Of a DNA stretch of 64,000 nt, positions 1-64,000 are shown piece after piece. The stretch comes from Phreatobacter aquaticus (GTDB lineage: Bacteria > Pseudomonadota > Alphaproteobacteria > Rhizobiales > Phreatobacteraceae). The stretch covers positions 1,574,828-1,638,827 of the forward strand of contig NZ_CP039865.1 of the NCBI RefSeq assembly GCF_005160265.1, written 5' to 3'. A program made the translations under genes and the position numbers. The notes below the pieces were generated by a model, which worked only from the letters and a program-made list of their open reading frames with translations, made no database searches and had not been told where the DNA came from. The first letter of the stretch is position 1; every line of letters begins with the position of its first letter.

Positions 1-308
1 TCGCGCGCCAGCCGAAGAAGCTCGCCAAGCTGATCGCCGACATCCGCGAGCGCGGCTATGCTCTGATGGACGATGCCTATAGCCGCGACATCTTCGACGG
101 CAAGGTGTGGGCCATGGGTGTGCCGGTGGAGGCCAATGGCCAGGTCTTCGCCAGCATCAATGTCATGATGCTGCATGGCGCGGTGTCGGTGGAGGATGGC
201 GTCCGGCTCTACCTCGCCCGCCTGAAGGCAACCGCCGCGCGAATCGCGGAGGCGCTGACCGAGAACCACCGCGCGACCCTCTGGGTTCCGGGCGCGGCGG
301 ACGAGTGA
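1..308 (+). CDS. IclR-family transcriptional regulator, C-terminal part (cut by window start)
   Basis: The frame is open from base 3 and ends at TGA 306-308, so only about the last 101 residues are present. They resemble the end of the IclR effector-binding domain: a glycine-tyrosine turn (RERGYALMDD), a strand reading WAMGVPVEANGQVFASINV, and a final amphipathic helix (LYLARLKATAARIAEAL). In IclR proteins this domain binds a small aromatic or organic acid and controls an N-terminal winged helix, which lies outside the window. The two solute-receptor genes downstream on the same strand are plausible targets, but this is inferred from position only. Family assignment is moderately sure because the DNA-binding half is missing. 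Confidence 0.6.
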   Translation, partial: ARQPKKLAKLIADIRERGYALMDDAYSRDIFDGKVWAMGVPVEANGQVFASINVMMLHGAVSVEDGVRLYLARLKATAARIAEALTENHRATLWVPGAADE

Positions 309-647
309 GGGCAGGCGAGCCGGTTACTCTTCCCTTCGAGGCTCGGTACACCCGCTAGTGGGCTGAAGTCCCCTCCCCGCCACTTCGTGGGGGGAGGGGA
401 GCTTCTGTGGCGCTCCCGTCAGCTGGCTGGCCATTCAACCCAGCGGTCCAGCGCATGCCCTGATCCGCGACCATTTCGCGCGCCGAAACCATATTTCATC
501 GAATTGACCGGATTCTCCGTCCGTGAGACCTTGAAGCGGGTGATGGCGGTTGCCCGTCCCGGCGATAGTGGCCTCGGCCTCGCTCGGCAGGATGGCCGGC
601 CGTGTCGCCCCAACACGACCAATCAAGTCCGCTCCCCGGGGGGAACA
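309..647. other. Intergenic region between regulator end and first Bug gene
   Basis: No convincing gene is seen in these 339 bases. They hold one strong C/G-rich hairpin (369-400, listed separately) and, just before the next gene, a purine-rich ribosome-binding site. The promoter of the receptor gene probably lies here, but I could not identify a convincing -35/-10 pair. Confidence 0.5.
369..400. repeat. G/C-rich palindrome, probable terminator or REP-like element
   Basis: The left arm TCCCCTCCCC at 369-378 pairs with GGGGAGGGGA at 391-400. The inner arms CCAC/GTGG extend the stem around a TTC loop, with one unpaired G. It lies about 60 bases past the IclR stop, so it may end that transcript, but there is no clear U-tract. 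Confidence 0.5.
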
Positions 648-1634
648 ATGCTGGAATCGCCGTCCCGCCGCGCGCTGTTGCGCGCTGGCATCATCACGAC
701 TGTCGCTGCGCCCTTGGTTGCCCGAGCAGCCCCCGCCTGGCCCACCAAGCCCGTGCGGATCATCTGCGCCTTCCCGGCCGGCGGCATCACCGATGCCTAT
801 GCCCGCGTCTATGGCGAATACATCTCGCAGAAGAGCGGCCAGACCGTGGTGGTCGAGAACCGCGCTGGTGCCGGCGGCGGCCTCGGAGCGCAGGCGCTGC
901 TGAGCGCGCCCGATGACGGTCACACGCTGATGATCACCATCTCGTCGACCATGCTCGGCAACCGGGTCATGTACAAGTCGCTGCCCTACAATCCCGACAA
1001 GGATTTCGCCTTCCTCGCCATGATGTCGACCGGCCATCTGCCGCTGGTCGTGCAGAAGTCGATCGGGGTGAGGAACCTCGCCGAATTCGTCGACTATGCC
1101 CGCAAGAACCGGGTGAGTTTCGGCTCCTATGCGGCCGGCTCCTTCGCCCATATCGCCGGGTTCGAGCTCAATCGCCGGTTCAATCTCGACATGACCATCG
1201 TGCATTACCGGGGTGAGGCACCGATGTGGCAGGACCTGCTGACTGGCTCCAGCCAGGCGGCGGTCGGCAGCTATTCCGCGGCCAAGGGCGTGCTGGATGC
1301 GGGCGCTGGCGTCGCCATTGCGGTGCCGACCACCAAGCGAATGAAGACGCTGCCCGATGTGCCGACCTTTACCGAACAGGGCCTGACCGACAAGGTATTC
1401 GACCTGATGAGCTGGGCCGGCTTCTTCGGCAAGGCCTCCATGCCGCCCGACATGGTCGAGGCCATTTCCGGCCTGATGGTGGAAGCCGGCAAGACCGAGC
1501 GCATCCAGAGACTGATTGCCACATTCGGCATCGACGAGGCGGCGCAGGACCACCGGGCCTTCCGCCACATCTACGAAACCGAGGGGCCGATCTGGCTCGA
1601 CAACCTCAACAAGCTGGGCATCACGCCAAACTGA
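648..1634 (+). CDS. Bug-family tripartite tricarboxylate transporter substrate-binding protein (copy 1)
   Basis: The 328-residue protein has the normal Bug/TctC length. An N-terminal signal with an Arg pair followed by a hydrophobic run (RRALLRAG, cleavage near AAPAWP) implies export, possibly by Tat. The mature part opens with the family strand WPTKPVRIICAFPAGGITD and shows VVVENRAGAGG, the usual ligand-loop region. ATG 648 was chosen because a G-rich site (GGGGGGA) sits about 6 bases upstream and the signal peptide starts there; a longer in-frame reading has no signal. Bug receptors bind carboxylates in the periplasm for TctAB-type permeases, and no tctA or tctB gene is next to it. A close paralogue of identical length follows 49 bases downstream. 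The ligand is unknown. Confidence 0.85.
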   Translation: MLESPSRRALLRAGIITTVAAPLVARAAPAWPTKPVRIICAFPAGGITDAYARVYGEYISQKSGQTVVVENRAGAGGGLGAQALLSAPDDGHTLMITISSTMLGNRVMYKSLPYNPDKDFAFLAMMSTGHLPLVVQKSIGVRNLAEFVDYARKNRVSFGSYAAGSFAHIAGFELNRRFNLDMTIVHYRGEAPMWQDLLTGSSQAAVGSYSAAKGVLDAGAGVAIAVPTTKRMKTLPDVPTFTEQGLTDKVFDLMSWAGFFGKASMPPDMVEAISGLMVEAGKTERIQRLIATFGIDEAAQDHRAFRHIYETEGPIWLDNLNKLGITPN

Positions 1635-1683
1635 CCGTTCCTGTCGATCGCTGACCGGTGGCCACCGAACAGAGGAAGCGCCC

Positions 1684-2670
1684 ATGTCTCTCATCATCAC
1701 ACGCCGTCGGCTGCTCGCCACCGGCACGGCCTCCACACTGTTCGCCCCGCTTGTCGCGCGCGCCCAGGCGCCCTGGCCCACCGGCACGATCCGTATCATC
1801 TGCGGCACCGCCGCCGGCGGCCTGACCGACCTGTTCTCCAGGGCCTATGGCGAGTTCATCTCGCGGCGCGTCGGTCAGACCGTGGTCGTCGAGAACCGGC
1901 CGGGCGCTTCGGGCGGCATTGCCGCGCAGGCGGTCAAACAGGCCCCGCCGGATGGCCTGACCATGATCCTGACGATCTCGACCACGTTCTTTGCCAACCG
2001 CATCCTGATCAGCAATCTGCAATACGATCCGGACAAGGACTTCAAGGTCGTCTCGATCATGCCGGCGGGCCATCTGCCGCTGGTCGTCCGAAGCTCCACC
2101 GGGGTCACCAACGTCAAGGAATTCCTGGCCTTTGCCGAGGCCAACAATGTGAGCTTCGGCACCTATGGCGCTGGGTCCTTCCCGCACACGGTGGCCTACG
2201 AGTTCAACAAGCTGCTGCAGCGCAAGATCGTGCCGGTGCATTATCGCGGCGAGGCACCGATGTGGAACGACCTCTCGGGCGGCGCGCTGCAGGCGGCGAT
2301 CGGCAGCTATCTCGGCATGGCCGGCGTGCTGCAATCGGGAGCGGGGCGCGCCATTGCCGTGCCGACGGCCAAGCGCATGGGCAAGCTGCCGAATGTCCCG
2401 ACCTTCCAGGAGCAGGGCCTCAACATTCCTGTCCTGCAGCTGAATGGCTGGGTCGGCCTGTTCGCGCCGGCTGCAACGCCCGAACCGACCCTCGACCGCA
2501 TCGCCGAACTGATGGTGGAGGCCGGCAAGAGCGAGGCGATCGTCAAGCTGCTCGACACGTTCGGCATCGACGAAGCCGCCATGAGCCGCAAGGACTCGCA
2601 GAAGCTCTACGACGAGGAAGGCCCGGTCTGGATCGAATCGACCCGCCAGCTCGGGATCACCCCGAGCTGA
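1684..2670 (+). CDS. Bug-family tripartite tricarboxylate transporter substrate-binding protein (copy 2)
   Basis: This is also 328 residues and clearly paralogous to the upstream receptor along its length: WPTGTIRIICGTAAGGLTD, VVVENRPGASGG, VHYRGEAPMW, AKRMGKLPNVPTFQEQGL. The leader has a twin-arginine-like motif (TRRRLLATG) and a likely cleavage site after ARAQA. A GAGGAAG ribosome-binding site precedes ATG 1684. The two genes are probably one operon from a tandem duplication, and differences around the ligand loops suggest they may bind different carboxylates. No membrane partner is adjacent, so the receptor may work with a TctAB pair elsewhere or in signalling. It is followed 18 bases later by a convergent hydratase gene. 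Confidence 0.85.
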   Translation: MSLIITRRRLLATGTASTLFAPLVARAQAPWPTGTIRIICGTAAGGLTDLFSRAYGEFISRRVGQTVVVENRPGASGGIAAQAVKQAPPDGLTMILTISTTFFANRILISNLQYDPDKDFKVVSIMPAGHLPLVVRSSTGVTNVKEFLAFAEANNVSFGTYGAGSFPHTVAYEFNKLLQRKIVPVHYRGEAPMWNDLSGGALQAAIGSYLGMAGVLQSGAGRAIAVPTAKRMGKLPNVPTFQEQGLNIPVLQLNGWVGLFAPAATPEPTLDRIAELMVEAGKSEAIVKLLDTFGIDEAAMSRKDSQKLYDEEGPVWIESTRQLGITPS

Positions 2671-2688
2671 CACGGCCCGAGACGCGGC

Positions 2689-3540
2689 TCAGTCGAGCTG
2701 CGCGAAGCCGTTGTTGAGCACGACCAGGTCGCGCTCGACCACCCGTGCGCGGAATGACACGGCCTTGCCGTCGCGCCAGATTTCGGTGCGGATCGTCTCG
2801 CCGGGATAGACCGGCGATGAGAAGCGCAGTTTCATCTCCTTGAGATTTGCCGGCTCATCATTGCAGCAGGCGCGCAGGAGCGCGCGGCAGGCGACGCCGA
2901 AGGAGGCGAGCCCGTGCAGGATCGGCTGGCGGAAGCCGGCGGCCGTCGCGATGTCGGGATCGGCATGGAGCGGGTTGTAGTCCCCCGACAGGCGGTAGAT
3001 CAGCGCCGCCTGCGGCACGGTCGGCGTGTCGACAGTCAGATCCGGCGCGCGGTCCGGCAGGCTGTGGGGCTGAGGCGTCGGGCCGGTGGGGCCGCCAAAG
3101 CCGCCCTCGCCGCGCAGGAAGGTGGTCGAGGTCAGCGTGCAAAGCAGTTGGCCGGTCGCCTGGTCGATCACGTCGCGCTCGGAAAACAGGAGGGCATCCT
3201 TGCCCTTGTCGACGATCTCGGTGATCCGCGACTTGCCGACGACGGTTGCCGCTGCCGGCAGCGGCGCGTGGATGATCACGCCCTGCTCGCCGTGCAGCAC
3301 CTTGCGCCAGTCGATGCCGGTCGCCGGGTCCTTCAGCCAGAAGCCGGGATAGCCCAGCACCACGCCCATCGAGGGCAGGACCTTGATCGCCTCCTCGTAG
3401 ACGTAAGCGAGGTCGGCGCGGTCCATGGGGTCGCCGCCGCAGCCAACCCCCAGCGCATAGAGGATCGTGTCTCTGACATCATAGGTCTGGACGATGTCGG
3501 GCACCGGCCAGGATTTCAGCTTGGCATAGTCGATCGGCAT
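2689..3540 (-). CDS. MaoC-like 2-enoyl-CoA hydratase 2 (double hot-dog)
   Basis: The 283 residues match the two-hot-dog-domain hydratase 2 of peroxisomal multifunctional enzyme type 2. The C-terminal domain carries the hydratase motif: Asp187, Asn189 and His192 in SGDYNPLHADP, followed by GFRQPILHGLASFG. This enzyme hydrates trans-2-enoyl-CoA to (3R)-3-hydroxyacyl-CoA. ATG 3540 was chosen because the protein aligns from MPIDYAKL; upstream in-frame codons run through palindromic intergenic DNA. It lies downstream of the acyl-CoA dehydrogenase on the same strand, 232 bases away, and the SDR gene supplying the next oxidation is divergent from that dehydrogenase. Function is confident at enzyme-class level; substrate chain is unknown. 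Confidence 0.88.
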   Translation of the reverse strand: MPIDYAKLKSWPVPDIVQTYDVRDTILYALGVGCGGDPMDRADLAYVYEEAIKVLPSMGVVLGYPGFWLKDPATGIDWRKVLHGEQGVIIHAPLPAAATVVGKSRITEIVDKGKDALLFSERDVIDQATGQLLCTLTSTTFLRGEGGFGGPTGPTPQPHSLPDRAPDLTVDTPTVPQAALIYRLSGDYNPLHADPDIATAAGFRQPILHGLASFGVACRALLRACCNDEPANLKEMKLRFSSPVYPGETIRTEIWRDGKAVSFRARVVERDLVVLNNGFAQLD

Positions 3541-3595
3541 GGGGTTCTCCCTGGATCTCGATGTTGCTGGGTTGGCATTCGGTTTTCGGGACTGG

Positions 3596-3750
3596 CCCCT
3601 CACCCTTGCCCTCTCCCCGCAGGCGGGGAGAGGGTATGCGGCACCCATCCGCCTTGCCGTCCAACGGTCGGGCCAGGCACGTCGGTCGTTTTTGGGGACC
3701 GGGGGTTCCGTTCCCTCTCCCCGCCTGCGGGGAGAGGGTAGGGTGAGGGG
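3596..3750. repeat. Inverted pair of REP-like palindromes (BIME/REPIN-like), copy A
   Basis: Two copies of one element face each other. The first, 3596-3635, reads CCCCTCACCC then a palindrome CCCTCTCCCCGC/GCGGGGAGAGGG. The second, 3713-3750, is the same element inverted, ending GGGTGAGGGG. A 77-base spacer separates them. The same arrangement recurs at 8825-9002. It sits between two same-strand genes and may form mRNA hairpins. Confidence 0.8.
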
Positions 3751-3772
3751 CCACAAGCCGCCCCACCGGTCC

Positions 3773-4909
3773 TCAAAGCGACCGCGCCACGATCTCCTTC
3801 ATGATCTCGGTCGTGCCGGCATAGATCCGCTGGATGCGGCTGTCGGCATAGGCCCGGGCGATCGGATATTCCCACATATAGCCATAGCCGCCGAACAGCT
3901 GCAGGCAGGTGTCGACGACGCGCCCCTGCAGCTCGGTCAGCCACCATTTGCACATGGCCGCGGTCGGGATGTCGAGCTCGCCGTGCATGTGCTTAGCCAG
4001 GCAATCATTGAGGAAGACGCGGGCGACCGTCGCCTCGGTCTTCACCTCGGCGAGCTTGAACCTTGTGTTCTGGAACTCGGCGAGCGACTTGCCGAAGGCC
4101 TTGCGCTCGCGGGTGTACTCCACCGTCCAGGCGAGCGAGGCCTCGATTACCGCCACCGCCGAGATCGACACCAGCAGGCGCTCGCGCGGCAGCTCGTTCA
4201 TCATATAGGCGAAGCCGCGGCCTTCCTCGCCGATGATGTTGGTGGCGGGCACCCGGACATTGTCGAAGAACAGTTCCGACGTATCCTGCGCCTTCAGCCC
4301 GATCTTCTCGAGATTGCGGCCCCGCGTGAAGCCGTCGCGGTCGGCCTCCACGATGATCAGGCTGACGCCCTTGGCGCCGGCCTTCGGATCGGTCTTGCAC
4401 GCCACCACGATGAAATCGGCGAGCTGGCCATTGGTGATGAAGGTCTTCTGCCCATTGATCACGTAATGGTTGCCGTCGCGCACCGCCGTGGTGCGGATGG
4501 CCTGCAGGTCCGAGCCGGCGCCGGGCTCGGTCATGGCGAGCGCGCCGATCGCCTCGCCGCGCGCCATTTTCGGCAGCCATTCGCGCTTCAGATGCTCGGA
4601 GGCGTTGTTGAGGATGTAGGGCGCGACAATGTCGGAATGCAGCCGGAAGCCCGGGCCGGTATAGACATGCCGCATCATCTCCTCGATCAGGATGACGCTG
4701 GTCAGGAAATCGCCGCCGCCGCCGCCATATTCCTCGGGGATGTTGGTGCAGAGCAGGCCCGCTGCGCCCGCTTTGGTCCAGAGCGCGCGGTCGACCACGC
4801 CCTCCTTCTCCCAGCGCGCATGATGGGGCGTGATCTCCTCGTCGACGAAGCGCTTGGCGCTCTCGCGGAACAGGTGATGCTCTTCCTTGAACAGCTGCTC
4901 GGTGCTCAT
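3773..4909 (-). CDS. Acyl-CoA dehydrogenase
   Basis: The 378-residue protein is a typical FAD-dependent acyl-CoA dehydrogenase that introduces the 2,3 double bond of acyl-CoA. Visible family marks are an N-terminal helical domain, the signature AMTEPGAGSDL (about 125-135), GQKTFITNG (about 153-161), and the C-terminal FGGYGYMWEYPIARAYAD and IYAGTTEIMKEIVAR. The medium-chain-type catalytic Glu (YEGT) is Ala here (YAGT); Glu243 in PRERL fits the alternative base position used by isovaleryl-CoA-type enzymes. ATG 4909 begins the conserved reading MSTEQLF; the upstream extension shows no homology. It is divergent from the SDR gene, with the shared promoter region between 4910 and 5077. Confidence 0.9.
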   Translation of the reverse strand: MSTEQLFKEEHHLFRESAKRFVDEEITPHHARWEKEGVVDRALWTKAGAAGLLCTNIPEEYGGGGGDFLTSVILIEEMMRHVYTGPGFRLHSDIVAPYILNNASEHLKREWLPKMARGEAIGALAMTEPGAGSDLQAIRTTAVRDGNHYVINGQKTFITNGQLADFIVVACKTDPKAGAKGVSLIIVEADRDGFTRGRNLEKIGLKAQDTSELFFDNVRVPATNIIGEEGRGFAYMMNELPRERLLVSISAVAVIEASLAWTVEYTRERKAFGKSLAEFQNTRFKLAEVKTEATVARVFLNDCLAKHMHGELDIPTAAMCKWWLTELQGRVVDTCLQLFGGYGYMWEYPIARAYADSRIQRIYAGTTEIMKEIVARSL

Positions 4910-5077
4910 ACCGGTCTCCCATGGCGTCCCGGATTGCACCGGGTTGGCCGAAATTCTTACCTCGTCATTTCGTCGAATGAAATAGAGTTTCGCACAATTG
5001 ACGGCTGTGCCGCCGTGGTGCAAATCTCCCGTCCGAAGCAGGGCAATGATCCGGCACGGGTTCAAGAGGAACGCAGC

Positions 5078-5998
5078 ATGGCGGGAACGGGCGCACTCGA
5101 CGGCAAGGTCGTCATCGTCACGGGAGCCGGGCGCGGCATCGGGCGCGAGATCGCGCTCACCGCCGCTGCCGAAGGCGCCAAAGTGGTGGTCAACGATCTC
5201 GGCGGCGCCGCCGACGGCGCGGGATCATCCGCCGCTCCCGCCGAGGAAGTGGTGGACCTCATCCGCAGCAAGGGCGGCCAGGCGGTCGCCAGCTTCGACA
5301 GCGTGGCCGAGCCCGCTTCCGCCAATGCCATCGTCAAGACCGCGGTCGATGCCTTTGGCGGTCTCGACGGCGTGGTCAACAATGCGGGCATCCTGCGCGA
5401 TGCCATCTTCCACAAGATGAGCGTCGCGGACTTCGAACTGGTCATCAAGGTTCACCTGATGGGCTCGTTTTATGTGAGCCATGCCGCCGCCCGCATCTTC
5501 CGCGAGCAGCAATCGGGTTCCTTCGTCCATTTCACCTCGACCTCCGGCCTCATCGGCAATTACGGCCAGGCGAACTATGCCGCCGCCAAGCTCGGCATTG
5601 TCGGCCTCTCGAAATCGATTGCGCTCGACATGGCGCGCTTCAACGTGCGGTCAAACTGCGTCTCGCCCTTTGCCTGGAGCCGGCTCATCGGCACGATCCC
5701 GACGGAGACCGAGGCGGAGAAGGCGCGCGTCGCCCGCATGCAGGCCATGGGGGCTGAGAAGATCGCGCCGCTCTCGGTGTCGCTGCTCGGCGCGGGCGCG
5801 AAGGATGTCACCGGCCAGATCTTCGCGGTCCGGATGAACGAGATCTTCCTGATGGGCCAGTCGCGGCCGATCCGCTCGGTCCAGCGCTCGGATGGCTGGA
5901 CCTGCGCGACCATTGCCAATCATGCGATCCCCGCGCTGAAGTCGTCCTTCTATCCGCTGGACCGGTCGGCCGATATCTTCTCGTGGGACCCGGTGTGA
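5078..5998 (+). CDS. SDR-family (3R)-3-hydroxyacyl-CoA dehydrogenase
   Basis: This 306-residue short-chain dehydrogenase has the cofactor motif TGAGRGIG (15-22), NNAG (101-104), Ser154, Tyr167 and Lys171 in NYAAAK. It resembles the dehydrogenase domain of peroxisomal multifunctional enzyme type 2 (17-beta-HSD4/Fox2), which oxidises (3R)-hydroxyacyl-CoA. The neighbouring MaoC-like hydratase 2 makes exactly that stereoisomer, which supports the assignment. AGAGGA lies 7 bases before ATG 5078. A much longer open frame extends upstream but only by reading the antisense of the acyl-CoA dehydrogenase, so it was not used. The C-terminal extension after residue 250 is typical of this subgroup. Confidence 0.88.
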   Translation: MAGTGALDGKVVIVTGAGRGIGREIALTAAAEGAKVVVNDLGGAADGAGSSAAPAEEVVDLIRSKGGQAVASFDSVAEPASANAIVKTAVDAFGGLDGVVNNAGILRDAIFHKMSVADFELVIKVHLMGSFYVSHAAARIFREQQSGSFVHFTSTSGLIGNYGQANYAAAKLGIVGLSKSIALDMARFNVRSNCVSPFAWSRLIGTIPTETEAEKARVARMQAMGAEKIAPLSVSLLGAGAKDVTGQIFAVRMNEIFLMGQSRPIRSVQRSDGWTCATIANHAIPALKSSFYPLDRSADIFSWDPV

Positions 5999-6017
5999 CC
6001 TCCCACGCTTCGCAATT

Positions 6018-6096
6018 CGTCATGGCCGGGCTTGTCCCGGCCATCCACGTCTTTCATCTCAAGGCGTGGATGCCCGCCACAAGGGCGGGCATGACG
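6018..6096. repeat. Composite intergenic palindrome
   Basis: Outer arms CGTCATG and CATGACG, inner palindromes GGCCGGG...CCCGGCC and GCCCGCC...GGGCGGGC, and the pair CCACG...CGTGG make a nested inverted repeat. It resembles an intergenic dyad that is common in Bradyrhizobium-type genomes. It lies between the SDR gene and the next gene on the same strand. Confidence 0.7.
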
Positions 6097-6131
6097 TCGA
6101 GAGATGGATTACTGCATCCGGGACTGATCCC

Positions 6132-7583
6132 ATGACCACAGGCATTCTCTCCTTCGGCGCCTATATCCCGCGGCTGCGCCTGCAGCGGCGCGTGGTGGCG
6201 GAAGCCCATTCCTGGTTCAACGCGGCCCTGAAATCGCAAGGCAAGGGCGAACGCGCCATCTGCAACTGGGACGAGGATCCCGTGACCATGGCGGTGGAAG
6301 CCGCCCGCGACTGCCTCACCGGCATCGACCGGACGAGCATTTCCGCACTGCGCCTCGCTTCCACGTCGTTCCCCTTCCTTGACCGGCTGAATGCCGGTGT
6401 GGTGGCGGAGGCGCTCTCGCTGCCCGAGGACATCTCGTCCCTCGACGTGACCGCCACCCAGCGCGCCGCGACCTCCGCTCTGGCCGAAGCACTGGGGCGC
6501 ACCGGCCGCACGCTGGTGGCCGCCGCCGATCAGCGCGGAGCCCGCGCTGCGAGCCCGGTCGAGATGAGCGCCGGCGATGGCGCGGCCGCCCTGCTCGTTG
6601 GCGAGGGTGAGCCGGTGGCGAAACTGCTCGCCTCCGCCACCCGCTCCGCCGATTTCGTCGACCATTACCGCACGATCGAATCCGGCTTCGACTATCAATG
6701 GGAGGAGCGCTGGATCCGCGATGCCGGCTATATGCCGATCGTGCCGCCGGTGATCGCGCGCTGCCTGGAGAAGGCTGGCCTCAAGGCCGCCGACGTCACG
6801 TTCTTCTGCATGCCCGCGGTGCTGGCCAAGGTCGCCAATTCCGTCGCCAAGGCCGCCGGTATTGCCGATGCCGCGGTGGTCGACAACATGCACGCCGTGC
6901 TCGGCGAGACCGGCTGCGCCCATCCGCTCGTCATGCTGGTGGCGACGCTCGAAAAGGCGAAGCCCGGCGACCGGATCCTGGTCGTCGGCTTCGGCCAGGG
7001 CGCCGATGCGCTGCTCTTCGAGGTGACACCGGCCATTCTCAGCCTGCCGGCCCGCATGGGCGTGAAGGGTCATCTGGCGCGCCGCCGCGAGGAGGCCAAC
7101 TACCAGAAGTTCCTCGCCTTCAACGAGACGATCGATCTGGAGCGCGGCATGCGCGCCGAGGCCGACAAGCAGACGGCCCTCTCGGCGATGTGGCGCAACC
7201 ACGGCACGGTGACGAGCTTCATCGGCGGCAAATGCACCACATGCGGCACGCTGCAGTTTCCGAAGAGCCGCATCTGCGTCAATCCCAACTGCAACGCCGT
7301 CGACAGCCAGGAACCCCATCCCTTTGCCGACCGCATCGGCAAGGTGAACTCCTACACCGCCGACCGCCTGACCTATTCGCCCGATCCGCCGGCCTGCTAC
7401 GGCATGATCCAGTTTGACGAGGGCGGCCGCTGGATGATGGACTTCACCGATGTCGACGAGCCGGATCTGAAAGTCGGCATGCCCATGCGCATGATGTTCC
7501 GCGTCAAGGACGTCGACAGCCAGCGCGGCTTCCGCCGCTATTTCTGGAAGGCGGCACCGGCCGCCGCGCCTCAGGAGTCTTGA
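6132..7583 (+). CDS. HMG-CoA synthase/KAS III-fold protein fused to a DUF35 zinc-ribbon/OB domain
   Basis: The 483-residue protein has two parts. Residues 1 to about 310 follow the thiolase-fold pattern of HMG-CoA synthase and KAS III enzymes (GILSFGAYIPRLRL, AGDGAAALLVGEG, GFGQGADALLFE). Residues from about 355 form a DUF35 unit: a zinc ribbon with Cys368, Cys371, Cys382 and Cys387, then an OB fold. Aligning DVTATQRAATSAL with the HMG-CoA-synthase motif DNTNACYGGTAAL puts Gln110 at the nucleophilic Cys; the usual active-site His and Asn regions (CMPAVLAKV, GETGCAHP) also look altered. It may therefore be a decarboxylase, a hydrolase or a scaffold rather than a condensing enzyme. The thiolase gene starts 2 bases after its stop, so the products probably act together. 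The alignment was done by eye. Confidence 0.8.
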   Translation: MTTGILSFGAYIPRLRLQRRVVAEAHSWFNAALKSQGKGERAICNWDEDPVTMAVEAARDCLTGIDRTSISALRLASTSFPFLDRLNAGVVAEALSLPEDISSLDVTATQRAATSALAEALGRTGRTLVAAADQRGARAASPVEMSAGDGAAALLVGEGEPVAKLLASATRSADFVDHYRTIESGFDYQWEERWIRDAGYMPIVPPVIARCLEKAGLKAADVTFFCMPAVLAKVANSVAKAAGIADAAVVDNMHAVLGETGCAHPLVMLVATLEKAKPGDRILVVGFGQGADALLFEVTPAILSLPARMGVKGHLARRREEANYQKFLAFNETIDLERGMRAEADKQTALSAMWRNHGTVTSFIGGKCTTCGTLQFPKSRICVNPNCNAVDSQEPHPFADRIGKVNSYTADRLTYSPDPPACYGMIQFDEGGRWMMDFTDVDEPDLKVGMPMRMMFRVKDVDSQRGFRRYFWKAAPAAAPQES

Positions 7584-7585
7584 TC

Positions 7586-8791
7586 ATGGCCAAAGGCATT
7601 CGCGACAAGGTCGCCATTCTGGGAATGGGCTGCTCGAAATTCGGCGAGCGCTGGGACATGAACGCCGAGGACCTGATGGTCGAGGCCTATGTCGAGGCGC
7701 TGGCCGATGCCGGCATCGAGACCAAGCAGATCGATGCCGCCTGGCTCGGCACCGCGATCGAGGAGCAGCATGTCGGCAAGTCCGCCGTGCCGCTCGCCGT
7801 CGCCCTGCGCCTGCCCTACATCCCCTGCACACGCGTCGAGAACTATTGCGCCTCGGGCACGGAGGCGTTCCGCGGCGCGGTCTATGCGGTGGCCTCTGGC
7901 GCCGCCGACATCGCGCTGGCGCTGGGTGTCGAGAAGCTGAAGGATACCGGCTATGGCGGCCTGCCGCAGCGCGGCCGTGGCACGGTCAACAACATGACCT
8001 GGCCGAACGCCTCGGCGCCCGGCAATTTCGCCCAGCTCGCCGCCGCCTATCGCGCCAAATATGGCTCGGCGCCGGAAGACCTGAAGCGCGCCATGGCGCA
8101 TATCTCGGTGAAGAGCCACGACAATGGCTCCAGGAACCCGAAGGCGCATCTGCGCAACAAGATCACCATCGACACCGTGCTGAACGCGCCGATGATCGCC
8201 GAGCCGCTCGGCCTGTTCGATTGCTGCGGCGTCTCCGACGGTTCGGCCTGCGCCATCGTCACCACGCCGGAAATCGCGCGGAGCCTCGGCAAGAAGGACC
8301 TGATCACGGTGAAGGCACTGCAGGTGGCGGTGTCGAACGGCCAGGAAGCCCAGCACAATGCCTGGGACGGCAGCTATTTCGCCACCACCCGCATTGCCGC
8401 CACCCGCGCCTATACGGAGGCTGGCATCACCCGGCCGCGTGACGAGGTGAACCTCATCGAGGTGCACGACTGTTTCTCGGTGACCGAGCTCGTCACCATG
8501 GAGGACCTGCACATCTCGCCCGAGGGGCGCGCCATCCACGACGTGCTCGACGGCTTCTACGATGCCGACGGCACCGTGCCCTGCCAGATCGACGGCGGCC
8601 TCAAATGCTTCGGCCACCCCATCGGCGCCTCGGGCCTCCGGATGATCTACGAGATGTATCTGCAGATGCAGGGCCGCGCCGGCGAACGCCAGCGCCAGGA
8701 CCTGCCCCGCATCGGCCTCACCCACAATCTCGGCGGCTTCCCGCACCAGAATGTCTGCTCGATCTCGATCGTCGGCCGCTACGGGGAGTGA
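7586..8791 (+). CDS. SCP2-type (non-specific lipid-transfer) thiolase
   Basis: The 401-residue protein matches bacterial SCP2-type thiolases, which cleave 3-oxoacyl-CoA. The nucleophile is Cys88 in ENYCASGTEAF, and the C-terminal motif CFGHPIGASG supplies the second Cys and His. HDCFSVTEL is a further family mark. ATG 7586 is preferred: AGGAG at 7573-7577 is 8 bases away, while the in-frame TTG at 7580 is too close to it. Only 2 bases separate it from the DUF35 fusion gene. DUF35 partners are known to work with thiolases of this class, so a complex is likely. It would finish the beta-oxidation cycle begun by the dehydrogenases and hydratase nearby. Confidence 0.88.
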   Translation: MAKGIRDKVAILGMGCSKFGERWDMNAEDLMVEAYVEALADAGIETKQIDAAWLGTAIEEQHVGKSAVPLAVALRLPYIPCTRVENYCASGTEAFRGAVYAVASGAADIALALGVEKLKDTGYGGLPQRGRGTVNNMTWPNASAPGNFAQLAAAYRAKYGSAPEDLKRAMAHISVKSHDNGSRNPKAHLRNKITIDTVLNAPMIAEPLGLFDCCGVSDGSACAIVTTPEIARSLGKKDLITVKALQVAVSNGQEAQHNAWDGSYFATTRIAATRAYTEAGITRPRDEVNLIEVHDCFSVTELVTMEDLHISPEGRAIHDVLDGFYDADGTVPCQIDGGLKCFGHPIGASGLRMIYEMYLQMQGRAGERQRQDLPRIGLTHNLGGFPHQNVCSISIVGRYGE

Positions 8792-8824
8792 CGGGGCGGG
8801 AAAGCTGCGGATGGCTTGCGCTCG

Positions 8825-9002
8825 CCCCTCACCCTGACCCTCTCCCCGCCTGCGGGGAGAGGGAACCGCTCACCCCCGGCCTTGGATCACATGACAGGGC
8901 GGTCATTTCGATCTGGCGCCTCGCTGAAGGGTCGTCATCGGGCGCAACGTGTGCCGCCGCATCCCCTCTCCCCGCCTGCGGGGAGAGGGCAAGGGTGAGG
9001 GG
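8825..9002. repeat. Inverted pair of REP-like palindromes (BIME/REPIN-like), copy B
   Basis: The element seen at 3596-3750 recurs here with the same geometry. One copy (8825-8863) begins CCCCTCACCCTG; the inverted mate (8964-9002) ends GGGTGAGGGG. A 100-base spacer of unrelated sequence separates them. The pair occupies nearly all of the space between the convergent thiolase and ligase genes and may end both transcripts. Confidence 0.8.
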
Positions 9003-9040
9003 CCGGCATGGCCGGGCTCGACCCTCACATCGTTCGCCCC

Positions 9041-10576
9041 TCAGATCTTCCGCCCCGCCGCCTCCCAGTAGGGATCGCGTAGCCGCCGCTTGAAGATCTT
9101 GCCGGAATCCTCGCGCGGCAGGCCGGTGCGGATTTCCACATGACGGGGAACTTTGTAGCCGGCAAGCTTCTCACTCAATCCCGCGCGGATCGCGACGGGA
9201 TCGATCACCATTCCAGGCTGCGGCTCGACCACTGCCATCAGCGCTTCGCCGAATTCGGCATCCGGCACCCCGAACACAGCGCAATCCTGCACGCCCGGCA
9301 GGCCATGCAACACCGCCTCGATCTCGGCCGGATAGATGTTCACGCCGCCGGAAATCACCATGTCGCGCTTGCGGTCGCAGAGAAACACATAGCCTTCGGG
9401 ATCGACATAGCCGATATCGCCGCAGGTGACGAAGCCCTGCAGATCCACCTCCCGGCGCTTCTGCGGATTGTTGTGATAGGTGAAATCGGGATAGCCGGCG
9501 ATGCGCGCATAGATCTCGCCAACCCCGCCCTGAGGCACCGGCTGTCCGGCATCATCGACCACCAGGATCTCGGCGCCGGGCGACAGGCGGCCGACCGTGC
9601 CCGGCTTCTTCAGCGCGTCCTCTGAGGTCGCATAGGTCACCGGCCCGGTCTCGGTGCCGCCGTAGAATTCGTGAATGACCGGTCCCCACCAGGCGATCAT
9701 CGCGGCCTTCACATCGACCGGGCAGGGCGCCGCCGCATGGATGACGAACTTCAGCGAGGAACAGTCGTAGCGCCTGCGCACCGCCTCCGGCAGTTTCAGC
9801 AGCCGGATGAACATGGTCGGCACCATGAAGATGCCCTCGATCCGCTCGGCCTCGATCAGCCGCAGCATCTCCTCGGGATCGAAACGCGGCATCAGCACCA
9901 GGGCCGCGCCCAGCTTGCCGCAGCGCGTGCCGTAGCTGTTGGGAGCCGAATGGTAGAGCGGGCCCGGCAGCAGGGCGCGCAGTCCCGGCCTGATACCATA
10001 GACCAGCGCGCGCAGCGCGTCGGTGGCGCGGGCCTCCTCCGGCGTCGGGGCCTGCCGACGGACGCCCTTCGGATTTCCCGTCGTGCCGGACGTGTAGATC
10101 ATGCTCTGCGGCGCGGGCAGGGCCGGGCCGTCATAGGGCGGAACGGCGGCAAGCCAGGTCTCGATGTCCACCGCGCCCGGTGCGGGCCGGAGCAAGTCGC
10201 CGCTTGCCGGATAGACCGCCTGGATTTCGGGAGGCGGCACGACTGTCACGACGGTCAACCCGTCCGGCACTGCCGCGACATAGTGGTTGACGAGGTCGAG
10301 ATGGCCGATCAGGGCCTTGGCCCCGCAATCGCGCAGCACATAGGCAATCTCTTCGGCCTTGAAGTGCCAGTTCACCGGGACGGCATAGGCGCCCAGCATC
10401 ATCGCCGCATAGGTTGCCTCGAGAAAGGCGATGTCGTTGCGCATCAGGATCGCGACGCAATCGCCGGCCCCGACCCCCAGCGCCTTCAGGCCACCTGCGA
10501 TGTGACGGGAGCGGGTCTCGACCTCGGCCTGCGAGGCCGCGCGACTGCCACTGACGATGCCCGTGGACAATGCCAT
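9041..10576 (-). CDS. Acyl-CoA synthetase (AMP-forming), copy 1
   Basis: The 511-residue enzyme belongs to the ANL adenylate-forming superfamily. It has the P-loop-like YTSGTTGNPKG, the adenine-binding segment YGGTETG, the hinge GDIGYVDPEGYVFLCDRKRD, and the C-terminal catalytic Lys region REDSGKIFKRRLRDPYW. It would activate a carboxylic acid to acyl-CoA with ATP. A GAGGAGACACGAGG ribosome-binding region lies just before ATG 10576. A second, diverged ligase gene lies immediately upstream on the same strand (39 bases), so the two are probably co-transcribed. Substrate cannot be read from sequence; the beta-oxidation and Liv-type uptake genes around it suggest a branched, cyclic or aromatic acid. 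Confidence 0.87.
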   Translation of the reverse strand: MALSTGIVSGSRAASQAEVETRSRHIAGGLKALGVGAGDCVAILMRNDIAFLEATYAAMMLGAYAVPVNWHFKAEEIAYVLRDCGAKALIGHLDLVNHYVAAVPDGLTVVTVVPPPEIQAVYPASGDLLRPAPGAVDIETWLAAVPPYDGPALPAPQSMIYTSGTTGNPKGVRRQAPTPEEARATDALRALVYGIRPGLRALLPGPLYHSAPNSYGTRCGKLGAALVLMPRFDPEEMLRLIEAERIEGIFMVPTMFIRLLKLPEAVRRRYDCSSLKFVIHAAAPCPVDVKAAMIAWWGPVIHEFYGGTETGPVTYATSEDALKKPGTVGRLSPGAEILVVDDAGQPVPQGGVGEIYARIAGYPDFTYHNNPQKRREVDLQGFVTCGDIGYVDPEGYVFLCDRKRDMVISGGVNIYPAEIEAVLHGLPGVQDCAVFGVPDAEFGEALMAVVEPQPGMVIDPVAIRAGLSEKLAGYKVPRHVEIRTGLPREDSGKIFKRRLRDPYWEAAGRKI

Positions 10577-10614
10577 CCTCGTGTCTCCTCATGATGCCGT
10601 TTGCCGGCTTATGA

Positions 10615-12171
10615 TTAGTTGACGCCGCGGCCCCGACCATCCCAGTAGGGTTTGCGCAGCTCGGTCTTGAGGATCTTGTTGGCCTGCGACAGGGGCAGGC
10701 TGTCGCGGAACTCGATGCTGGACGGGCACTTGAATGGCGCGATCAGCGTGCGGCAATGGGCGATCAGCTCCTCGGCCGTGGCGGTCGCGCCGGCCTTCAG
10801 CGTCACCACGGCATGGACCGCCTCGCCCCATTTGGCGTGGGGAATGCCGATCACCGCGACCTCGCGCAGGGCCGGGTGGGCGATCAGCGCGTTTTCCACC
10901 TCGATTGAATAGACGTTCTCGCCACCGGTGACGATCATGTCCTTGATCCGGTCGGAGACATAGACATAGCCATCGGCGTCGAGATAGCCGGCGTCGCCCG
11001 TGTGCATATAGCCGCCGCGCAGCGCCTCCGCCGTCATCTCCGGCTGCTGCCAATAGCCCTTCATCACGAGGGGACCTGCCACGATGATCTCGCCGATCTG
11101 GCCGGTCGGCACATCGCGGTCGTTCTCGTCGACGACGCGGATGTCGCAGCCATAGGCGGCGCGCCCCGCCGAGGCGAGGCGGTGTACTTTGGCGGGATCC
11201 AGCGAATGGTCGGCATGTTCGAGATAGGTGCAGGCGGGCGACAGTTCGGTCATCCCATAGGCCTGGGTGAAGCGGATATTCGGCAGCCGCTCGATCAGGG
11301 CTGCGAGCGTCGCCACGGGCATGGGCGCACCGCCATAGCCGACGAAGGTGAGGCTGGAGAGATCGAATTCGTTGAGCCGCGGCTCGTTCAGCACCATGGT
11401 CATCATGGTCGGCACCATGGATGTCGCGGTGACCCGATGGGTGTGGATTGCCTCGAGCATGGCGATCACCGAGAAGCGCGGGATCACCACATGGGTGGCG
11501 CCGAGGATCGTGTTGATGAACACCCGCGAGCCCGCGGCCGCGTGATAGAGCGGGCCGGCATGCAGGCCGATCAGATTGGCCCCGAGGCCGGTATGGGCGA
11601 TGGAAGCAAAGGCATTGGCCATGCAATTGGCATGGGTGAGCATGACGCCCTTGGAGCGCCCGGTCGTACCGCCGGTGTAGAACAACAGGGCCACATCCTC
11701 GCCGGAGCGGCGGAGATCCTCGGTCGGCGGGCGCCGTTGCAAAGCCGGCTCATAATCGATCATATCGGCCGGCAGCGGTCCGTCGCCGGCATGGATCAGG
11801 TGGCGAAGCGTCGGCACCGAGGCCTTGATCGCCCGGGCCATCTCCTGGAACTCGTCGCCGACCAGCAGGACCGACGCGCCGCAATCCTCCATCAGAAACT
11901 GCGTCTCGGGCAGGGCGTAGCGGGTGGACACCGGCACGGCGATCCCGCCGGCCCAGAGCGTCGCGAAAAAGAACTCGAGATAGCGGTCGCTGGAATGCGA
12001 GAGCATGGCGACCCGGTCGCCCGGGCCGATGCCGAGATCGGCCAGAACGCCCGCAAGCCTGGCCACACGGTCGGCAAAGCCCGCCCAGCTGATGCGCCGC
12101 TCGCCATAGATCACCGCGGTCTTGGTGGGAGAGATTCGGGCGGCCCGATGAACCGGGAGCGTTAGTTGCAT
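10615..12171 (-). CDS. Acyl-CoA synthetase (AMP-forming), copy 2
   Basis: The protein (518 residues) is a second ANL ligase: FYTGGTTGRSKG, YGMTELSP, the hinge GDAGYLDADGYVYVSDRIKD and the C-terminal SQANKILKTELRKPYWDG. It differs enough from the downstream ligase to suggest a different substrate or a sequential role. ATG 12171 begins the region recognisable in ligases (MQLTLPVHRAARISPTKTAV); an in-frame ATG at 12216 is possible. Its start faces the livG gene across a 348-base gap, so the ligase pair and the importer may share a control region. This suggests, but does not show, that the imported compound is activated by these ligases. Confidence 0.87.
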   Translation of the reverse strand: MQLTLPVHRAARISPTKTAVIYGERRISWAGFADRVARLAGVLADLGIGPGDRVAMLSHSSDRYLEFFFATLWAGGIAVPVSTRYALPETQFLMEDCGASVLLVGDEFQEMARAIKASVPTLRHLIHAGDGPLPADMIDYEPALQRRPPTEDLRRSGEDVALLFYTGGTTGRSKGVMLTHANCMANAFASIAHTGLGANLIGLHAGPLYHAAAGSRVFINTILGATHVVIPRFSVIAMLEAIHTHRVTATSMVPTMMTMVLNEPRLNEFDLSSLTFVGYGGAPMPVATLAALIERLPNIRFTQAYGMTELSPACTYLEHADHSLDPAKVHRLASAGRAAYGCDIRVVDENDRDVPTGQIGEIIVAGPLVMKGYWQQPEMTAEALRGGYMHTGDAGYLDADGYVYVSDRIKDMIVTGGENVYSIEVENALIAHPALREVAVIGIPHAKWGEAVHAVVTLKAGATATAEELIAHCRTLIAPFKCPSSIEFRDSLPLSQANKILKTELRKPYWDGRGRGVN

Positions 12172-12519
12172 GTGCGCAGTCCATCCTGGCCCGGGCGATG
12201 CCGCGGGCCCGCACATCCTGTCATGATGCCGCCGTCCATGCCGCCGCTCCCTCGGGTCGCGACCGGTCGTCGCGACAATATTTCTGTTGGTGCTATTTCT
12301 CACATTGAAATGACACTTCGCAAGATCGAAACCGGCTGGAACGGCTGTTCCAGGCTCCGGCTCTGCGTGACGGCGAATGGCAGGCCCCATGGAACAGCAC
12401 TTGACCTCGCCCTCATTCGTCATTCGGCGGGTTGCAACTCGGCTGCGATCTGAGCAGACTAGCCAAATCGGAACGGGCCAAATTCAAAAATAGAGCCCGC
12501 CAGGGAGGAACTTTCAACG
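12172..12519. other. Divergent promoter region, ligases / Liv importer
   Basis: These 348 bases separate the divergent ligase-2 and livG starts. The stretch is somewhat richer in A/T than its neighbours around 12275-12325 and 12460-12490, as expected for promoters. I see no convincing operator. A GGGAGGAA ribosome-binding site at 12503-12510 precedes livG. Confidence 0.5.
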
Positions 12520-13329
12520 ATGACCGCACCCGCGGCCGCGATTGATTCTGTGCGCGCCGAAACCGCCCCCTTGCTGGCGGTGCGCGACATCTCAGTCCGC
12601 TTCGGCGGCATCATCGCCCTTGGCGGCATCTCCTTCGATGTGCTGCCGGGACAGGTGGTTGGCCTGATCGGCCCGAACGGCGCCGGCAAGACCACGCTCT
12701 TCAATTGCCTGAGCCGGCTCTACATCCCGAACAGCGGTGACATCCTGTTCGACGGCCGTTCCATCATGAACGCGCCGCGCCATGCCATCGCCTCCATCGG
12801 GCTTGGCCGCACCTTCCAGAACGTCGCGCTGTTCGATCGCATGTCGGTGCTCGACAACGTCAAGGTCGGTTGCCACAGCCAGACGCAATCCGGCTTCATC
12901 GCGAGCTTCCTCAGAACCGGCGGGGTGGCGGCCGAGGAGCGCCGCATCGAGGAGCGGGCGCGCGAACTGATCGCCTTCATGGATCTGGAGGCCTTCGCCG
13001 CCCTGCCGGCGGGGCCGCTGCCCTTCCCGATCCGCAAGCGGGTGGAACTGGCCCGCGCGCTGGCGGCCAGCCCCAGGCTGCTGCTGCTCGACGAGCCGGC
13101 CGCCGGCCTCAACCACGAGGAAGTGGAGGTTCTGAAGGAGCAGATCCGGCGCATCCGCGACCACCAGAAGGTGACGACGCTGCTCGTGGAACATCATATG
13201 AGCCTGGTCATGTCGGTCTCCGACAAGGTCGTCGCCATCGATTTCGGCCGCAAGATCGCCGACGGGACGCCGTCCGAGGTGCAGCGCAATCCGGACGTCA
13301 TCCGGGCCTATCTGGGAACGGAGGCCTGA
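12520..13329 (+). CDS. livG: Branched-chain-type ABC transporter ATP-binding protein LivG
   Basis: The 269-residue ATPase has Walker A GPNGAGKTT (about 51-59), Walker B LLLLDEPAAGLN and the switch His in LVEHHMSLVMSV. The signature motif is degenerate: LPFPIRKRVELARAL stands where LivG proteins usually have LPYGQQRRLEIARAL. It energises import in the HAAT family together with LivF, LivH, LivM and a periplasmic receptor, all of which follow on the same strand. GGGAGGAA lies 9 bases before ATG 12520. The neighbouring ligase and beta-oxidation genes argue that this copy imports a carboxylic acid or aromatic compound rather than leucine; that is inference. Confidence 0.9.
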   Translation: MTAPAAAIDSVRAETAPLLAVRDISVRFGGIIALGGISFDVLPGQVVGLIGPNGAGKTTLFNCLSRLYIPNSGDILFDGRSIMNAPRHAIASIGLGRTFQNVALFDRMSVLDNVKVGCHSQTQSGFIASFLRTGGVAAEERRIEERARELIAFMDLEAFAALPAGPLPFPIRKRVELARALAASPRLLLLDEPAAGLNHEEVEVLKEQIRRIRDHQKVTTLLVEHHMSLVMSVSDKVVAIDFGRKIADGTPSEVQRNPDVIRAYLGTEA

Positions 13330-13330
13330 C

Positions 13331-14044
<714 letters not shown>

Positions 14045-14059
14045 GGCAAGAGGCACGTC

Positions 14060-14965
14060 ATGGAGCAACTCATCCAGCAGATGGCGTCGGGCCTGGCGAG
14101 CGGCGCGATCTACGCGCTGGTCGCGCTGGCCCTCGTGATGATCTTCACGGCCACCGACCACCTGAATTTCAGCCAGGGGGAACTCGCCATGTTCTCCACC
14201 TATCTGTGCTGGCAGATGATCCAGTGGGGCCTTGGATTCTGGTCGGCGCTCGCCATCACCATCGTGCTGTCCTTCATCATCGGTGTGCTGATCGAGCGGA
14301 TCATCCTCAGGCCGCTGCACAATGCATCCGTGCTCTCCGTCGTCGTGGTGTTCATCGGGCTCTTGGCGATCTTCCACTCGCTGGCCGGCGCCATCTGGAG
14401 CCACACGATCAAGAATTTCCCCTCGCCCTTCCCGACGGTGACCTTTGCCGGCTCCGGCTACATCAGCTCGCACCAGATCGGCATGATCGCGGTCTCGCTG
14501 GTCATGCTGTTCGCGCTGTTTGCCTTCTTCCGGTTCACGCCGCTGGGCCTCGCCATGCGGGCGGCGGCGCAAAACCCGGTCTCGGCGCGCCTCGTCGGGA
14601 TCCGGGTCGACTGGATGCTGGCGCTCGGCTGGGGGCTTGCCGCGGCCGTCGGCGCGGTGGCCGGCGCCATGGTCGCGCCCGTCGTCTATCTCGAGCCCAA
14701 CATGATGGCCTCCATCCTGCTCTACGGCTTCGCCGGGGCGCTCGTCGGCGGCATTTCCTCGCCTGGCGGTGCGGTGTTCGGTGGCTTCCTGGTGGGCGTG
14801 CTGGAGAACCTGGTCGCCTATCTCGGCAACCTCACCGAGAAGACCTTCGGGGTCTACATCATCGGCAATGGCGAGAAGCTCACGGTGGCGCTGATCATCG
14901 TCATCGCCATCCTCACCCTGAAGCCGGCCGGCCTGTTCGGCCGCACCAATGTGAAGCGGGTGTAG
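14060..14965 (+). CDS. livH: Branched-chain-type ABC transporter permease LivH
   Basis: The 301-residue protein is a multi-spanning inner-membrane permease. It begins with MASGLASGAIYALVALALVM, a typical LivH start, and carries hydrophobic segments throughout. The conserved EAA-like loop region near GMRAAAQNPVSARLVGI matches the family (AMRAAAQNPVSARLVGIRVD). It forms the translocation path with LivM, whose gene begins 3 bases after its stop. AGAGGCA precedes ATG 14060. Substrate is not readable from the sequence. Confidence 0.9.
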   Translation: MEQLIQQMASGLASGAIYALVALALVMIFTATDHLNFSQGELAMFSTYLCWQMIQWGLGFWSALAITIVLSFIIGVLIERIILRPLHNASVLSVVVVFIGLLAIFHSLAGAIWSHTIKNFPSPFPTVTFAGSGYISSHQIGMIAVSLVMLFALFAFFRFTPLGLAMRAAAQNPVSARLVGIRVDWMLALGWGLAAAVGAVAGAMVAPVVYLEPNMMASILLYGFAGALVGGISSPGGAVFGGFLVGVLENLVAYLGNLTEKTFGVYIIGNGEKLTVALIIVIAILTLKPAGLFGRTNVKRV

Positions 14966-14968
14966 GCC

Positions 14969-16024
14969 ATGACAGCGATCTCCTCGGCATCGCCTGCCGC
15001 TCCCGACCGCACCGCCGACTTCACCCGCTATGCGCTTTACGGCCTGCTGCTGCTGGCCGCTGCCCTGCCCTTCATCGGCGGCAAGACCGGCCTCGTCTCC
15101 AACTTCACCTTCCTGCAGCTCAGCCTGATGATCGTCTATGCGATCGCGGTCCTCGGCCTGAACCTGCTCACCGGCTTCAACGGGCAGATCTCGCTCGGCC
15201 ATGGCGCCTTCTTCGCGGTCGGCGCCTATGTCGCGTCCATCCTGATGGATCGCTGGGAGATCAACTACCTCCTCACCCTGCCGATCGCCGCCCTGTTCTG
15301 CTTCGTGGTGGGCTATCTGTTCGGCCTGCCGGCGCTCCGGCTGGAAGGGCACTATCTGGCGCTCGCCACCTTCGCGCTCGCCATCGCCGTGCCGCAGATG
15401 CTGAAATACAAGCATCTGGAGCCGCTGACCAATGGCGTCATGGGCATCAATCTGGTGAAGCCCGACGCGCCCTTCGGCCTGCCGCTATCGGGCGACCAGT
15501 GGATGTATCTGGTGGTGCTGGTCGTTGCGGTGATCATGTTCTGGTTCGCCCGCAACCTGCTGGATTCCAGGCCCGGCCGCGCCATGCGTGCCATCCGCGA
15601 TCACACGATGGCGGCCGACACGATGGGCATCAACACGGCCCAGTTCAAGGCGATCACCTTTGGTATCTCCGCGCTCTATACCGGCGTCGCCGGTGCGCTC
15701 CACGCCATCATCTTCGAGTTCGTCTCGCCGGATTCGTTCCGCTTCGAGCTCTCCATCGCCATCCTCGTCGGCGCGGTGGTTGGTGGTGTCGCATCCCTTG
15801 GCGGCGCGGTCATCGGCGGCATTTTCGTCCAGGTGATCGAGAAATATGCCGATGCCGCCACCAAGAAGCTGACGGCGGCGGTCCACCTGCCGATCGAGCT
15901 CGAACCCTGGACGCTCTATGGGATCGCGCTCATCGTTCTGATCTACGTGATGCCGACCGGCATTGCCGGCGGCCTCGCGCAACTGGCAGCCCGCGTTCGA
16001 AAGCGCATGGCCGCTCCCTCTTGA
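14969..16024 (+). CDS. livM: Branched-chain-type ABC transporter permease LivM
   Basis: The 351-residue permease has the LivM marks NLLTGFNGQISLGHGAFFAV, followed by PALRLEGHYLALATFALAIA and the coupling segment RPGRAMRAIRDHTMAADTMG. It has about ten hydrophobic segments and an Arg/Lys-rich C-terminus on the cytoplasmic side. It completes the transmembrane pair with LivH. The receptor gene follows after 92 bases, a spacing that often holds an extra ribosome-binding site so that the receptor is made in excess. Confidence 0.9.
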   Translation: MTAISSASPAAPDRTADFTRYALYGLLLLAAALPFIGGKTGLVSNFTFLQLSLMIVYAIAVLGLNLLTGFNGQISLGHGAFFAVGAYVASILMDRWEINYLLTLPIAALFCFVVGYLFGLPALRLEGHYLALATFALAIAVPQMLKYKHLEPLTNGVMGINLVKPDAPFGLPLSGDQWMYLVVLVVAVIMFWFARNLLDSRPGRAMRAIRDHTMAADTMGINTAQFKAITFGISALYTGVAGALHAIIFEFVSPDSFRFELSIAILVGAVVGGVASLGGAVIGGIFVQVIEKYADAATKKLTAAVHLPIELEPWTLYGIALIVLIYVMPTGIAGGLAQLAARVRKRMAAPS

Positions 16025-16116
16025 CCAACGTGCATGACCTCAAGACCGGGACGGCGCCCAAGGCCAAACCCGGCAATCGCTCAAGCGACGTTTCGGAAAC
16101 ATCCCGGAGGAAACCC

Positions 16117-17361
16117 ATGAACGACCACACACCCAAGACTGGCATCAAGCGGCGCACCCTCATCGTCGGCCTCGGCGCGCTGGCAGCAAGCCCGCTGGCG
16201 GCCCCCGCCATCGCCCAGAAGCGCTATGACGACGGCGCGTCCGACAGCGAGATCAAGATCGGCAACATCATGCCCTATTCGGGCAATGCCTCGGCCTATG
16301 CCGCCATTGGCCGCACCTCCGAGGCGCTGTGCAAGATGGTCAATGATGCTGGCGGCATCAATGGTCGCAAGCTGACCTTCATCACCTACGACGACGGCTA
16401 TTCGCCGCCGAAGGCCGTGGAAATGGTCCGTAAGCTCGTCGAGGAGGACAAGGTCCTGCTCGTGTTCAACCCGCTCGGCACGCCGTCCAACACGGCCATC
16501 CAGCGCTATCTGAACACCCGCAAGGTGCCCCAGCTCTTCGTCGCCACCGGCGCGTCGAAATGGGGCAATCCCCGCCAGTTCCCGTGGACCATGGGCTGGC
16601 AGCCCGATTACGCCACCGAGGGCGCGATCTATGCCAAGCATATCCTGCAGACCAATCCGAACCCGAAGATCGGCGTGCTCATGCAGAACGACGATTACGG
16701 CAAGGACTATTTCAACGGCTTCAAGGCGGCGCTCGGCAAGGAGAAGGAAGGCTCGATCGTCCAGCTCTCCACCTATGAGGTGACCGACCCAACGGTCGAC
16801 AGCCAGATGATCCAGCTGAAGAATTCCGGCGCGGAGTTCTTCTTCAACATCACCACGCCGAAATTCGCCGCGCAGGCGATCAAGAAGGCGGCCGAGATCG
16901 CCTGGAAGCCGGTCCACTATCTCAACAACGTCTCCTCGTCCTTCGGCTCCGTCTTGAAGCCGGCGGGCATCGAGAACGCACAGGGGATCATCCTGGCGCT
17001 CTACCGCAAGGACGCCAACGATCCGCAATGGGCCAATTCTCCGGACATTCTCGCCTGGAAGGCCTTCATGGCCAAATACATGCCCAATGCCGACATCCGC
17101 GATGACGGGCACAATTTCGGCTTCTCCTGCTGTTCGACGCTCATCGAGGTGCTGAAGAAGGCCGGCGACAATCTCACCCGCGAGAACGTCATGAAGCAGG
17201 CGGCCAGCCTGCAGAATTTCGAAGCGCCGCTGCTGCTGCCCGGCATCAAGATCAACACCTCGGCAACCGACTTCTATCCGATCCAGTCGGTGCAGCTGGC
17301 CAAGGTCGAGGGCGAGAGCTTCAAGCTGTTCGGCAACGTTCTGTCCAACGAGACCGCCTGA
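16117..17361 (+). CDS. Periplasmic ABC-transporter receptor, LivK/HAAT type
   Basis: The 414-residue protein starts with a Tat-like leader (KRRTLIVGLGALAASPLAAP, cleavage near AIAQ). The mature part is a type I periplasmic-binding fold (Peripla_BP_6), with IKIGNIMPYSGNASAYAAIG at the start and GVLMQNDDYGKDYFNGF in the second lobe. CCGGAGGAAA stands 6 bases before ATG 16117. As last gene of the livGFHM cluster it sets substrate choice. It lacks obvious leucine-receptor specifics, and its best-known relatives bind varied acids, so no ligand is named. Two stem-loops follow directly. Confidence 0.9.
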   Translation: MNDHTPKTGIKRRTLIVGLGALAASPLAAPAIAQKRYDDGASDSEIKIGNIMPYSGNASAYAAIGRTSEALCKMVNDAGGINGRKLTFITYDDGYSPPKAVEMVRKLVEEDKVLLVFNPLGTPSNTAIQRYLNTRKVPQLFVATGASKWGNPRQFPWTMGWQPDYATEGAIYAKHILQTNPNPKIGVLMQNDDYGKDYFNGFKAALGKEKEGSIVQLSTYEVTDPTVDSQMIQLKNSGAEFFFNITTPKFAAQAIKKAAEIAWKPVHYLNNVSSSFGSVLKPAGIENAQGIILALYRKDANDPQWANSPDILAWKAFMAKYMPNADIRDDGHNFGFSCCSTLIEVLKKAGDNLTRENVMKQAASLQNFEAPLLLPGIKINTSATDFYPIQSVQLAKVEGESFKLFGNVLSNETA

Positions 17362-17374
17362 ACCTCAGGCGGTC
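17352..17374 (+). terminator. Stem-loop overlapping the receptor stop codon
   Basis: A perfect 10-bp stem, GACCGCCTGA / TCAGGCGGTC, closes a three-base loop (ACC). It includes the TGA stop of the receptor gene. There is no U-run, so it may protect the mRNA end or weakly terminate. Confidence 0.5.
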
Positions 17375-17389
17375 CATTCCAAGCGCCTT

Positions 17390-17412
17390 GCCCCGCCGCA
17401 CTGCGGCGGGGC
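17390..17412 (+). terminator. Probable terminator hairpin after the Liv operon
   Basis: GCCCCGCCGC and GCGGCGGGGC form a perfect 10-bp stem with an ACT loop, 28 bases past the receptor stop. Only a short T-run follows, so it may be Rho-assisted. Confidence 0.6.
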
Positions 17413-17504
17413 ACTTTCCCGGGGCATCGCCGACAGTTTGCCGCGCGGTCCAGGCGATCGGCAGTTGCAAATCGCCCCGCCCTTGTCTAGAAGCCGTCCC
17501 AATC

Positions 17505-17580
17505 GCCGCCTTAGCTCAGCTGGTAGAGCACCTCATTCGTAATGAGGGGGTCGTAGGTTCGAATCCTATAGGCGGCACCA
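17505..17580 (+). tRNA. tRNA-Thr (anticodon CGT)
   Basis: A 76-base cloverleaf with encoded CCA. The acceptor stem GCCGCCT (17505-17511) pairs with AGGCGGC (17570-17576). The anticodon stem CCTCA/TGAGG frames the loop TTCGTAA with CGT at 17538-17540, which reads ACG. The T arm has GGTTCGAATCC. Confidence 0.96.
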
Positions 17581-17719
17581 GTTTTCCATGTTTGCCATCG
17601 ATATCGCCGGGTTCCGGGCGAGCGCGGTCCACCTTCCAGGGGACCGCCCGCTGTCACGGGTCAGATGAACCCGTGACCGGATGCCGACGCCCTTGGCGAT
17701 CGCCGCCCGTCTTGCGGTG

Positions 17720-19984
17720 TCAGGCCGCCATTTTCAGCGGCGGGATGCGATGCAGTCGCTCGGCGAACTCCAGTCCCGCCACGCCGTCGCCGATCCACCG
17801 CACAAAGGCGTCCACGTCGCGACCATCAAGACGGAGCATGATGCGCTGACCGACAGCCACACTGTCTGACGGGCGCAAGCGACAGCCGGTCAGACTGATG
17901 TCGCTCAGGTGAACCTTGCTGGCACGGCCATCCACCGTCATCTCGACCGTCAGGTCGGCCTCGCGGCGCACCGCCCTGCGGCGATCGCTGACATCGGCCT
18001 CCACCCCCTTGAGGAAGGTCTCGACCGCGTTCGACAGCCGCTGCTGCGCCTGCGTCAGCAGGGTCGCGCCGCTGGACACCAGGCCCGCCTCGCGACCGGT
18101 CTCGCTGGCAGCCGAGGTGACCGCCGAGACGTTGGACGACACTGTCATGGCGCCCTCTGCGGCGATGGCGACATTGGTCGCGATCTCGCGAGTGGCGGCC
18201 TCCTGCTCCTCCACCGCCGAAGCGATTGAGGATGTGAACACGTTGATCTCGCCGATGCGGCCGATAATGGCGCGGATCGAGCCGACGGCGGTCTGGGTCG
18301 ACGACTGGATGCCGGCGATCTGGGTGGCGATCTCCTCGGTCGCCTTGGCGGTCTGGGTCGCCAGCGCCTTCACCTCCGAAGCAACGACCGCAAAGCCCTT
18401 GCCGGCCTCGCCGGCCCTGGCCGCCTCGATGGTCGCATTCAGCGCGAGCAGATTGGTCTGTTCGGCAATGTTGCGGATGAGGCCGATGATCGCGCCGATC
18501 CGCTCGGCAAGCGCCACCAGGCCCGAGACCTCCTCATCGGTCTTCTGACCCTGAAGCGTCGTCTCGCCCACGACGATCGTCGCGCGCTGGGCCTGCTGCC
18601 CGATCTCGCGCACGCAGGCGCCAAGCTCTTCGGTCGCTGCCGCAACCGCCTGGGCGCTGGCGGCAGCGCTTCCGGCGGCGCGCGAGGCGGAGCCGGCTTC
18701 CTCATTGGTCGTATCGGCTGCCCCCATCAAGGTGCGGGCGGACTGGCCCATCGAGCCGACCTGCGACGTCAGATCGGTCATGACGGTCGCCATGGCCGAC
18801 TGGAAGTCCTCGATCAGCTTTTCGACATGACGCTGGCGCGCAATCTCGCCGGCCTGCGTCGTCAACGCCTGTTCCTCGAGCGTGCGTCGCTCCATGGCAT
18901 TGTCGCGGAAGATCAGGATCGCGCGGCCCATCGCGCCGAGCTCATCGGTGCGGGATGCCTCCGGGACCTCTACTTCCAGATCGTCGGCCGCGAGCCGGGT
19001 CATGGTGCTGGTCAAGCCGGAAATCGCCATGATCAGTCCGCGGCCCAGCACGAAGGCGAGCGTCAGGACCAGCAGGCCAAGGCCTGTGGAGGACGATATC
19101 GACCAGACGAAGCTGCCATGCGCCGTCTCGGCAATGCGCTTCTGGTTGGCGACGCCTTCAGCCACCAGCACATCGACGACCTGCTGCGCATTGGCCAGCG
19201 CCGCATTGCCGGCTGTCCGCACCGCATCCACCGCGGCGCCACGCTGCTGGATGCCCTCGGACCAGGCGAAAAAGCTCGTGGCATAGGTTGTCAGCAGCCC
19301 CTTCATCCGCTGCTGCGCCGGCAGTGGTAGCTCGTTGTCTTCCAGCATCGCCTCGAAAACCGCGATGTTGCTCTTGAACTTGCCGATCTCCTCGGCCGTC
19401 AGCCGCAGCATGAAGTCCTTCTCGTTGCGACGAAGCTGGAGCATGGCGATCTGGAAATTGCGCGTATCGGCACAGCACACCGAGGCGAGCTGGGTGAGCG
19501 TCGTCTCGATCTCCTGGATCGCCTTGCGCAATTGTCCGTTGAGACCGAGTGTCGGGCTACGCCCCATGCGCTCCTGGATTGCCACCAGCTCTTCGAACAG
19601 GGCTGAAAGACGCGCAGGTGCGGCCAGTGCCGAGCGCGTGGCCTCGGCCGGCAGGCTCGCCGCTCCCTCCGATGTCTTCACAGCCTCGGCTGCCCGGGCT
19701 GCCGCCTGCAACGCGGCGCGGAACCGCTCTTCAGGTTCCTTGCCGCCGCCGCTGCCGGCGAACCGTTCGGCCTCGGCATTGGTCGCGCGGATGGCCGCGC
19801 GCAGATCATAAACCTGCGAGAGGAGCCTGGTGGACGCATCGAGCGCCACGATTTCAGTCTGGGTCCGCGTCGAGGTGAACCAGGTGAGCCCTGTCAGGCC
19901 CAGCAGGCCCAGCACAGGGATTGTGGCGATGACGAGAACGCGCGCCCGAATGGACAGGGAACCCAGCAGAGAAGTGGAAGCCAT
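17720..19984 (-). CDS. Methyl-accepting chemotaxis protein with C-terminal PilZ domain
   Basis: The 754-residue protein has an N-terminal membrane segment (about 12-35) and a helical periplasmic sensor region of about 270 residues. A second membrane segment (about 298-322) leads into a HAMP region and a methyl-accepting signalling domain with the hairpin tip [20 protein letters not shown]. After this comes a PilZ domain: [10 protein letters not shown] supplies the RxxxR part and DISLTG the DxSxxG part of the cyclic-di-GMP motif. The receptor probably links chemotaxis to cyclic-di-GMP. ATG 19984 was preferred to an upstream TTG because the membrane segment follows directly. It stands alone, divergent from the left end of the island. 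Confidence 0.92.
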
Positions 19985-20191
19985 CGGCGGAGTCGTCCTT
20001 GGAATGGAGGCATGCCGATAGGTAAGCACGAACAATTTATGTTTAATGAATCATGGCGGATCGTTTGAATTTTGCCTCGCCCCTTCGTGGAGGGAGCACG
20101 CGCAAGCGCTCGGCCTCGGCGACCCACCAGCCGGTCATGCTGGGTCCTGGATATCAACGGATCACGCCCGGCAGTACCGGACCCCCAGACA

Positions 20192-20223
20192 GCAAAAAGC
20201 CCCGGAAAACCGGGGCTTTTTGC
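20192..20223. terminator. Strong bidirectional terminator at left island end
   Basis: GCAAAAAGCCCCGG and CCGGGGCTTTTTGC form a perfect 14-bp stem with an AAAA loop, giving a U-tract on either strand. A near-identical hairpin stands at 49497-49524 next to tRNA-Leu. This copy probably served as the tRNA-Leu terminator before the island inserted. Confidence 0.85.
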
Positions 20224-20235
20224 AGAGCTTCTGAT

Positions 20236-20278
20236 GATCTCGGATCATCTGAAACGGGAATTTGGTGCCAAGAAGAGG
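20236..20278. repeat. Left attachment repeat
   Basis: These 43 bases match 49539-49581 at 42 positions; the one difference is A at 20270 against C at 49573. The last 16 bases repeat the 3' end of tRNA-Leu including its CCA, in antisense. The match extends outward with lower identity to 20186 (93 bases, 10 differences by my count). Confidence 0.88.
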
Positions 20279-20674
20279 CGCCGAATGCTAAGTCTAGGCC
20301 ATTATAAAAAAGAGATAAAAAAGTTCCATCGTGACGCCGACACCAACAGAAACGCCAACAATCGACATCTTGTTCTGCGCAGCGGCCACGCGACCCGCCT
20401 GGTCGAGGTCCCTCATGCCTGTCACAAAGTGTTATCGATCCCTCGCTCATCGACTTGCTTAGAGTCGCTCCTGCATCGTGCGGTAGGCGCCGCTGGTCGC
20501 ACCAAGATCGCCAAGTGTTGCCTTGTCCTCTCCAGCGCTGCCGTCACGCGCGGTCAGATGATGGCTGAGTTTCTGTGACTCGTACATGATCCCCCCGGTC
20601 CACCGGCTCAACGCGGTCGGCGCTGCATAGAACGGCAATCGATGGTCATTGCAACTGTGTCTGGCATGCGGATA

Positions 20675-21787
20675 TCAGGCTACTGTCCTAAGGTGATCCA
20701 GCACGAGCTTGATCGTCTTCCCGTCCGGCTTCCCGTCCGGCTTCCCGTCGGCACTCGTCGCGCCCTGCGTGCGCAAACCATCGAGAATCTCGGCCTGCCG
20801 GTGGTGTGAAACCTCGCCGTAGCTCGTGAATGTTGTCAGGACGTTTTCGTGGCCGAGGTTCTGGCTCCAGGCCTTGAACTCCTCCGGGGTGCGGCAGGTC
20901 CGCTCGCCATGCAGGGCGAGAGTTTTCCGAAAGGAATGCGGATTGAAATACGGCAATCCCGCGGCCTCGAAAGCCTCCCGAAAAATGCGACGGATGACGT
21001 CAGCATTCTTCCAGTGTCGCCGTGACAGCCCTCGCCGCTTGAAGAGACCATCTATATCCGGCGCCACATCTGTGGCAGGGAAGAGCGGGTCGGCGGGACC
21101 GAACAGCTTGGCTGATGTCAGATACTGAACCCATTCGGTTACGATGGCTTCGAGTTCGTCGCCAACCGGGAAGAACCACGTGTCGATTGTCTTGCGGTTC
21201 TTGGTGCGGACCGTTCGGGCATCCTGAAGCACGAAGCGCTTGTCGATGTCGACATTGCCAAGTGATAGCGACGCGATTGCGTCATCGCGTGCGCCGGTTA
21301 GTATCGCGAAGGCCATTAGAGCGCGATCACGCTTCTCGATGTCGCTCCCGGAAGGCATCAAGCCGATAGTGTGTCGGATCTGTTCCAGGGTCGGAGCGGC
21401 TCGGTTGCGTCGAGCTGTCGCAATGCGGCTGTCATTCGCCGAGGGGTTGAAATAGTCGGCATCCGAATAGCTGATCCGAGACCGGTAGCGGGGCTGACCT
21501 GCGAGCCAGAACAGGAATGCTTTCACATTCATCAGCCTTGAATGGACGGTTGCCTTGGCCAAGGGCTTACCGGTCACCGGGTTCACCTGCTCTTCCAGCT
21601 TGCGCTTGAAGGCCTTTGCCCACTCGATCCGGAAGGCTGCAAAATCCCGATAGCCGATCGAAGCCTCGAACGCGGCAATGTCCGCTGCAACCCGATCGAC
21701 GCTCTTCTGCGCCTTTCGTCTCGCTGCTTCCAGGAAGCTGAAATAGTCCCTTTTGACGCGCTCGTTCTTGGGGTGGTGCTTACGCAT
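20675..21787 (-). CDS. Tyrosine recombinase / phage-type integrase (left end)
   Basis: The 370-residue recombinase has the catalytic set Arg167 (LTGARDDAI), His284 and Arg287 (NPHSFRKTL), His313 (LGHENV) and Tyr323 (TFTSYGEV). The N-terminal core-binding half contains VNPVTGKPLAKATVHSRLMN. Near its C-terminus a 12-bp tandem repeat (20717-20751, CTTCCCGTCCGG) encodes repeated Gly-Lys-Pro-Asp. It is the last gene of a three-gene minus-strand set with an HTH/zinc-finger protein (3 bases upstream) and an AlpA-like protein. It is unlike the P4-type integrase at the other end and may belong to a separate element nested in the island. Confidence 0.88.
   Translation of the reverse strand: MRKHHPKNERVKRDYFSFLEAARRKAQKSVDRVAADIAAFEASIGYRDFAAFRIEWAKAFKRKLEEQVNPVTGKPLAKATVHSRLMNVKAFLFWLAGQPRYRSRISYSDADYFNPSANDSRIATARRNRAAPTLEQIRHTIGLMPSGSDIEKRDRALMAFAILTGARDDAIASLSLGNVDIDKRFVLQDARTVRTKNRKTIDTWFFPVGDELEAIVTEWVQYLTSAKLFGPADPLFPATDVAPDIDGLFKRRGLSRRHWKNADVIRRIFREAFEAAGLPYFNPHSFRKTLALHGERTCRTPEEFKAWSQNLGHENVLTTFTSYGEVSHHRQAEILDGLRTQGATSADGKPDGKPDGKTIKLVLDHLRTVA
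20717..20751. repeat. 12-bp tandem repeat inside the left integrase gene
   Basis: CTTCCCGTCCGG occurs at 20717-20728 and 20729-20740, with a third copy lacking one base at 20741-20751. It encodes GKPD units in the C-terminal tail, beyond the catalytic Tyr, so copy number could vary without loss of activity. Confidence 0.85.
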
Positions 21788-21790
21788 GGT

Positions 21791-22267
21791 TCAGTCATCC
21801 TTCGGGAAGTGATCAATCAGACAGGGGTTTCGGCTCTTAACTAGGTCCTTGTCTGCCGCCACGATGGATACCCGGAAGGGCGGGAGAATCGCCGCCAACC
21901 CTGACGGAGAGACGCGCTTGTTCATGACGGTGGCACAGGTCGCACACAGCGCCCTGAGAAGGCCGCCTACTCGCCCGTGGGGGCGCAGTTCGAGTTCGTC
22001 GAAGGCCGGGGGCCTGGGTTGCCGGCAGGCAAAGCAGAACAGTTCGTGTGGTGCACAGCGCTGCTTTGTCGGCTTTCGCGCTGCCAGGAAGTCAACTAAG
22101 TCGGCTCCGAGGATCAACGCGGGCCGCCTGTCTGCGATGATCGGTAGACCCTGCTTAATCCAACGGCGGATTGTGAGCTCACTGCTGACGAGAGCGCGGG
22201 CGGCTTCCGCGATGGTATAACTGCGATGCAGCCGCACACCGCGGTGTGCGCTCAAGCGGCCGCCCAT
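21791..22267 (-). CDS. HTH DNA-binding protein with Cys-rich second half (excisionase-like)
   Basis: The 158-residue protein opens with a MerR/excisionase-like helix-turn-helix (YTIAEAARALVSSELTIRRW, about 17-36). A central part follows with two Cys pairs, CFACRQP and LCATCATVMNKR, which probably bind zinc. It ends 3 bases before the integrase start and begins 1 base after the AlpA-like gene, so the three are an operon. Small HTH proteins beside tyrosine recombinases commonly steer the direction of recombination or control integrase expression. The exact role here is inferred from position. Confidence 0.65.
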   Translation of the reverse strand: MGGRLSAHRGVRLHRSYTIAEAARALVSSELTIRRWIKQGLPIIADRRPALILGADLVDFLAARKPTKQRCAPHELFCFACRQPRPPAFDELELRPHGRVGGLLRALCATCATVMNKRVSPSGLAAILPPFRVSIVAADKDLVKSRNPCLIDHFPKDD

Positions 22268-22268
22268 C

Positions 22269-22475
22269 TCAGGCTACCCCCCTGCTCATTAATTCGCGGA
22301 TGTCCTCGACCCGCCACGCTGTGATGCGCGAGCCTAGCTTGACGGGCTGGGGGAAGCGGCCGTCCTTCACGCCAGCCCACCAAGTGGACTTGCTGACGGG
22401 AATGGGACCTCTGGGTGCGATGATGGCGGGGAGCCGCAAAAGGCCGGCGGCGGGGAGTTCGGGAAGGTCCGACAT
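22269..22475 (-). CDS. AlpA-like / excisionase-type small DNA-binding protein
   Basis: The 68-residue protein has the AlpA-family pattern: a Ser-Lys-Ser-Thr-Trp-Trp helix (VSKSTWWAGVKDGRFPQPVK), then LGSRITAWRVEDIRELM. Such proteins bind DNA near attachment sites or promoters and activate integrase or excision. It is the first gene of the integrase operon. Its start at 22475 lies 61 bases from three 21-bp-spaced repeats (22536-22588), which are candidate operators for it or its partner. Confidence 0.75.
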   Translation of the reverse strand: MSDLPELPAAGLLRLPAIIAPRGPIPVSKSTWWAGVKDGRFPQPVKLGSRITAWRVEDIRELMSRGVA

Positions 22476-23003
22476 GGTGCTACCTCGTGTCAGGGAAGAC
22501 GAGGCAGCTGTAGGGAGGCCGATTGCGCCTGAGGACGAATTCGGTTTGCGCCTAACCGAATTCGGTTAGGCGTTAGCCGAATTCGGTTTCGTTGAGGGCC
22601 CGTTTGCTCCAAGGCCAAATGGCTGAAGCGAAAAGGATAAATCGATCAAGGCCAGTGTCGGAGATCGACGTTTTGGTTCTCAGCCAACGCGCTGAAAGTC
22701 TGCAAATAAACTGCAACGCTAAAGCAGATGCTGGCGATCCCCTCGCCTCCAAGCAGCGCCTAGGTCACCTCAACCGCGGCAATCGGTTCGGTCGCGGCAC
22801 CGAGTGGCTCGCTATTCTGACAGTCGGCTGGGCAGGGTGAATCCAATTCGTGTGGCCCATGGACATGCCGCAGCGGGAAGCCGGATCACGGCGTCTTCGC
22901 CGAACGGAGCCCACGACGCAATCCCGCGCATGGGACTAAGGATTTCAACGGTTGAAGGACGGATCTTGAAGGTTTTCGATCAAACCTCTCGACGAGTTCG
23001 GTC
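22476..23003. other. Gene-free control region between integrase operon and Crp/Fnr gene
   Basis: These 528 bases contain the operator array at 22536-22588. No frame is convincing: one of about 70 codons from ATG 22619 has no ribosome-binding site or family resemblance. The rest shows nothing I can name. It is where the integrase module and the nitrate module meet. Confidence 0.5.
22536..22588. promoter_or_regulatory. Three operator-like repeats with exact 21-bp spacing
   Basis: CGAATTCGGTT occurs at 22536, 22557 and 22578, always on the same face of the helix (two turns apart). The middle copy sits inside a perfect 22-bp palindrome, 22550-22571, with arms GCCTAACCGAA / TTCGGTTAGGC. It lies upstream of the AlpA-like start and probably binds a regulator of the recombination module. 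Confidence 0.75.
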
Positions 23004-23696
23004 TCAAACCTCATCAATCAATCTATTCAGCCTCGCTAGGCTCTCGAGCGCAGCGGGATCACGGCAGTTGATTGTCCTGCCGGTCACCGTGAGGTCGTAG
23101 GATTCGAGTGCTACGAAAGTGCGTGACAGATTTTCGCGGGTCATGCCCAGACGGCTGGCGAGCTTGCCTTTTTCGAAGGGTATGAGCGTCGTTAGGATGC
23201 CGTCCTTGACGGTCGCGTTCCGCAAGATCCAACCCGCCAGCCGCTCTAGGCCGGTCCGCACCTTTTGATCCTTCAGTTCGCGAATGACCTCGCGATAGCG
23301 CTCCGCCATCTCATTCACAACGGCGCGCGCGAATGCACCATCGCGCTGGAATACAGCGCGGATCAGTTCCGCCGGGATCATCAGAATGCGCGACGCGTGG
23401 AGGGTTCGGGCCGACTGGAGATGAATCTTGTCGACCAGCACCGCCGCCAGGATGAAGGTTGAGACCGGCGACAGGAACACGATGCTCGTCTCACGGTCTC
23501 CGTGCGTCGCATAGAGTTCGACCATGCCGTCGACGATGACATGCAGAAAGTCCGCGCTGTCGCCCTCGGCCACCAGTTCGACGTGGGCCGGGAAGCGCTG
23601 AAGGTACGAGGCCTGCATCAGCGCATCGAATTCAGGTTGAGCCATGTCGCAGAACAGCGGCAGGGCGCGAACCAGATGGGCGTCCGTTGGGCGCAA
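23004..23696 (-). CDS. Crp/Fnr-family regulator, NnrR/DNR-like
   Basis: A cyclic-nucleotide-binding-type beta-barrel (about 15-115), a dimer helix and a C-terminal winged helix are visible. The recognition helix reads MTRENLSRTF, keeping the Glu, Ser and Arg that FNR uses to read TTGAT. There is no N-terminal Cys cluster, so an iron-sulphur sensor like FNR is unlikely; DNR/NnrR-type NO sensing is plausible. TTG 23696 was chosen because AGGAG lies 7 bases before it (230 residues). An in-frame TTG at 23744 would put the start inside an FNR box. It is divergent from narK and the FNR boxes lie between them, so it likely controls the nar genes and itself. Confidence 0.8.
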   Translation of the reverse strand: MRPTDAHLVRALPLFCDMAQPEFDALMQASYLQRFPAHVELVAEGDSADFLHVIVDGMVELYATHGDRETSIVFLSPVSTFILAAVLVDKIHLQSARTLHASRILMIPAELIRAVFQRDGAFARAVVNEMAERYREVIRELKDQKVRTGLERLAGWILRNATVKDGILTTLIPFEKGKLASRLGMTRENLSRTFVALESYDLTVTGRTINCRDPAALESLARLNRLIDEV

Positions 23697-23730
23697 GTGC
23701 AGACTCCTCAACCATAGCCTTGCGTCATTT

Positions 23731-23744
23731 TTGATAATTGTCAA
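23731..23744. promoter_or_regulatory. FNR-type box 1 (TTGATAATTGTCAA)
   Basis: It matches TTGAT-N4-ATCAA at nine of ten defined positions. It lies 35 bases before the chosen start of the Crp/Fnr gene and about 200 bases before narK, so it more likely serves autoregulation. Confidence 0.7.
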
Positions 23745-23764
23745 ATATGAAGTGCAATAATGTA

Positions 23765-23798
23765 ATTCTTAAAGCCAACATATGTATTATTTAAGAAT
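23765..23798. repeat. AT-rich inverted repeat in narK control region
   Basis: ATTCTTAAA (23765-23773) and TTTAAGAAT (23790-23798) are a perfect 9-bp inverted repeat with a 16-base spacer. It lies between the two FNR boxes. It could be a second operator or a weak hairpin. Confidence 0.5.
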
Positions 23799-23844
23799 AT
23801 CTACTGTCAAAATTCGTAATTTTCCCGAGATCCGCGCTCGGTAG

Positions 23845-23858
23845 TTGATTTCAATCAA
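23845..23858 (+). promoter_or_regulatory. FNR-type box 2, perfect (TTGATTTCAATCAA)
   Basis: A perfect TTGAT-N4-ATCAA site lies 87 bases before the narK ATG. At the usual -41.5 position it would place the transcription start near 23893. No clear -10 box was seen at the expected distance. It is the best candidate for oxygen/NO control of narK-narGHJI. Confidence 0.8.
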
Positions 23859-23945
23859 TACATAATGCCGTCGTTCAGCCTTTTGTTCTGCCGTGTTGCG
23901 CAGCCGTCGGTGATCAGCCGATCGCGCGATGAGGAACGATAGGTC

Positions 23946-26690
23946 ATGAGCACGACGTCTTCAGTACCGGTGGCCGACCAGCGCAGCGCGCTGTGGATGT
24001 CGACGCTGGCCTTCACCATCTGCTTCGCGGTCTGGACGATCTTCTCGATAATCGGAATCCAGATCAAACGGGACCTCGGCCTGACCGAGACGCAGTTCGG
24101 ACTGCTGGTCGGCACACCGATCCTGACGGGCTCGTTGATCCGGCTGATCCTGGGCATCTGGACCGACCAGTACGGTGGCCGCCTTGTCTACACGATCACC
24201 ATGCTGGCGGCGGCGCTGGCGACCTTCCTGCTGACCTTCGCCTACGATTACACGACCTTCCTGATCGCGGCGCTCGGCGTCGGCATCGCCGGCGGCTCGT
24301 TTGCGGTCGGCATCGCCTATGTCTCCAAATGGTATCCGAAGGAAAAGCAGGGCACCGCGCTCGGCATTTTCGGAGCTGGGAATGTTGGCGCAGCCGTCAC
24401 CAAGTTCGCTGCGCCCTTTATCATGATCGCCTATGGCTGGCGGATGGTGGCGATCGTCTGGGCCGTCGTGCTCGCGGTCATGGCCGTCGTCTTCTTCCTC
24501 ACCACCAAAGACGACCCGCAGCTCGCGGCGCGCCGGCTCAAGGGCGAGAAGCCCGAGCCCATGTCGGCCTTGCTCGAACCCTTGAAGAACGTCCAGGTCT
24601 GGCGCTTCTCGCTCTATTATTTCTTCGTCTTCGGCGCCTTCGTAGCGCTGGCACTCTGGCTGCCGCGCTATCTGATGAACGTCTACGGCCTTGGCATCGC
24701 CGCGGCCGGCATGGTCGGCGCCGCCTATTCCATCCCGGCCTCGCTGTTTCGTGCCTATGGCGGCCATCTCTCCGACAAGGTCGGGGCGCGAACCGTAATG
24801 TACTGGACCTTCCTGGTCAGCGTCGTCTGCACCTTCGTCCTGTCCTACCCGCCGACCGACTATGTTGTGCGGACCACGTCGGGCTCGGTGGCCTTCCACC
24901 TGGAAACCGGCCTCATAGCCTTCATGGTCGCTATCTTCGTGCTCGGCTTCTTCATGAGCCTCGGCAAGGCGGCGGTCTTCAAGCACATCCCCGTCTATTA
25001 CCCGACCCGTGTCGGCCCGGTTGGCGGCATTGTCGGGCTGATTGGCGGGCTCGGCGGCTTCATCCTGCCGATCGTGTTCGGCGCCCTGAACGACCTCACA
25101 GGTGTCTGGCAGAGCTGCTTCTGGCTGTTGTTCGTGATTGCCACGGCCTCGCTGGTCTGGATGCACTTTGCCGTCCTGCACATGGAGCGCGAAGCCCGCG
25201 AGACCGGCACTGCCCGCGCGTCGCTACCCGAACTGCCGGAGATGCAGACGATCCATGGCGCAGGCCAGCAGGGCGCGCTGGCCGCGTCTGGCGCGATCCA
25301 GAACTGGAAGCCGGAGGATGCAGAATACTGGGCCCGGAAGGGCAAGGCTATCGCCCGCCGCAACCTCTGGATCTCGATCCCCAACCTCTTGCTCGCCTTC
25401 GCGGTGTGGATGGTCTGGTCGGTGGTCGTGGCCAAGCTCCCCGCCGTCGGGTTCAAGTTCACGACCGACCAGCTGTTCTGGCTCGCGGCGCTCCCCGGTC
25501 TGTCGGGTGCGACGCTCCGAATCGCCTATGGCTTCATGCCGCCGATCTTCGGTGGCCGGCTCTGGACGACGCTGACCACCTGGTCGCTGCTGATCCCGGC
25601 CATCGGCATCGGCATGGCGGTGCAGAACGTCACGACGCCCTATGTCATCTTCCTCGGCCTGGCACTGCTATGTGGCTTCGGCGGCGGCAATTTCGCCTCC
25701 TCCATGTCCAACATCGCCTTCTTCTTCCCCAAGGCCGAGAAGGGCAATGCGCTTGCCCTGAACGCCGGCCTTGGCAATCTCGGCGTCTCAGTTGTGCAGT
25801 TCGTCGTCCCGCTGGTCATCACGGTCGGCGTGTTCGGCGCCATCGGTGGCGAGGCCCAGGACATCGGGGGCGGCGCAAAGCTCTTCCTGCAGAACGCCGG
25901 CTATATCTGGGTACCGTTCATCGCAGCCTCCGCCATTGCCGCCTGGTTCGGCATGGACGACCTCGCCAGTATGAAGGCGACCTTCGCTCAGCAGGCCGTC
26001 ATCTTCCAGCGCAAGCACAATTGGCTGATGTGCTGGCTCTATGTGGGCACCTTCGGCTCGTTCATCGGGTATTCCGCCGGCTTCCCGCTCCTGTCCAAGA
26101 CGCTGTTCCCGAGCGTCGATGCCCTGCAGCTCGCCTTCCTCGGGCCGCTGGTCGGCGCCATGTCACGCTCGCTCACCGGCTGGATCTCCGATCGATGGGG
26201 TGGTGGCCGGGTGACGCTCTGGGTCTTCGCCGGCATGGCGGCCGCTGTCCTCGCTGTCCTCTACTTCATCACGATCAAGGACCAGCCCGGCGCGTTCCTC
26301 GGCTTCTTCCTGAGCTTCATGGCGCTGTTCATGCTCACCGGCATCGGCAATGCCTCCACCTTCCAGATGATCCCCGCGATCATGAGCAAGGACATGCCGC
26401 GGCTCATGCCGGGCGCCGACGAGATCACCCGCAACCGTCAGGCCGAGCTCGAGGGGGCCGCAATCATCGGCTTCTCCTCGGCGATCGGGGCCTATGGCGG
26501 CTTCTTCATCCCCAAGGCCTACGGCACGTCGATCGCGATGACCGGCGCCGTCAATGGCGCTCTGTGGGCCTTCTTCGCCTTCTACCTCACCTGCATCGCC
26601 ATCACCTGGGCGGTCTACACGCGCAAAGGCGGCGTCCTGCACGACGTCGAGCGCCGCCGGACCGCGCCGTCGCTTCAGCCCGCCCAGTGA
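23946..26690 (+). CDS. narK: Fused NarK1-NarK2 nitrate/nitrite transporter
   Basis: The 914-residue protein is two MFS transporters in one chain. The first (about 15-420) starts TLAFTICFAVWTIFSIIGIQ and carries the family loop FGAGNVGAAVTKFAAP. The second (about 455-895) starts NLWISIPNLLLAFAVWMVWS and carries NAGLGNLGVSVVQFVVPL; both are nitrate-signature regions. In Paracoccus the NarK1 part is a nitrate/proton symporter and NarK2 a nitrate/nitrite antiporter. The narG gene starts 17 bases past the stop, so the transporter and reductase are one operon. ATG 23946 follows the FNR-box region. Confidence 0.93.
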   Translation: MSTTSSVPVADQRSALWMSTLAFTICFAVWTIFSIIGIQIKRDLGLTETQFGLLVGTPILTGSLIRLILGIWTDQYGGRLVYTITMLAAALATFLLTFAYDYTTFLIAALGVGIAGGSFAVGIAYVSKWYPKEKQGTALGIFGAGNVGAAVTKFAAPFIMIAYGWRMVAIVWAVVLAVMAVVFFLTTKDDPQLAARRLKGEKPEPMSALLEPLKNVQVWRFSLYYFFVFGAFVALALWLPRYLMNVYGLGIAAAGMVGAAYSIPASLFRAYGGHLSDKVGARTVMYWTFLVSVVCTFVLSYPPTDYVVRTTSGSVAFHLETGLIAFMVAIFVLGFFMSLGKAAVFKHIPVYYPTRVGPVGGIVGLIGGLGGFILPIVFGALNDLTGVWQSCFWLLFVIATASLVWMHFAVLHMEREARETGTARASLPELPEMQTIHGAGQQGALAASGAIQNWKPEDAEYWARKGKAIARRNLWISIPNLLLAFAVWMVWSVVVAKLPAVGFKFTTDQLFWLAALPGLSGATLRIAYGFMPPIFGGRLWTTLTTWSLLIPAIGIGMAVQNVTTPYVIFLGLALLCGFGGGNFASSMSNIAFFFPKAEKGNALALNAGLGNLGVSVVQFVVPLVITVGVFGAIGGEAQDIGGGAKLFLQNAGYIWVPFIAASAIAAWFGMDDLASMKATFAQQAVIFQRKHNWLMCWLYVGTFGSFIGYSAGFPLLSKTLFPSVDALQLAFLGPLVGAMSRSLTGWISDRWGGGRVTLWVFAGMAAAVLAVLYFITIKDQPGAFLGFFLSFMALFMLTGIGNASTFQMIPAIMSKDMPRLMPGADEITRNRQAELEGAAIIGFSSAIGAYGGFFIPKAYGTSIAMTGAVNGALWAFFAFYLTCIAITWAVYTRKGGVLHDVERRRTAPSLQPAQ

Positions 26691-26707
26691 CCCGAGAGGC
26701 CTGACCC

Positions 26708-29700
26708 ATGTCCCATTTTCTCGATCGCCTGAGCTTCTTCACCAGGGCCACCGGAACCTTTGCCGACGGCCATGGCATCACCACCACGGAAGACCGGTCC
26801 TGGGAGGACGCCTATCGGCGGCGCTGGCAGTCCGACAAAATCGTCCGCTCCACCCACGGGGTGAACTGCACCGGTTCGTGCTCCTGGAAGATCTACGTCA
26901 AGGGCGGCATCGTCACCTGGGAAACCCAGCAGACAGACTACCCGCGCACCCGGCCGGATCTGCCGAACCACGAACCCCGCGGCTGCGCCCGTGGCGCCTC
27001 CTATTCCTGGTATCTCTATTCCGGCAACCGGGTGAAATATCCCATGGTCCGCTCGCGGTTGATGAAGCTGTGGCGCGAGGCGCGCGCGACGCTGACGCCC
27101 GTGGCCGCCTGGGCCTCCATCGTCCAGAACCCGGAGAAGCGGCGGAGCTACACCTCCAAGCGCGGCCATGGCGGCTTCGTCCGCGCCGCCTGGGACGAGG
27201 TCAACGAGATCATCGCGGCGGCCAATGCCTATACCGCCAAGACCTTCGGCCCGGACCGCATCTATGGCTTCTCGCCGATCCCGGCCATGTCGATGGTCTC
27301 CTATGCTGCCGGTTCACGCTACCTGTCGCTGCTCGGCGGCGTCTGCATGTCGTTCTACGACTGGTATTGCGACCTGCCGCCGGCCTCGCCGCAGACCTGG
27401 GGCGAGCAGACCGACGTGCCGGAATCGGCCGACTGGTACAATTCCGGCTTCCTGATCCTCTGGGGCTCGAACGTGCCGCAAACGCGCACGCCGGATGCCC
27501 ATTTCTACACCGAGGCGCGCTATCGCGGCGCCAAGTCGGTGGTGATCTGCCCGGACTATTCGGAAGCCTCGAAGTTCGCCGATCTTTGGATCTCGGTGAA
27601 GCAGGGCACCGACGCGGCACTCGGCATGGCCATGGGCCACGTCATCCTCAAGGAGTTCTACGTCGACCGCCAGGCACCCTATTTCCACGACTATGTCCGC
27701 CAGTACTCGGACATGCCCATGCTGGTGCGGCTCGTCGAGCAGGACGGCCGCCTTGTGCCGGAGCGCCAGATCCGGGCATCCGACTTCGCCGACGGGCTGG
27801 GCGAAACCAACAATCCCGATTGGAAGACGGTCGGCATCGACGAGACCACCGACGATGTCTGCGTGCCGCAGGGCTCGGTAGGCTTCCGCTGGGGCGAGAA
27901 GGGCAAGTGGAATCTCGAGGAAAAGAACGCCACCGGCACGCCGACTCGGCTGCGACTGACCCTGACCGGCGCCGGCGAACAGCTTGCCGATGTCGCCTTC
28001 CCATATTTCGGCAATATCGAGCATGAGCATTTCGCGTCCACCAAGGATGCCTCGATCCTGGTGCGCAAGGTGCCGGTGCGCCGGCTCAAGCTGAAGGACG
28101 GCGAGGCGCTGGTCGCCACTGTCCACGACCTGATGCTGGCCAATTACGGTGTCGATCGCGGCTTTGCCGGTGATGCCGTCGCCAAGAGCTACGATGAGAC
28201 CGGGCCCTACACGCCCGCTTGGGCCGAGAGCGTCACAGGCGTTCCGCGCGACCAGATCATCACGGTCGGCCGCGAGTTCGCCCGCAACGCCGAGAAGACC
28301 AAGGGCCGCTCGATGATCATCATCGGCGCCGCCATGAACCATTGGTACCACTCGGACATGAACTACCGCGGCGTGATCAACATGCTGGTCATGTGCGGGT
28401 GCATCGGTCAGTCGGGTGGTGGCTGGTCGCACTATGTCGGCCAGGAAAAGCTCCGGCCGCAAACCGGCTGGGCGCCGCTGGCCTTCGCGCTCGACTGGGC
28501 GCGTCCGCCGCGCCAGCAGAACTCGACCTCGGCTTTCTACGTCAACACCAACCAGTGGCGCTACGAGACCATGAAGGCCGGCGACATCCTTTCGCCGACG
28601 GCCCCGAAGGGCGACTGGGACGGCGCCATCATCGACTACAACATCCGCGCGGTGCGCATGGGCTGGCTGCCGGCCTATCCGACGCTGCAGGAGAATTCGC
28701 TCGAGATCGCCGGCAGCGCCGCCGCCGCGGGCCTCGAGGTCAAGGACTATGTCGCCCAGTCGGTGAAGTCGGGCGCGCTCAACTTCGCCTGGGAGGACCC
28801 CGACCATCCGAAGAACTGGCCGCGCAACATGTTCGTCTGGAGGTCTAACCTGCTGGGTTCATCGGGCAAGGGCCACGAATATTTCCTCAAGCATCTGCTC
28901 GGCACCACCCATGGCGTGCTGGGCAAGGATCTCGGCCGCACCGGCGGCGTCAAGCCGACCGAGGTCAAGTGGCGCGACGAGACCGTCGAGGGCAAGCTCG
29001 ACCTCTTGGTGACGCTCGACTTCCGCATGTCGACCACCTGCGTCTATTCCGACATCGTTCTGCCCACGGCCACCTGGTACGAAAAGAACGACCTCAACAC
29101 CTCCGACATGCACCCCTTCATCCATCCGCTGACGGCGGCGGTGGACCCGGTCTGGGAATCGAAGTCGGACTGGGAGATCTACAAGGGTCTCGCCAAGACC
29201 TTCTCGGAGGTCTGCACCGAGGTGCTCGGCGTCGAGAAGGACGTCGTGCTGACCCCGATCATGCACGACACCCCCGGCGAGATCGCCCAGCCCTTCGACG
29301 TCAAGGACTGGAAGAAGGGCGAGATCGAGGCGATCCCCGGCAAGACCATGCCGGCGGTCCAGGTGATCGAGCGCGACTACCCGAACCTCTATGCCCGCTT
29401 CACCTCGCTCGGCCCGCTGATGGCCAAGGTCGGCAATGGCGGCAAGGGCATGGCCTGGAATACCGAGCACGAGGTTCAGCTGCTGAAGGAGCTGAACGGC
29501 GAGCATGCCGACGGTGCCAACAAGGGCCTGGCCAAAATCGTCACCGACATCGATGCCACCGAAGTCATCCTGATGATGGCACCGGAGACCAATGGTGAGG
29601 TGGCGGTGAAAGCCTGGACATCGCTTGAGGGCTTCACCGGCCTCGACCACGCCCATCTCGCGCTGTCCAAGGAGGACGAGAAGATCCGGTTCCGCGATGT

Positions 29701-30463
29701 GGTGGCGCAGCCGCGCAAGATCATCTCGTCGCCGATCTGGTCGGGCATCGAGAGCGAGAAGGTCTGCTACAATGCTGGCTACACCAACGTTCATGAACTG
29801 ATCCCGTGGCGGACGCTCTCCGGGCGCCAGCAGCTCTATCAGGATCATGTCTGGATGCGGGCTTTCGGCGAGGCGCTCTGCGTCTATCGGCCGCCGGTCG
29901 ATATGAAGACCACCCACCCCGTGATGGCCCATGCGCCGAACGGCAACAAGCAGGTGGTGCTGAACTTCATCACGCCGCACCAGAAATGGGGCATCCACTC
30001 CACCTATACCGACAACCTGATGATGCTGACCCTGTCACGGGGCGGGCCCATCGTCTGGCTGTCGGAGGAGGATGCGGCCAAGGTCGATATCGTCGACAAC
30101 GACTGGGTGGAGGCCTTCAACACCAATGGCGCGCTGGTGGCGCGTGCAGTGGTGTCCCAGCGCATCAAGACCGGAACGGTCTTCATGTACCACGCGCAGG
30201 AAAAGATCGTGAACGTGCCAGGGTCGGAGACCACCGGCAATCGCGGCGGCATCCACAACTCGGTGACCCGCGTCGTCCAGAAGCCGACCCACATGATCGG
30301 CGGCTACGCCCAGCTGGCCTACGGCTTCAACTACTACGGAACGATCGGCACCAACCGCGACGAGTTCGTCATCGTCCGCAAGCTGGCCCATGTCGATTGG
30401 CTGGAACGTCCCTTCGACGAGGCGAAAGCCCGTGCGAAGGCCGCCGCCCTCGCTGCTGAGTGA
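26708..30463 (+). CDS. narG: Membrane-bound nitrate reductase alpha subunit NarG
   Basis: At 1251 residues this is full-length NarG, the catalytic subunit that reduces nitrate to nitrite on the cytoplasmic side. His50 and the Cys residues of STHGVNCTGSCSW bind the FS0 cluster. Asp222 in SFYDWYCDLPPASP matches the molybdenum ligand Asp of E. coli NarG. Other marks are PRTRPDLPNHEPRGC and WGSNVPQTRTPDAHF. No Tat leader is present, as normal for NarG, which is exported only as far as the inner membrane face. It requires the bis-MGD cofactor; only moaA of that pathway is in the island. narH begins 15 bases later. Confidence 0.97.
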   Translation: MSHFLDRLSFFTRATGTFADGHGITTTEDRSWEDAYRRRWQSDKIVRSTHGVNCTGSCSWKIYVKGGIVTWETQQTDYPRTRPDLPNHEPRGCARGASYSWYLYSGNRVKYPMVRSRLMKLWREARATLTPVAAWASIVQNPEKRRSYTSKRGHGGFVRAAWDEVNEIIAAANAYTAKTFGPDRIYGFSPIPAMSMVSYAAGSRYLSLLGGVCMSFYDWYCDLPPASPQTWGEQTDVPESADWYNSGFLILWGSNVPQTRTPDAHFYTEARYRGAKSVVICPDYSEASKFADLWISVKQGTDAALGMAMGHVILKEFYVDRQAPYFHDYVRQYSDMPMLVRLVEQDGRLVPERQIRASDFADGLGETNNPDWKTVGIDETTDDVCVPQGSVGFRWGEKGKWNLEEKNATGTPTRLRLTLTGAGEQLADVAFPYFGNIEHEHFASTKDASILVRKVPVRRLKLKDGEALVATVHDLMLANYGVDRGFAGDAVAKSYDETGPYTPAWAESVTGVPRDQIITVGREFARNAEKTKGRSMIIIGAAMNHWYHSDMNYRGVINMLVMCGCIGQSGGGWSHYVGQEKLRPQTGWAPLAFALDWARPPRQQNSTSAFYVNTNQWRYETMKAGDILSPTAPKGDWDGAIIDYNIRAVRMGWLPAYPTLQENSLEIAGSAAAAGLEVKDYVAQSVKSGALNFAWEDPDHPKNWPRNMFVWRSNLLGSSGKGHEYFLKHLLGTTHGVLGKDLGRTGGVKPTEVKWRDETVEGKLDLLVTLDFRMSTTCVYSDIVLPTATWYEKNDLNTSDMHPFIHPLTAAVDPVWESKSDWEIYKGLAKTFSEVCTEVLGVEKDVVLTPIMHDTPGEIAQPFDVKDWKKGEIEAIPGKTMPAVQVIERDYPNLYARFTSLGPLMAKVGNGGKGMAWNTEHEVQLLKELNGEHADGANKGLAKIVTDIDATEVILMMAPETNGEVAVKAWTSLEGFTGLDHAHLALSKEDEKIRFRDVVAQPRKIISSPIWSGIESEKVCYNAGYTNVHELIPWRTLSGRQQLYQDHVWMRAFGEALCVYRPPVDMKTTHPVMAHAPNGNKQVVLNFITPHQKWGIHSTYTDNLMMLTLSRGGPIVWLSEEDAAKVDIVDNDWVEAFNTNGALVARAVVSQRIKTGTVFMYHAQEKIVNVPGSETTGNRGGIHNSVTRVVQKPTHMIGGYAQLAYGFNYYGTIGTNRDEFVIVRKLAHVDWLERPFDEAKARAKAAALAAE

Positions 30464-30478
30464 CAAGGAGAGACTCCC

Positions 30479-31996
30479 ATGAAGATCCGCGCTCAGATTG
30501 CGATGGTGATGAACCTCGACAAGTGCATCGGCTGTCATACCTGCTCGGTCACCTGCAAGAACGTCTGGACCAATCGCGAAGGCGTCGAATACGCTTGGTT
30601 CAACAATGTCGAGACCAAGCCCGGCATCGGTTATCCGAAGGACTGGGAGAACCAGGACAAGTGGAAGGGCGGCTGGACCCGCAAGAAGAACGGCAAGATC
30701 CAGCCGCGCATCGGCTCTAAGTGGCGGGTGCTGGCGAATATCTTCGCCAATCCGGACCTGCCGGAGATCGACGACTATTACGAGCCCTTCACCTTCGACT
30801 ACGAGCACCTGCAGAAGGCGCCGGAGCTGGAGGCCTTCCCCACCGCCCGCCCGCGTTCGCTGATCTCTGGCGAGCGGATGGAGAAGATCGAGTGGGGCCC
30901 GAACTGGGAGGAAATCCTCGGCGGCGAATTCGCCAAGCGCTCGAAGGACAAGAACTTCGAAGGCATCGAGAAGGAGATCTACGGCCAGTTCGAGAACACC
31001 TTCATGATGTATCTGCCGAGGCTGTGCGAGCACTGCCTCAACCCGACCTGCGTCGCGGCCTGTCCGTCGGGCGCGATCTACAAGCGTGACGAGGACGGCA
31101 TCGTCCTGATCGACCAGGACAAGTGCCGTGGCTGGCGCATGTGCGTCTCGGCCTGTCCCTACAAGAAGATCTATTTCAACTGGAGCTCGGGTAAGTCCGA
31201 GAAGTGCATTTTCTGCTATCCGCGCCTTGAGGCGGGGCAGCCGACGGTGTGTTCGGAGACCTGCGTCGGCCGCATCCGCTATCTCGGCGTTGTCCTCTAT
31301 GACGCCGACGGCATCGAGAAGGCGGCGGCAACCGAGAACGAGCAGGATCTCTACGAGGAGCAGCTGAAGCTCTTCCTCGATCCGAACGATCCGAAGGTGA
31401 TCGAAGAGGCCCGCCGCCAGGGCATTCCGGAGAACTGGCTGGAGGCCGCCAAGCGTTCGCCGGTCTGGAAGATGGCGATGGAATGGAAGATCGCCTTCCC
31501 GCTTCATCCCGAGTACCGGACCATGCCGATGGTCTGGTACGTGCCGCCGCTCTCGCCCATCCAGTCGGCCGCGGAAGCCGGCAAGATCGGCGTCGACGGC
31601 GATATGCCCGACGTCCGCTCGCTGCGCATTCCGGTCAAGTACCTTGCCAATCTGCTGACCGCCGGCAAGGAGGAGCCGATCGTCACCGGCCTCGAGCGGA
31701 TGCTCGCCATGCGCGCCTACATGCGTGTCAAGACCATCGACGGTGTCATCGACGAGACCATCGCTCGGCGCGTCGGGATGACCGGTGCGATGATCGAGGA
31801 CATGTACCAGGTGATGGCGATCGCTAATTACGAGGATCGCTTCGTTATCCCGACCAGCCACCGGGAATGGACCGAGGACGCCTACGAGCTGCGCGGCAAT
31901 TGCGGGTTCTCGTTCGGCAATGGCTGCTCGGACGGCGACACCAAGCCCAGCCTGTTCGGCAAGCCCAAGGCCAAGAGCCCGATGGGAGTCGCGTGA
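30479..31996 (+). CDS. narH: Nitrate reductase beta subunit NarH
   Basis: The 505-residue electron-transfer subunit holds four Cys groups: CIGCHTCSVTC (Cys16, 19, 22, 26), CEHCLNPTCVAACP, CRGWRMCVSACP and CIFCYPRL with CSETC. In the third group Trp replaces one Cys, the known signature of the 3Fe-4S centre, so three 4Fe-4S and one 3Fe-4S cluster are expected. It passes electrons from the NarI haems to NarG. AAGGAGAG precedes ATG 30479. Its stop overlaps the narJ start by one base (TGATG), giving translational coupling. Confidence 0.97.
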   Translation: MKIRAQIAMVMNLDKCIGCHTCSVTCKNVWTNREGVEYAWFNNVETKPGIGYPKDWENQDKWKGGWTRKKNGKIQPRIGSKWRVLANIFANPDLPEIDDYYEPFTFDYEHLQKAPELEAFPTARPRSLISGERMEKIEWGPNWEEILGGEFAKRSKDKNFEGIEKEIYGQFENTFMMYLPRLCEHCLNPTCVAACPSGAIYKRDEDGIVLIDQDKCRGWRMCVSACPYKKIYFNWSSGKSEKCIFCYPRLEAGQPTVCSETCVGRIRYLGVVLYDADGIEKAAATENEQDLYEEQLKLFLDPNDPKVIEEARRQGIPENWLEAAKRSPVWKMAMEWKIAFPLHPEYRTMPMVWYVPPLSPIQSAAEAGKIGVDGDMPDVRSLRIPVKYLANLLTAGKEEPIVTGLERMLAMRAYMRVKTIDGVIDETIARRVGMTGAMIEDMYQVMAIANYEDRFVIPTSHREWTEDAYELRGNCGFSFGNGCSDGDTKPSLFGKPKAKSPMGVA

Positions 31997-32748
31997 TGAA
32001 GACCTTCAAGGTTCTCTCGGCACTGCTGTCCTACCCGCAGGCGGGCCTCCTGCCGGCTTTGCCCGAGCTTGAGGCTGTCCTCTCCGGAGAGGCGCTTCTC
32101 TCGGCCAGCGGGCGGCGCCTGCTGCAACCTCTCTTCGACGACCTGAGGGCGAACGACCTGACGGAGCTGCAGGAGCGCTACGTCTTCCTGTTCGACCGGA
32201 CACGGTCACTGTCGCTGCATCTCTTCGAGCACGTTCATGGCGAGAGCCGCGACCGCGGCCAGGCGATGGTGGATCTGAAGGGGGTCTACGAGGAGGCGGG
32301 CTTCGCGCTCGCATCTTCCGAGCTGCCCGACTTCATCCCGCTTTTCCTAGAATTCCTGTCACTACGGCCGGCGGCCGAGGCTGTCTCGTTCCTCGGCGAG
32401 ACGGTTCACATCCTGATCACGCTGGCTGAGCGCCTGGAGAAGCGGTCCTCGCCCTATGCTGGCCTGTTCCGCGGACTGATCGAACTGTCGCGCGCTAGGC
32501 CCAAGCAGGAGGATCTCGCCGCGATCGTTCCCGACGACGGCATAGAAGCCGATGATCTGGAGGCGCTCGACGCCGTCTGGGAGGCCGAGGAGGTCATCTT
32601 CGGCCCGGGGGCCGCTGAGGCGGCCTGCGGCAAGGAGACACTCGGCTCGAAACTTCGCGCGGCGACCCGCCCGGCGGCCGGCGTCACCGTGCCGAAGCCG
32701 GTCGGGCCGCGCCCGATCGTCTCCCACAACAACATCCCGCGCGCCTGA
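31996..32748 (+). CDS. narJ: Nitrate reductase assembly chaperone NarJ (delta subunit)
   Basis: The 250-residue protein is a TorD/NarJ-type helical chaperone. It opens MKTFKVLSALLSYPQAGLLP, a usual NarJ start, and keeps ELQERYVFLFDRTRSLSLHLFEHVHGESRDRG, the region that contacts the NarG N-terminus (split here as a description of residues about 53-83). It is not part of the finished enzyme but is needed for cofactor insertion. The last 50 residues are Pro/Ala-rich and probably disordered. It overlaps narH by one base and narI follows after 13 bases. Confidence 0.94.
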   Translation: MKTFKVLSALLSYPQAGLLPALPELEAVLSGEALLSASGRRLLQPLFDDLRANDLTELQERYVFLFDRTRSLSLHLFEHVHGESRDRGQAMVDLKGVYEEAGFALASSELPDFIPLFLEFLSLRPAAEAVSFLGETVHILITLAERLEKRSSPYAGLFRGLIELSRARPKQEDLAAIVPDDGIEADDLEALDAVWEAEEVIFGPGAAEAACGKETLGSKLRAATRPAAGVTVPKPVGPRPIVSHNNIPRA

Positions 32749-32761
32749 AGGAGAGCGAGCC

Positions 32762-33487
32762 ATGGCCGCCACCCTCAACCACATCCTGTTCGGCTGGTAT
32801 CCCTACGTCGCGCTGACGGTGTTCCTCACGGGCAGTCTGATACGCTTCGATCGCGAGCAATACACCTGGAAGGCCTCGTCATCGCAGATCCTGCGCAAGC
32901 GGCAGCTGCGCTGGGGCTCGAACCTGTTCCATCTGGGCATTCTCGCCATCTTCGCCGGCCATCTCGTCGGCCTGCTCACGCCCATCCAGGTGTTCGATGC
33001 GCTCGGCGTGTCGCATGGTGCCAAGCAGATCCTCGCGATCATGGCCGGCGGCGTGGCCGGCATTGCATGCTTTATCGGCCTCGTCCTGCTGATCCACCGG
33101 CGCCTATTCGACCCACGCATCCGTCGCAATTCGTCCTTCTCCGACACCGCGATCCTCCTGATCCTGTTCGCCCAGCTTTGCCTCGGGCTTCTGACGATCC
33201 CGTTCTCGCTCGGCCATCTGGACGGTCACGAGATGCTCAAGTTCATGACCTGGGCTCAGGGCATCGCCTATCTGCAGCCGGGGGCTTCCGCGGCCATCTC
33301 CGACGTCGCCCTGGTGTTTAAGGCGCACATCGTGCTCGGCCTCAGCATCTTCATGGTCTTCCCGTTCACCCGCCTTGTCCACGTCTGGTCGGCACCGGTC
33401 TGGTACCTCGGCCGACGTGGCTACCAGATCGTCCGCACCCGCGACGGTCGTCGTGTTGCAACCCCCCAGGCGAGGCCCGTCCGATGA
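32762..33487 (+). CDS. narI: Nitrate reductase gamma subunit NarI (dihaem cytochrome b)
   Basis: The 241-residue membrane protein has five hydrophobic helices. The haem-ligand His residues are visible: His57 and His67 in NLFHLGILAIFAGHLVG, and His189 and His207 in KAHIVLGL and RLVHVWSAP. It oxidises quinol at the periplasmic side and passes electrons to NarH. AAGGAGAG precedes ATG 32762. The next gene starts within its stop (ATGA overlap at 33484-33487). Confidence 0.96.
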   Translation: MAATLNHILFGWYPYVALTVFLTGSLIRFDREQYTWKASSSQILRKRQLRWGSNLFHLGILAIFAGHLVGLLTPIQVFDALGVSHGAKQILAIMAGGVAGIACFIGLVLLIHRRLFDPRIRRNSSFSDTAILLILFAQLCLGLLTIPFSLGHLDGHEMLKFMTWAQGIAYLQPGASAAISDVALVFKAHIVLGLSIFMVFPFTRLVHVWSAPVWYLGRRGYQIVRTRDGRRVATPQARPVR

Positions 33488-34323
33488 CCCATGCAGCCCC
33501 CACGCGCACACTGATCTCCGCGCCAGGCCGCACGCCGGTAAGCGTCAACGGCCAGGTGATCGCCCGCGATGCCATCCTGCGCGAAGCCCGCAACCACCAG
33601 AGCGCCCAGGCGTCCGAGGCTTGGAAGGCAGCGGCAACCGCCCTGGTCGTCAAGGAACTGCTGGTTCAGGAGGCAAGGCGCCTCGGCGTCAGCGGCGAGG
33701 CGATGGACGACGGCGAAGGCCGGCGCGAGACTGATGAGGAAGCGGCAATCCGTAGCCTCGTTGACCGTGAGGTGATCGTACCGACGCCGACTGAGGCCGA
33801 GTGTCGGCGATATTACGCCGCGAATGCCGCCCGCTTTCGCTCGGCGACCCTGACGGAAGCCTGCCATATCCTTCTCGCCGCCTCGCCCGAAGACGGCGAG
33901 GCCCGACAGGCGGCAGAGGTGCTGGCGGACCAGATCCTTGCCGAGTTGAAGGATGATCCGGCCCGCTTCGGCGAACTCGCCGCCGCGCATTCGCGCTGCC
34001 CGTCGGCCTCGCAGGGCGGCTCCCTCGGACAGCTGACCTCTGGCTCCACCGTGCCGGAATTCGAGGCGGCCATGGCGCTGATCGAGCCCGGCACCGTTTC
34101 GCCAATGGCGATCCCGACGCGCTTTGGCCTCCACATCGTCCGCGTGGCGCGACGGATCGAGGGCGCGGCGCTGCCCTTCGACCTCGTCCGCGACCGGATC
34201 GCCGGCTATCTCGCCTCCGCCGTCGAGCGCCGGGCGACCGCGCAATATGTCGCGCGCCTGGTGTCTGCAGCCGATATCCGGGGCGTCGACCTGGCGGGCG
34301 CGCAAGCCCACCGCGTCCATTAG
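33484..34323 (+). CDS. Parvulin-type peptidyl-prolyl isomerase, nar-operon associated
   Basis: The 279-residue protein has an N-terminal SurA/PpiC-like helical part and a parvulin domain at about residues 120-222 (ACHILLAAS, GELAAAHSRCPSASQGGSLG, PTRFGLHIVRV). No export signal is visible, so it probably works in the cytoplasm, where NarG and NarH fold. It overlaps narI by 4 bases, so it is translated with the reductase. PPIases at this position are found in other nar operons, where a role in NarGH maturation is assumed. The isomerase class is sure; the client is inferred from position. Confidence 0.87.
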   Translation: MTHAAPTRTLISAPGRTPVSVNGQVIARDAILREARNHQSAQASEAWKAAATALVVKELLVQEARRLGVSGEAMDDGEGRRETDEEAAIRSLVDREVIVPTPTEAECRRYYAANAARFRSATLTEACHILLAASPEDGEARQAAEVLADQILAELKDDPARFGELAAAHSRCPSASQGGSLGQLTSGSTVPEFEAAMALIEPGTVSPMAIPTRFGLHIVRVARRIEGAALPFDLVRDRIAGYLASAVERRATAQYVARLVSAADIRGVDLAGAQAHRVH

Positions 34324-34336
34324 GAAAGATCAGGTC

Positions 34337-34648
34337 ATGCTGCTCGGAGACCTTCTGGCCAGACTGCACGACGCGACCATCGCGGAGCAGACCCTGGCGT
34401 CCCTCAACGATCTGATCCTCGCGGCCACCGTGTCCCAGCGGGCGGTTGCGGCGGGTGTGCCGCTTGGCACTTTCGCCGCCGAACAGGTGGAGAGCTACGC
34501 CGACGGCGCAGACGATTCCGAATGGACCACCGTCATGGGCCTGATGGCCCGCGCCGATGATCCCGGAGCTGTCCTGTTGAGGCGCGCGCTGAACCATTCT
34601 GGCGGCGCAGCGGCCTCGGGCTGTTCCTGCGGCGGCAAGCACGCCTGA
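34337..34648 (+). CDS. Small nar-operon protein with Cys-Gly tail, function unknown
   Basis: The 103-residue acidic, helical protein starts MLLGDLLARLHDATIAEQTL and ends GCSCGGKHA, a C-terminal Cys-x-Cys plus His that could hold metal. I do not recognise a named domain. It lies 13 bases after the parvulin gene and 27 bases before moaA, so it is part of the nitrate operon. AAAGATCAGGT precedes ATG 34337. A role in metal or cofactor delivery to the reductase is possible, but only position and tail suggest it. Confidence 0.75.
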   Translation: MLLGDLLARLHDATIAEQTLASLNDLILAATVSQRAVAAGVPLGTFAAEQVESYADGADDSEWTTVMGLMARADDPGAVLLRRALNHSGGAAASGCSCGGKHA

Positions 34649-34675
34649 AATCGATCCCCCTGGAGGGCCACGTTC

Positions 34676-35677
34676 ATGACAGTCTTGGGCCCGCTCATCG
34701 ACCCGTTCGGCCGGCGCGTGACCTATCTGCGCCTGTCTGTCACCGACCGCTGCGACCTCCGCTGCTTCTATTGCATGTCGGAGCGCCCTGACTTCCTGCC
34801 CAAGCGCGAGCTCCTGAGCCTTGAGGAACTCGACCGCGTGGCCTCGGCATTTGTCTCCCGCGGCGTGCGCAAGCTCCGCCTTACCGGCGGCGAGCCGCTG
34901 GTCCGGCGCGACGTGGTCGAACTGTTCCGTTCACTTGGCCGCCATCTCGGATCGGGCGCGCTGGACGAGCTGACGCTCACCACCAATGGCTCGCAGCTCG
35001 CGCAGCATGCCGATACACTTGCGGCTGCCGGCGTGCGCCGTGTCAACGTCTCGCTCGACAGCCTTGATGCCGGACGATTCGCTGCGATCACCCGGCGCGG
35101 ACGGCTCGCCGATACGCTAGACGGGATCGAAGCCGCCCGTGCGGCAGGGCTCGCGGTCAAGCTCAACACGGTGGCGCTGGCCGGCGTCAACGATGACGAG
35201 TTCCATGACCTCGTGGCCTTTGGCCATGAGCACGGCATGGACGTGACCTTCATCGAGGTGATGCCGATCGGCGAGATCGGCCATGGCCAGGCGCGGCATT
35301 TCATGCCGATCAGCGAGGTGCGCAAGCGGCTTGAAACGCCTTTTCGCTTGGCGCCGAGCCGGCATTCCTCCGGCGGCCCGGCGCGCTACTGGACGTCGGA
35401 AACCACCGGCCACCGTGTCGGCTTCATCGCGGCGACCACTTGTAATTTCTGCCCCGGCTGCAACCGCGTCCGGCTGACCGCCACCGGACAGCTGGAAGCC
35501 TGCCTCGGTCGGGAAGAGAGCACCGATCTCAGGGCGGCCATCCGCGGCAGCGAGGCGGATGAGGCTTTGCACACGGCTATCGATCGCGCGATCGCATCGA
35601 AGCCCGAGGGCCATGCCTTCGAGGCCGCGGCCAGCGTTTCGGCAACCACGCGCCCAATGCATCGCACAGGCGGTTGA
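34676..35677 (+). CDS. moaA: GTP 3',8-cyclase MoaA (molybdenum cofactor biosynthesis)
   Basis: The 333-residue radical-SAM enzyme has the CxxxCxxC motif at Cys26, Cys30 and Cys33 (RCDLRCFYC), the SAM-binding [11 protein letters not shown], and a C-terminal second cluster motif FCPGCNR. The usual terminal Gly-Gly is present, although the ending PMHRTGG differs from the common SMxxIGG. It turns GTP into 3',8-cyclo-GTP, the first step of molybdopterin synthesis. No other moa or moe gene is nearby, so this copy supplements core genes when nitrate reductase is made. CTGGAGGG precedes ATG 34676. Confidence 0.93.
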
Positions 35678-35688
35678 GGAGCGATGGC

Positions 35689-36435
35689 ATGACGCTCGAC
35701 GATCTCTTCGACCGCAATGCTGCCTGGGCCGAGAAGAAGACGCGGGACGACCCGACGTTCTTCGTTCGGATGGCCGAACAGCAATCGCCGAACTACCTCT
35801 GGATCGGCTGTTCCGACAGCCGGGTGACCGCCAATGACGTGCTCGGCCTCGACCCCGGCGAGGTCTTCGTCCAGCGCAACATCGCCAACATGGTCCACAC
35901 CAGCGACATGAACCTGCTGGCAGTGCTGGAATATGCGGTCGAAACGCTCAATGTCGGGCATGTGATCATCTGCGGCCATTATGGCTGCGGCGGTGTGCAG
36001 CGTGCCCTTGGCCATGACCGGTCTGCGCTGGTCGATCACTGGCTACAGCCGCTGGTCATGCTCCATCGCAAGCATCAGGCGACCTTCGCCGCGCTGGCCA
36101 GCGACAGCCTACGGCTCGACCGCATGTGCGAGCTGAATGTCGAGATGCAGGTCCGGCGCATCGCCGCGACCCCGATTATCGAAGCCGCCTGGGCGCGCGG
36201 TGAGCCGCTCCAAGTCCATGGCTGGATCTATGGCATTCACGACGGATTGCTGCGGGCGCTCGGCTCGCCGATCACGTCGATCGCCGAGCGCGACGCCCTT
36301 GCCAATATTGACCAGCGGGCGAAAGAGCCTGTCGAACCGTGGAGTGCCGCACGCCGCCACGCGGCCGAGGCCTTCGCCGCGCTCGATCCGCAGGTCGCAG
36401 AACGTCTTCCGTGCTGCAGCGGGCTTGCTCGATAG
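35689..36435 (+). CDS. Beta-class carbonic anhydrase
   Basis: The 248-residue protein has the beta-class zinc site: Cys41, Asp43 and Arg45 in GCSDSRV, and His97 and Cys100 in CGHYGCGG. It interconverts CO2 and bicarbonate in the cytoplasm. TGAGGA lies 8 bases before ATG 35689; a TTG further upstream is less likely. It starts 11 bases after the moaA stop and closes the plus-strand nitrate operon. Why carbonic anhydrase is tied to nitrate respiration is not evident; pH or bicarbonate balance under anaerobic growth is a guess. Confidence 0.92.
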   Translation: MTLDDLFDRNAAWAEKKTRDDPTFFVRMAEQQSPNYLWIGCSDSRVTANDVLGLDPGEVFVQRNIANMVHTSDMNLLAVLEYAVETLNVGHVIICGHYGCGGVQRALGHDRSALVDHWLQPLVMLHRKHQATFAALASDSLRLDRMCELNVEMQVRRIAATPIIEAAWARGEPLQVHGWIYGIHDGLLRALGSPITSIAERDALANIDQRAKEPVEPWSAARRHAAEAFAALDPQVAERLPCCSGLAR

Positions 36436-36498
36436 TCCTGAGAATGACCGGTCATGACCGCCACGCCTGGGCATAGGACATTCTCTGGGCGAGCCTCC

Positions 36499-37188
36499 CT
36501 ATCCTGTGGTTTCGAGCCGCCCATCGCGCAACGAGAAGATGTGATCGAACCGCGCGAAGATCTTTTCGTCATGGGTCACCGTGACGATCGCCGCCTGCTG
36601 TTCCTGTGCAACCCTGCGCAGCAGGTCCATGACGATGCGCGCCCGGTCGGAATCGAGGGCCGCAGTCGGCTCATCGGCGAGAATGATCCGCGGCCGGTTG
36701 GCCAGCGCGCGGGCAATCGCAACACGCTGCGCCTCGCCGCCTGACAGTAGGGCTGGCAGGACGTCGCGACGGTTGGAGACTTCGAGATAGTCGAGCAGCT
36801 CGATGGCGCGGGCTCTCGCCTCTTCGGCACTCTGGCCTGCGAGCGTCAGGACCAGCGCAACATTCTCGGTCACAGTCAGGAATGGCAGCAGATTGTGGGC
36901 CTGGAAGATGAAGCCGATGCGCTCCAGCCGCATGCGCCTGAGATCGCCCTTGAGCCATCGCCCGTCGAAGATGGGCTCTCCGTCAAGCACAACGCGGCCG
37001 GATGACGGTTCCTGGATGCAGCCGATAATGTTGAGCAGGGTGGTTTTGCCCGACCCGCTCGGCCCCTTCAGGCCAACGACCTGACCCGGCATGACGTCGA
37101 GCGAGACGCCACGGAGCGCGTCGACGCGGGTCGCGCCCTCGCCAAAGTGCTTGGAGATGTCAATCAGCGACACGAGTGGGGGCGTCAT
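36499..37188 (-). CDS. ABC exporter ATP-binding protein, DevA/MacB type
   Basis: The 229-residue ATPase has Walker A GPSGSGKTTL, the signature LLSGGEAQRVAIARAL and Walker B IILADEPTAALDSD. It resembles the DevA/LolD/MacB group that works with FtsX-like permeases. The permease gene ends 2 bases before its start and the membrane fusion protein precedes that. The three would form a tripartite exporter spanning the periplasm with an outer-membrane channel encoded elsewhere. It converges with the carbonic anhydrase gene. Confidence 0.88.
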   Translation of the reverse strand: MTPPLVSLIDISKHFGEGATRVDALRGVSLDVMPGQVVGLKGPSGSGKTTLLNIIGCIQEPSSGRVVLDGEPIFDGRWLKGDLRRMRLERIGFIFQAHNLLPFLTVTENVALVLTLAGQSAEEARARAIELLDYLEVSNRRDVLPALLSGGEAQRVAIARALANRPRIILADEPTAALDSDRARIVMDLLRRVAQEQQAAIVTVTHDEKIFARFDHIFSLRDGRLETTG

Positions 37189-37190
37189 GG

Positions 37191-38324
37191 TCAGCCCCCC
37201 AGCGCCTTGGCCGGATCGACCTTGAGCGCGAGCCGTACTCCGAGCCCGCTGGCGATCACGCAGACGCCGAAGACGACGATACCGATCATGCCGACATCCG
37301 CCGCTTCGATGATCACCCGGCGCGGGAAGTTGTCCTTGGCGAGCAGGACCAGCGCCACCCCGATGGCGAAGCCGATGGCTCCCATGGCCAGCGCCTGCTG
37401 AATGATGAGCCCCACAATGGTGCTGTCGGGCGCGCCGATCAGCTTGAGCGTGGCGATCTCCCGCAGCTTGTCGATGGTGAGCGTGTAGATGATCAGCGCG
37501 ATGATGACGGTGGAGACCAGCATCAGGATCGACGTGAACAGGCCGATCTGGCGACGCGCCATCTCGACCACGGAGCGCGAGAGGATTGCTTCCTGCTCGT
37601 CCTGCGACAGCGCATTGAGGTGTTTCCAGCGCCGAACCGTCTCGGTGACGGCGCTCACCGAAGAGTTGGGCGTCAGCGTGGCCAGGACGGCGTTGACGAT
37701 ATCATTGGAGGCGCCGCCGGCCCCACGCGCCTGCTCGCGGCGTTGCGCGGCGGGTGACAGGTCGAATTGAAGCTTCTGCGAATCCTGGAGCGAAATATAG
37801 GCCACCGGGTCGCCGCCAGTCGCAACCTGCCCCCGCGTCGTGCCGACAACCTGGAACCGGTTGCGGCCGAGAATGATGACATCGCCAAGGGCAAGGCCGC
37901 TTTTCTCATCGGCGATCAGCTCGAAATGGCTGCGCGTGATCTGCCGGCCGCCGGCCAGAACCGACGGTCCGCCCGGGCGTCCCGGCTCGAAGCCGACGAC
38001 GAAAAGACGCAGCGCCAGGCCCCTGAAGTGCGCCTCGATGTTCTGGTAGGTGACGGCGCCGGCCTGGTTGACACCCGAGATGCGTGCGACGGCTTCGCGG
38101 GTGTCGCCGGGTATGCGGGAGGCCTCCGCGAAAGGGCCGCGGCTCCTTGCCTCCACGATCCAGACCTGCGCGCCCGGCGCGCGCGCAATTCCCAAGGCAT
38201 CGGCGACAAGACCCCGGTAGATGCCGATCATCGACAAGACGACGCCCAGCAGCAGGCTCAACCCGGCGCAGGTCAAAAGGAATCGCCCCGCATTGTGCCG
38301 TATGTCGCGTATGGCGAGGTTCAT
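37191..38324 (-). CDS. ABC exporter permease, DevC/FtsX type
   Basis: The 377-residue permease has an N-terminal membrane helix (ICRHNAGRFLLTCAGLSLLL region), a long periplasmic MacB-core-like domain to about residue 255, and three C-terminal helices (IGLFTSILMLVSTVIIALII and two more). This is the four-helix FtsX/MacB topology. It overlaps the fusion-protein gene by 4 bases and is followed by the ATPase gene. DevC relatives export glycolipids in cyanobacteria; the substrate here is unknown. It may serve envelope remodelling or efflux under denitrifying conditions, which is speculation. Confidence 0.86.
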   Translation of the reverse strand: MNLAIRDIRHNAGRFLLTCAGLSLLLGVVLSMIGIYRGLVADALGIARAPGAQVWIVEARSRGPFAEASRIPGDTREAVARISGVNQAGAVTYQNIEAHFRGLALRLFVVGFEPGRPGGPSVLAGGRQITRSHFELIADEKSGLALGDVIILGRNRFQVVGTTRGQVATGGDPVAYISLQDSQKLQFDLSPAAQRREQARGAGGASNDIVNAVLATLTPNSSVSAVTETVRRWKHLNALSQDEQEAILSRSVVEMARRQIGLFTSILMLVSTVIIALIIYTLTIDKLREIATLKLIGAPDSTIVGLIIQQALAMGAIGFAIGVALVLLAKDNFPRRVIIEAADVGMIGIVVFGVCVIASGLGVRLALKVDPAKALGG

Positions 38325-39484
38325 CGCCGAGGCACCTGATCGACGGTCACGGAGCGTCCTTCGCGGAACCGCGGGTGGCGGCTCGTGACGATGGTGACAC
38401 CATCGTGGCCGGAGACCACCTCGTAGCGGCCATCGATCGTCCGGTGACCAACGACGATTGCGCGGCGGACGAGCCGTCCGTCGTCGACGGCCCAGACCTT
38501 GCCGCGTCCATGCACCAGTTCGTCAATGGCTGTTTCCGGCACCAGCGTTGCGCGCGCGAGCGTGGCCGCGGTGACCACGACTTCCGCCTGTTCGCCCAGA
38601 ACATAGGCCGGGGGGCAGTTCTGGCAGACGACGTAGATGCGCCGCTCCTCGTTAACCCGATCACTCTCGAGACCGATACGGGCGACACGACCGCTGAAGG
38701 CCTGCCCGGGAAGGGAACGAAGACGGATCAGGACTTGATGTCCCTCGGCGATCAAGCCTGACCGCGCCTCATCGAGATAGGCGAGGATCCAGTAGGTCGC
38801 CGGATCCACCAGCGTGAACAGGGTCTCACCTGCGGCCGCGACACCGCCGAGCTCTCGGGATCGGGAGATGACCAGAGCATCGAACGGTGCGCGCAGCTCA
38901 TGCTGGTTGAGCACGACGCCCTCGAACGCGAACTGGGCGCGGGAATCCTCCAGGCGTGCCCGGGCCGCCGTGACCTCGCTCCGCGCGACCAGCGTGTCGG
39001 CAAGTGCGGTCGCTTCTGTCAGCTGGGCCTCCTCGGCCTGCTCGACCGAGACCGTCCCTCTGGCAAGCAGGGTCTGGCGCCTCTGGTTCGCCTGTTGCCT
39101 CTGAGCGTGCACGACCGAGGCGCGATTGGAGACAGCTTCCGCGACCGCCAGGGCCGCCTCCGCATTGGCAATGCCGGACCGTGCCTTCGCCGCTCGGGCC
39201 TGCTGCTCGCGGGGATCGATGCGGGCGAGCAGCGCGCCGGCCGCAACGCGATCACCGTGGTCGGCCGTCAGCTCGACAAGTGTTCCGGAGACTTTGAAGC
39301 CGACCCGCGTGACGATCCGCGCTTCGACGGTCCCGAGCGCGAAGACCTCGACCGGCACGTTGTCGATGGTCTGCGCTCCGGCAACGGCGATCGGAGCGAA
39401 GCGCATGAGCCAGACGAAAGCACCCGCCGCGAGCGCTACCGCCACCACGACGATCGTCCACAATGATCTGGCTCGCAGGCGCAT
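38321..39484 (-). CDS. HlyD/DevB-type membrane fusion protein
   Basis: The 387-residue protein has one N-terminal membrane anchor (LWTIVVVAVALAAGAFVWLM). It is followed by a split lipoyl domain (GFKVSGTLVELTADHGDRV and GVVLNQHELRAPFDALVISR), an alpha-hairpin coiled coil between them, and a beta-barrel (VPETAIDELVHG). This is the periplasmic adaptor of a tripartite exporter. ATG 39484 was chosen since GGGGAA lies just upstream and the anchor follows at once. It is the first gene of the three-gene unit and an ATGAT-type box lies 94 bases before its start. Confidence 0.87.
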   Translation of the reverse strand: MRLRARSLWTIVVVAVALAAGAFVWLMRFAPIAVAGAQTIDNVPVEVFALGTVEARIVTRVGFKVSGTLVELTADHGDRVAAGALLARIDPREQQARAAKARSGIANAEAALAVAEAVSNRASVVHAQRQQANQRRQTLLARGTVSVEQAEEAQLTEATALADTLVARSEVTAARARLEDSRAQFAFEGVVLNQHELRAPFDALVISRSRELGGVAAAGETLFTLVDPATYWILAYLDEARSGLIAEGHQVLIRLRSLPGQAFSGRVARIGLESDRVNEERRIYVVCQNCPPAYVLGEQAEVVVTAATLARATLVPETAIDELVHGRGKVWAVDDGRLVRRAIVVGHRTIDGRYEVVSGHDGVTIVTSRHPRFREGRSVTVDQVPRR

Positions 39485-39577
39485 GACACATTCCCCGCCA
39501 CCACCGGCGCCATGCCCCAGAGGCAGGCGTGTAGATCGGCATTGTTTCACCTTTAGAGTGCGATCGACCTAACCGAT

Positions 39578-39591
39578 ATGATCGAGATCAT
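39578..39591. promoter_or_regulatory. FNR-like variant box (ATGATCGAGATCAT)
   Basis: A palindromic ATGAT-N4-ATCAT site stands between the divergent exporter operon (start 39484) and the small secreted protein gene (start 39659). It could serve either side. Two more sites of this type lie at 44950 and 46355. Confidence 0.6.
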
Positions 39592-39658
39592 TCTGGATCG
39601 ACCCCGGCCAGACTAGTTTCGCCTTGATCTCGGTTGCAGGCTCGGAAAGAAAAGTGTG

Positions 39659-40081
39659 ATGGGTACGTCCCAAGGTCGCTCTCGCCTTTTCGGTCTGGCT
39701 CTGGCGCTGGCCTGCTCCACACCACTCGCTTGTGAGGCAGGTGCCGTCACACCAGCAGGTGCCTTGCCGACCCATGCCAGACTGAGCCATCCGCCGAGAC
39801 TAGATCAGACGCAATATTCGCAGGCGACCCGCGAGCAGGTGGAAACGTCGGCGCGCCAGCTTCTGGCAACTGCGCGAAAGGGACGCCCGTTCACGACGCA
39901 GCGTGGCGTCAAGCGGATCCCCATCGAGATCAACGGCGAGACATATGGCACCCTCTGGGAGGATACCGATCTCGGGTTGGTGGGATTGGGCGCCCACTGG
40001 GAGAGCCAGGGCGGCATGCGTGTCGAGCTGGTGCGGGATGGACGGGTCATCGGGATGATGTGGATCGAAGATGCCCGATGA
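39659..40081 (+). CDS. Small secreted protein of unknown function
   Basis: The 140-residue protein has a signal peptide (RLFGLALALACSTPLA, cleavage near CEAGA) and a mature part of about 110 residues with a beta-rich end (IPIEINGETYGTLW, GMRVELVRDGRVIGMMWI). I recognise no named domain. ATG 39659 has only a weak purine-rich site (AAAGAAAAG). The next gene overlaps its end by 11 bases, so the two are coupled and the protein may be a periplasmic partner of that binding protein. Confidence 0.7.
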   Translation: MGTSQGRSRLFGLALALACSTPLACEAGAVTPAGALPTHARLSHPPRLDQTQYSQATREQVETSARQLLATARKGRPFTTQRGVKRIPIEINGETYGTLWEDTDLGLVGLGAHWESQGGMRVELVRDGRVIGMMWIEDAR

Positions 40082-41567
40082 AGACCGAGGCGCGTTTGGA
40101 CGATTGCGCAGCATGGCGCTCTTGTCGCGTCTGCGCGCCTATCGCGATCTGTTTGGCTATCTGGCGTTAGCCTTGGTCGGATTGTTCGCCGCGGGAATCT
40201 ATTGGTATCTCTACGTCGCGCCCGTGGTTCTTCGCATTGCTGTCGCGCCGGCCGGCAGCGAGGTGGCGGAGCTCTTCGCGGCCATGGCGACGGCTTCCGA
40301 GCGGGAGCGGCTGCGAATCCGTCTCGTCGTCGCCCCGTATACGAACCTCGTCGAGACGTCCGCCGCGATCGATGCCGGCGATGCGGATCTGGCAATCGTG
40401 CGATCGGACTTCCGGTTGCCGTCGACGGGCCAGGCGGTCGCGATCGTGCACCAGAATATAGCTATCCTGCTCGCGTGCCCGGCAGTTCCAAGGGCCAGCG
40501 TTCGCCCCAGAGCGGGAGCCGCGGCCCCGTCTGCTCCTGTGAAAGCCATCCAGGGATTTGCCGATCTGAGGGGCCGCCGCGTCGCGGTACTGGGTCGTGG
40601 ACCTGCGAACCTTGCCCTGTTCGACAAGCTCGCCGCCTATCATGGCATTTCGGCGCGGGACGCGGATGTGATTGCGTTGTCCAGCGCAACCGAAGTGGCA
40701 GCGGCGACTGCCGTGAAGCCGATCGATGCCATCTTCGTCAGCCCGGCTCGCGGCGATCGCTTCATCGTCGACGCGATCCAGGCCCTGAAATGCCCAGGTG
40801 ACATGAGACCCGCCGTCGTGCCGCTGGCCGAGAGCGCGGTGCTTGCAACCCGCAACAAGATCTTTTCGTCGGTGGACCTGGTCGCCGGCGAATTCGGGGC
40901 CAATCCGCCAATGCCGCCCGAATCTGTTGCGACGCTGGGCTTCCCGTCGATTCTGGTGTCCCGAAACACCCTCTCCAGTGCCAAGGTCGAGGAGTTCACC
41001 AGGCAGCTTTTCAACCAGAGACAGTCGATGGTCGCGCAATATCCATCGGCCGGCCGCTTTGAAGCCCTTCCGACCGATCGAGGGTCGTCGTTCGCCCTCC
41101 ATCCCGGCGCTGCCGCCTATTACGACGCCGACAGCAAGGGCCTGTTCGAAGCCTATGAGACCTTGATCTACATTGTGCTGTTCGGTGCCAGCGGCATCAT
41201 CTCCGCGGGTCTCTGGCTGCTTGGCTTTCTCTTCCCCAGGAAAAAGCGTGTTCTCCACGCCGACCATAATGCGCTCAGCCATCTGATCGAGCGCGCAAGG
41301 CAGGCGCAGAGCACGCGCGAACTCGACGAGATCACGATTGAAGCGGATCACATCCTAAAAGCTCTGTCCGAGCGGATGCTGGATGGTGAGGTCGACACGG
41401 AACTGAAGCCAGCCTTCGACATGATCAGCGAGCGGCTTTCGGCGGCTATCGCCGAGCAGCGAAGCCGTCTCGCCATGCCGGCCGGGCCTGCCGAGCCAGC
41501 ATCGCCGATGGCGATCATTCCTCCACCATCGACGGTTCCGGAAGGAAAAGCCGATCAGAGCGGATAG
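40071..41567 (+). CDS. TAXI-family solute-binding protein with membrane anchors
   Basis: The 498-residue protein has an N-terminal membrane helix (about 29-50), a periplasmic TAXI/type II binding-protein-like domain (about 55-365: VLRIAVAPAGSEVAELFAAM, GDADLAIVRSDFR, FADLRGRRVAVLG), a second helix (LIYIVLFGASGIISAGLWLL) and a cytoplasmic helical tail of about 120 residues. Ordinary TRAP receptors are free in the periplasm, so this anchored form with a cytosolic tail is more like a sensor. No TRAP permease gene is adjacent. It overlaps the upstream gene by 11 bases; ATG 40113 is an alternative start. Its end overlaps the convergent amidotransferase gene by 13 bases. Confidence 0.75.
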   Translation: MPDEDRGAFGRLRSMALLSRLRAYRDLFGYLALALVGLFAAGIYWYLYVAPVVLRIAVAPAGSEVAELFAAMATASERERLRIRLVVAPYTNLVETSAAIDAGDADLAIVRSDFRLPSTGQAVAIVHQNIAILLACPAVPRASVRPRAGAAAPSAPVKAIQGFADLRGRRVAVLGRGPANLALFDKLAAYHGISARDADVIALSSATEVAAATAVKPIDAIFVSPARGDRFIVDAIQALKCPGDMRPAVVPLAESAVLATRNKIFSSVDLVAGEFGANPPMPPESVATLGFPSILVSRNTLSSAKVEEFTRQLFNQRQSMVAQYPSAGRFEALPTDRGSSFALHPGAAAYYDADSKGLFEAYETLIYIVLFGASGIISAGLWLLGFLFPRKKRVLHADHNALSHLIERARQAQSTRELDEITIEADHILKALSERMLDGEVDTELKPAFDMISERLSAAIAEQRSRLAMPAGPAEPASPMAIIPPPSTVPEGKADQSG

Positions 41568-42391
41568 GCGCGTTCCTCGTCGGCAGAATGCCTGAGAACG
41601 GCTCGGCCTCCCGAGAAGGCGATGACGTCGCCCTGGCCGAACGACTGCCATTGTTCATCAGTCAATGGAACGCTGGCCACGAGGGAAACCATCTGATCTC
41701 CGCTCGCCATCACGACGCCATTCTGGGAAGACGGGTTCTCGTCAAAACGGCACTGACGCTGAAGGAACACAAGGCCCGGCGGTTCGACCGTCTGCGTGGG
41801 GAGTTGCTTACGACGATCGCCGTGAGCGAACAGGGCATCGCCATCCGAGTAGAGAAAGTTCGCGGGCCCAAGTGGCCTCAGTTCAGATGCAAAGGCCGCA
41901 ACGACTGACAATCGGGCTTCAAGTGATGGGGCGGCTCGCGGCTCGGACCAGACCTCCTGTAGACGTTCAAGAAGATTGCAAAAGGCTTGTTCCGAGTCCG
42001 TCTCTCCGATGGGGGCAAACCGGCCCAGGCGAAATCTCGGTGAGGTCAGCATCTCGGGCATCCAGCCATTGTGGCTGAAGACGTGCATGCGGCCGGCGAG
42101 TTCCCGGGCGAATGGCTGAGCATTGCGGTAGGCAGGCTCGCCCATCGTTGCCTTCCGGATATGGGCCATGACGATGGTGCTTCGCAGGTCATGGGCGGCG
42201 ACAAAGCGAACCCAGTCACTTTGGTCCGCCGGACCGACGTCCTTGATAAGACGGACATCGCGACCTTCGTAATAGGCCACTCCCCAGCCATCCCGAATAA
42301 GCGTCGGTGGGCCTCCATGGGCTGCGAGCCTGGGGAGCGAGAGGCTCAGTGTGGCGGGTTTGCTGCTCGACATTCCGAGAAGTTCGCACAT
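41555..42391 (-). CDS. Class II glutamine amidotransferase-like protein (YafJ type)
   Basis: The 278-residue protein begins MCELLGMSSSKPATLSLSL, which places Cys2 as the N-terminal nucleophile after Met removal. Further family marks are DGWGVAYYEG, AHIRKATMG and FSHNGWMPEM, the Ntn-hydrolase glutaminase core. YafJ-type proteins hydrolyse gamma-glutamyl amides, but their natural substrate is generally unclear. ATG 42391 is fixed by the catalytic Cys. It is the last of several minus-strand genes, 97 bases after the OsmC gene. It could act on glutathione-type compounds in this redox-rich group; that is a guess from context. Confidence 0.85.
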   Translation of the reverse strand: MCELLGMSSSKPATLSLSLPRLAAHGGPPTLIRDGWGVAYYEGRDVRLIKDVGPADQSDWVRFVAAHDLRSTIVMAHIRKATMGEPAYRNAQPFARELAGRMHVFSHNGWMPEMLTSPRFRLGRFAPIGETDSEQAFCNLLERLQEVWSEPRAAPSLEARLSVVAAFASELRPLGPANFLYSDGDALFAHGDRRKQLPTQTVEPPGLVFLQRQCRFDENPSSQNGVVMASGDQMVSLVASVPLTDEQWQSFGQGDVIAFSGGRAVLRHSADEERAYPL

Positions 42392-42488
42392 TGGCCCACC
42401 GATCTGCTTGTTCAGCACGCATGGCCTGCATTGCCGGGCAACCGCATTCGGCCGGGCACCATCGCTTGCCGACCTCACATCTGGTTCG

Positions 42489-42908
42489 TCACGCTTTGCG
42501 TCGTATCGTTCCGTCCAGACGGGTGGCCTCGGCGATCGTGTTCGAGATCGTGCCGTACTTCCGGACATTCTTGTGCAGGAGTTCCAGGCGCTGGTCCGTC
42601 TCGTCGGTGTCGACAATCAGTTGGTAGTCGATCGAAACCATCTTGGGAGGACTGTCCTGCCGCACGCCGCGCAGCTTCACCTCGACGCCTCGCAACTCGA
42701 AGGCGATCATCGGCATGACACGCTCGATGCCCTTGATCATGCATGCGGCTACGGCTGCGAGGAGAAGCTCTGCCGGGTTGAAGGCATCGATCCGGCCGGC
42801 GAGATCCGTGTCGAGGACGATCTCCGCCGACTTCGTGGTGGCGACCGCCCCATGCGCGTCAATGCGCCTGGCTTCGACTTGATATTCCAGTTTCACGCTG
42901 CCAGCCAT
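42489..42908 (-). CDS. OsmC-family protein
   Basis: The 139-residue protein has the OsmC/Ohr fold pattern: an N-terminal beta region, FNPAELLLAAVAACMIKGIERV on the central helix with its Cys, then beta strands with IDYQLIVDTDETDQR and a last helix NVRKYGTISNTI. OsmC proteins reduce organic peroxides or act on sulphur compounds, but the second conserved Cys of Ohr is not evident, so peroxidase activity is uncertain. It overlaps the mini-thioredoxin gene by 16 bases, suggesting a shared redox function. Confidence 0.82.
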   Translation of the reverse strand: MAGSVKLEYQVEARRIDAHGAVATTKSAEIVLDTDLAGRIDAFNPAELLLAAVAACMIKGIERVMPMIAFELRGVEVKLRGVRQDSPPKMVSIDYQLIVDTDETDQRLELLHKNVRKYGTISNTIAEATRLDGTIRRKA

Positions 42909-43129
42909 TTCGCGAGGTCCTCGGACTTCGGCAGGCCACCGGCATGGACGACCTTGCCATCGATGACGATGCCGGGTGTGGAGACGATTCCGTAGCCCGC
43001 GATTGCCGCGTAATCGGTGATCTTCTCGACAACCACCGGAACACCCAGCCGAGCGGCTTCCGACTTCACCATATCCTCGGTCGTCTGGCAGCGCTTGCAG
43101 CCCGGGCCGAGTACCTTAACGTCCTTCAT
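42893..43129 (-). CDS. Small thioredoxin-fold protein (MTH895-like)
   Basis: The 78-residue protein has the mini-thioredoxin form: KVLGPGCKRCQTTEDMV with a Cys-Lys-Arg-Cys active site, and STPGIVIDGKVVHAGG with the cis-Pro. Such proteins often accompany YraQ-type permeases and arsenic or sulphur genes. It lies 16 bases after the permease and overlaps OsmC by 16 bases. It probably gives or takes electrons for the permease or the OsmC protein; no partner is proven. Confidence 0.87.
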   Translation of the reverse strand: MKDVKVLGPGCKRCQTTEDMVKSEAARLGVPVVVEKITDYAAIAGYGIVSTPGIVIDGKVVHAGGLPKSEDLAKWLAA

Positions 43130-43145
43130 GATGATGATCCCTTGA

Positions 43146-44210
43146 TCAGGTGAAGAGCAGATTGAACAGGAAGCCGACGGACAGAATTCCCGTCGCGACG
43201 ACGCCGACGAAGACAGCGATCAGCTTGAGATTGAGAACCTTGCGCAGGATGATCATCTCGGGGAACGACAAGGCGATCACGCTCATCATGAAGGCGAGCA
43301 CCGTGCCGAGTGCCGCACCTTTGCCAAGCAGCGCCTCGACCACCGGTATGATGCCCGCGGCGTTGGAATACATGGGAATGCCGATCAGAACCGCTGCGGG
43401 GACAGACCACCAGGTGTCCTTGCCCATGATGGACGCGAGAAGGTCGGCAGGGACATAGCCGTGGATGAAGGCGCCAGCCGCAATGCCGACGATGATCCAG
43501 ATCCAGACACGCCCGACGATATCCTTCACCGCCTCGATACCGGCTTGAATCCGATCAACGATGGTCAGGTTTTCCGGCGGAAGATCGATGGCACTCGCGC
43601 GGACATTGCGGACCCAGTCCTGGAGCCAATGCTCAAGGTGCAGCCGGCCGATGACCCAGCCCGACAAGATGGCAACGGCAAGGCCGAACCCGAGATAGGT
43701 CAGAGCGACCTTCCAGCCGAGGAGTGCCAGAAGCAGACCCAGTGCCACCTCGTTGATCATCGGGGCGGCGATCAGGAAGGAGAACGTCACGCCGAGTGGT
43801 ACGCCAGCCGATACGAAGCCGACAAACAACGGAACGGCGGAGCACGAACAGAAGGGTGTGAATATCCCCAGAGACGCGGCAGCGACGTTGCCCAGGCCCT
43901 CGGCTCGGCCGGCAAGCAAGGCCCGGGTGCGCTCGGGTGAGAAGAAGCTGCGGATCATCCCCATGGCGAAGACCACCAGAGTGAGCAGCATCAGCACCTT
44001 GGGCGTGTCGTAGATGAAGAACTTGATGGCCTCATATGCGCCACTGCCCGGCGCCAGCGGCAATTGGCCGACAACCCACTCGGAGACCGGAACGAGCTGG
44101 CCATAGGCCAGGAACCAGGCGACGACGAACAGGATGGTCCCGACCACCCAGATCAGCGGGCGCGGGCCGCCCCGCGGCGTCTCGGTCATCGGTGTTGCCT
44201 GCGCGCTCAT
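43146..44210 (-). CDS. YraQ/ArsP-type membrane permease
   Basis: The 354-residue permease has about ten helices. It carries the family motif TPFCSCSAVPLFVGF in the first half and the mirrored IGIPMYSNAAGIIPV in the second. ArsP relatives export organoarsenicals; other YraQ members have no set substrate. ATG 44210 gives a short cytoplasmic head before the first helix. It heads the unit permease - mini-thioredoxin - OsmC. The Cys-Ser-Cys pair and thioredoxin partner suggest a thiol-reactive substrate. Confidence 0.85.
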   Translation of the reverse strand: MSAQATPMTETPRGGPRPLIWVVGTILFVVAWFLAYGQLVPVSEWVVGQLPLAPGSGAYEAIKFFIYDTPKVLMLLTLVVFAMGMIRSFFSPERTRALLAGRAEGLGNVAAASLGIFTPFCSCSAVPLFVGFVSAGVPLGVTFSFLIAAPMINEVALGLLLALLGWKVALTYLGFGLAVAILSGWVIGRLHLEHWLQDWVRNVRASAIDLPPENLTIVDRIQAGIEAVKDIVGRVWIWIIVGIAAGAFIHGYVPADLLASIMGKDTWWSVPAAVLIGIPMYSNAAGIIPVVEALLGKGAALGTVLAFMMSVIALSFPEMIILRKVLNLKLIAVFVGVVATGILSVGFLFNLLFT

Positions 44211-44384
44211 TGGTGGCCCGAACCTGTTGGAGCTTGCGGCCTGACGGCCTGGGCGAGGCAGACGATCAGGCTTGAACACGCCATGCTGCCTAGTCGACGC
44301 TTCCGGGAGCGGGATTAGGCCACAGGTTGGCGCTGCGGAGGTTGTTCTGGGTCAAGCGATGTGACGGCTTCGGCGCCTCGCTGG

Positions 44385-44876
44385 TCACGAATTCTGCATG
44401 TGATGGGCCAAGGCCTCGATTTTCGGAAGCACGAGCGCGTCGAGATCGGCATCCCGAACCGTCTCCCGCCATGCCTGGGTGAAGCAGGCCAGCCAGCCTT
44501 CGACCTCGGGTAGTCCGATGCTTGCGCGGAAATGACGCCGCCGCAGCATGGGAGCGCCATGCCGCTCGACGAAAAGCGGCGGGCCGCCGAGCCAGCCCGA
44601 GAGATATTCGAACAGTTTCTGTTCGGCCTGCACCAGGCTTGGCGGATGGACCGCCCGGCAAGCCTTTGCCTCAGGCAGTTCATCCATCAGCACGTAAAAG
44701 CGTGCCGTCAGCCGACGCACGCCGTCAGCACCACCGATGCGCTCATAGGGTGTCCGGTGATCGGCGGTCTGAAGTGCAGACATGCGTCCCTGCGGCATCA
44801 CCGCTGTTGGGCCATGACGGTCGGGCACATTGTCTTCGGGCTGGCGACCGGGTGTTGAGGAACAACAACAACTCAC
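44385..44876 (-). CDS. Group II truncated haemoglobin
   Basis: The protein (163 residues from GTG 44876) matches group II truncated globins: PYERIGGADGVRRLTARFY on helices A/B with Tyr61 near position B10, GWLGGPPLFVERHGAPMLRRRH with His115 as proximal ligand, and GWLACFTQAWRETV near the end. These globins bind O2 and NO and usually detoxify NO, which suits a nitrate-respiration island. GTG 44876 is chosen for the AGGAA site 6 bases away; ATG 44798 or 44783 would drop the Cys-rich head (MSCCCSS). An ATGAT-type box lies about 75 bases upstream. Confidence 0.87.
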   Translation of the reverse strand: MSCCCSSTPGRQPEDNVPDRHGPTAVMPQGRMSALQTADHRTPYERIGGADGVRRLTARFYVLMDELPEAKACRAVHPPSLVQAEQKLFEYLSGWLGGPPLFVERHGAPMLRRRHFRASIGLPEVEGWLACFTQAWRETVRDADLDALVLPKIEALAHHMQNS

Positions 44877-44949
44877 GGCAGATTCCTGGCTGGATGGAGA
44901 CCGCGCCGTCGCGGTCGACGATCTTTATCCCGTCACTGCGGCACACTGC

Positions 44950-44963
44950 ATGATTACAATCAT
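44950..44963 (-). promoter_or_regulatory. FNR-like variant box before the globin gene (ATGATTACAATCAT)
   Basis: The site is extended by flanking GC/GC to an 18-base near-perfect palindrome (44948-44965). It overlaps the stop codon of the Crp/Fnr gene and precedes the globin start by about 75 bases, a normal distance for an activator site. Confidence 0.7.
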
Positions 44964-45580
44964 GCGTCTAACGATTTAGGGACCCTGATCACTGTCCCCT
45001 GACGGGTGAACGCACCCTCCTTCTCCAGCACGGCGATTGTCCGGTAGAAGGCTTCCCGCGTCAGCCCGAGATCGGCAGCCGTATCCTGCAGCGTGCCCGG
45101 CAGGCAGGCTATGCCATCGGGGTCGGCGATGTGCTTGACATACAGCATGACGCGCCGCTTGGCCGACCGGACCGACCGAAGCTCTGCCCGCAGCCGCAGT
45201 TCCTGAAGCTGGCGCGCCATATGGGCGAGCAGGCCTTCCCCACTTGTTGGGTCGGCCGCGATGGCACGCAACAGGTCCTGCTTGGGAAAGACGCGAACCT
45301 GGGTCGGCTTGAGGGCAAGGGCGTCGCAATGGTAGCGATCGCCGAATAATGAGGCCTCGGCCAGGAAACCGCCGGGACCAGCGACCTGCAATGTGATCTG
45401 CCGGCCATCCTCGCTGTGCCGTTCCAGCCGCAGCTGCCCGGAGATCACCTGAAAGATGCCGGACGCCCGATCGTTCTGACGAAACAGATAAGCGCCGGCG
45501 GCAATATCGCGCTTCGGTAGGTTGGCAGTATCGAGGCCGAGAAGGCGGATTGCTAACGGCAATTGTTGTGCAGCTTCCAT
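44960..45580 (-). CDS. Crp/Fnr-family regulator 2
   Basis: The 206-residue protein has the cyclic-nucleotide-binding-type barrel (DIAAGAYLFRQNDRASGIFQ, GQLRLERHSEDGRQITL) and a C-terminal winged helix whose recognition helix reads LTREAFYRTIAVL. The Glu and Arg of the FNR pattern E-x-x-S-R are kept, but the Ser is Tyr. No Fe-S Cys cluster is present. ATG 45580 starts the conserved part. It overlaps the upstream DUF4395 gene by 28 bases. The ATGAT-N4-ATCAT boxes before the globin, the DUF4395 gene and the exporter are its likely targets, by position and by the changed helix. Confidence 0.84.
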   Translation of the reverse strand: MEAAQQLPLAIRLLGLDTANLPKRDIAAGAYLFRQNDRASGIFQVISGQLRLERHSEDGRQITLQVAGPGGFLAEASLFGDRYHCDALALKPTQVRVFPKQDLLRAIAADPTSGEGLLAHMARQLQELRLRAELRSVRSAKRRVMLYVKHIADPDGIACLPGTLQDTAADLGLTREAFYRTIAVLEKEGAFTRQGTVIRVPKSLDA

Positions 45581-46284
45581 TTCTCGGCGTGACCAATCGC
45601 GATGGCGAAGGCCGGCACGCGGCAACGCTCCGCCTCGGCAACGCTGTCCAAGCCTGGCGTGCTGATGGAGCGAGCCGCGGAACCGGGCATGGCAAGGACG
45701 ATGCCTCCCAGCAGCGCTATGAACATTGTCAGCGCTGCGAGCTGAGCGGGGCTGACACGTTGGATGTCCTGGCGCTGGTGGATCTCGCAGGCCCCGCCGG
45801 GGCAGAGTTGCGCCTTCTCGCGGTTGAACAGGTTGTAGACCGAGCAGCCGATGCAGATGCCGAAAGCCGTCTCGAAGAACAGGAATCCGATACAGGCGAG
45901 GCAGATCAGTAGGTTGATCGGCCCCCGGACGTCGTTGAGGACGACGAGGTAGATCATCAGGGTTGCCATCAGAAGTCCTATGGCCCAGGCAAATTGCTTC
46001 TGCGGCGCTCCTACGAAGTCAGGCTTCTGGTTGCGAACGAAGAACCGGCCGATGATGAGGCTCGGAGCGAATGCTGGATTGACCAGCACACGGAGTGCAA
46101 ACTCGACAAAGAAGGCGACCACGACAATGCGCGTCAGTCCAAAGTCGCCAAGATACCATGCCTTCAGAAATGCGGTGCCGGCAACGAGGAGAAGGATGCC
46201 GGCGCCCGCGCGAACCTCGCGCTCGTTGAGGACGGGCACTTCATATTCCGGACGCCGTTCGCCGAACTGAAATATCGAGGTCAT
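45553..46284 (-). CDS. DUF4395 membrane protein
   Basis: The 243-residue protein has at least four hydrophobic helices and the DUF4395 pattern: NEREVRAGAGILLL at the start, NPAFAPSLIIGRFFVRNQKP, and FGICIGCSVYNLF with two Cys facing the membrane, then CPGGACE. Its function is unknown in the family; it often neighbours thioredoxin-like or rhodanese genes. The tail after about residue 190 is an extra segment that overlaps the regulator gene. ATG 46284 is preferred to the adjacent GTG. It is the first gene of the distal minus-strand group and has an ATGAT-type box 70 bases upstream. Confidence 0.8.
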   Translation of the reverse strand: MTSIFQFGERRPEYEVPVLNEREVRAGAGILLLVAGTAFLKAWYLGDFGLTRIVVVAFFVEFALRVLVNPAFAPSLIIGRFFVRNQKPDFVGAPQKQFAWAIGLLMATLMIYLVVLNDVRGPINLLICLACIGFLFFETAFGICIGCSVYNLFNREKAQLCPGGACEIHQRQDIQRVSPAQLAALTMFIALLGGIVLAMPGSAARSISTPGLDSVAEAERCRVPAFAIAIGHAEKWKLHNNCR

Positions 46285-46354
46285 CACCTAGTCCAAACCG
46301 CTATGAGAAGGTCAAGCACTAGCGCTCATGTGGAGTAGTCAGCGAGAGAATCAT

Positions 46355-46368
46355 ATGATTCAGATCAT
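46355..46368 (-). promoter_or_regulatory. FNR-like variant box before DUF4395 gene (ATGATTCAGATCAT)
   Basis: It lies in a 16-base palindrome (TATGATTCAGATCATA), 71 bases before ATG 46284. It is the third ATGAT-N4-ATCAT site in this half of the island. Confidence 0.7.
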
Positions 46369-46416
46369 ATGAATAGAGCGGTCGGAGTCTCGGCGGCACA
46401 CAGGGGCCGTTACCGC

Positions 46417-46608
46417 CTTTCGATGATCACCCCTCTCCAGATACCCGGGACCGTCACCGCGCAGGACGACATAAATTGCCAGGATGACCAGCACGGTCAG
46501 CGTCGTCGATGACGCTAGCCCGAACAGCAGCGACACGGCCAGCCCTTGGAAGATCGGATAGGTCAGGATGGTGGCCGCACCGATCATCGAGGCGAGCGCG
46601 GTGACAAG
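46417..46608 (-). pseudogene. Fragment of an RND efflux transporter C-terminus
   Basis: About 60 codons read LVTALASMIGAATILTYPIF, then a Gly-Leu-Ala-rich helix and VLVILAIYVVLRGDG. This is the last transmembrane part of an RND-type pump. There is no start, and upstream sequence in the frame turns into transposase remnant, so it is a broken relic. Confidence 0.6.
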
Positions 46609-46702
46609 ATCGGCTTGAAGCGAAGCGCTCCAGCTTCGAGCGTCACATCGACGAGCATGCGCCCGGGCCCGCGGCCATAGCGAATTAGGGCCCGGGCTCA
46701 TT

Positions 46703-47055
46703 GCTAGTACTGGACGGTTGCGGCGATGGAGACGGCCGCGAGGAAGTTGACAGCGCGGCTGGCGTTTACGTCGCGGCAAAGCACTTAGGCTGGAAGTCCG
46801 CCTGCGCTCGACTGCGCTTGGAAGAGATCGCCCGAAAATCCTTGCGACCCCGCGGACATTGCGGTTGCTGAGTTTCTTGCGCGGGCAGTAGTCGACTGGC
46901 GCGTCGACCCAGACCCCACCGGACTTCCGGACATTGGCGATCCAGCTGATCACACGGCGGTCGTGCACACGCAACCTGCCTCACGTATCCGTCGGCAGGT
47001 GTGGCTCAATCCGTGCAAACTACGCATCCGTGAGCCAGAAGCGATCCCGATCCAT
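46703..47055 (-). pseudogene. Degenerate IS5-family transposase
   Basis: From ATG 47055 the frame reads MDRDRFWLTDA, stop, FARIEPHLPTDT, stop, then HDRRVISWIANVRKSGGVWV. This is the N-terminal part of an IS5-type transposase with two stop codons. A matching C-terminal end (NASRAVNFLAAVSIAATVQY) appears in another frame near 46705-46765. The middle with the catalytic residues is deleted. The element is dead. Confidence 0.7.
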
Positions 47056-47241
47056 CCGTGCTTCCTCCAGAAAGCCGTGAATCACACCGAGCCTACGAAG
47101 CCAGCCGCTTTATGGGTCCGAGCCCTAGCGCCAACTCAGACAAACGAAGGTCCGAAAAGCGCGCTGATCTGACATCCAAATTTGAGCGCAGAATTAAACA
47201 TAAAAAAGCAATGGCTATCTTGGTTTCCTGTTGATTGACTT

Positions 47242-48141
47242 CTATTTTGTCCGTCCTGGTAATAGTTCCTTCGCGTCGTTAAGATATTTTCGGATCGTAT
47301 CTGAATCAAGAGATATGCCTAATCGGTCGAGATCACCTGATATTTCTTGAGTGATTGGACTGCGACTCGCTTTTGGGTTGTAAGCATAACCCTTGATGGC
47401 CATGCCAATTATCATCTTAAGCATGCTATCCCGCTCCCTCATACCCGGAGGCGAGTCAGAGTTGGCCAATTCAAGCAGGGCAATGCGTGCATTCAAGTGA
47501 AAGATCTCATTTGACTGACGCTCACAGATGCCCTTCCAATCGGCGACGCGATGCCCTTGAGCAACCACTGCTTCTTCAAGTCCAGCTGGAATATTGATTC
47601 CATTTCGCTTTGCCCATTCGAGATAGTTGTTTGGTTCCTTTTTCTCGTCGATCTGCCCGGCCTTGAGGGAGCGCTCGATTAGGTCACGGACAGCAAGAAA
47701 CGATCGCAGGACGCTGGACTGCTCGCGGCTTTTCTCGGCAGTCTCGCGGGTCAACTCAGAGGGATTCCGTGCGACTAGAAGCGCCGCAGCTTCATCAGCG
47801 CTCCAATAAGCCGCCTTACTCCAGTGATCATATGTCTCTGGCGCTGCCGTAGCGGGAGGTACATTGGACCAGTGCTCACGTTCCAAGTTGGCCCTTCGCT
47901 CGTTATAGTGTGCCAGATAGAGGGAGAAAAGCTCGCTATCCGGCATAGCAAGTAATCGACTGTGATATGATTTTCCCGCCTGAAACTTCTCAGATATCCC
48001 TGTTTTGGGAAGCTTAATGCGAATTTTATCACTGGAAGGTGGGAACGTAGACGGATCCTCCATTTGTTTTATCCTCAAATACGTTGGATGGAACCAGTTG
48101 AGGAGACCATGGATGGCGAGCGCGCGCTTGGGAGTCTTCAT
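47242..48141 (-). CDS. AT-rich island gene of unknown function
   Basis: The 299-residue protein has no domain I recognise. It is hydrophilic and largely helical, and ends with ISGDLDRLGISLDSDTIRKY, which looks like a small helical DNA- or protein-binding end. Its base composition is clearly more AT-rich than neighbouring genes, a sign of separate transfer. It overlaps the P4-type integrase by 4 bases (ATGA), so it is co-translated with it. Genes in this position are often integrase accessory or defence factors; neither can be claimed here. Confidence 0.7.
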   Translation of the reverse strand: MKTPKRALAIHGLLNWFHPTYLRIKQMEDPSTFPPSSDKIRIKLPKTGISEKFQAGKSYHSRLLAMPDSELFSLYLAHYNERRANLEREHWSNVPPATAAPETYDHWSKAAYWSADEAAALLVARNPSELTRETAEKSREQSSVLRSFLAVRDLIERSLKAGQIDEKKEPNNYLEWAKRNGINIPAGLEEAVVAQGHRVADWKGICERQSNEIFHLNARIALLELANSDSPPGMRERDSMLKMIIGMAIKGYAYNPKASRSPITQEISGDLDRLGISLDSDTIRKYLNDAKELLPGRTK

Positions 48142-49379
48142 AGGTCAATCTGAGCGGAGCAATTGCTTGTCTTTAAGCGGCTCGCGATGCCTGTCCCGTC
48201 TTTCATGCCGCAGATCTCCGCTGCCCACCATTCCGCCATCCGCACCCGTTCATCCCAATAGGTAGCCCGGTGGTAGGCCCGGCGAACATCATCCGCGCCG
48301 ACATGACCGAGCTCAGCCTCAATGGCGTCAGCTAGCCACCGCCCACTCTCGTTCAACAAGGTCGAGGCTGAGGCGCGAAAACCGTGCGACGTCGCTTCAT
48401 CCTTGGTGATGCCGACCCGTCGTAGCGCAGCATTCAGTGTGTTCTCGCTGAGCGACCGGCTCGTGGTGTGCATCGCGGGAAAGGCCAGACGACCTTTGCC
48501 AGTTAGGCGATGGAGATCGCGAAGAAGTGTGACCGCCGCCGCCGGCAGAGGCTTCCTGTGCTCGCGTCGCATCTTGGTCCGCCTAGCAGGTATGGTCCAC
48601 GTTGCCCTGTCCAGATCGAACTCGGTCCATTCTGCCAATCTGAGCTCGCCGGGCCGCGGATAGAGCAAAGCCATGAGCTGAAGCGCGATCCGGGTAGTTG
48701 CCGCTCCAGGATATTCCCAGATCGATCTCAACAGGCCACCAAACGCCTTTGCCTCGGTAAGTGCTGCGCGGTGTACGACAGTCGGGGCAGTTAGCGCTCC
48801 CCGGAGCCCGAAGGTAGGATCATTTGAGGCAGCCGAAATCGCGATTGCGTATCGAAATACCTGACCGATTATCGCACGCAGGCGGCGGGCTGTTTCATAG
48901 TTTCCCTTGGCCTCGACCTTTCGAAGCGTGGCAAGGATCTCCACGGCTGTGATGTCGGCGATCGGCCTGACGCCCAAGTCAGGTCGCACCAAATCGACGA
49001 GCCAGCGCTTCTTGACAATTGTTGCAGGAGCTTTGCCCTCACGCACGGCCTTGGAAAGATATTCGTCGGCGACCGCGCCGAACGTCGTGGCGGTCGCGAT
49101 TTGTGCGCGAATCTTTTCAATCTTGGCATGATGGGACGGATCGGTCCCATTGCGGAGCAGCCGTTTTGCCTCATCACGCTTCTGGCGCGCCTCGGCGAGT
49201 GGAACAACCGGATACGGGCCGAGCGCGATGGTTTTTTGCTTCGCGCCGAATCGGTAGGATAGGCGCCAGAGCTTTGAGCCGGTAGGCGAAACTAGAATAT
49301 GAAGCCCGCCTCCATCGCTCACCTTCTGAGGCGTTGGTCGAGGGCGCAACCCTCTGATCTGAGCGTCGGAGAGCGACAT
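48138..49379 (-). CDS. P4-type tyrosine integrase (DUF4102 family)
   Basis: The 413-residue integrase has the DUF4102 arm-binding N-terminus (LSDAQIRGLRPRPTPQKVSD, GGGLHILVSPTGSKLWRLSY) and the catalytic set Arg242 (YPRPGELRL), His332 and Arg335 (SHGFRAS), His359 (LGHVG) and Tyr374 (RATYWDERV). This group typically integrates islands at tRNA 3' ends. It lies within 190 bases of tRNA-Leu, whose 3' end faces it, and is thus the likely agent of insertion. The AT-rich unknown gene follows in the same transcript. Confidence 0.93.
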   Translation of the reverse strand: MSLSDAQIRGLRPRPTPQKVSDGGGLHILVSPTGSKLWRLSYRFGAKQKTIALGPYPVVPLAEARQKRDEAKRLLRNGTDPSHHAKIEKIRAQIATATTFGAVADEYLSKAVREGKAPATIVKKRWLVDLVRPDLGVRPIADITAVEILATLRKVEAKGNYETARRLRAIIGQVFRYAIAISAASNDPTFGLRGALTAPTVVHRAALTEAKAFGGLLRSIWEYPGAATTRIALQLMALLYPRPGELRLAEWTEFDLDRATWTIPARRTKMRREHRKPLPAAAVTLLRDLHRLTGKGRLAFPAMHTTSRSLSENTLNAALRRVGITKDEATSHGFRASASTLLNESGRWLADAIEAELGHVGADDVRRAYHRATYWDERVRMAEWWAAEICGMKDGTGIASRLKTSNCSAQIDL

Positions 49380-49496
49380 TTGTTGGTATCCACGCAGCAG
49401 CCATGTTGGTGTTTATGGCGGTAGACCACAATAGGTACCAACAAAACCACTGGATGCAACTGCACTAGCCCGGACCGCATCGGACGACCAGACAAC

Positions 49497-49524
49497 AAAA
49501 AACCCCGGAAAACCGGGGCTTTTT
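49497..49524. terminator. Bidirectional terminator beside tRNA-Leu
   Basis: The core CCCCGG-AAAA-CCGGGG is flanked by A-run and T-run arms (49497-49524). It is the near copy of 20192-20223 and lies just past the tRNA-Leu 3' end, so it ends the tRNA transcript and also blocks reading into the island. Confidence 0.8.
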
Positions 49525-49538
49525 GTTGGGTCTCGGAC

Positions 49539-49581
49539 GATCTCGGATCATCTGAAACGGGAATTTGGTGCCCAGAAGAGG
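49539..49581. repeat. Right attachment repeat, overlapping tRNA-Leu 3' end
   Basis: It matches 20236-20278 at 42 of 43 positions and includes the last 16 bases of the tRNA. Because the tRNA sequence is complete here, insertion left a working gene on this side and a duplicate of its end on the far side. Confidence 0.88.
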
Positions 49582-49650
49582 ACTCGAACCTCCACGCCTC
49601 GCGGCGCTGCTACCTGAAAGCAGTGCGTCTACCAATTCCGCCATCTGGGC
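49566..49650 (-). tRNA. tRNA-Leu (anticodon CAG)
   Basis: The 85-base gene with encoded CCA has acceptor arms GCCCAGA and TCTGGGC, the Leu-type D arm GCGGAATTGGTAGACGC, the anticodon loop TTCAGGT with CAG, a long variable arm and the T arm GGTTCGAGTCC. It is the insertion site of the nitrate island. Confidence 0.96.
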
Positions 49651-49751
49651 GACGGGCCGTGTCATAGCGACCCGAACCGGATGCGTCAACGCAGCAATCG
49701 CAACTTCGTCACATGTCCCGCCTTTCATGTGGGAAAGGCAGGACTTGTCGG

Positions 49752-50675
49752 TCAGTTGGTGAAGACAAACACCCGCTTGGGGACAAGCTCGCCCTGCTCG
49801 ACCTCGGCAATGGCGATCGGGTCGCCGGCAACCGACACCCAGACCGTGCCGTCGATCGGCGCATCGCGGCCGCGCACGATGGCCGACTGGCCGCGCGCAA
49901 GCCTCGCCGCCGTGTCGCGGTTGACCTTGACCTCGGGAACGTCGGCCAGCGCCGCCTCGACCGGCAGCAGCGCATCCTCGATCGTCTGCCCCTCGATCTT
50001 GCCATCGGCAAGCTCGCGCAGCTCCTCGAGCGTCACCGTGTCGTCCTCGCCGAACGGGCCGACGCGGGTGCGCCGGAGCGCCGTCACATGGCCGAAGCAG
50101 CCGAGATCGCGGCCGATATCGCGGGCGATGGCGCGGACATAGGTGCCCTTGCCGCATTCGGCCTCGAATTCGCCGGCAACGTCCGAGAAGGCGGTCAGGA
50201 CCAGGCTGTCGACGCTGATGGGGCGTGCCTCCAGCGTCACCTCCTCGCCGTCGCGGGCGAGATCATAGGCGCGCTCGCCGGCGATCTTCACCGCGGAGAA
50301 CTTCGGCGGCACCTGCATGATCGTGCCGGTATAGCGCGGCAGCAAGGCCTCGACCGCTTCGCGGGTCGGCCTGAGATCGGAGCTCTGCGAGACCTCGCCT
50401 TCGGTATCGTCGGTGGTGGTCTCTGAGCCCCAGGTGACGGTGAAACGGTAGGTCTTGCGGCCGTCCATGACGAAGGGGACGGTCTTGGTCGCTTCCCCCA
50501 GCGCAACGGGCAGCAGCCCGGTCGCCAGCGGATCGAGCGTGCCGGCATGGCCGCCCTTCTTGGCGTTGAACAGCCGGCGCACGGCGGAGACCGCGTGGGT
50601 CGAGGTCTGTTCCAGGTCCTTGTCGAGCACCACCCAGCCGTGAACGTCGACCTTCTTCGAGCGCGGCTGGTTCAT
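49752..50675 (-). CDS. truB: tRNA pseudouridine(55) synthase TruB
   Basis: The 307-residue enzyme has the TruB catalytic motif [19 protein letters not shown] with its nucleophilic Asp and further family marks ([26 protein letters not shown]). It makes pseudouridine 55 in the T-loop of tRNAs. It starts inside the end of rbfA (4-base overlap), the usual bacterial order rbfA-truB. The C-terminus includes a short PUA-like part ([20 protein letters not shown]). Confidence 0.95.
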
Positions 50676-51097
50676 GACTGGTCATCCTCATCGGCTGCGC
50701 CCGCAGGCTTTCCGACATCGCGGCGCACGACCTCGCTGTCGAGCAGCCGGTCGATGCGCGAGCCCTCGTCGAACGACTTGTCGACGCGGAAGCGCAGGTC
50801 GGGCGCGAATTTGAGATTGGTGCGGTGGGCAAGCTCGCCGCGCAGGTAGCGCTTGTTCTGGGCCAGCGCCTGGATCACCGCCTCGGCGTCCTTGCCGCCG
50901 AGCGGCATGATGAAGCAGGTCGCGATCTTGAGGTCCGGCGACATCTTCACCTCCGGAACCGTGACGACATTCGCCGCCAGGACCGGATCGTGAATGTCGC
51001 CGCGCGACAGCACCTCGGAGAGCGCGTGTCGCATCAGCTCGCCGACGCGCAATTGCCGCTGCGACGGGCCCGTGCCCGTGTCGAATCGTTTGGCCAT
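50672..51097 (-). CDS. rbfA: 30S ribosome-binding factor RbfA
   Basis: The 141-residue protein has the single KH-like fold of Rbf[41 protein letters not shown] and [20 protein letters not shown]. It binds the small subunit late in assembly and is needed for cold growth in E. coli. It overlaps truB by 4 bases. An AAGGACAAG ribosome-binding site precedes ATG 51097. Confidence 0.95.
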
Positions 51098-51217
51098 GAT
51101 CTTGTCCTTCTTCCGGGATCGGACCGGAGCGAAGTGGAATGAGGAGGCGCCGCATACACCGGGAGGGCCCTCAAGCGCAACCGGTTTCCCAGTTCCGAGC
51201 GTTTGACCGGGCCGGTG

Positions 51218-51934
51218 TCAGTGGTCGGCGGCGGCCTTGATCGCCGCCTCGGCCTCGCCGATGGCCTCCGGCGTGCCGACATGCAGCCACAGCCCGTCGA
51301 GCACCAGGCCGTGCAGCCGGCCTGCGGTGAGCGAGCTGTTCCACAGCGCATTCAGGGAGAAGATGTCGCCGGCCTTCCGGCCATCAAAATCGGCCTTCCG
51401 CATGATCGCGGCGCCCGCATAGGCGAAGGGCGCGCGGTCACGCTCGCCGCGGCGCTCCAGCCGGCCGTTATCGTGCCGGAAGAAGTCGCCCGCGCCGTCG
51501 AAGCCGACGCTGCCGGCAAGCGGCGCCAGGAGCAGCAGGCTGTCCATGCGGGCGGGATCGAAGGCCTCGATCAGCCGGGTGACGTTGGACTGGCCGTGAT
51601 CGATCCAGAAGGAATCGGCGTTGCGGATGACGAAGGCCTCGCCGAGATGGGGCAGGGCCTGGGCGACGCCGCCGCCGGAATCGAGGATCGCCGCCCGTTC
51701 GTCGGAGATGACCACGCGCGGCGACTGGCGCGTCGCCACCGCCCGTTCAATCTGGTCCGCCAGATGGTGGACGTTGACGACCGTTGTCGTGATCCCGGCT
51801 TGCGCCAGCGGGTCGAGCACATGGTCGAGCAGGGTCTTGCCCGCAACCTCGACCAGCGGCTTCGGAATGCGGTCGGTGATCGGCCGCATGCGCGTGCCAA
51901 GGCCCGCGGCCAGCACCATGGCGCTGTCGATCAT
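51218..51934 (-). CDS. murU: N-acetylmuramate-1-phosphate uridylyltransferase MurU
   Basis: The 238-residue nucleotidyltransferase starts MIDSAMVLAAGLGTRMRPIT, the nucleotide-binding motif of sugar-phosphate transferases, and keeps IPKPLVEVAGKTLLDHV with the catalytic Lys and NADSFWID. Together with the kinase half of the upstream gene (AmgK type) it can make UDP-MurNAc from recycled MurNAc, bypassing de novo synthesis. ATG 51934 has GAGG upstream and lies 10 bases after the kinase stop, giving the amgK-murU order seen in Caulobacter and Pseudomonas. The related mannose-1-phosphate type is a less likely alternative. Confidence 0.85.
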   Translation of the reverse strand: MIDSAMVLAAGLGTRMRPITDRIPKPLVEVAGKTLLDHVLDPLAQAGITTTVVNVHHLADQIERAVATRQSPRVVISDERAAILDSGGGVAQALPHLGEAFVIRNADSFWIDHGQSNVTRLIEAFDPARMDSLLLLAPLAGSVGFDGAGDFFRHDNGRLERRGERDRAPFAYAGAAIMRKADFDGRKAGDIFSLNALWNSSLTAGRLHGLVLDGLWLHVGTPEAIGEAEAAIKAAADH

Positions 51935-51944
51935 GGCTGACGCC

Positions 51945-53453
51945 TCACGGCTTGGGCACCCGGGCATCGACCCAGCGCTTCACCTCGGCGAGGGCTGGAT
52001 GGGCGAGGCAGCGCTGGAGATAGGCGTAGATGCGCGGCAGGTGCTTCAGATAGGCGGGCTTGCCGTCGCGCTGGTCGAGGCGGGCGAAGATGCCCAGAAT
52101 CTTTGTCGCGCGCTGCGCTCCCATGATCGCATAGAGCCTGGCGAAGGCCGCCATGTCGAAGCTCGGATCGTCCTTCTTGCGCTGGGTCGCGTAGCGCGAC
52201 AGCAATTGCAGCTCCAGCGCCTCCGGCACGGTGACGCGCGCATCCTGCAGGAGCGAGGCGACGTCATAGGCGGCCGGGCCCATCATGGCGTCCTGGAAGT
52301 CGATGACGCCGATCTTCTCGACGCCCTCGCGCTCACTCAGCCAGATCAGGTTCGGCGAATGGAAATCGCGCAGGACCCAGGTCTTCGGCGCCGCTTCAAC
52401 CTCGGCGAAGAGCGCCGCCCAGTGCTGCAGGAAGACATGCTTCTCGCTGGCCGGAATGCGCGTCTGCGCACGCGGAATGTACCAGTCGAGCAGGAGCTCG
52501 ATCTCGATGGTCAGCGCCTCGCGGTCATAGGCCGGAAGAGTGTAGGGCCCCTTGGGCGTTGCCAGCGTCGCAGGCCTCGGTCGCGAATGGATCAGCGCGA
52601 GCACATCGACCGCCGCCATGTAGCGCTCGGCGATAGGGCCATTGGCATCCACCACGCCTTCGGCACCGAGATCCTCGAGGATCAGGAATCCCTGGTCCAG
52701 ATCGACGGCCTCGATCTCCGGCGAGGACAGGCCGGCATCGCGCAGGCCCTCGGCCATGGCGACGAACGGCACCATATCCTCGGCAAGATGGGCGATCCGG
52801 CTGTAGGGCAGTCCATTGCGCACAGGCGGCCCGTCGGGCTTCTTGGGCGCATTCATCAGAACGGCGCGGCGCTGGCCGTCCAGCAGGCGCTCGTAGGCGC
52901 GCGACGACGCGTCACCCTGCAGATGGCGGCGCAGCGAGCCGCCCCAGCCGGCATTGTCGAGAAACACCCGCAAGGCCACCATGCGGGCCAGACGCGGCCC
53001 CCAGGTGCCATGGCCGATGAAGCGGGCCTCGCGGGCATTGATGCCCTGGCCCGGCGCCAGCACGAGTTCGATCTCCAGCCGGTCGCCGGAGAGCGCGCCA
53101 CCGAGGCGGTCCGGCCATTCCACCACCAGGAGAGCGTTCTCCGAGACCTCGTCCCAGCCGAGTTCGGTGATCTCGTCGGGCGAGATCACCCGGTAGAGAT
53201 CGGCATGGACCACGGGGAAGCGCGGCAGGTCATAGGGTTGGACCAGCGCGAAACTGGGGCTTGGGACCTCCAGTTTGTCGTCTTCGGCCAGTGCCCTGAC
53301 CAGCGCGCGGGCGAGCGTCGACTTGCCGGCGCCAAGATCGCCAGCCAGCGTCACGACGTCGTTCGCCTGCACCGCCATGGCGAGATCCATGGCGAACTGA
53401 CGGGTCGCGGCCTCGTTGGCCAGCAGCATCGTATGGCGGTAGGGCTCGGTCAC
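51945..53453 (-). CDS. Fusion: TsaE ATPase + aminoglycoside-phosphotransferase-type kinase (AmgK-like)
   Basis: The 502-residue protein joins two enzymes. Residues 1 to about 150 are TsaE, the ATPase of tRNA threonylcarbamoyladenosine synthesis, with Walker A GDLGAGKST and the strand FPVVHADLYRV. From about 165 it is an APH-fold kinase with VLRDFHSPNLIWL (catalytic loop) and GVIDFQDAMMG (metal site), like AmgK, which phosphorylates MurNAc or GlcNAc at the anomeric carbon. GTG 53453 is chosen for GGAG 9 bases upstream; ATG 53429 is also possible. The murU gene follows, supporting the sugar-kinase reading. The fusion is known in related Rhizobiales annotations. Confidence 0.87.
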   Translation of the reverse strand: MTEPYRHTMLLANEAATRQFAMDLAMAVQANDVVTLAGDLGAGKSTLARALVRALAEDDKLEVPSPSFALVQPYDLPRFPVVHADLYRVISPDEITELGWDEVSENALLVVEWPDRLGGALSGDRLEIELVLAPGQGINAREARFIGHGTWGPRLARMVALRVFLDNAGWGGSLRRHLQGDASSRAYERLLDGQRRAVLMNAPKKPDGPPVRNGLPYSRIAHLAEDMVPFVAMAEGLRDAGLSSPEIEAVDLDQGFLILEDLGAEGVVDANGPIAERYMAAVDVLALIHSRPRPATLATPKGPYTLPAYDREALTIEIELLLDWYIPRAQTRIPASEKHVFLQHWAALFAEVEAAPKTWVLRDFHSPNLIWLSEREGVEKIGVIDFQDAMMGPAAYDVASLLQDARVTVPEALELQLLSRYATQRKKDDPSFDMAAFARLYAIMGAQRATKILGIFARLDQRDGKPAYLKHLPRIYAYLQRCLAHPALAEVKRWVDARVPKP

Positions 53454-53472
53454 GCGTGATCTCCGCGCACGG

Positions 53473-56007
53473 TCATTCCGCCGCCTTGGAATAGTCGGCG
53501 AGGTTCGCCGGGAACGTGACCTTGACCAGCGTGCCCTGACCGGGCGTCGAATCAACGCTGACGTGACCCTTGTGAAGCGTCACGAAGGACTGGACGATCG
53601 ACAGGCCGAGGCCGGCGCCGCGATGCTGCGTGCCGGTGGAGCGGGTCTCGAACCGGTCGAAGATGCGGTTCATCAGATCGGGCGCGATGCCCTGGCCCTG
53701 GTCGCGCACCTTGAAGACGATCTCGTCGCCCTCGCGGCTGGCGTCGATGACCACCAGGCCGCCCTTGTCCGAGAAGCCGATGGCATTGGACAAGAGGTTG
53801 AACAGCACCTGCCGGACGCGCTGCGCATCGGCGCGGAACGAGCCGATGTCCTTCGCGCACCGCATCTCGACCCGCGTCTGGTTCTCGGCGAGCCGGTCCT
53901 GCACGGCATCGACGGCGGCCTGCATGGCGGCGCGGATATCGACGTCGGTGAGTTCCAGTTGCATGACGCCGGCATCGATCGTGGCGAGATCCAGCACGTC
54001 GTTGATGATCGACAGGAGCGAGGCGGAGGATGCGCCGATATAGCCGAGATATTCGCGCTGCTTGTCGTTGAGCGCGCCAACCGCGTCATTGTCGAGCACC
54101 TGGGCGAAGCCGATGATCGTCGTGAGCGGCGTCCTGAGCTGATAGGACACGTGGTGCACGAAGTCGTTGCGGATCTTGGCGGCCATTTCGAGCGCCTCGT
54201 TCCGTTCGGTCAGCGCCCGCTCGACCATGACCATGTCGGTGACATTGCGGAACGTCACCAGGGTCGCGCCATCCGGCAGCGGCGCGGTCACCGCGTCGAG
54301 CACGGAATTGTCGCTGCGCTCGATGCGAGACGCCTGCTGGCGGCGCTGATCGTTGAGCCCGGTCACCGCGCCCTTGATCTGGGAGAAGGCGGTTGGCTCC
54401 TTGACGAAGGACAGGCACGCCCCGGCGATCTGGTCGATATGGGGCTTGGCATCGAGAACGGTCTGGTCGAGATCCCAGAGCATGCGGAACGCGCGGTTGT
54501 GCAGCGTCAGCCGGCCATCCGAGCCGAACACGGCAACGGCTTCGTCGAGCGTATCAAGGGTTTCGCGCTGGACCTTGCCGAAGGCCGCGACCTGGGTTTC
54601 GAGCAGCAGCCGCTGGGTCAGGTCGTCGAAGACATAGGTCACGCCACCCGCGGGATCGGGATTCTGGACCACGCGCAGGAAGCGGCCGCCGGGCAGCGGC
54701 CATTCATGGATGCGTGGCTCGGTATCGACGGCCTGGTAGACGCTGTGCAGCGAGGCCTTCCATTCGCGGAAATTGGGCTGTTCGGGCAGCTTTCGCTGCT
54801 CGCGCAGGCGATCCAGCAGATCGCCGTCTGTCGGCGCCTGGTGCAGGAAGGCGGGATCGAGGCCCCAGAGCTGGCGGAAGGCCTCGTTGTGGAACACCAG
54901 GCGCTTGCGGGCATCGAAGATCGCGACGGCGGTGGCGAGCTGGTCGAGGGTCCGCTTGTGCGTCTCCATCTCGACGACCAGTTCGGAGCGGACGGCCTCG
55001 AGCTCGGTGACGTCGATGGCAAGGCCCGCCGAACCAAGGGCCGCCGGCCGCTCGATGGCATCGAAGACGCGGCGTGCGCCGGCCGAGACCGCCGTGACGC
55101 GCCGCGAGAACGGCGAGCGCTCGGCCCGCAGACGGGCGGCCTCGGTCCGGTCGGCCGGCTCCAGAAGCTCGATCCCGCGCGCAACGGCATGAGGACCGTT
55201 CTCGGTCTCGGTCGCGCTGGCATAGGCTTCGTTGACCCAAGTCAGCCGTCCTTCCGCGTCGCGCAGCCAGACCGGCATGGGGAGAGCTGAGAGGAAGGAC
55301 CGGATCGCATCGGTGTCGCGGACGACGGCGTCGTGCTCGTCGCGCAACTGGGCGAGTTCGGCCCGGACGCCCGAGACGAGGCGCAACCGGAGCACGGCGC
55401 GACCGCCGATCGGCCGCCCTTCGGCCTCGACCGCGCGCCCTTGCAGGGTGACGAATTCAAGCTTGAACGGCGTACCGGACGAACGCAGCCGCTCGGCGGC
55501 GCGCTCCAGAACCTGGGCCTTCTCGACCGCCAGCCAGGAGCCGAAGGCCAGCACGCTGCGCGCGGCCGGCAATTCGACGACCAGCGAGACATCGCCCCAG
55601 ATCGAGGGCTCTTCCGCGTCGCCATTCCAGACGACGACGACGTGCGGATCGAGGGTGAGCAGCTCATTGGAGCGGTCGAGCGCGAGCTTGAGCCCGGCAA
55701 TCTCCTCGCGGTGCCGGCGACCCTGCGTGATCGCCTGCGCCTTGGTGCGCAACAGGCCGATACCGGTGACGACGCCAAACACCACCACGCCGACATGCAG
55801 CCCGAAGGCCGCCCATTCGTGCGGGGCAATGGCCGCGAGCGCTTCGCTGAAGCTGATCGGGTGTTCGGCCGCGCCGGCCAGCACTGTGGAACAGAGCAAG
55901 GCGGAAGCGGTTGTGCCAATCAGACGGGCGGAGCGACGGGCCAATCTTGCTCCACCGGGAACCATGTCCTGGGCGGATGCGTCGTCGACCTTTGCGAGGT
56001 CCGGCAT
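53473..56007 (-). CDS. divL: DivL-like PAS sensor kinase with Tyr at the phospho-acceptor site
   Basis: The 844-residue protein has membrane segments at about 33-50 and 68-90, several PAS-like units (about 230-590) and a C-terminal kinase core. The H-box reads FVHHVSYQLRTPLTT: Tyr622 (codon 54142-54144) stands where histidine kinases have the phosphorylated His. The ATPase boxes look whole (NLLSNAIGFSD, VRDQGQGIAP, GAGLGLSIV). Tyr at this position is the hallmark of DivL, a cell-cycle regulator that controls CckA through DivK in Caulobacter. The tsaE fusion follows directly. ATG 56007 is chosen for AAGGA 6 bases upstream; longer starts lack such a site. Confidence 0.85.
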   Translation of the reverse strand: MPDLAKVDDASAQDMVPGGARLARRSARLIGTTASALLCSTVLAGAAEHPISFSEALAAIAPHEWAAFGLHVGVVVFGVVTGIGLLRTKAQAITQGRRHREEIAGLKLALDRSNELLTLDPHVVVVWNGDAEEPSIWGDVSLVVELPAARSVLAFGSWLAVEKAQVLERAAERLRSSGTPFKLEFVTLQGRAVEAEGRPIGGRAVLRLRLVSGVRAELAQLRDEHDAVVRDTDAIRSFLSALPMPVWLRDAEGRLTWVNEAYASATETENGPHAVARGIELLEPADRTEAARLRAERSPFSRRVTAVSAGARRVFDAIERPAALGSAGLAIDVTELEAVRSELVVEMETHKRTLDQLATAVAIFDARKRLVFHNEAFRQLWGLDPAFLHQAPTDGDLLDRLREQRKLPEQPNFREWKASLHSVYQAVDTEPRIHEWPLPGGRFLRVVQNPDPAGGVTYVFDDLTQRLLLETQVAAFGKVQRETLDTLDEAVAVFGSDGRLTLHNRAFRMLWDLDQTVLDAKPHIDQIAGACLSFVKEPTAFSQIKGAVTGLNDQRRQQASRIERSDNSVLDAVTAPLPDGATLVTFRNVTDMVMVERALTERNEALEMAAKIRNDFVHHVSYQLRTPLTTIIGFAQVLDNDAVGALNDKQREYLGYIGASSASLLSIINDVLDLATIDAGVMQLELTDVDIRAAMQAAVDAVQDRLAENQTRVEMRCAKDIGSFRADAQRVRQVLFNLLSNAIGFSDKGGLVVIDASREGDEIVFKVRDQGQGIAPDLMNRIFDRFETRSTGTQHRGAGLGLSIVQSFVTLHKGHVSVDSTPGQGTLVKVTFPANLADYSKAAE

Positions 56008-56186
56008 CGCTTGTCCTTCGTCCGGCAGTCCAGGGCCTAGAAACCGCATGTGCGGAGATTCGCGACGGCGCCGCTCCGCGACGCGAATCAGTGCCACTCT
56101 ACTCTCGGCGGGACTCGCGGTTTAAGAGTCCGAAACAAGAACGGTTGCAGGAAAAATTGCTTTTCTGCCGATCCTAGCGGCGCGCG

Positions 56187-56687
56187 TCAGATCGGCGGCA
56201 GGTTCCGCCGCATCATGACGGCGTCGGCAACGCCCGCCTCGGTCTTGTAATAGCCCTTGCGACGGCCGATCGGGGAAAAGCCGGAATGGGCATAGAGCGT
56301 CAGGGCCGCCTTGTTCTCGGCTTCAACCTCCAGGAACAATTGCCGGATGCCGGCGCGCATCAGGTCCTGGACATGGGCCGCGATCAGGCGGCCGCCATAG
56401 CCCCGGCCGCGCAATTTGGGCGTGGTGGCGATCGACAGGATCTCGGCCTCGTCGGCGGCGAGTCTGCTGACCACAAATCCGGCGACCGGCGCGCTGGCCC
56501 GCCGGCGGATCGCATGAGCCAGGATGGTGCGGTCGTTGAGCATGGCGGCGAAATCATCGGCGCCCCACCCGCGATGGAAGGAGCGGTGATGGATCTCGGC
56601 CATCTCTTCCGCATCGCGCGGCTCGGCCCGCGCGATCACCGGCAGCGCCACCGGCCAGAAACCCCAGAACGTATAGAGCGAACTCAC
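56187..56687 (-). CDS. rimI: Ribosomal protein S18-alanine N-acetyltransferase RimI
   Basis: The 166-residue GNAT enzyme has the acetyl-CoA motif LSIATTPKLRGRGYGGRLIA and LEVEAENKAALTLYAHSGF, both typical for RimI. The start is GTG 56687, overlapping the tsaB stop by 4 bases (GTGA). The gene pair tsaB-rimI is common in bacteria. RimI acetylates the N-terminus of ribosomal protein S18; a broader N-acetylation role is possible. Confidence 0.9.
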   Translation of the reverse strand: MSSLYTFWGFWPVALPVIARAEPRDAEEMAEIHHRSFHRGWGADDFAAMLNDRTILAHAIRRRASAPVAGFVVSRLAADEAEILSIATTPKLRGRGYGGRLIAAHVQDLMRAGIRQLFLEVEAENKAALTLYAHSGFSPIGRRKGYYKTEAGVADAVMMRRNLPPI

Positions 56688-57382
56688 GGTGACACTTTCC
56701 GGCGCAGGGCCTGGAACTGGGCAATGGGGGCGCGCGGCGACGGCAGCTTGGCGTCGACGGCCTTCAGATAGAGCGGCCTGGCCGGTGACAGATTTGCGTC
56801 AGCCGCGGCCCCCATCCGTGCCACGACGGCAATATCGGGAAAGGCGCGCGCATCAATCCCGGCCGGTGGTGGCGCGCCCTCGGGCCAGGCGGCGAGGATG
56901 GCCGTGGTCCCGGGGCCTCGGAGCTCCGCGCCATGCGTGCTCGCCATGAGGGCTGTCTCCGCCACCGGCACATAGGCCGCAGGCAGCAGAAGGGTGCCAT
57001 CGGCGCCGGTCAGCTCCGCATAGACATGGCCGTGGCGGGCATCGATACAGGCGAGAACCGCGCCACTGGCACCGGCGCTGAGCGCCGCAAGTGTCGATAT
57101 GCCGGCGGAATCGCCGCCAGCCGCCAGCGCCATGCCGCGCGCCGCCGCGATCGCCACCCTGAGGCCGGTGAAACTGCCGGGCCCGGTCGTTGCCACGAAG
57201 CGCCGGCAGTCCCGCGCCGCGATGCCCGCTTCCTCCAGAACCTCCGCGACCAGCGGCAGGAGCCGCTCGGCATGCCCGCGGTCCATGGGCTCGGACCGCG
57301 ATGCAAGGATGCGGTCCGTCGCCGTGTCGAGCACGGCGACCGAGGAGGCGCCAAGGGCCGTGTCGAGAGCAATCAGCAACAT
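56684..57382 (-). CDS. tsaB: tRNA threonylcarbamoyladenosine protein TsaB
   Basis: The 232-residue protein has the ASKHA-type N-terminus MLLIALDTALGASSVAVLD, GHAERLLPLVAEVLEEAG and TTGPGSFTGLRVAIAAARGM, all TsaB marks. It is the scaffold that holds TsaD and TsaE in the t6A37 tRNA modification complex; TsaE is the N-terminal half of the fusion encoded about 4 kb away. rimI overlaps its end. Confidence 0.93.
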   Translation of the reverse strand: MLLIALDTALGASSVAVLDTATDRILASRSEPMDRGHAERLLPLVAEVLEEAGIAARDCRRFVATTGPGSFTGLRVAIAAARGMALAAGGDSAGISTLAALSAGASGAVLACIDARHGHVYAELTGADGTLLLPAAYVPVAETALMASTHGAELRGPGTTAILAAWPEGAPPPAGIDARAFPDIAVVARMGAAADANLSPARPLYLKAVDAKLPSPRAPIAQFQALRRKVSP

Positions 57383-57478
57383 TGACCTAGGAGCTACACG
57401 CTCGAATGCGGGTCGTGAAGGGCAGCCGGCCCGATGATCGCCGAAAGGCTAATCGTTCCTTCAGCGCTTCCGCCGCAT

Positions 57479-58039
57479 TCAAATGGCCTGGACCTCGCGC
57501 ACTTCCGGCAGGAAGTGCTTCATCAGGTTCTGGATGCCATGCTTCAGCGTTGCCGTGGATGACGGGCAGCCCGAGCAGGAGCCCTGCATCGCCAGATAGA
57601 CCACGCCGTCCTTGAAGCCGCGGAAGGTGATGTCGCCGCCATCGGCGGCAACCGCCGGGCGCACGCGGGTCTCCAGCAATTCCTTGATCGTGTCCACCGT
57701 CTGGCTGTCACCGGCATCGAAGAACTCGCCGTCCTCGTCCGCGGCCGGCGCCGAGTCGGCCCGCACCAGCGGCTGGCCCGACATGAAGTGCTCCATGATC
57801 GCGCCGAGGATCGCCGGCTTCAGGTGCGGCCATTCGGCCGAGCCCTTGGTCACGGTGATGAAGTCAGTGCCAAAGAAGACACCGGCCACGCCGTCGATGC
57901 CGAACAGCTTCTCGGCCAGCGGCGACTGGCGGGCAGCCTCCAGCGTCGGCATGTGCAGCGTGCCCTGCGGCAGGACAGTGCGGCCGGGCAGGAACTTCAG
58001 GGTCGACGGATTGGGCGTCGCTTCGGTCTGGATGAACAT
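57479..58039 (-). CDS. NifU-family (Nfu-type) Fe-S cluster carrier
   Basis: The 186-residue protein has the Nfu N-terminal domain (FIQTEATPNPSTLKFLPG) and the C-terminal NifU domain with the cluster-binding Cys pair in GSCSGCPSS. Such proteins carry 4Fe-4S clusters to client enzymes. ATG 58039 begins the conserved part; the upstream extension is unlike the family. It probably serves general Fe-S maturation, and could also supply core respiratory enzymes. Confidence 0.92.
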   Translation of the reverse strand: MFIQTEATPNPSTLKFLPGRTVLPQGTLHMPTLEAARQSPLAEKLFGIDGVAGVFFGTDFITVTKGSAEWPHLKPAILGAIMEHFMSGQPLVRADSAPAADEDGEFFDAGDSQTVDTIKELLETRVRPAVAADGGDITFRGFKDGVVYLAMQGSCSGCPSSTATLKHGIQNLMKHFLPEVREVQAI

Positions 58040-58209
58040 GGCTCTCTCCTCGGACCGCCGGTTCAAAGGCCGGGGTCGGAACGGCGTCATCGGATTGCCG
58101 ATCAGATGTGGCGATCCGCGCGGCTGGCGTCAACCTGTAAGGCCGTCACAAGGCCCGGGCCTTGACCCGGCGGGCCACGGCTCCGACGATCCGCGCCGGG
58201 AGAACGGCC

Positions 58210-59553
58210 ATGATCATGACAAGACGAACCATGCTGCTGTCCACGACAGCGGCCACCGTGAGCATCCTGCCCGTGTGGGCCCAGCCGGCAGATCCGGTTC
58301 CGATCATCTTCGTCCATGGCAATGGCGACCATGCGGCGCTCTGGATGAGCACGCTGTGGCGGTTCGAGAGCAATGGCTGGCCGCGTGACCGGCTGCATGC
58401 CTTCAACTTCACCGATCCGCTGTCGCGCAGCGACGATGCCGTCCCGATGGCCGGGCGTTCCGGCACGGCCGACCAGCTCCGTGAACTCGGCGCGGTGGTG
58501 ACCGAGGTCCGCGCACGCACCGGTGCCGCCCGCGTGGCGCTCGTCGGCAGTTCGCGCGGCGGCTATGCGATCCGTAATCTCGTCGTCGAAGCCGGCCGGG
58601 GTGCGGAGATCAGCCACGTGGTCCTCTGCGGCACGCCGAATCGCGGCGTGTTCGACTGGGAGGCGAATCCTGGCAGCGAGTTCAATGGCCGTGGCCCGTT
58701 TCTGCGGATGCTGAACGGCCGTGCGAGCGATGTCGTCCCCGGAACTGCATTCCTGACGCTGCGCAGCGACGGCAACGACAAATTCGCGCAACCCGATGGC
58801 AGGCTGCTGGGGCGGCCCGGCGTGCCGACCGGCATCACGTCAGAGGGGCCGGGCCTGCGCGGCGCGACCAATCTGGCGCTCGGGCAGCTCGACCATCGCG
58901 AAGTCGCCTTCCATCCGCGTGCCTTCCGCGAGATCTACCGCTTCATCGCCGGCCGCGAGCCTGCTCGCATTGCCGTCACTCCGGAGGAACGGGTGGTGCT
59001 GGACGGACTGGTCACCGGCAATCCGGGCGGGGCTCCGACCAATCGCCCGGTCTCCGGCGCGGAGATCGAGGCGTTCCGTGTCTCTGCCACCACGGGCGAG
59101 CGGATCGGCCCGGCGCTCCTCAAGCGGACCACGGCTGCCGACGGCCGTTGGGGTCCGGTGACCGTCGCTTCCACCGATGCGCTGGAATTCGTCCTGGCGG
59201 TTGCAGGTCATCCCGTGACCCACATCTACCGCTCGCCCTTCGCGCGCTCGTCCGCTGTCGTCCATCTGAGACCAGCCCGGCCCTTGGCTGAGGCGGACAA
59301 GGCGGCAGGTGCCGTGGTGCAGATGACCCGGCCACGCGGCTATTTCGGCATTCCGCGCGACATCGTGCTGCTCGATGGCCAGGAGCCCCGCGATGTCACG
59401 CAGGGCGTGCCGACCGATGCCACCAGCACGGTAAGGCTGCCGGCCTCCGAGATCGGGCGGACGGTGGTTGGCCAGTTCAACGAGGAGATCGTGGTGGCAA
59501 GGGCCTGGCCCGCCGCCGAAAACCGCGTAGCGATCGCCGAACTGACCTGGTGA
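58210..59553 (+). CDS. Secreted alpha/beta hydrolase (lipase/depolymerase-like)
   Basis: The 447-residue protein has a Tat-like leader (MTRRTMLLSTTAATVSILPV, cleavage near WAQPAD). A hydrolase domain follows with the oxyanion strand IIFVHGNGD and the nucleophile elbow VGSSRGG. The last 180 residues look like a beta-rich accessory part (VSGAEIEAFRVSATTGERIG). ATG 58210 has GGGAG upstream. The likely substrate is an ester, but lipase, polyester depolymerase and esterase cannot be told apart. It converges with the stress-protein gene. Confidence 0.82.
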   Translation: MIMTRRTMLLSTTAATVSILPVWAQPADPVPIIFVHGNGDHAALWMSTLWRFESNGWPRDRLHAFNFTDPLSRSDDAVPMAGRSGTADQLRELGAVVTEVRARTGAARVALVGSSRGGYAIRNLVVEAGRGAEISHVVLCGTPNRGVFDWEANPGSEFNGRGPFLRMLNGRASDVVPGTAFLTLRSDGNDKFAQPDGRLLGRPGVPTGITSEGPGLRGATNLALGQLDHREVAFHPRAFREIYRFIAGREPARIAVTPEERVVLDGLVTGNPGGAPTNRPVSGAEIEAFRVSATTGERIGPALLKRTTAADGRWGPVTVASTDALEFVLAVAGHPVTHIYRSPFARSSAVVHLRPARPLAEADKAAGAVVQMTRPRGYFGIPRDIVLLDGQEPRDVTQGVPTDATSTVRLPASEIGRTVVGQFNEEIVVARAWPAAENRVAIAELTW

Positions 59554-59555
59554 GT

Positions 59556-60053
59556 TCAGGCCAGCGCTTCGATTTCCTCATCGCTGAGATGGCCAGGCAC
59601 GAGGGCGACCGGGATCGGGAACGTGCCCGCCGAGCGCGCCAGGTTGGAGACGAGCGGTCCCGGCCCGTCCTTGGCCGTGCCCGCACCCAGCACCAGGATC
59701 GCGACGTCGGGATCCTCCTCGATCTGCGCGACGATGGCGTCGGCCATCTCGCCTTCGCGCACCACGAGTTCCGGTTCCACGCCGACGAGCTTCATGGCGC
59801 GGTCCGCTGCGGCGTCGAGCTTGGCGCGCGCCTCGGCATGGCCCTCGGCCCGCATCACGTCGGCGACACCGAACAGGCCCTGCCCGTCGCCGACCACCTG
59901 ATCGACCACGGCCAGCATCTGCAGCCGGTGTCCGGTGCGCGACGCACGCCTGGCTGCGAAGACGATGGCCCGGTCGCATTCCGGGCTGTCATCGACGACC
60001 ACCAGGAACTTCGGCGCGTGGCCGGACTGGTAGGATGTACGCTTGCGGGGCAT
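59556..60053 (-). CDS. Universal stress protein (UspA family)
   Basis: The 165-residue protein has the UspA fold: KFLVVVDDSPECDRAIVFAA at the start, and LVLGAGTAKDGPGPLVSNLA, with the ATP-binding-type Gly-x2-Gly-x9-Gly region only partly kept (short loop). Its role is inferred as stress response. It ends 2 bases from the hydrolase stop. Confidence 0.85.
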   Translation of the reverse strand: MPRKRTSYQSGHAPKFLVVVDDSPECDRAIVFAARRASRTGHRLQMLAVVDQVVGDGQGLFGVADVMRAEGHAEARAKLDAAADRAMKLVGVEPELVVREGEMADAIVAQIEEDPDVAILVLGAGTAKDGPGPLVSNLARSAGTFPIPVALVPGHLSDEEIEALA

Positions 60054-60271
60054 TCGGCCTCTCCTGCGATCCGCTGAGCGTCAATGTCGCATTGCAGCAG
60101 CCCCAGTGGCAAGCCGCCCGCCTCTGCCGGGGAAAAGCGCTATCCGGGCGCGGCTTCGGTGGTAGATGACATCCGGGCCGGCCGATCGCCTTGCCGCCGC
60201 TGATGACACCCGATGACATGTCGCGCGTCGGGAACCTTTAAACTTGGGCGCTGCGCTGCTATGTGCGGCCC

Positions 60272-62077
60272 ATGACCGACACGCCCCTCGACCTGATCCG
60301 CAACTTTTCCATCGTCGCCCATATCGACCATGGCAAGTCGACGCTCGCCGATCGCCTGATCCAGACGACGGGCGGCCTCACCGCGCGCGAGATGACCGAG
60401 CAGGTTCTCGACAACATGGATATCGAGAAGGAGCGCGGCATCACCATCAAGGCGCAGACCGTGCGCCTCGAATATCCGGCCAAGGATGGCAAGACCTACA
60501 TCCTCAACCTGATGGACACGCCCGGCCACGTCGACTTCGCCTATGAGGTGTCGCGGTCGCTCGCCGCCTGCGAGGGCTCGATCCTGGTCGTCGATGCTTC
60601 GCAAGGCGTGGAAGCCCAGACACTCGCCAATGTCTATCAGGCGCTGGATGCCGGCCACGAGATCATTCCGGTCCTGAACAAGGTCGATCTGCCCGCTGCC
60701 GAGCCGGAGCGGGTGAAGGAGCAGATCGAGGAGGTCATCGGCCTCGATGCCTCCGATGCCGTCGCGATCTCGGCCAAGACCGGCCTCAATATCGAAGGCG
60801 TTCTGGAAGCCATCGTGACGCGTCTGCCGCCGCCCAAGGGCGACCGCAATGCGCCGCTGAAGGCCCTGCTGGTCGACAGCTGGTACGACGCCTATCTCGG
60901 CGTCATCGTTCTGGTGCGCATCCTCGACGGCTCGATGAAGAAGGGCCAGCGCATCAAGATGATGGGCACCAACGCCGTCTACGACATCGACAAGATCGGC
61001 GTGTTCACGCCGAAGCTGAAGGATGTCGTCGACCTCGGCCCCGGCGAGATCGGCTTCATCACCGCCTCCATCAAGGAAGTGGCTGACACCCGCGTCGGCG
61101 ACACGATCACCGACGACCGCAAGCCCACCGCCCAGGCGCTGCCGGGCTTCAAGCCGGCCCAGCCGGTGGTGTTCTGCGGCCTGTTCCCCCAGGATGCCGC
61201 CGATTTCGAGGATCTGCGCGCCGCCATGGGCCGGCTGCGGCTCAATGATGCGAGCTTCTCCTTCGAGATGGAGAGCTCGGCGGCGCTCGGCTTCGGCTTC
61301 CGCTGCGGGTTCCTCGGCCTCCTGCATCTGGAGATCATCCAGGAGCGGCTGGAGCGCGAATTCAATCTCGACCTGATCGCGACCGCGCCTTCGGTCGTCT
61401 ACCAGATCCTGCTCCGCAAGGGCGATGTGCTCGAACTGCACAATCCGGCCGACATGCCGGACCCGATGCAGATCGAGGAGATTTCGGAACCCTGGATCCG
61501 CGCCAAGATCATGACGCCGGACGACTATCTCGGTTCGGTGCTGAAGCTCTGCCAGGACCGCCGCGGCGTGCAGATCGACCTGTCCTATGTCGGCACCCGT
61601 GCCATGGTGACCTATGACCTGCCGCTCAACGAGGTGGTGTTCGATTTCTACGACCGGCTGAAGTCGATCTCGAAGGGCTATGCCTCGTTCGACTACCAGA
61701 TCACCGACTATCGCGTCGGCGATCTCGTGAAGATGTCGCTCCTGGTCAATGGCGAGCCGGTCGATGCGCTCTCCATGCTGGTGCACAAGAACCGCGCCGA
61801 GAGCCGCGGCCGGGCCATGTGCGAGAAGCTGAAGGACCTGATCCCGCAGCATCTGTTCAAGATTCCGATCCAGGCCTCCATCGGCGCCAAGGTGATCGCC
61901 CGCGAGACGATCTCGGCGCTGCGCAAGGACGTGACCGCCAAGTGCTACGGCGGCGACATCAGCCGCAAGCGCAAGCTCCTCGACAAGCAGAAGGAGGGCA
62001 AGAAGCGCATGCGGCAGTTCGGCAAGGTCGACATCCCGCAGGAAGCATTCATTGCCGCGCTGAAGGTCGACGTCTGA
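60272..62077 (+). CDS. lepA: Elongation factor 4 / LepA back-translocase
   Basis: The 601-residue GTPase is full length. It has G1 [15 protein letters not shown]3 DTPGHVDF, G4 NKVDLP and the LepA-specific C-terminal domain ending [20 protein letters not shown]. LepA acts on ribosomes under stress or during initiation/assembly. ATG 60272 is preferred; a GTG at 60263 is in frame but adds only three residues. Confidence 0.97.
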
Positions 62078-62097
62078 GGCCTGGCGGGAAAGCCGGG

Positions 62098-63150
62098 CTA
62101 GTCGCGGGCTTTCGACAGCCAGCGGAACCAGAGATAGGTTGCAAGCGAGCCGCTCACCACGAGCATGGCGGCCCACAGCGTGCCATTCTCCACATCGTTG
62201 AACGGCATGTCCTTGGTGTTCATGCCGAAGAAGCTGGTGATGAGCGTCGGCGGCATCAAAAGCGTGCCGATCACGGTCAGCGTCTTCAGGAGCCGGTTCG
62301 ACTCTTCGGCAACCTTGGCCACCACCTCATCCTGAAGCAGGCGCGCCCGATCCCGGGTTGCGACCACCTCGTGATCCAGCCAGTCCAGGCGCTGCACCAG
62401 TCGCGGCACGTGCCAGTCCATGTCCTCCGACATGGCATTGGCGCCATCGCGCTCCAGCCGGTGGAACAGGCTGCGCAGTCCCAGCAATTGCCGATGCAGG
62501 CGCACGGCATTGCGCCTGAGCTTGCCGAGCCGGTTGCGATCCTCGAACTTGCGGCCGCTGACGATGCGGTCCTCGATCTCGTCCAGCTCGGTACCGATCG
62601 CATCGGTGGCGAGGTCGATGGCATCCGCCACCTGGTCGATCACCACCTCGAACAGGGCCGCCACATTGCGCAGGCGATGGCCCTGCCGCAGCTTCTTGCG
62701 GGCATTGTCCGTTGCGTGCAGGGCTTCGGAGCGCGCGGTGATCATGCGGCGCTCGGTCATGGCGAAACGGAGATAACCCACCTGATCGGTGATCTGGCTC
62801 AGATCGCGCACCATGTCGGCGATGACGCCATAGATGCAGCGATCGGTCGTGTGGAGCTGCTGGTGCCGGTCGCTGCCGAGAAGCGCGGCCCGGGCCTGAT
62901 CGGGCAAGCCTGGCGCCTCCGCCAGCCAGATGCGCGAGCGCGTGTCCGCCAGATTGAAATGAAGCCAGAGCCAGCCGTCATGCTGCTCGTCCAGCGAATG
63001 CGCGACGTCCAGTTCGTCCGCCGTGCCGTCGGGGTGGATCCGGAACGCCCAGACGAGGCCCGGAATGACGGCTGGGGCGGCGCCTGGGCTCGCGGCATTG
63101 TCCGGCTTTTGTCCGGGCGGGCCGGACATCGTTTCGAGGTGACCGCTCAC
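62098..63150 (-). CDS. CorA-family divalent metal transporter, ZntB-like
   Basis: The 350-residue protein has a long cytoplasmic N-terminal funnel (WLWLHFNLADTRSRIWL, DRCIYGVIADMV), a stalk helix, and two C-terminal membrane helices separated by FFGMNTKD, the CorA/ZntB selectivity loop (Gly-Met-Asn). ZntB members move zinc; CorA members move magnesium and the two cannot be separated by sequence alone here. The reading starts at GTG 63150 or ATG 63129. It converges with lepA. Confidence 0.85.
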   Translation of the reverse strand: MSGHLETMSGPPGQKPDNAASPGAAPAVIPGLVWAFRIHPDGTADELDVAHSLDEQHDGWLWLHFNLADTRSRIWLAEAPGLPDQARAALLGSDRHQQLHTTDRCIYGVIADMVRDLSQITDQVGYLRFAMTERRMITARSEALHATDNARKKLRQGHRLRNVAALFEVVIDQVADAIDLATDAIGTELDEIEDRIVSGRKFEDRNRLGKLRRNAVRLHRQLLGLRSLFHRLERDGANAMSEDMDWHVPRLVQRLDWLDHEVVATRDRARLLQDEVVAKVAEESNRLLKTLTVIGTLLMPPTLITSFFGMNTKDMPFNDVENGTLWAAMLVVSGSLATYLWFRWLSKARD

Positions 63151-63326
63151 GGTGTGATGCTCATGGGAGAGATCCGCCTCAAAGCCCGGTGCCTGGCTGC
63201 GAAACAGCCGAACCGGCGCCGGATCCCCTCAGATGCAGTGAAGCGCGAGGCGACGCCGACCGCACATGTGATGGCGGCGCGTGACACATGGATGACGGTG
63301 GCGCCGGCCAGGGGCCGGCCCCGGCC

Positions 63327-63665
63327 TCAGCCGACCGGCGTGCAGCGCTTCCAGACTTCCGGCGTGCCCGTCGTCTCGCCGCGCCAGAGATTGATCGTCG
63401 TCTCACCGTTCAGCCGCATGGTGATCGCCTGTCCGGCGCCGGGCTCGCCGGCGGGCACCGCATAGGCGAAATCGTGGCGGCCGTAGCGGCCCTGCAATGT
63501 CGATCCATGCGGCGTGATGACGGTCGGCCCCTGGATATCCATCCGGCGGCCATCTTCCGCGCACCAGCGCCCGTCAATGGCATCGGCGCGCGCCGGCGAT
63601 GAAAGCGCGAGGAACAAGCCACAGAGACCGGCTGCCGTCTGCCACACAATCCGATGCCGTTGCAT
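63327..63665 (-). CDS. Small secreted protein of unknown function
   Basis: The 112-residue protein has a signal peptide (RIVWQTAAGLCGLFLALSS, cleavage after ARA) and a short mature domain with Cys residues near both ends (DGRWCAEDGRRM and VWKRCTPVG), probably disulphide-bonded. GGGAGG precedes ATG 63665. I do not recognise the domain. Confidence 0.75.
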   Translation of the reverse strand: MQRHRIVWQTAAGLCGLFLALSSPARADAIDGRWCAEDGRRMDIQGPTVITPHGSTLQGRYGRHDFAYAVPAGEPGAGQAITMRLNGETTINLWRGETTGTPEVWKRCTPVG

Positions 63666-63765
63666 GCCACCCTCCCGATCTGGATGACGAAAGGTTAGCG
63701 GCCGCTGGCTCGCCCCGAAAGGCCCCGCCATTCACGGTCGCGCGAGGGCGCGCACCACCCCGTGC

Positions 63766-64000
63766 CTAGTCCCGCTCCATCACCAGTCGGTGCAGGGTCG
63801 CCTGCCTCAGATTGAAGAAGGCCCAGGACGAGGCGAAGAACGCCAGGTACTTGTTGACGTGCTCAACCCCGACAAGCGCGATGGCCTCGTCGCGCGATTC
63901 CACCAGCCGGTCGAACCAGGCGCGCAATGTCGGGCGGTAGTCGTGCAGGGAATCGTGGGTCAGGCGGAAGCCGGCTTCCTGCACCATCGCCAGATGGTGC
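63766..64000 (-). CDS. Cyclopropane-fatty-acid-synthase-like methyltransferase, C-terminal part (cut by window end)
   Basis: The last about 78 residues (stop at 63766) are seen. They match the C-terminal end of CFA-synthase-type SAM methyltransferases: LTHDSLHDYRPTLRAWFDRL, then the region with VEHVNKYLAFFASSWAFFN. The SAM-binding part lies beyond the window. The family makes cyclopropane or methylated fatty acyl chains in membrane lipids; the exact reaction is open. Confidence 0.75.
   Translation of the reverse strand, partial: HHLAMVQEAGFRLTHDSLHDYRPTLRAWFDRLVESRDEAIALVGVEHVNKYLAFFASSWAFFNLRQATLHRLVMERD

Follow-up and report, generated by a model that had tools for sequence, protein, structure and literature searches.

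In the alphaproteobacterial integrative element ICEMlSymR7A the element-encoded helix-turn-helix (HTH) variant protein FseA (DUF6499-DUF2285) activates the rdfS promoter by binding an inverted repeat there, and the activity of this promoter is negligible in the absence of FseA (PMC10359603, PMC11963761). AlpA acts as the excisionase in the Shewanella element CP4So, where excision is controlled at the alpA promoter and the known regulator of alpA is the host protein H-NS (PMC5148205). Two other kinds of elements are relevant, namely, GInt islands with the ginABCD operon, which combine several tyrosine recombinases with a small putative DNA-binding protein (PMC5385486), and Pseudomonas intY-alpA islands located downstream of tmRNA, where flanking direct repeats enclose a tyrosine integrase at one end, cargo, and alpA at the opposite end (PMC12595487).

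The window analysed here is the whole 64,000-nucleotide stretch of the Phreatobacter aquaticus genome (contig NZ_CP039865.1, positions 1,574,828 to 1,638,827), which contains an array of palindromes before an alpA gene. Its closest known analogue is FseA-rdfS of ICEMlSymR7A, and the array system appears to work alike with a regulator that is unrelated by Pfam. Common to both are an element-encoded protein with an HTH-like domain (predicted for ORF299, the proposed binder here), inverted-repeat DNA at the promoter of an excision factor, and an integrative element of Alphaproteobacteria; the inverted-repeat box near the -35 region of the excision-factor promoter has its counterpart here in the palindromes near -39 and -60 relative to the predicted start, which differ in sequence and size. 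However, ORF299 has no Pfam match and hence no DUF2285, and it is one open frame adjoining a P4-type integrase, while FseA is joined from two ORFs by frameshift; the single 28-bp box is replaced by two or three short palindromes at 21-bp spacing; and the putative target is alpA, with the regulation proposed from sequence. The CP4-57-like prophages such as CP4So share alpA with a P4-type integrase, an element placed at a tRNA or tmRNA gene, and the control of excision by the alpA promoter (PMC5148205), but are regulated by host H-NS, whereas an element-encoded protein with a dedicated phased operator is proposed here and a second recombinase is present in the alpA operon. GInt islands resemble this locus in being genomic islands that encode several tyrosine recombinases together with a small putative DNA-binding protein; in place of their three-recombinase operon with ginD, one recombinase was found here at each island end. 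The intY-alpA islands have the same general layout but another att site, and the available portion of their description mentions no ORF299-type operator array (PMC12595487).

The region of 20.26–49.57 kb is read as an island of about 29 kb integrated in tRNA-Leu, with attL and attR and with the alpA operon as its left end (Table 1), because the stretch 20166-20278 repeats the tRNA-Leu end and the P4-type integrase and ORF299 lie beside the tRNA. The following features of AlpA/P4-type-integrase tRNA islands are present: an AlpA family protein, an Arm-type integrase beside a tRNA, direct-repeat att sites, and an unoccupied site in a relative. Within the same genus, genome G019 possesses truB and tRNA-Leu with no integrase nearby, and genomes G160 and G263 carry related integrases at the truB/tRNA-Leu site. 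Downstream of the array, read on the minus strand, come alpA (about 60 bp away), the HTH gene, and int2.

Table 1. Coordinates of the array, the putative alpA promoter, and the genes and boundaries of the island in the window.
Feature	Position	Strand	Remarks
attL core, duplicated tRNA-Leu 3' end	20263..20278		longer repeat 20166-20278 vs 49468-49581, 86%
int2, tyrosine recombinase, 370 aa	20675..21787	-	PF00589
158-aa protein, excisionase-like HTH and Cys pairs	21791..22267	-	weak HTH/excisionase matches
alpA, 68 aa, AlpA-family excisionase/regulator	22269..22475	-	PF05930, E 7e-7, 29.4 bits vs cut-off 21
Leader hairpin GCTGCCTCGT...ACGAGGTAGC over the alpA ribosome-binding site	22479..22508	-	covariation and fold
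Putative -10 hexamer TACAGC, alpA promoter	22507..22512	-	TA conserved, 20 bp past O1 end; consensus only
O1, alpA-proximal palindrome, AACCGAATTCGTCC read on -	22533..22546	-	one arm imperfect; centre about 64 bp before alpA start codon
O2, perfect palindrome AACCGAATTCGGTT	22554..22567		within 22-bp palindrome 22550-22571
O3, distal palindrome, AACCGAATTCGGCT read on -	22575..22588	-	extra unit, absent from most relatives
Cargo between array and ORF299	22589..47241		Crp/Fnr regulator, NarK-type fusion, nar operon, moaA-like gene, others
ORF299, proposed array-binding regulator, 299 aa	47242..48141	-	last ~75 residues = predicted three-helix domain
P4-type integrase adjoining tRNA-Leu	48138..49379	-	PF13356, PF22022, PF00589; end overlaps ORF299 start
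attR core, 3' end of tRNA-Leu(CAG)	49566..49581		tRNA gene 49566-49650 (-)

The array consists of three near-identical palindromes with the core CCGAATTCGG, placed 21 bp apart and spanning 22533-22588. A triple 21-bp-spaced array with a 22-bp palindrome upstream of the AlpA-like gene had been predicted earlier from the letters of the sequence and was confirmed, since CGAATTCGGTT is exactly repeated on the plus strand at 22536, 22557, and 22578 with intervals of 21 and 21 bp. Spacing and palindrome were described correctly, and the description can be refined to three palindromes, since every unit is palindromic itself (AACCGAATTCGGTT type) with centres 21 bp apart at 22539/22540 (O1), 22560/22561 (O2), and 22581/22582 (O3). 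The perfect 22-bp palindrome GCCTAACCGAATTCGGTTAGGC (22550-22571) contains O2, and the stretch 22536-22585 forms a single inverted repeat of 25+25 bp with 88% complementarity. The array is real and not a product of chance: six matches to CGAATTCGGTT with at most one mismatch were observed on both strands of the window versus 1.07 expected from shuffled sequence, this number was reached in 0 of 100 shuffles, and five of the six matches belong to the array. The exact spaced pattern has no second occurrence in the 4.97-Mb genome, and the flank 22592-23010 has no match among 11 other genomes of the genus. Rfam gave no family for the array or the alpA leader; the best match, a plant microRNA precursor model, was rejected as it merely reflects the inverted repeat.

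The relatives of the module were collected by int2 and AlpA searches, which resulted in 110 loci including the window's own. In many alphaproteobacterial loci the order is P4-type integrase, ORF299 homologue, array, alpA, HTH gene, and int2, where the ORF299-type gene normally ends just before the array and a tRNA directly precedes the P4-type integrase in 8 of 10 loci scanned. Conservation beside homologous alpA modules had been named beforehand as the decisive point for the original prediction, and the array does recur before alpA in many relatives, usually as two palindromes at the same spacing in Alpha- and Gammaproteobacteria, three units being the exception. When ORF299 is displaced, as in the window, or inverted, as in locus L019, the array remains with alpA and is therefore part of the alpA promoter rather than of the ORF end. 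The third site was considered as a remnant of the ORF299 3' end, but this was rejected, as the half-sites at homologous ORF ends are 18–20 bp away instead of 21 and look like coding coincidence. In 11 of the 16 genomes in which the spaced pattern occurs, the matches fall within long open frames that have no module nearby, and they were taken for coding coincidences. Possible third sites were also observed, at another spacing (about 32 bp) in L103 and as a degenerate middle site in L088; thus, the number of units varies.

Several loci deviate from the common type. In L004, L006, L028, L087, and L097 a different C-terminus of the upstream protein is accompanied at the same place by different short repeats, TTTTTGGCC / TTTCCGGC, with a spacing of about 9-10 bp. 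In the gammaproteobacterial L080 two ACCGCAATTGCGGT-type palindromes 21 bp apart follow a different upstream ORF, so the geometry is the same and the sequence is other. Finally, a Legionella adelaidensis plasmid (L153), typed as MOBH and mobilizable, possesses the array, an ORF299 homologue, and alpA, with a RepB/primase gene after alpA.

The comparison of loci indicates which protein tracks the array. In the motif-free test a 21-bp-spaced repeat was detected in 18 of 27 loci with an ORF299-type C-terminus upstream. It was absent from all 5 loci with another C-terminus and occurred in 1 of 28 others, the rate in shuffles being 0.5%. The contrast of 18/27 versus 1/33 has a Fisher probability of 8e-8, although the loci are phylogenetically related and not independent samples, so that this value and the permutation counts given below overstate certainty. 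Across 35 loci the operator similarity correlated with similarity of the last 75 residues at 0.82, with AlpA at -0.02, and with the 158-aa protein at 0.19, and the partial rank correlations (partial Mantel) with the operator were 0.82 for the C-terminal domain (0/1000 permutations, given AlpA), -0.05 for AlpA, and 0.23 for the HTH protein. When only the 26 domain-bearing loci are considered, the partial correlation of the domain is still 0.62 given AlpA and 0.55 when the HTH protein is controlled for. Because the operator is placed between the codons of the domain and alpA, mere linkage would favour both equally.

Four loci were found after the rule connecting domain and operator had been formed. 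Two sites 21 bp apart are located directly after the ORF both in L130 (genome G697), where AlpA is 40% and int2 36% identical, and in L153, which has another AlpA type, and one clear site is present in L131. In Ruegeria L152 the third helix is near-identical (ETIRKYL) and the palindrome is different, the ORF299 homologue being annotated there as two pieces. Of the first set, the gammaproteobacterial L081 has a different AlpA and shares only the C-terminal domain, in which the helix reads DDTIRK; its two sites are both perfect. According to these comparisons the array follows the last 75 residues of the ORF299-type protein and not AlpA.

ORF299 itself matches 0 Pfam families, and the homologues tried gave no significant match in Pfam, PHROGs, or NCBIfam; none of the phage records carries it, and in plasmid records the homologue is labelled hypothetical. 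The AlphaFold2 model, one of those built on 26–28 sequences, has a mean pLDDT of 90 for the whole protein and 89 for the last 74 residues, which are predicted to fold into three helices, the third of them opening with a conserved DT(I/V)RKYL. Fold searches with the whole protein and structure searches with the C-terminal domain gave no significant match (for the domain, best VIA Z 4.2, Foldseek E > 1), the best weak rows for the domain including the DNA-binding domains of POU, DeoR, NtrC4, and StbA (Z <= 4.2, Foldseek E > 1). The C-terminus is predicted to be HTH-like, where the term HTH refers to the helix pattern.

The position of the array before alpA is rigid. The distance from O1 to the alpA start is 64 bp in nearly every relative, the few larger distances being due to AlpA alignments which begin inside the gene, and the distance from the end of O1 to the conserved TA of the -10-like hexamer is 20 bp in 20 of 20 loci examined. 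In these 20 loci no -35 hexamer was found at spacings 15–18 (best 1.65 of 6 matches, about random level), and the 2.4 matches at spacing 19 come from the conserved arm of the operator. With a transcription start 7 nt downstream of the hexamer, the centres of O1, O2, and O3 would fall near -39, -60, and -81, a layout that suits either an activator that overlaps the -35 region or a repressor. The fixed distance to the alpA promoter and start codon supports the earlier idea that the array is the switch of the recombination module, a function that we infer.

At a rough probability of 0.7, the array serves the alpA-HTH-int2 operon as its operator, is bound by ORF299, and controls alpA and with it the direction of recombination, probably by activation, with AlpA driving excision. 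In this mechanism ORF299, which would be made from the other end of the island along with the P4-type integrase, is the most likely array binder, and its C-terminal three-helix domain would bind each palindrome as a dimer, the 21-bp (two-turn) spacing aligning neighbouring dimers along a single face of the helix. ORF299 bound at O1 would probably recruit RNA polymerase and turn alpA on; recruitment is proposed because O1 covers the expected place of the -35 hexamer and no such hexamer is found. Together with the P4-type integrase, AlpA would then bring about excision, and the hairpin at the ribosome-binding site may add a second, translational brake on alpA.

The best surviving alternative is that ORF299 is a repressor, whose dimers on O1-O3 would block RNA polymerase in the manner of phage repressors and keep the island integrated. 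This is possible, if less probable, and would agree with the location of O1 over the -35 region, with the resemblance of several helically phased palindromes to cooperative phage operators, and with the encoding of ORF299 together with the integrase, which must be usable while excision is off. However, a repressible promoter needs a recognisable -35 hexamer, which is missing at spacings 15–18, and the analogous alphaproteobacterial FseA-rdfS system works by activation (PMC10359603). Between the two signs of regulation by ORF299, activation is considered somewhat more likely, the sign being judged from the missing -35 hexamer.

It is unlikely that the array serves not as a promoter operator but as a recombination or partition site, either accessory for int2 or for the P4-type integrase, or as a StbA-like centromere. 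Multiple phased palindromes inside a recombination module and the weak likeness of the ORF299 C-terminal domain to the StbA DNA-binding domain (Foldseek probability 0.38, Z 3.2) would fit such a role; however, the distances to the -10-like TA and the alpA start are fixed, neither att site in the window is close to the array, and int2 homologues are widespread without the array. Binding by the 158-aa protein is slightly less probable still. This protein has an excisionase-like HTH and within the 26 domain-bearing loci keeps a weak partial correlation of 0.34 with the operator (19/1000 permutations) and may therefore play a minor role, but the value is far below that of the ORF299 domain, homologues 40–48% identical are also present in array-less loci, and the Legionella plasmid has the array with the RepB/primase gene instead of this gene after alpA. 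The least probable binder is AlpA, which had been suggested originally and would act as an autoregulator or an excision-complex protein, since despite the array standing directly before alpA and the ability of excision factors such as RdfS to bind their own promoter (PMC11963761), AlpA is 72–76% identical with an almost unchanged HTH in relatives without the array, unrelated AlpA types stand behind the same array (L130, L153, L081), and the partial correlation is about -0.05, so that the covariation tests reject it.

The leader between the promoter and alpA contains an inverted repeat that is paired in 77% of cells across 25 relatives, where 8 of 10 pairs changed on both sides. The covariation of this hairpin was 0.344, compared with 0.180 for shuffles (0/500) and no more than 0.158 on sliding, and the fold of the window's leader has -17.7 kcal/mol with z of -2.9. 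Some G-U pairs favour a stem formed in RNA, the alternative being a protein-binding inverted repeat in DNA. An int-alpA RNA motif exists, and it gave no Rfam match in these loci. Similar leader inverted repeats, also with no matching Rfam family, were observed in some array-less relatives.

Returning to ORF299 as the regulator, the chances are slightly in favour of a broader reading, in which its homologues would represent an undescribed family of sequence-specific regulators, and the C-terminal 75-residue domain with the two-turn operator pair would make up an exchangeable alpA control cassette in integrated islands of Alpha- and Gammaproteobacteria, so that when the C-terminus is swapped the operator is swapped. 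If the proposed mechanism is true, excision of a widespread island type would be governed by a simple switch of one protein, two or three palindromes, and one promoter, and an unnamed protein family with no significant Pfam, PHROG, or NCBIfam match would obtain a probable role and a DNA target. In this genome the array would then govern the mobility of a nitrate-respiration island.

Between the two recombination modules of this island (20263-49581) a nitrate-respiration set is located, which includes the NarK-type fusion, narGHJI-like genes, and the moaA-like gene. The gap between the array and ORF299 is 24.6 kb in the window versus a few to tens of bp in compact relatives; the cargo has broken the ancestral module into two parts. 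The ORF at 46360-46974 on the minus strand, adjoining the ORF299 end, has no Pfam match; it looks like a degraded IS5-type transposase and is possibly a trace of the route by which the cargo entered.
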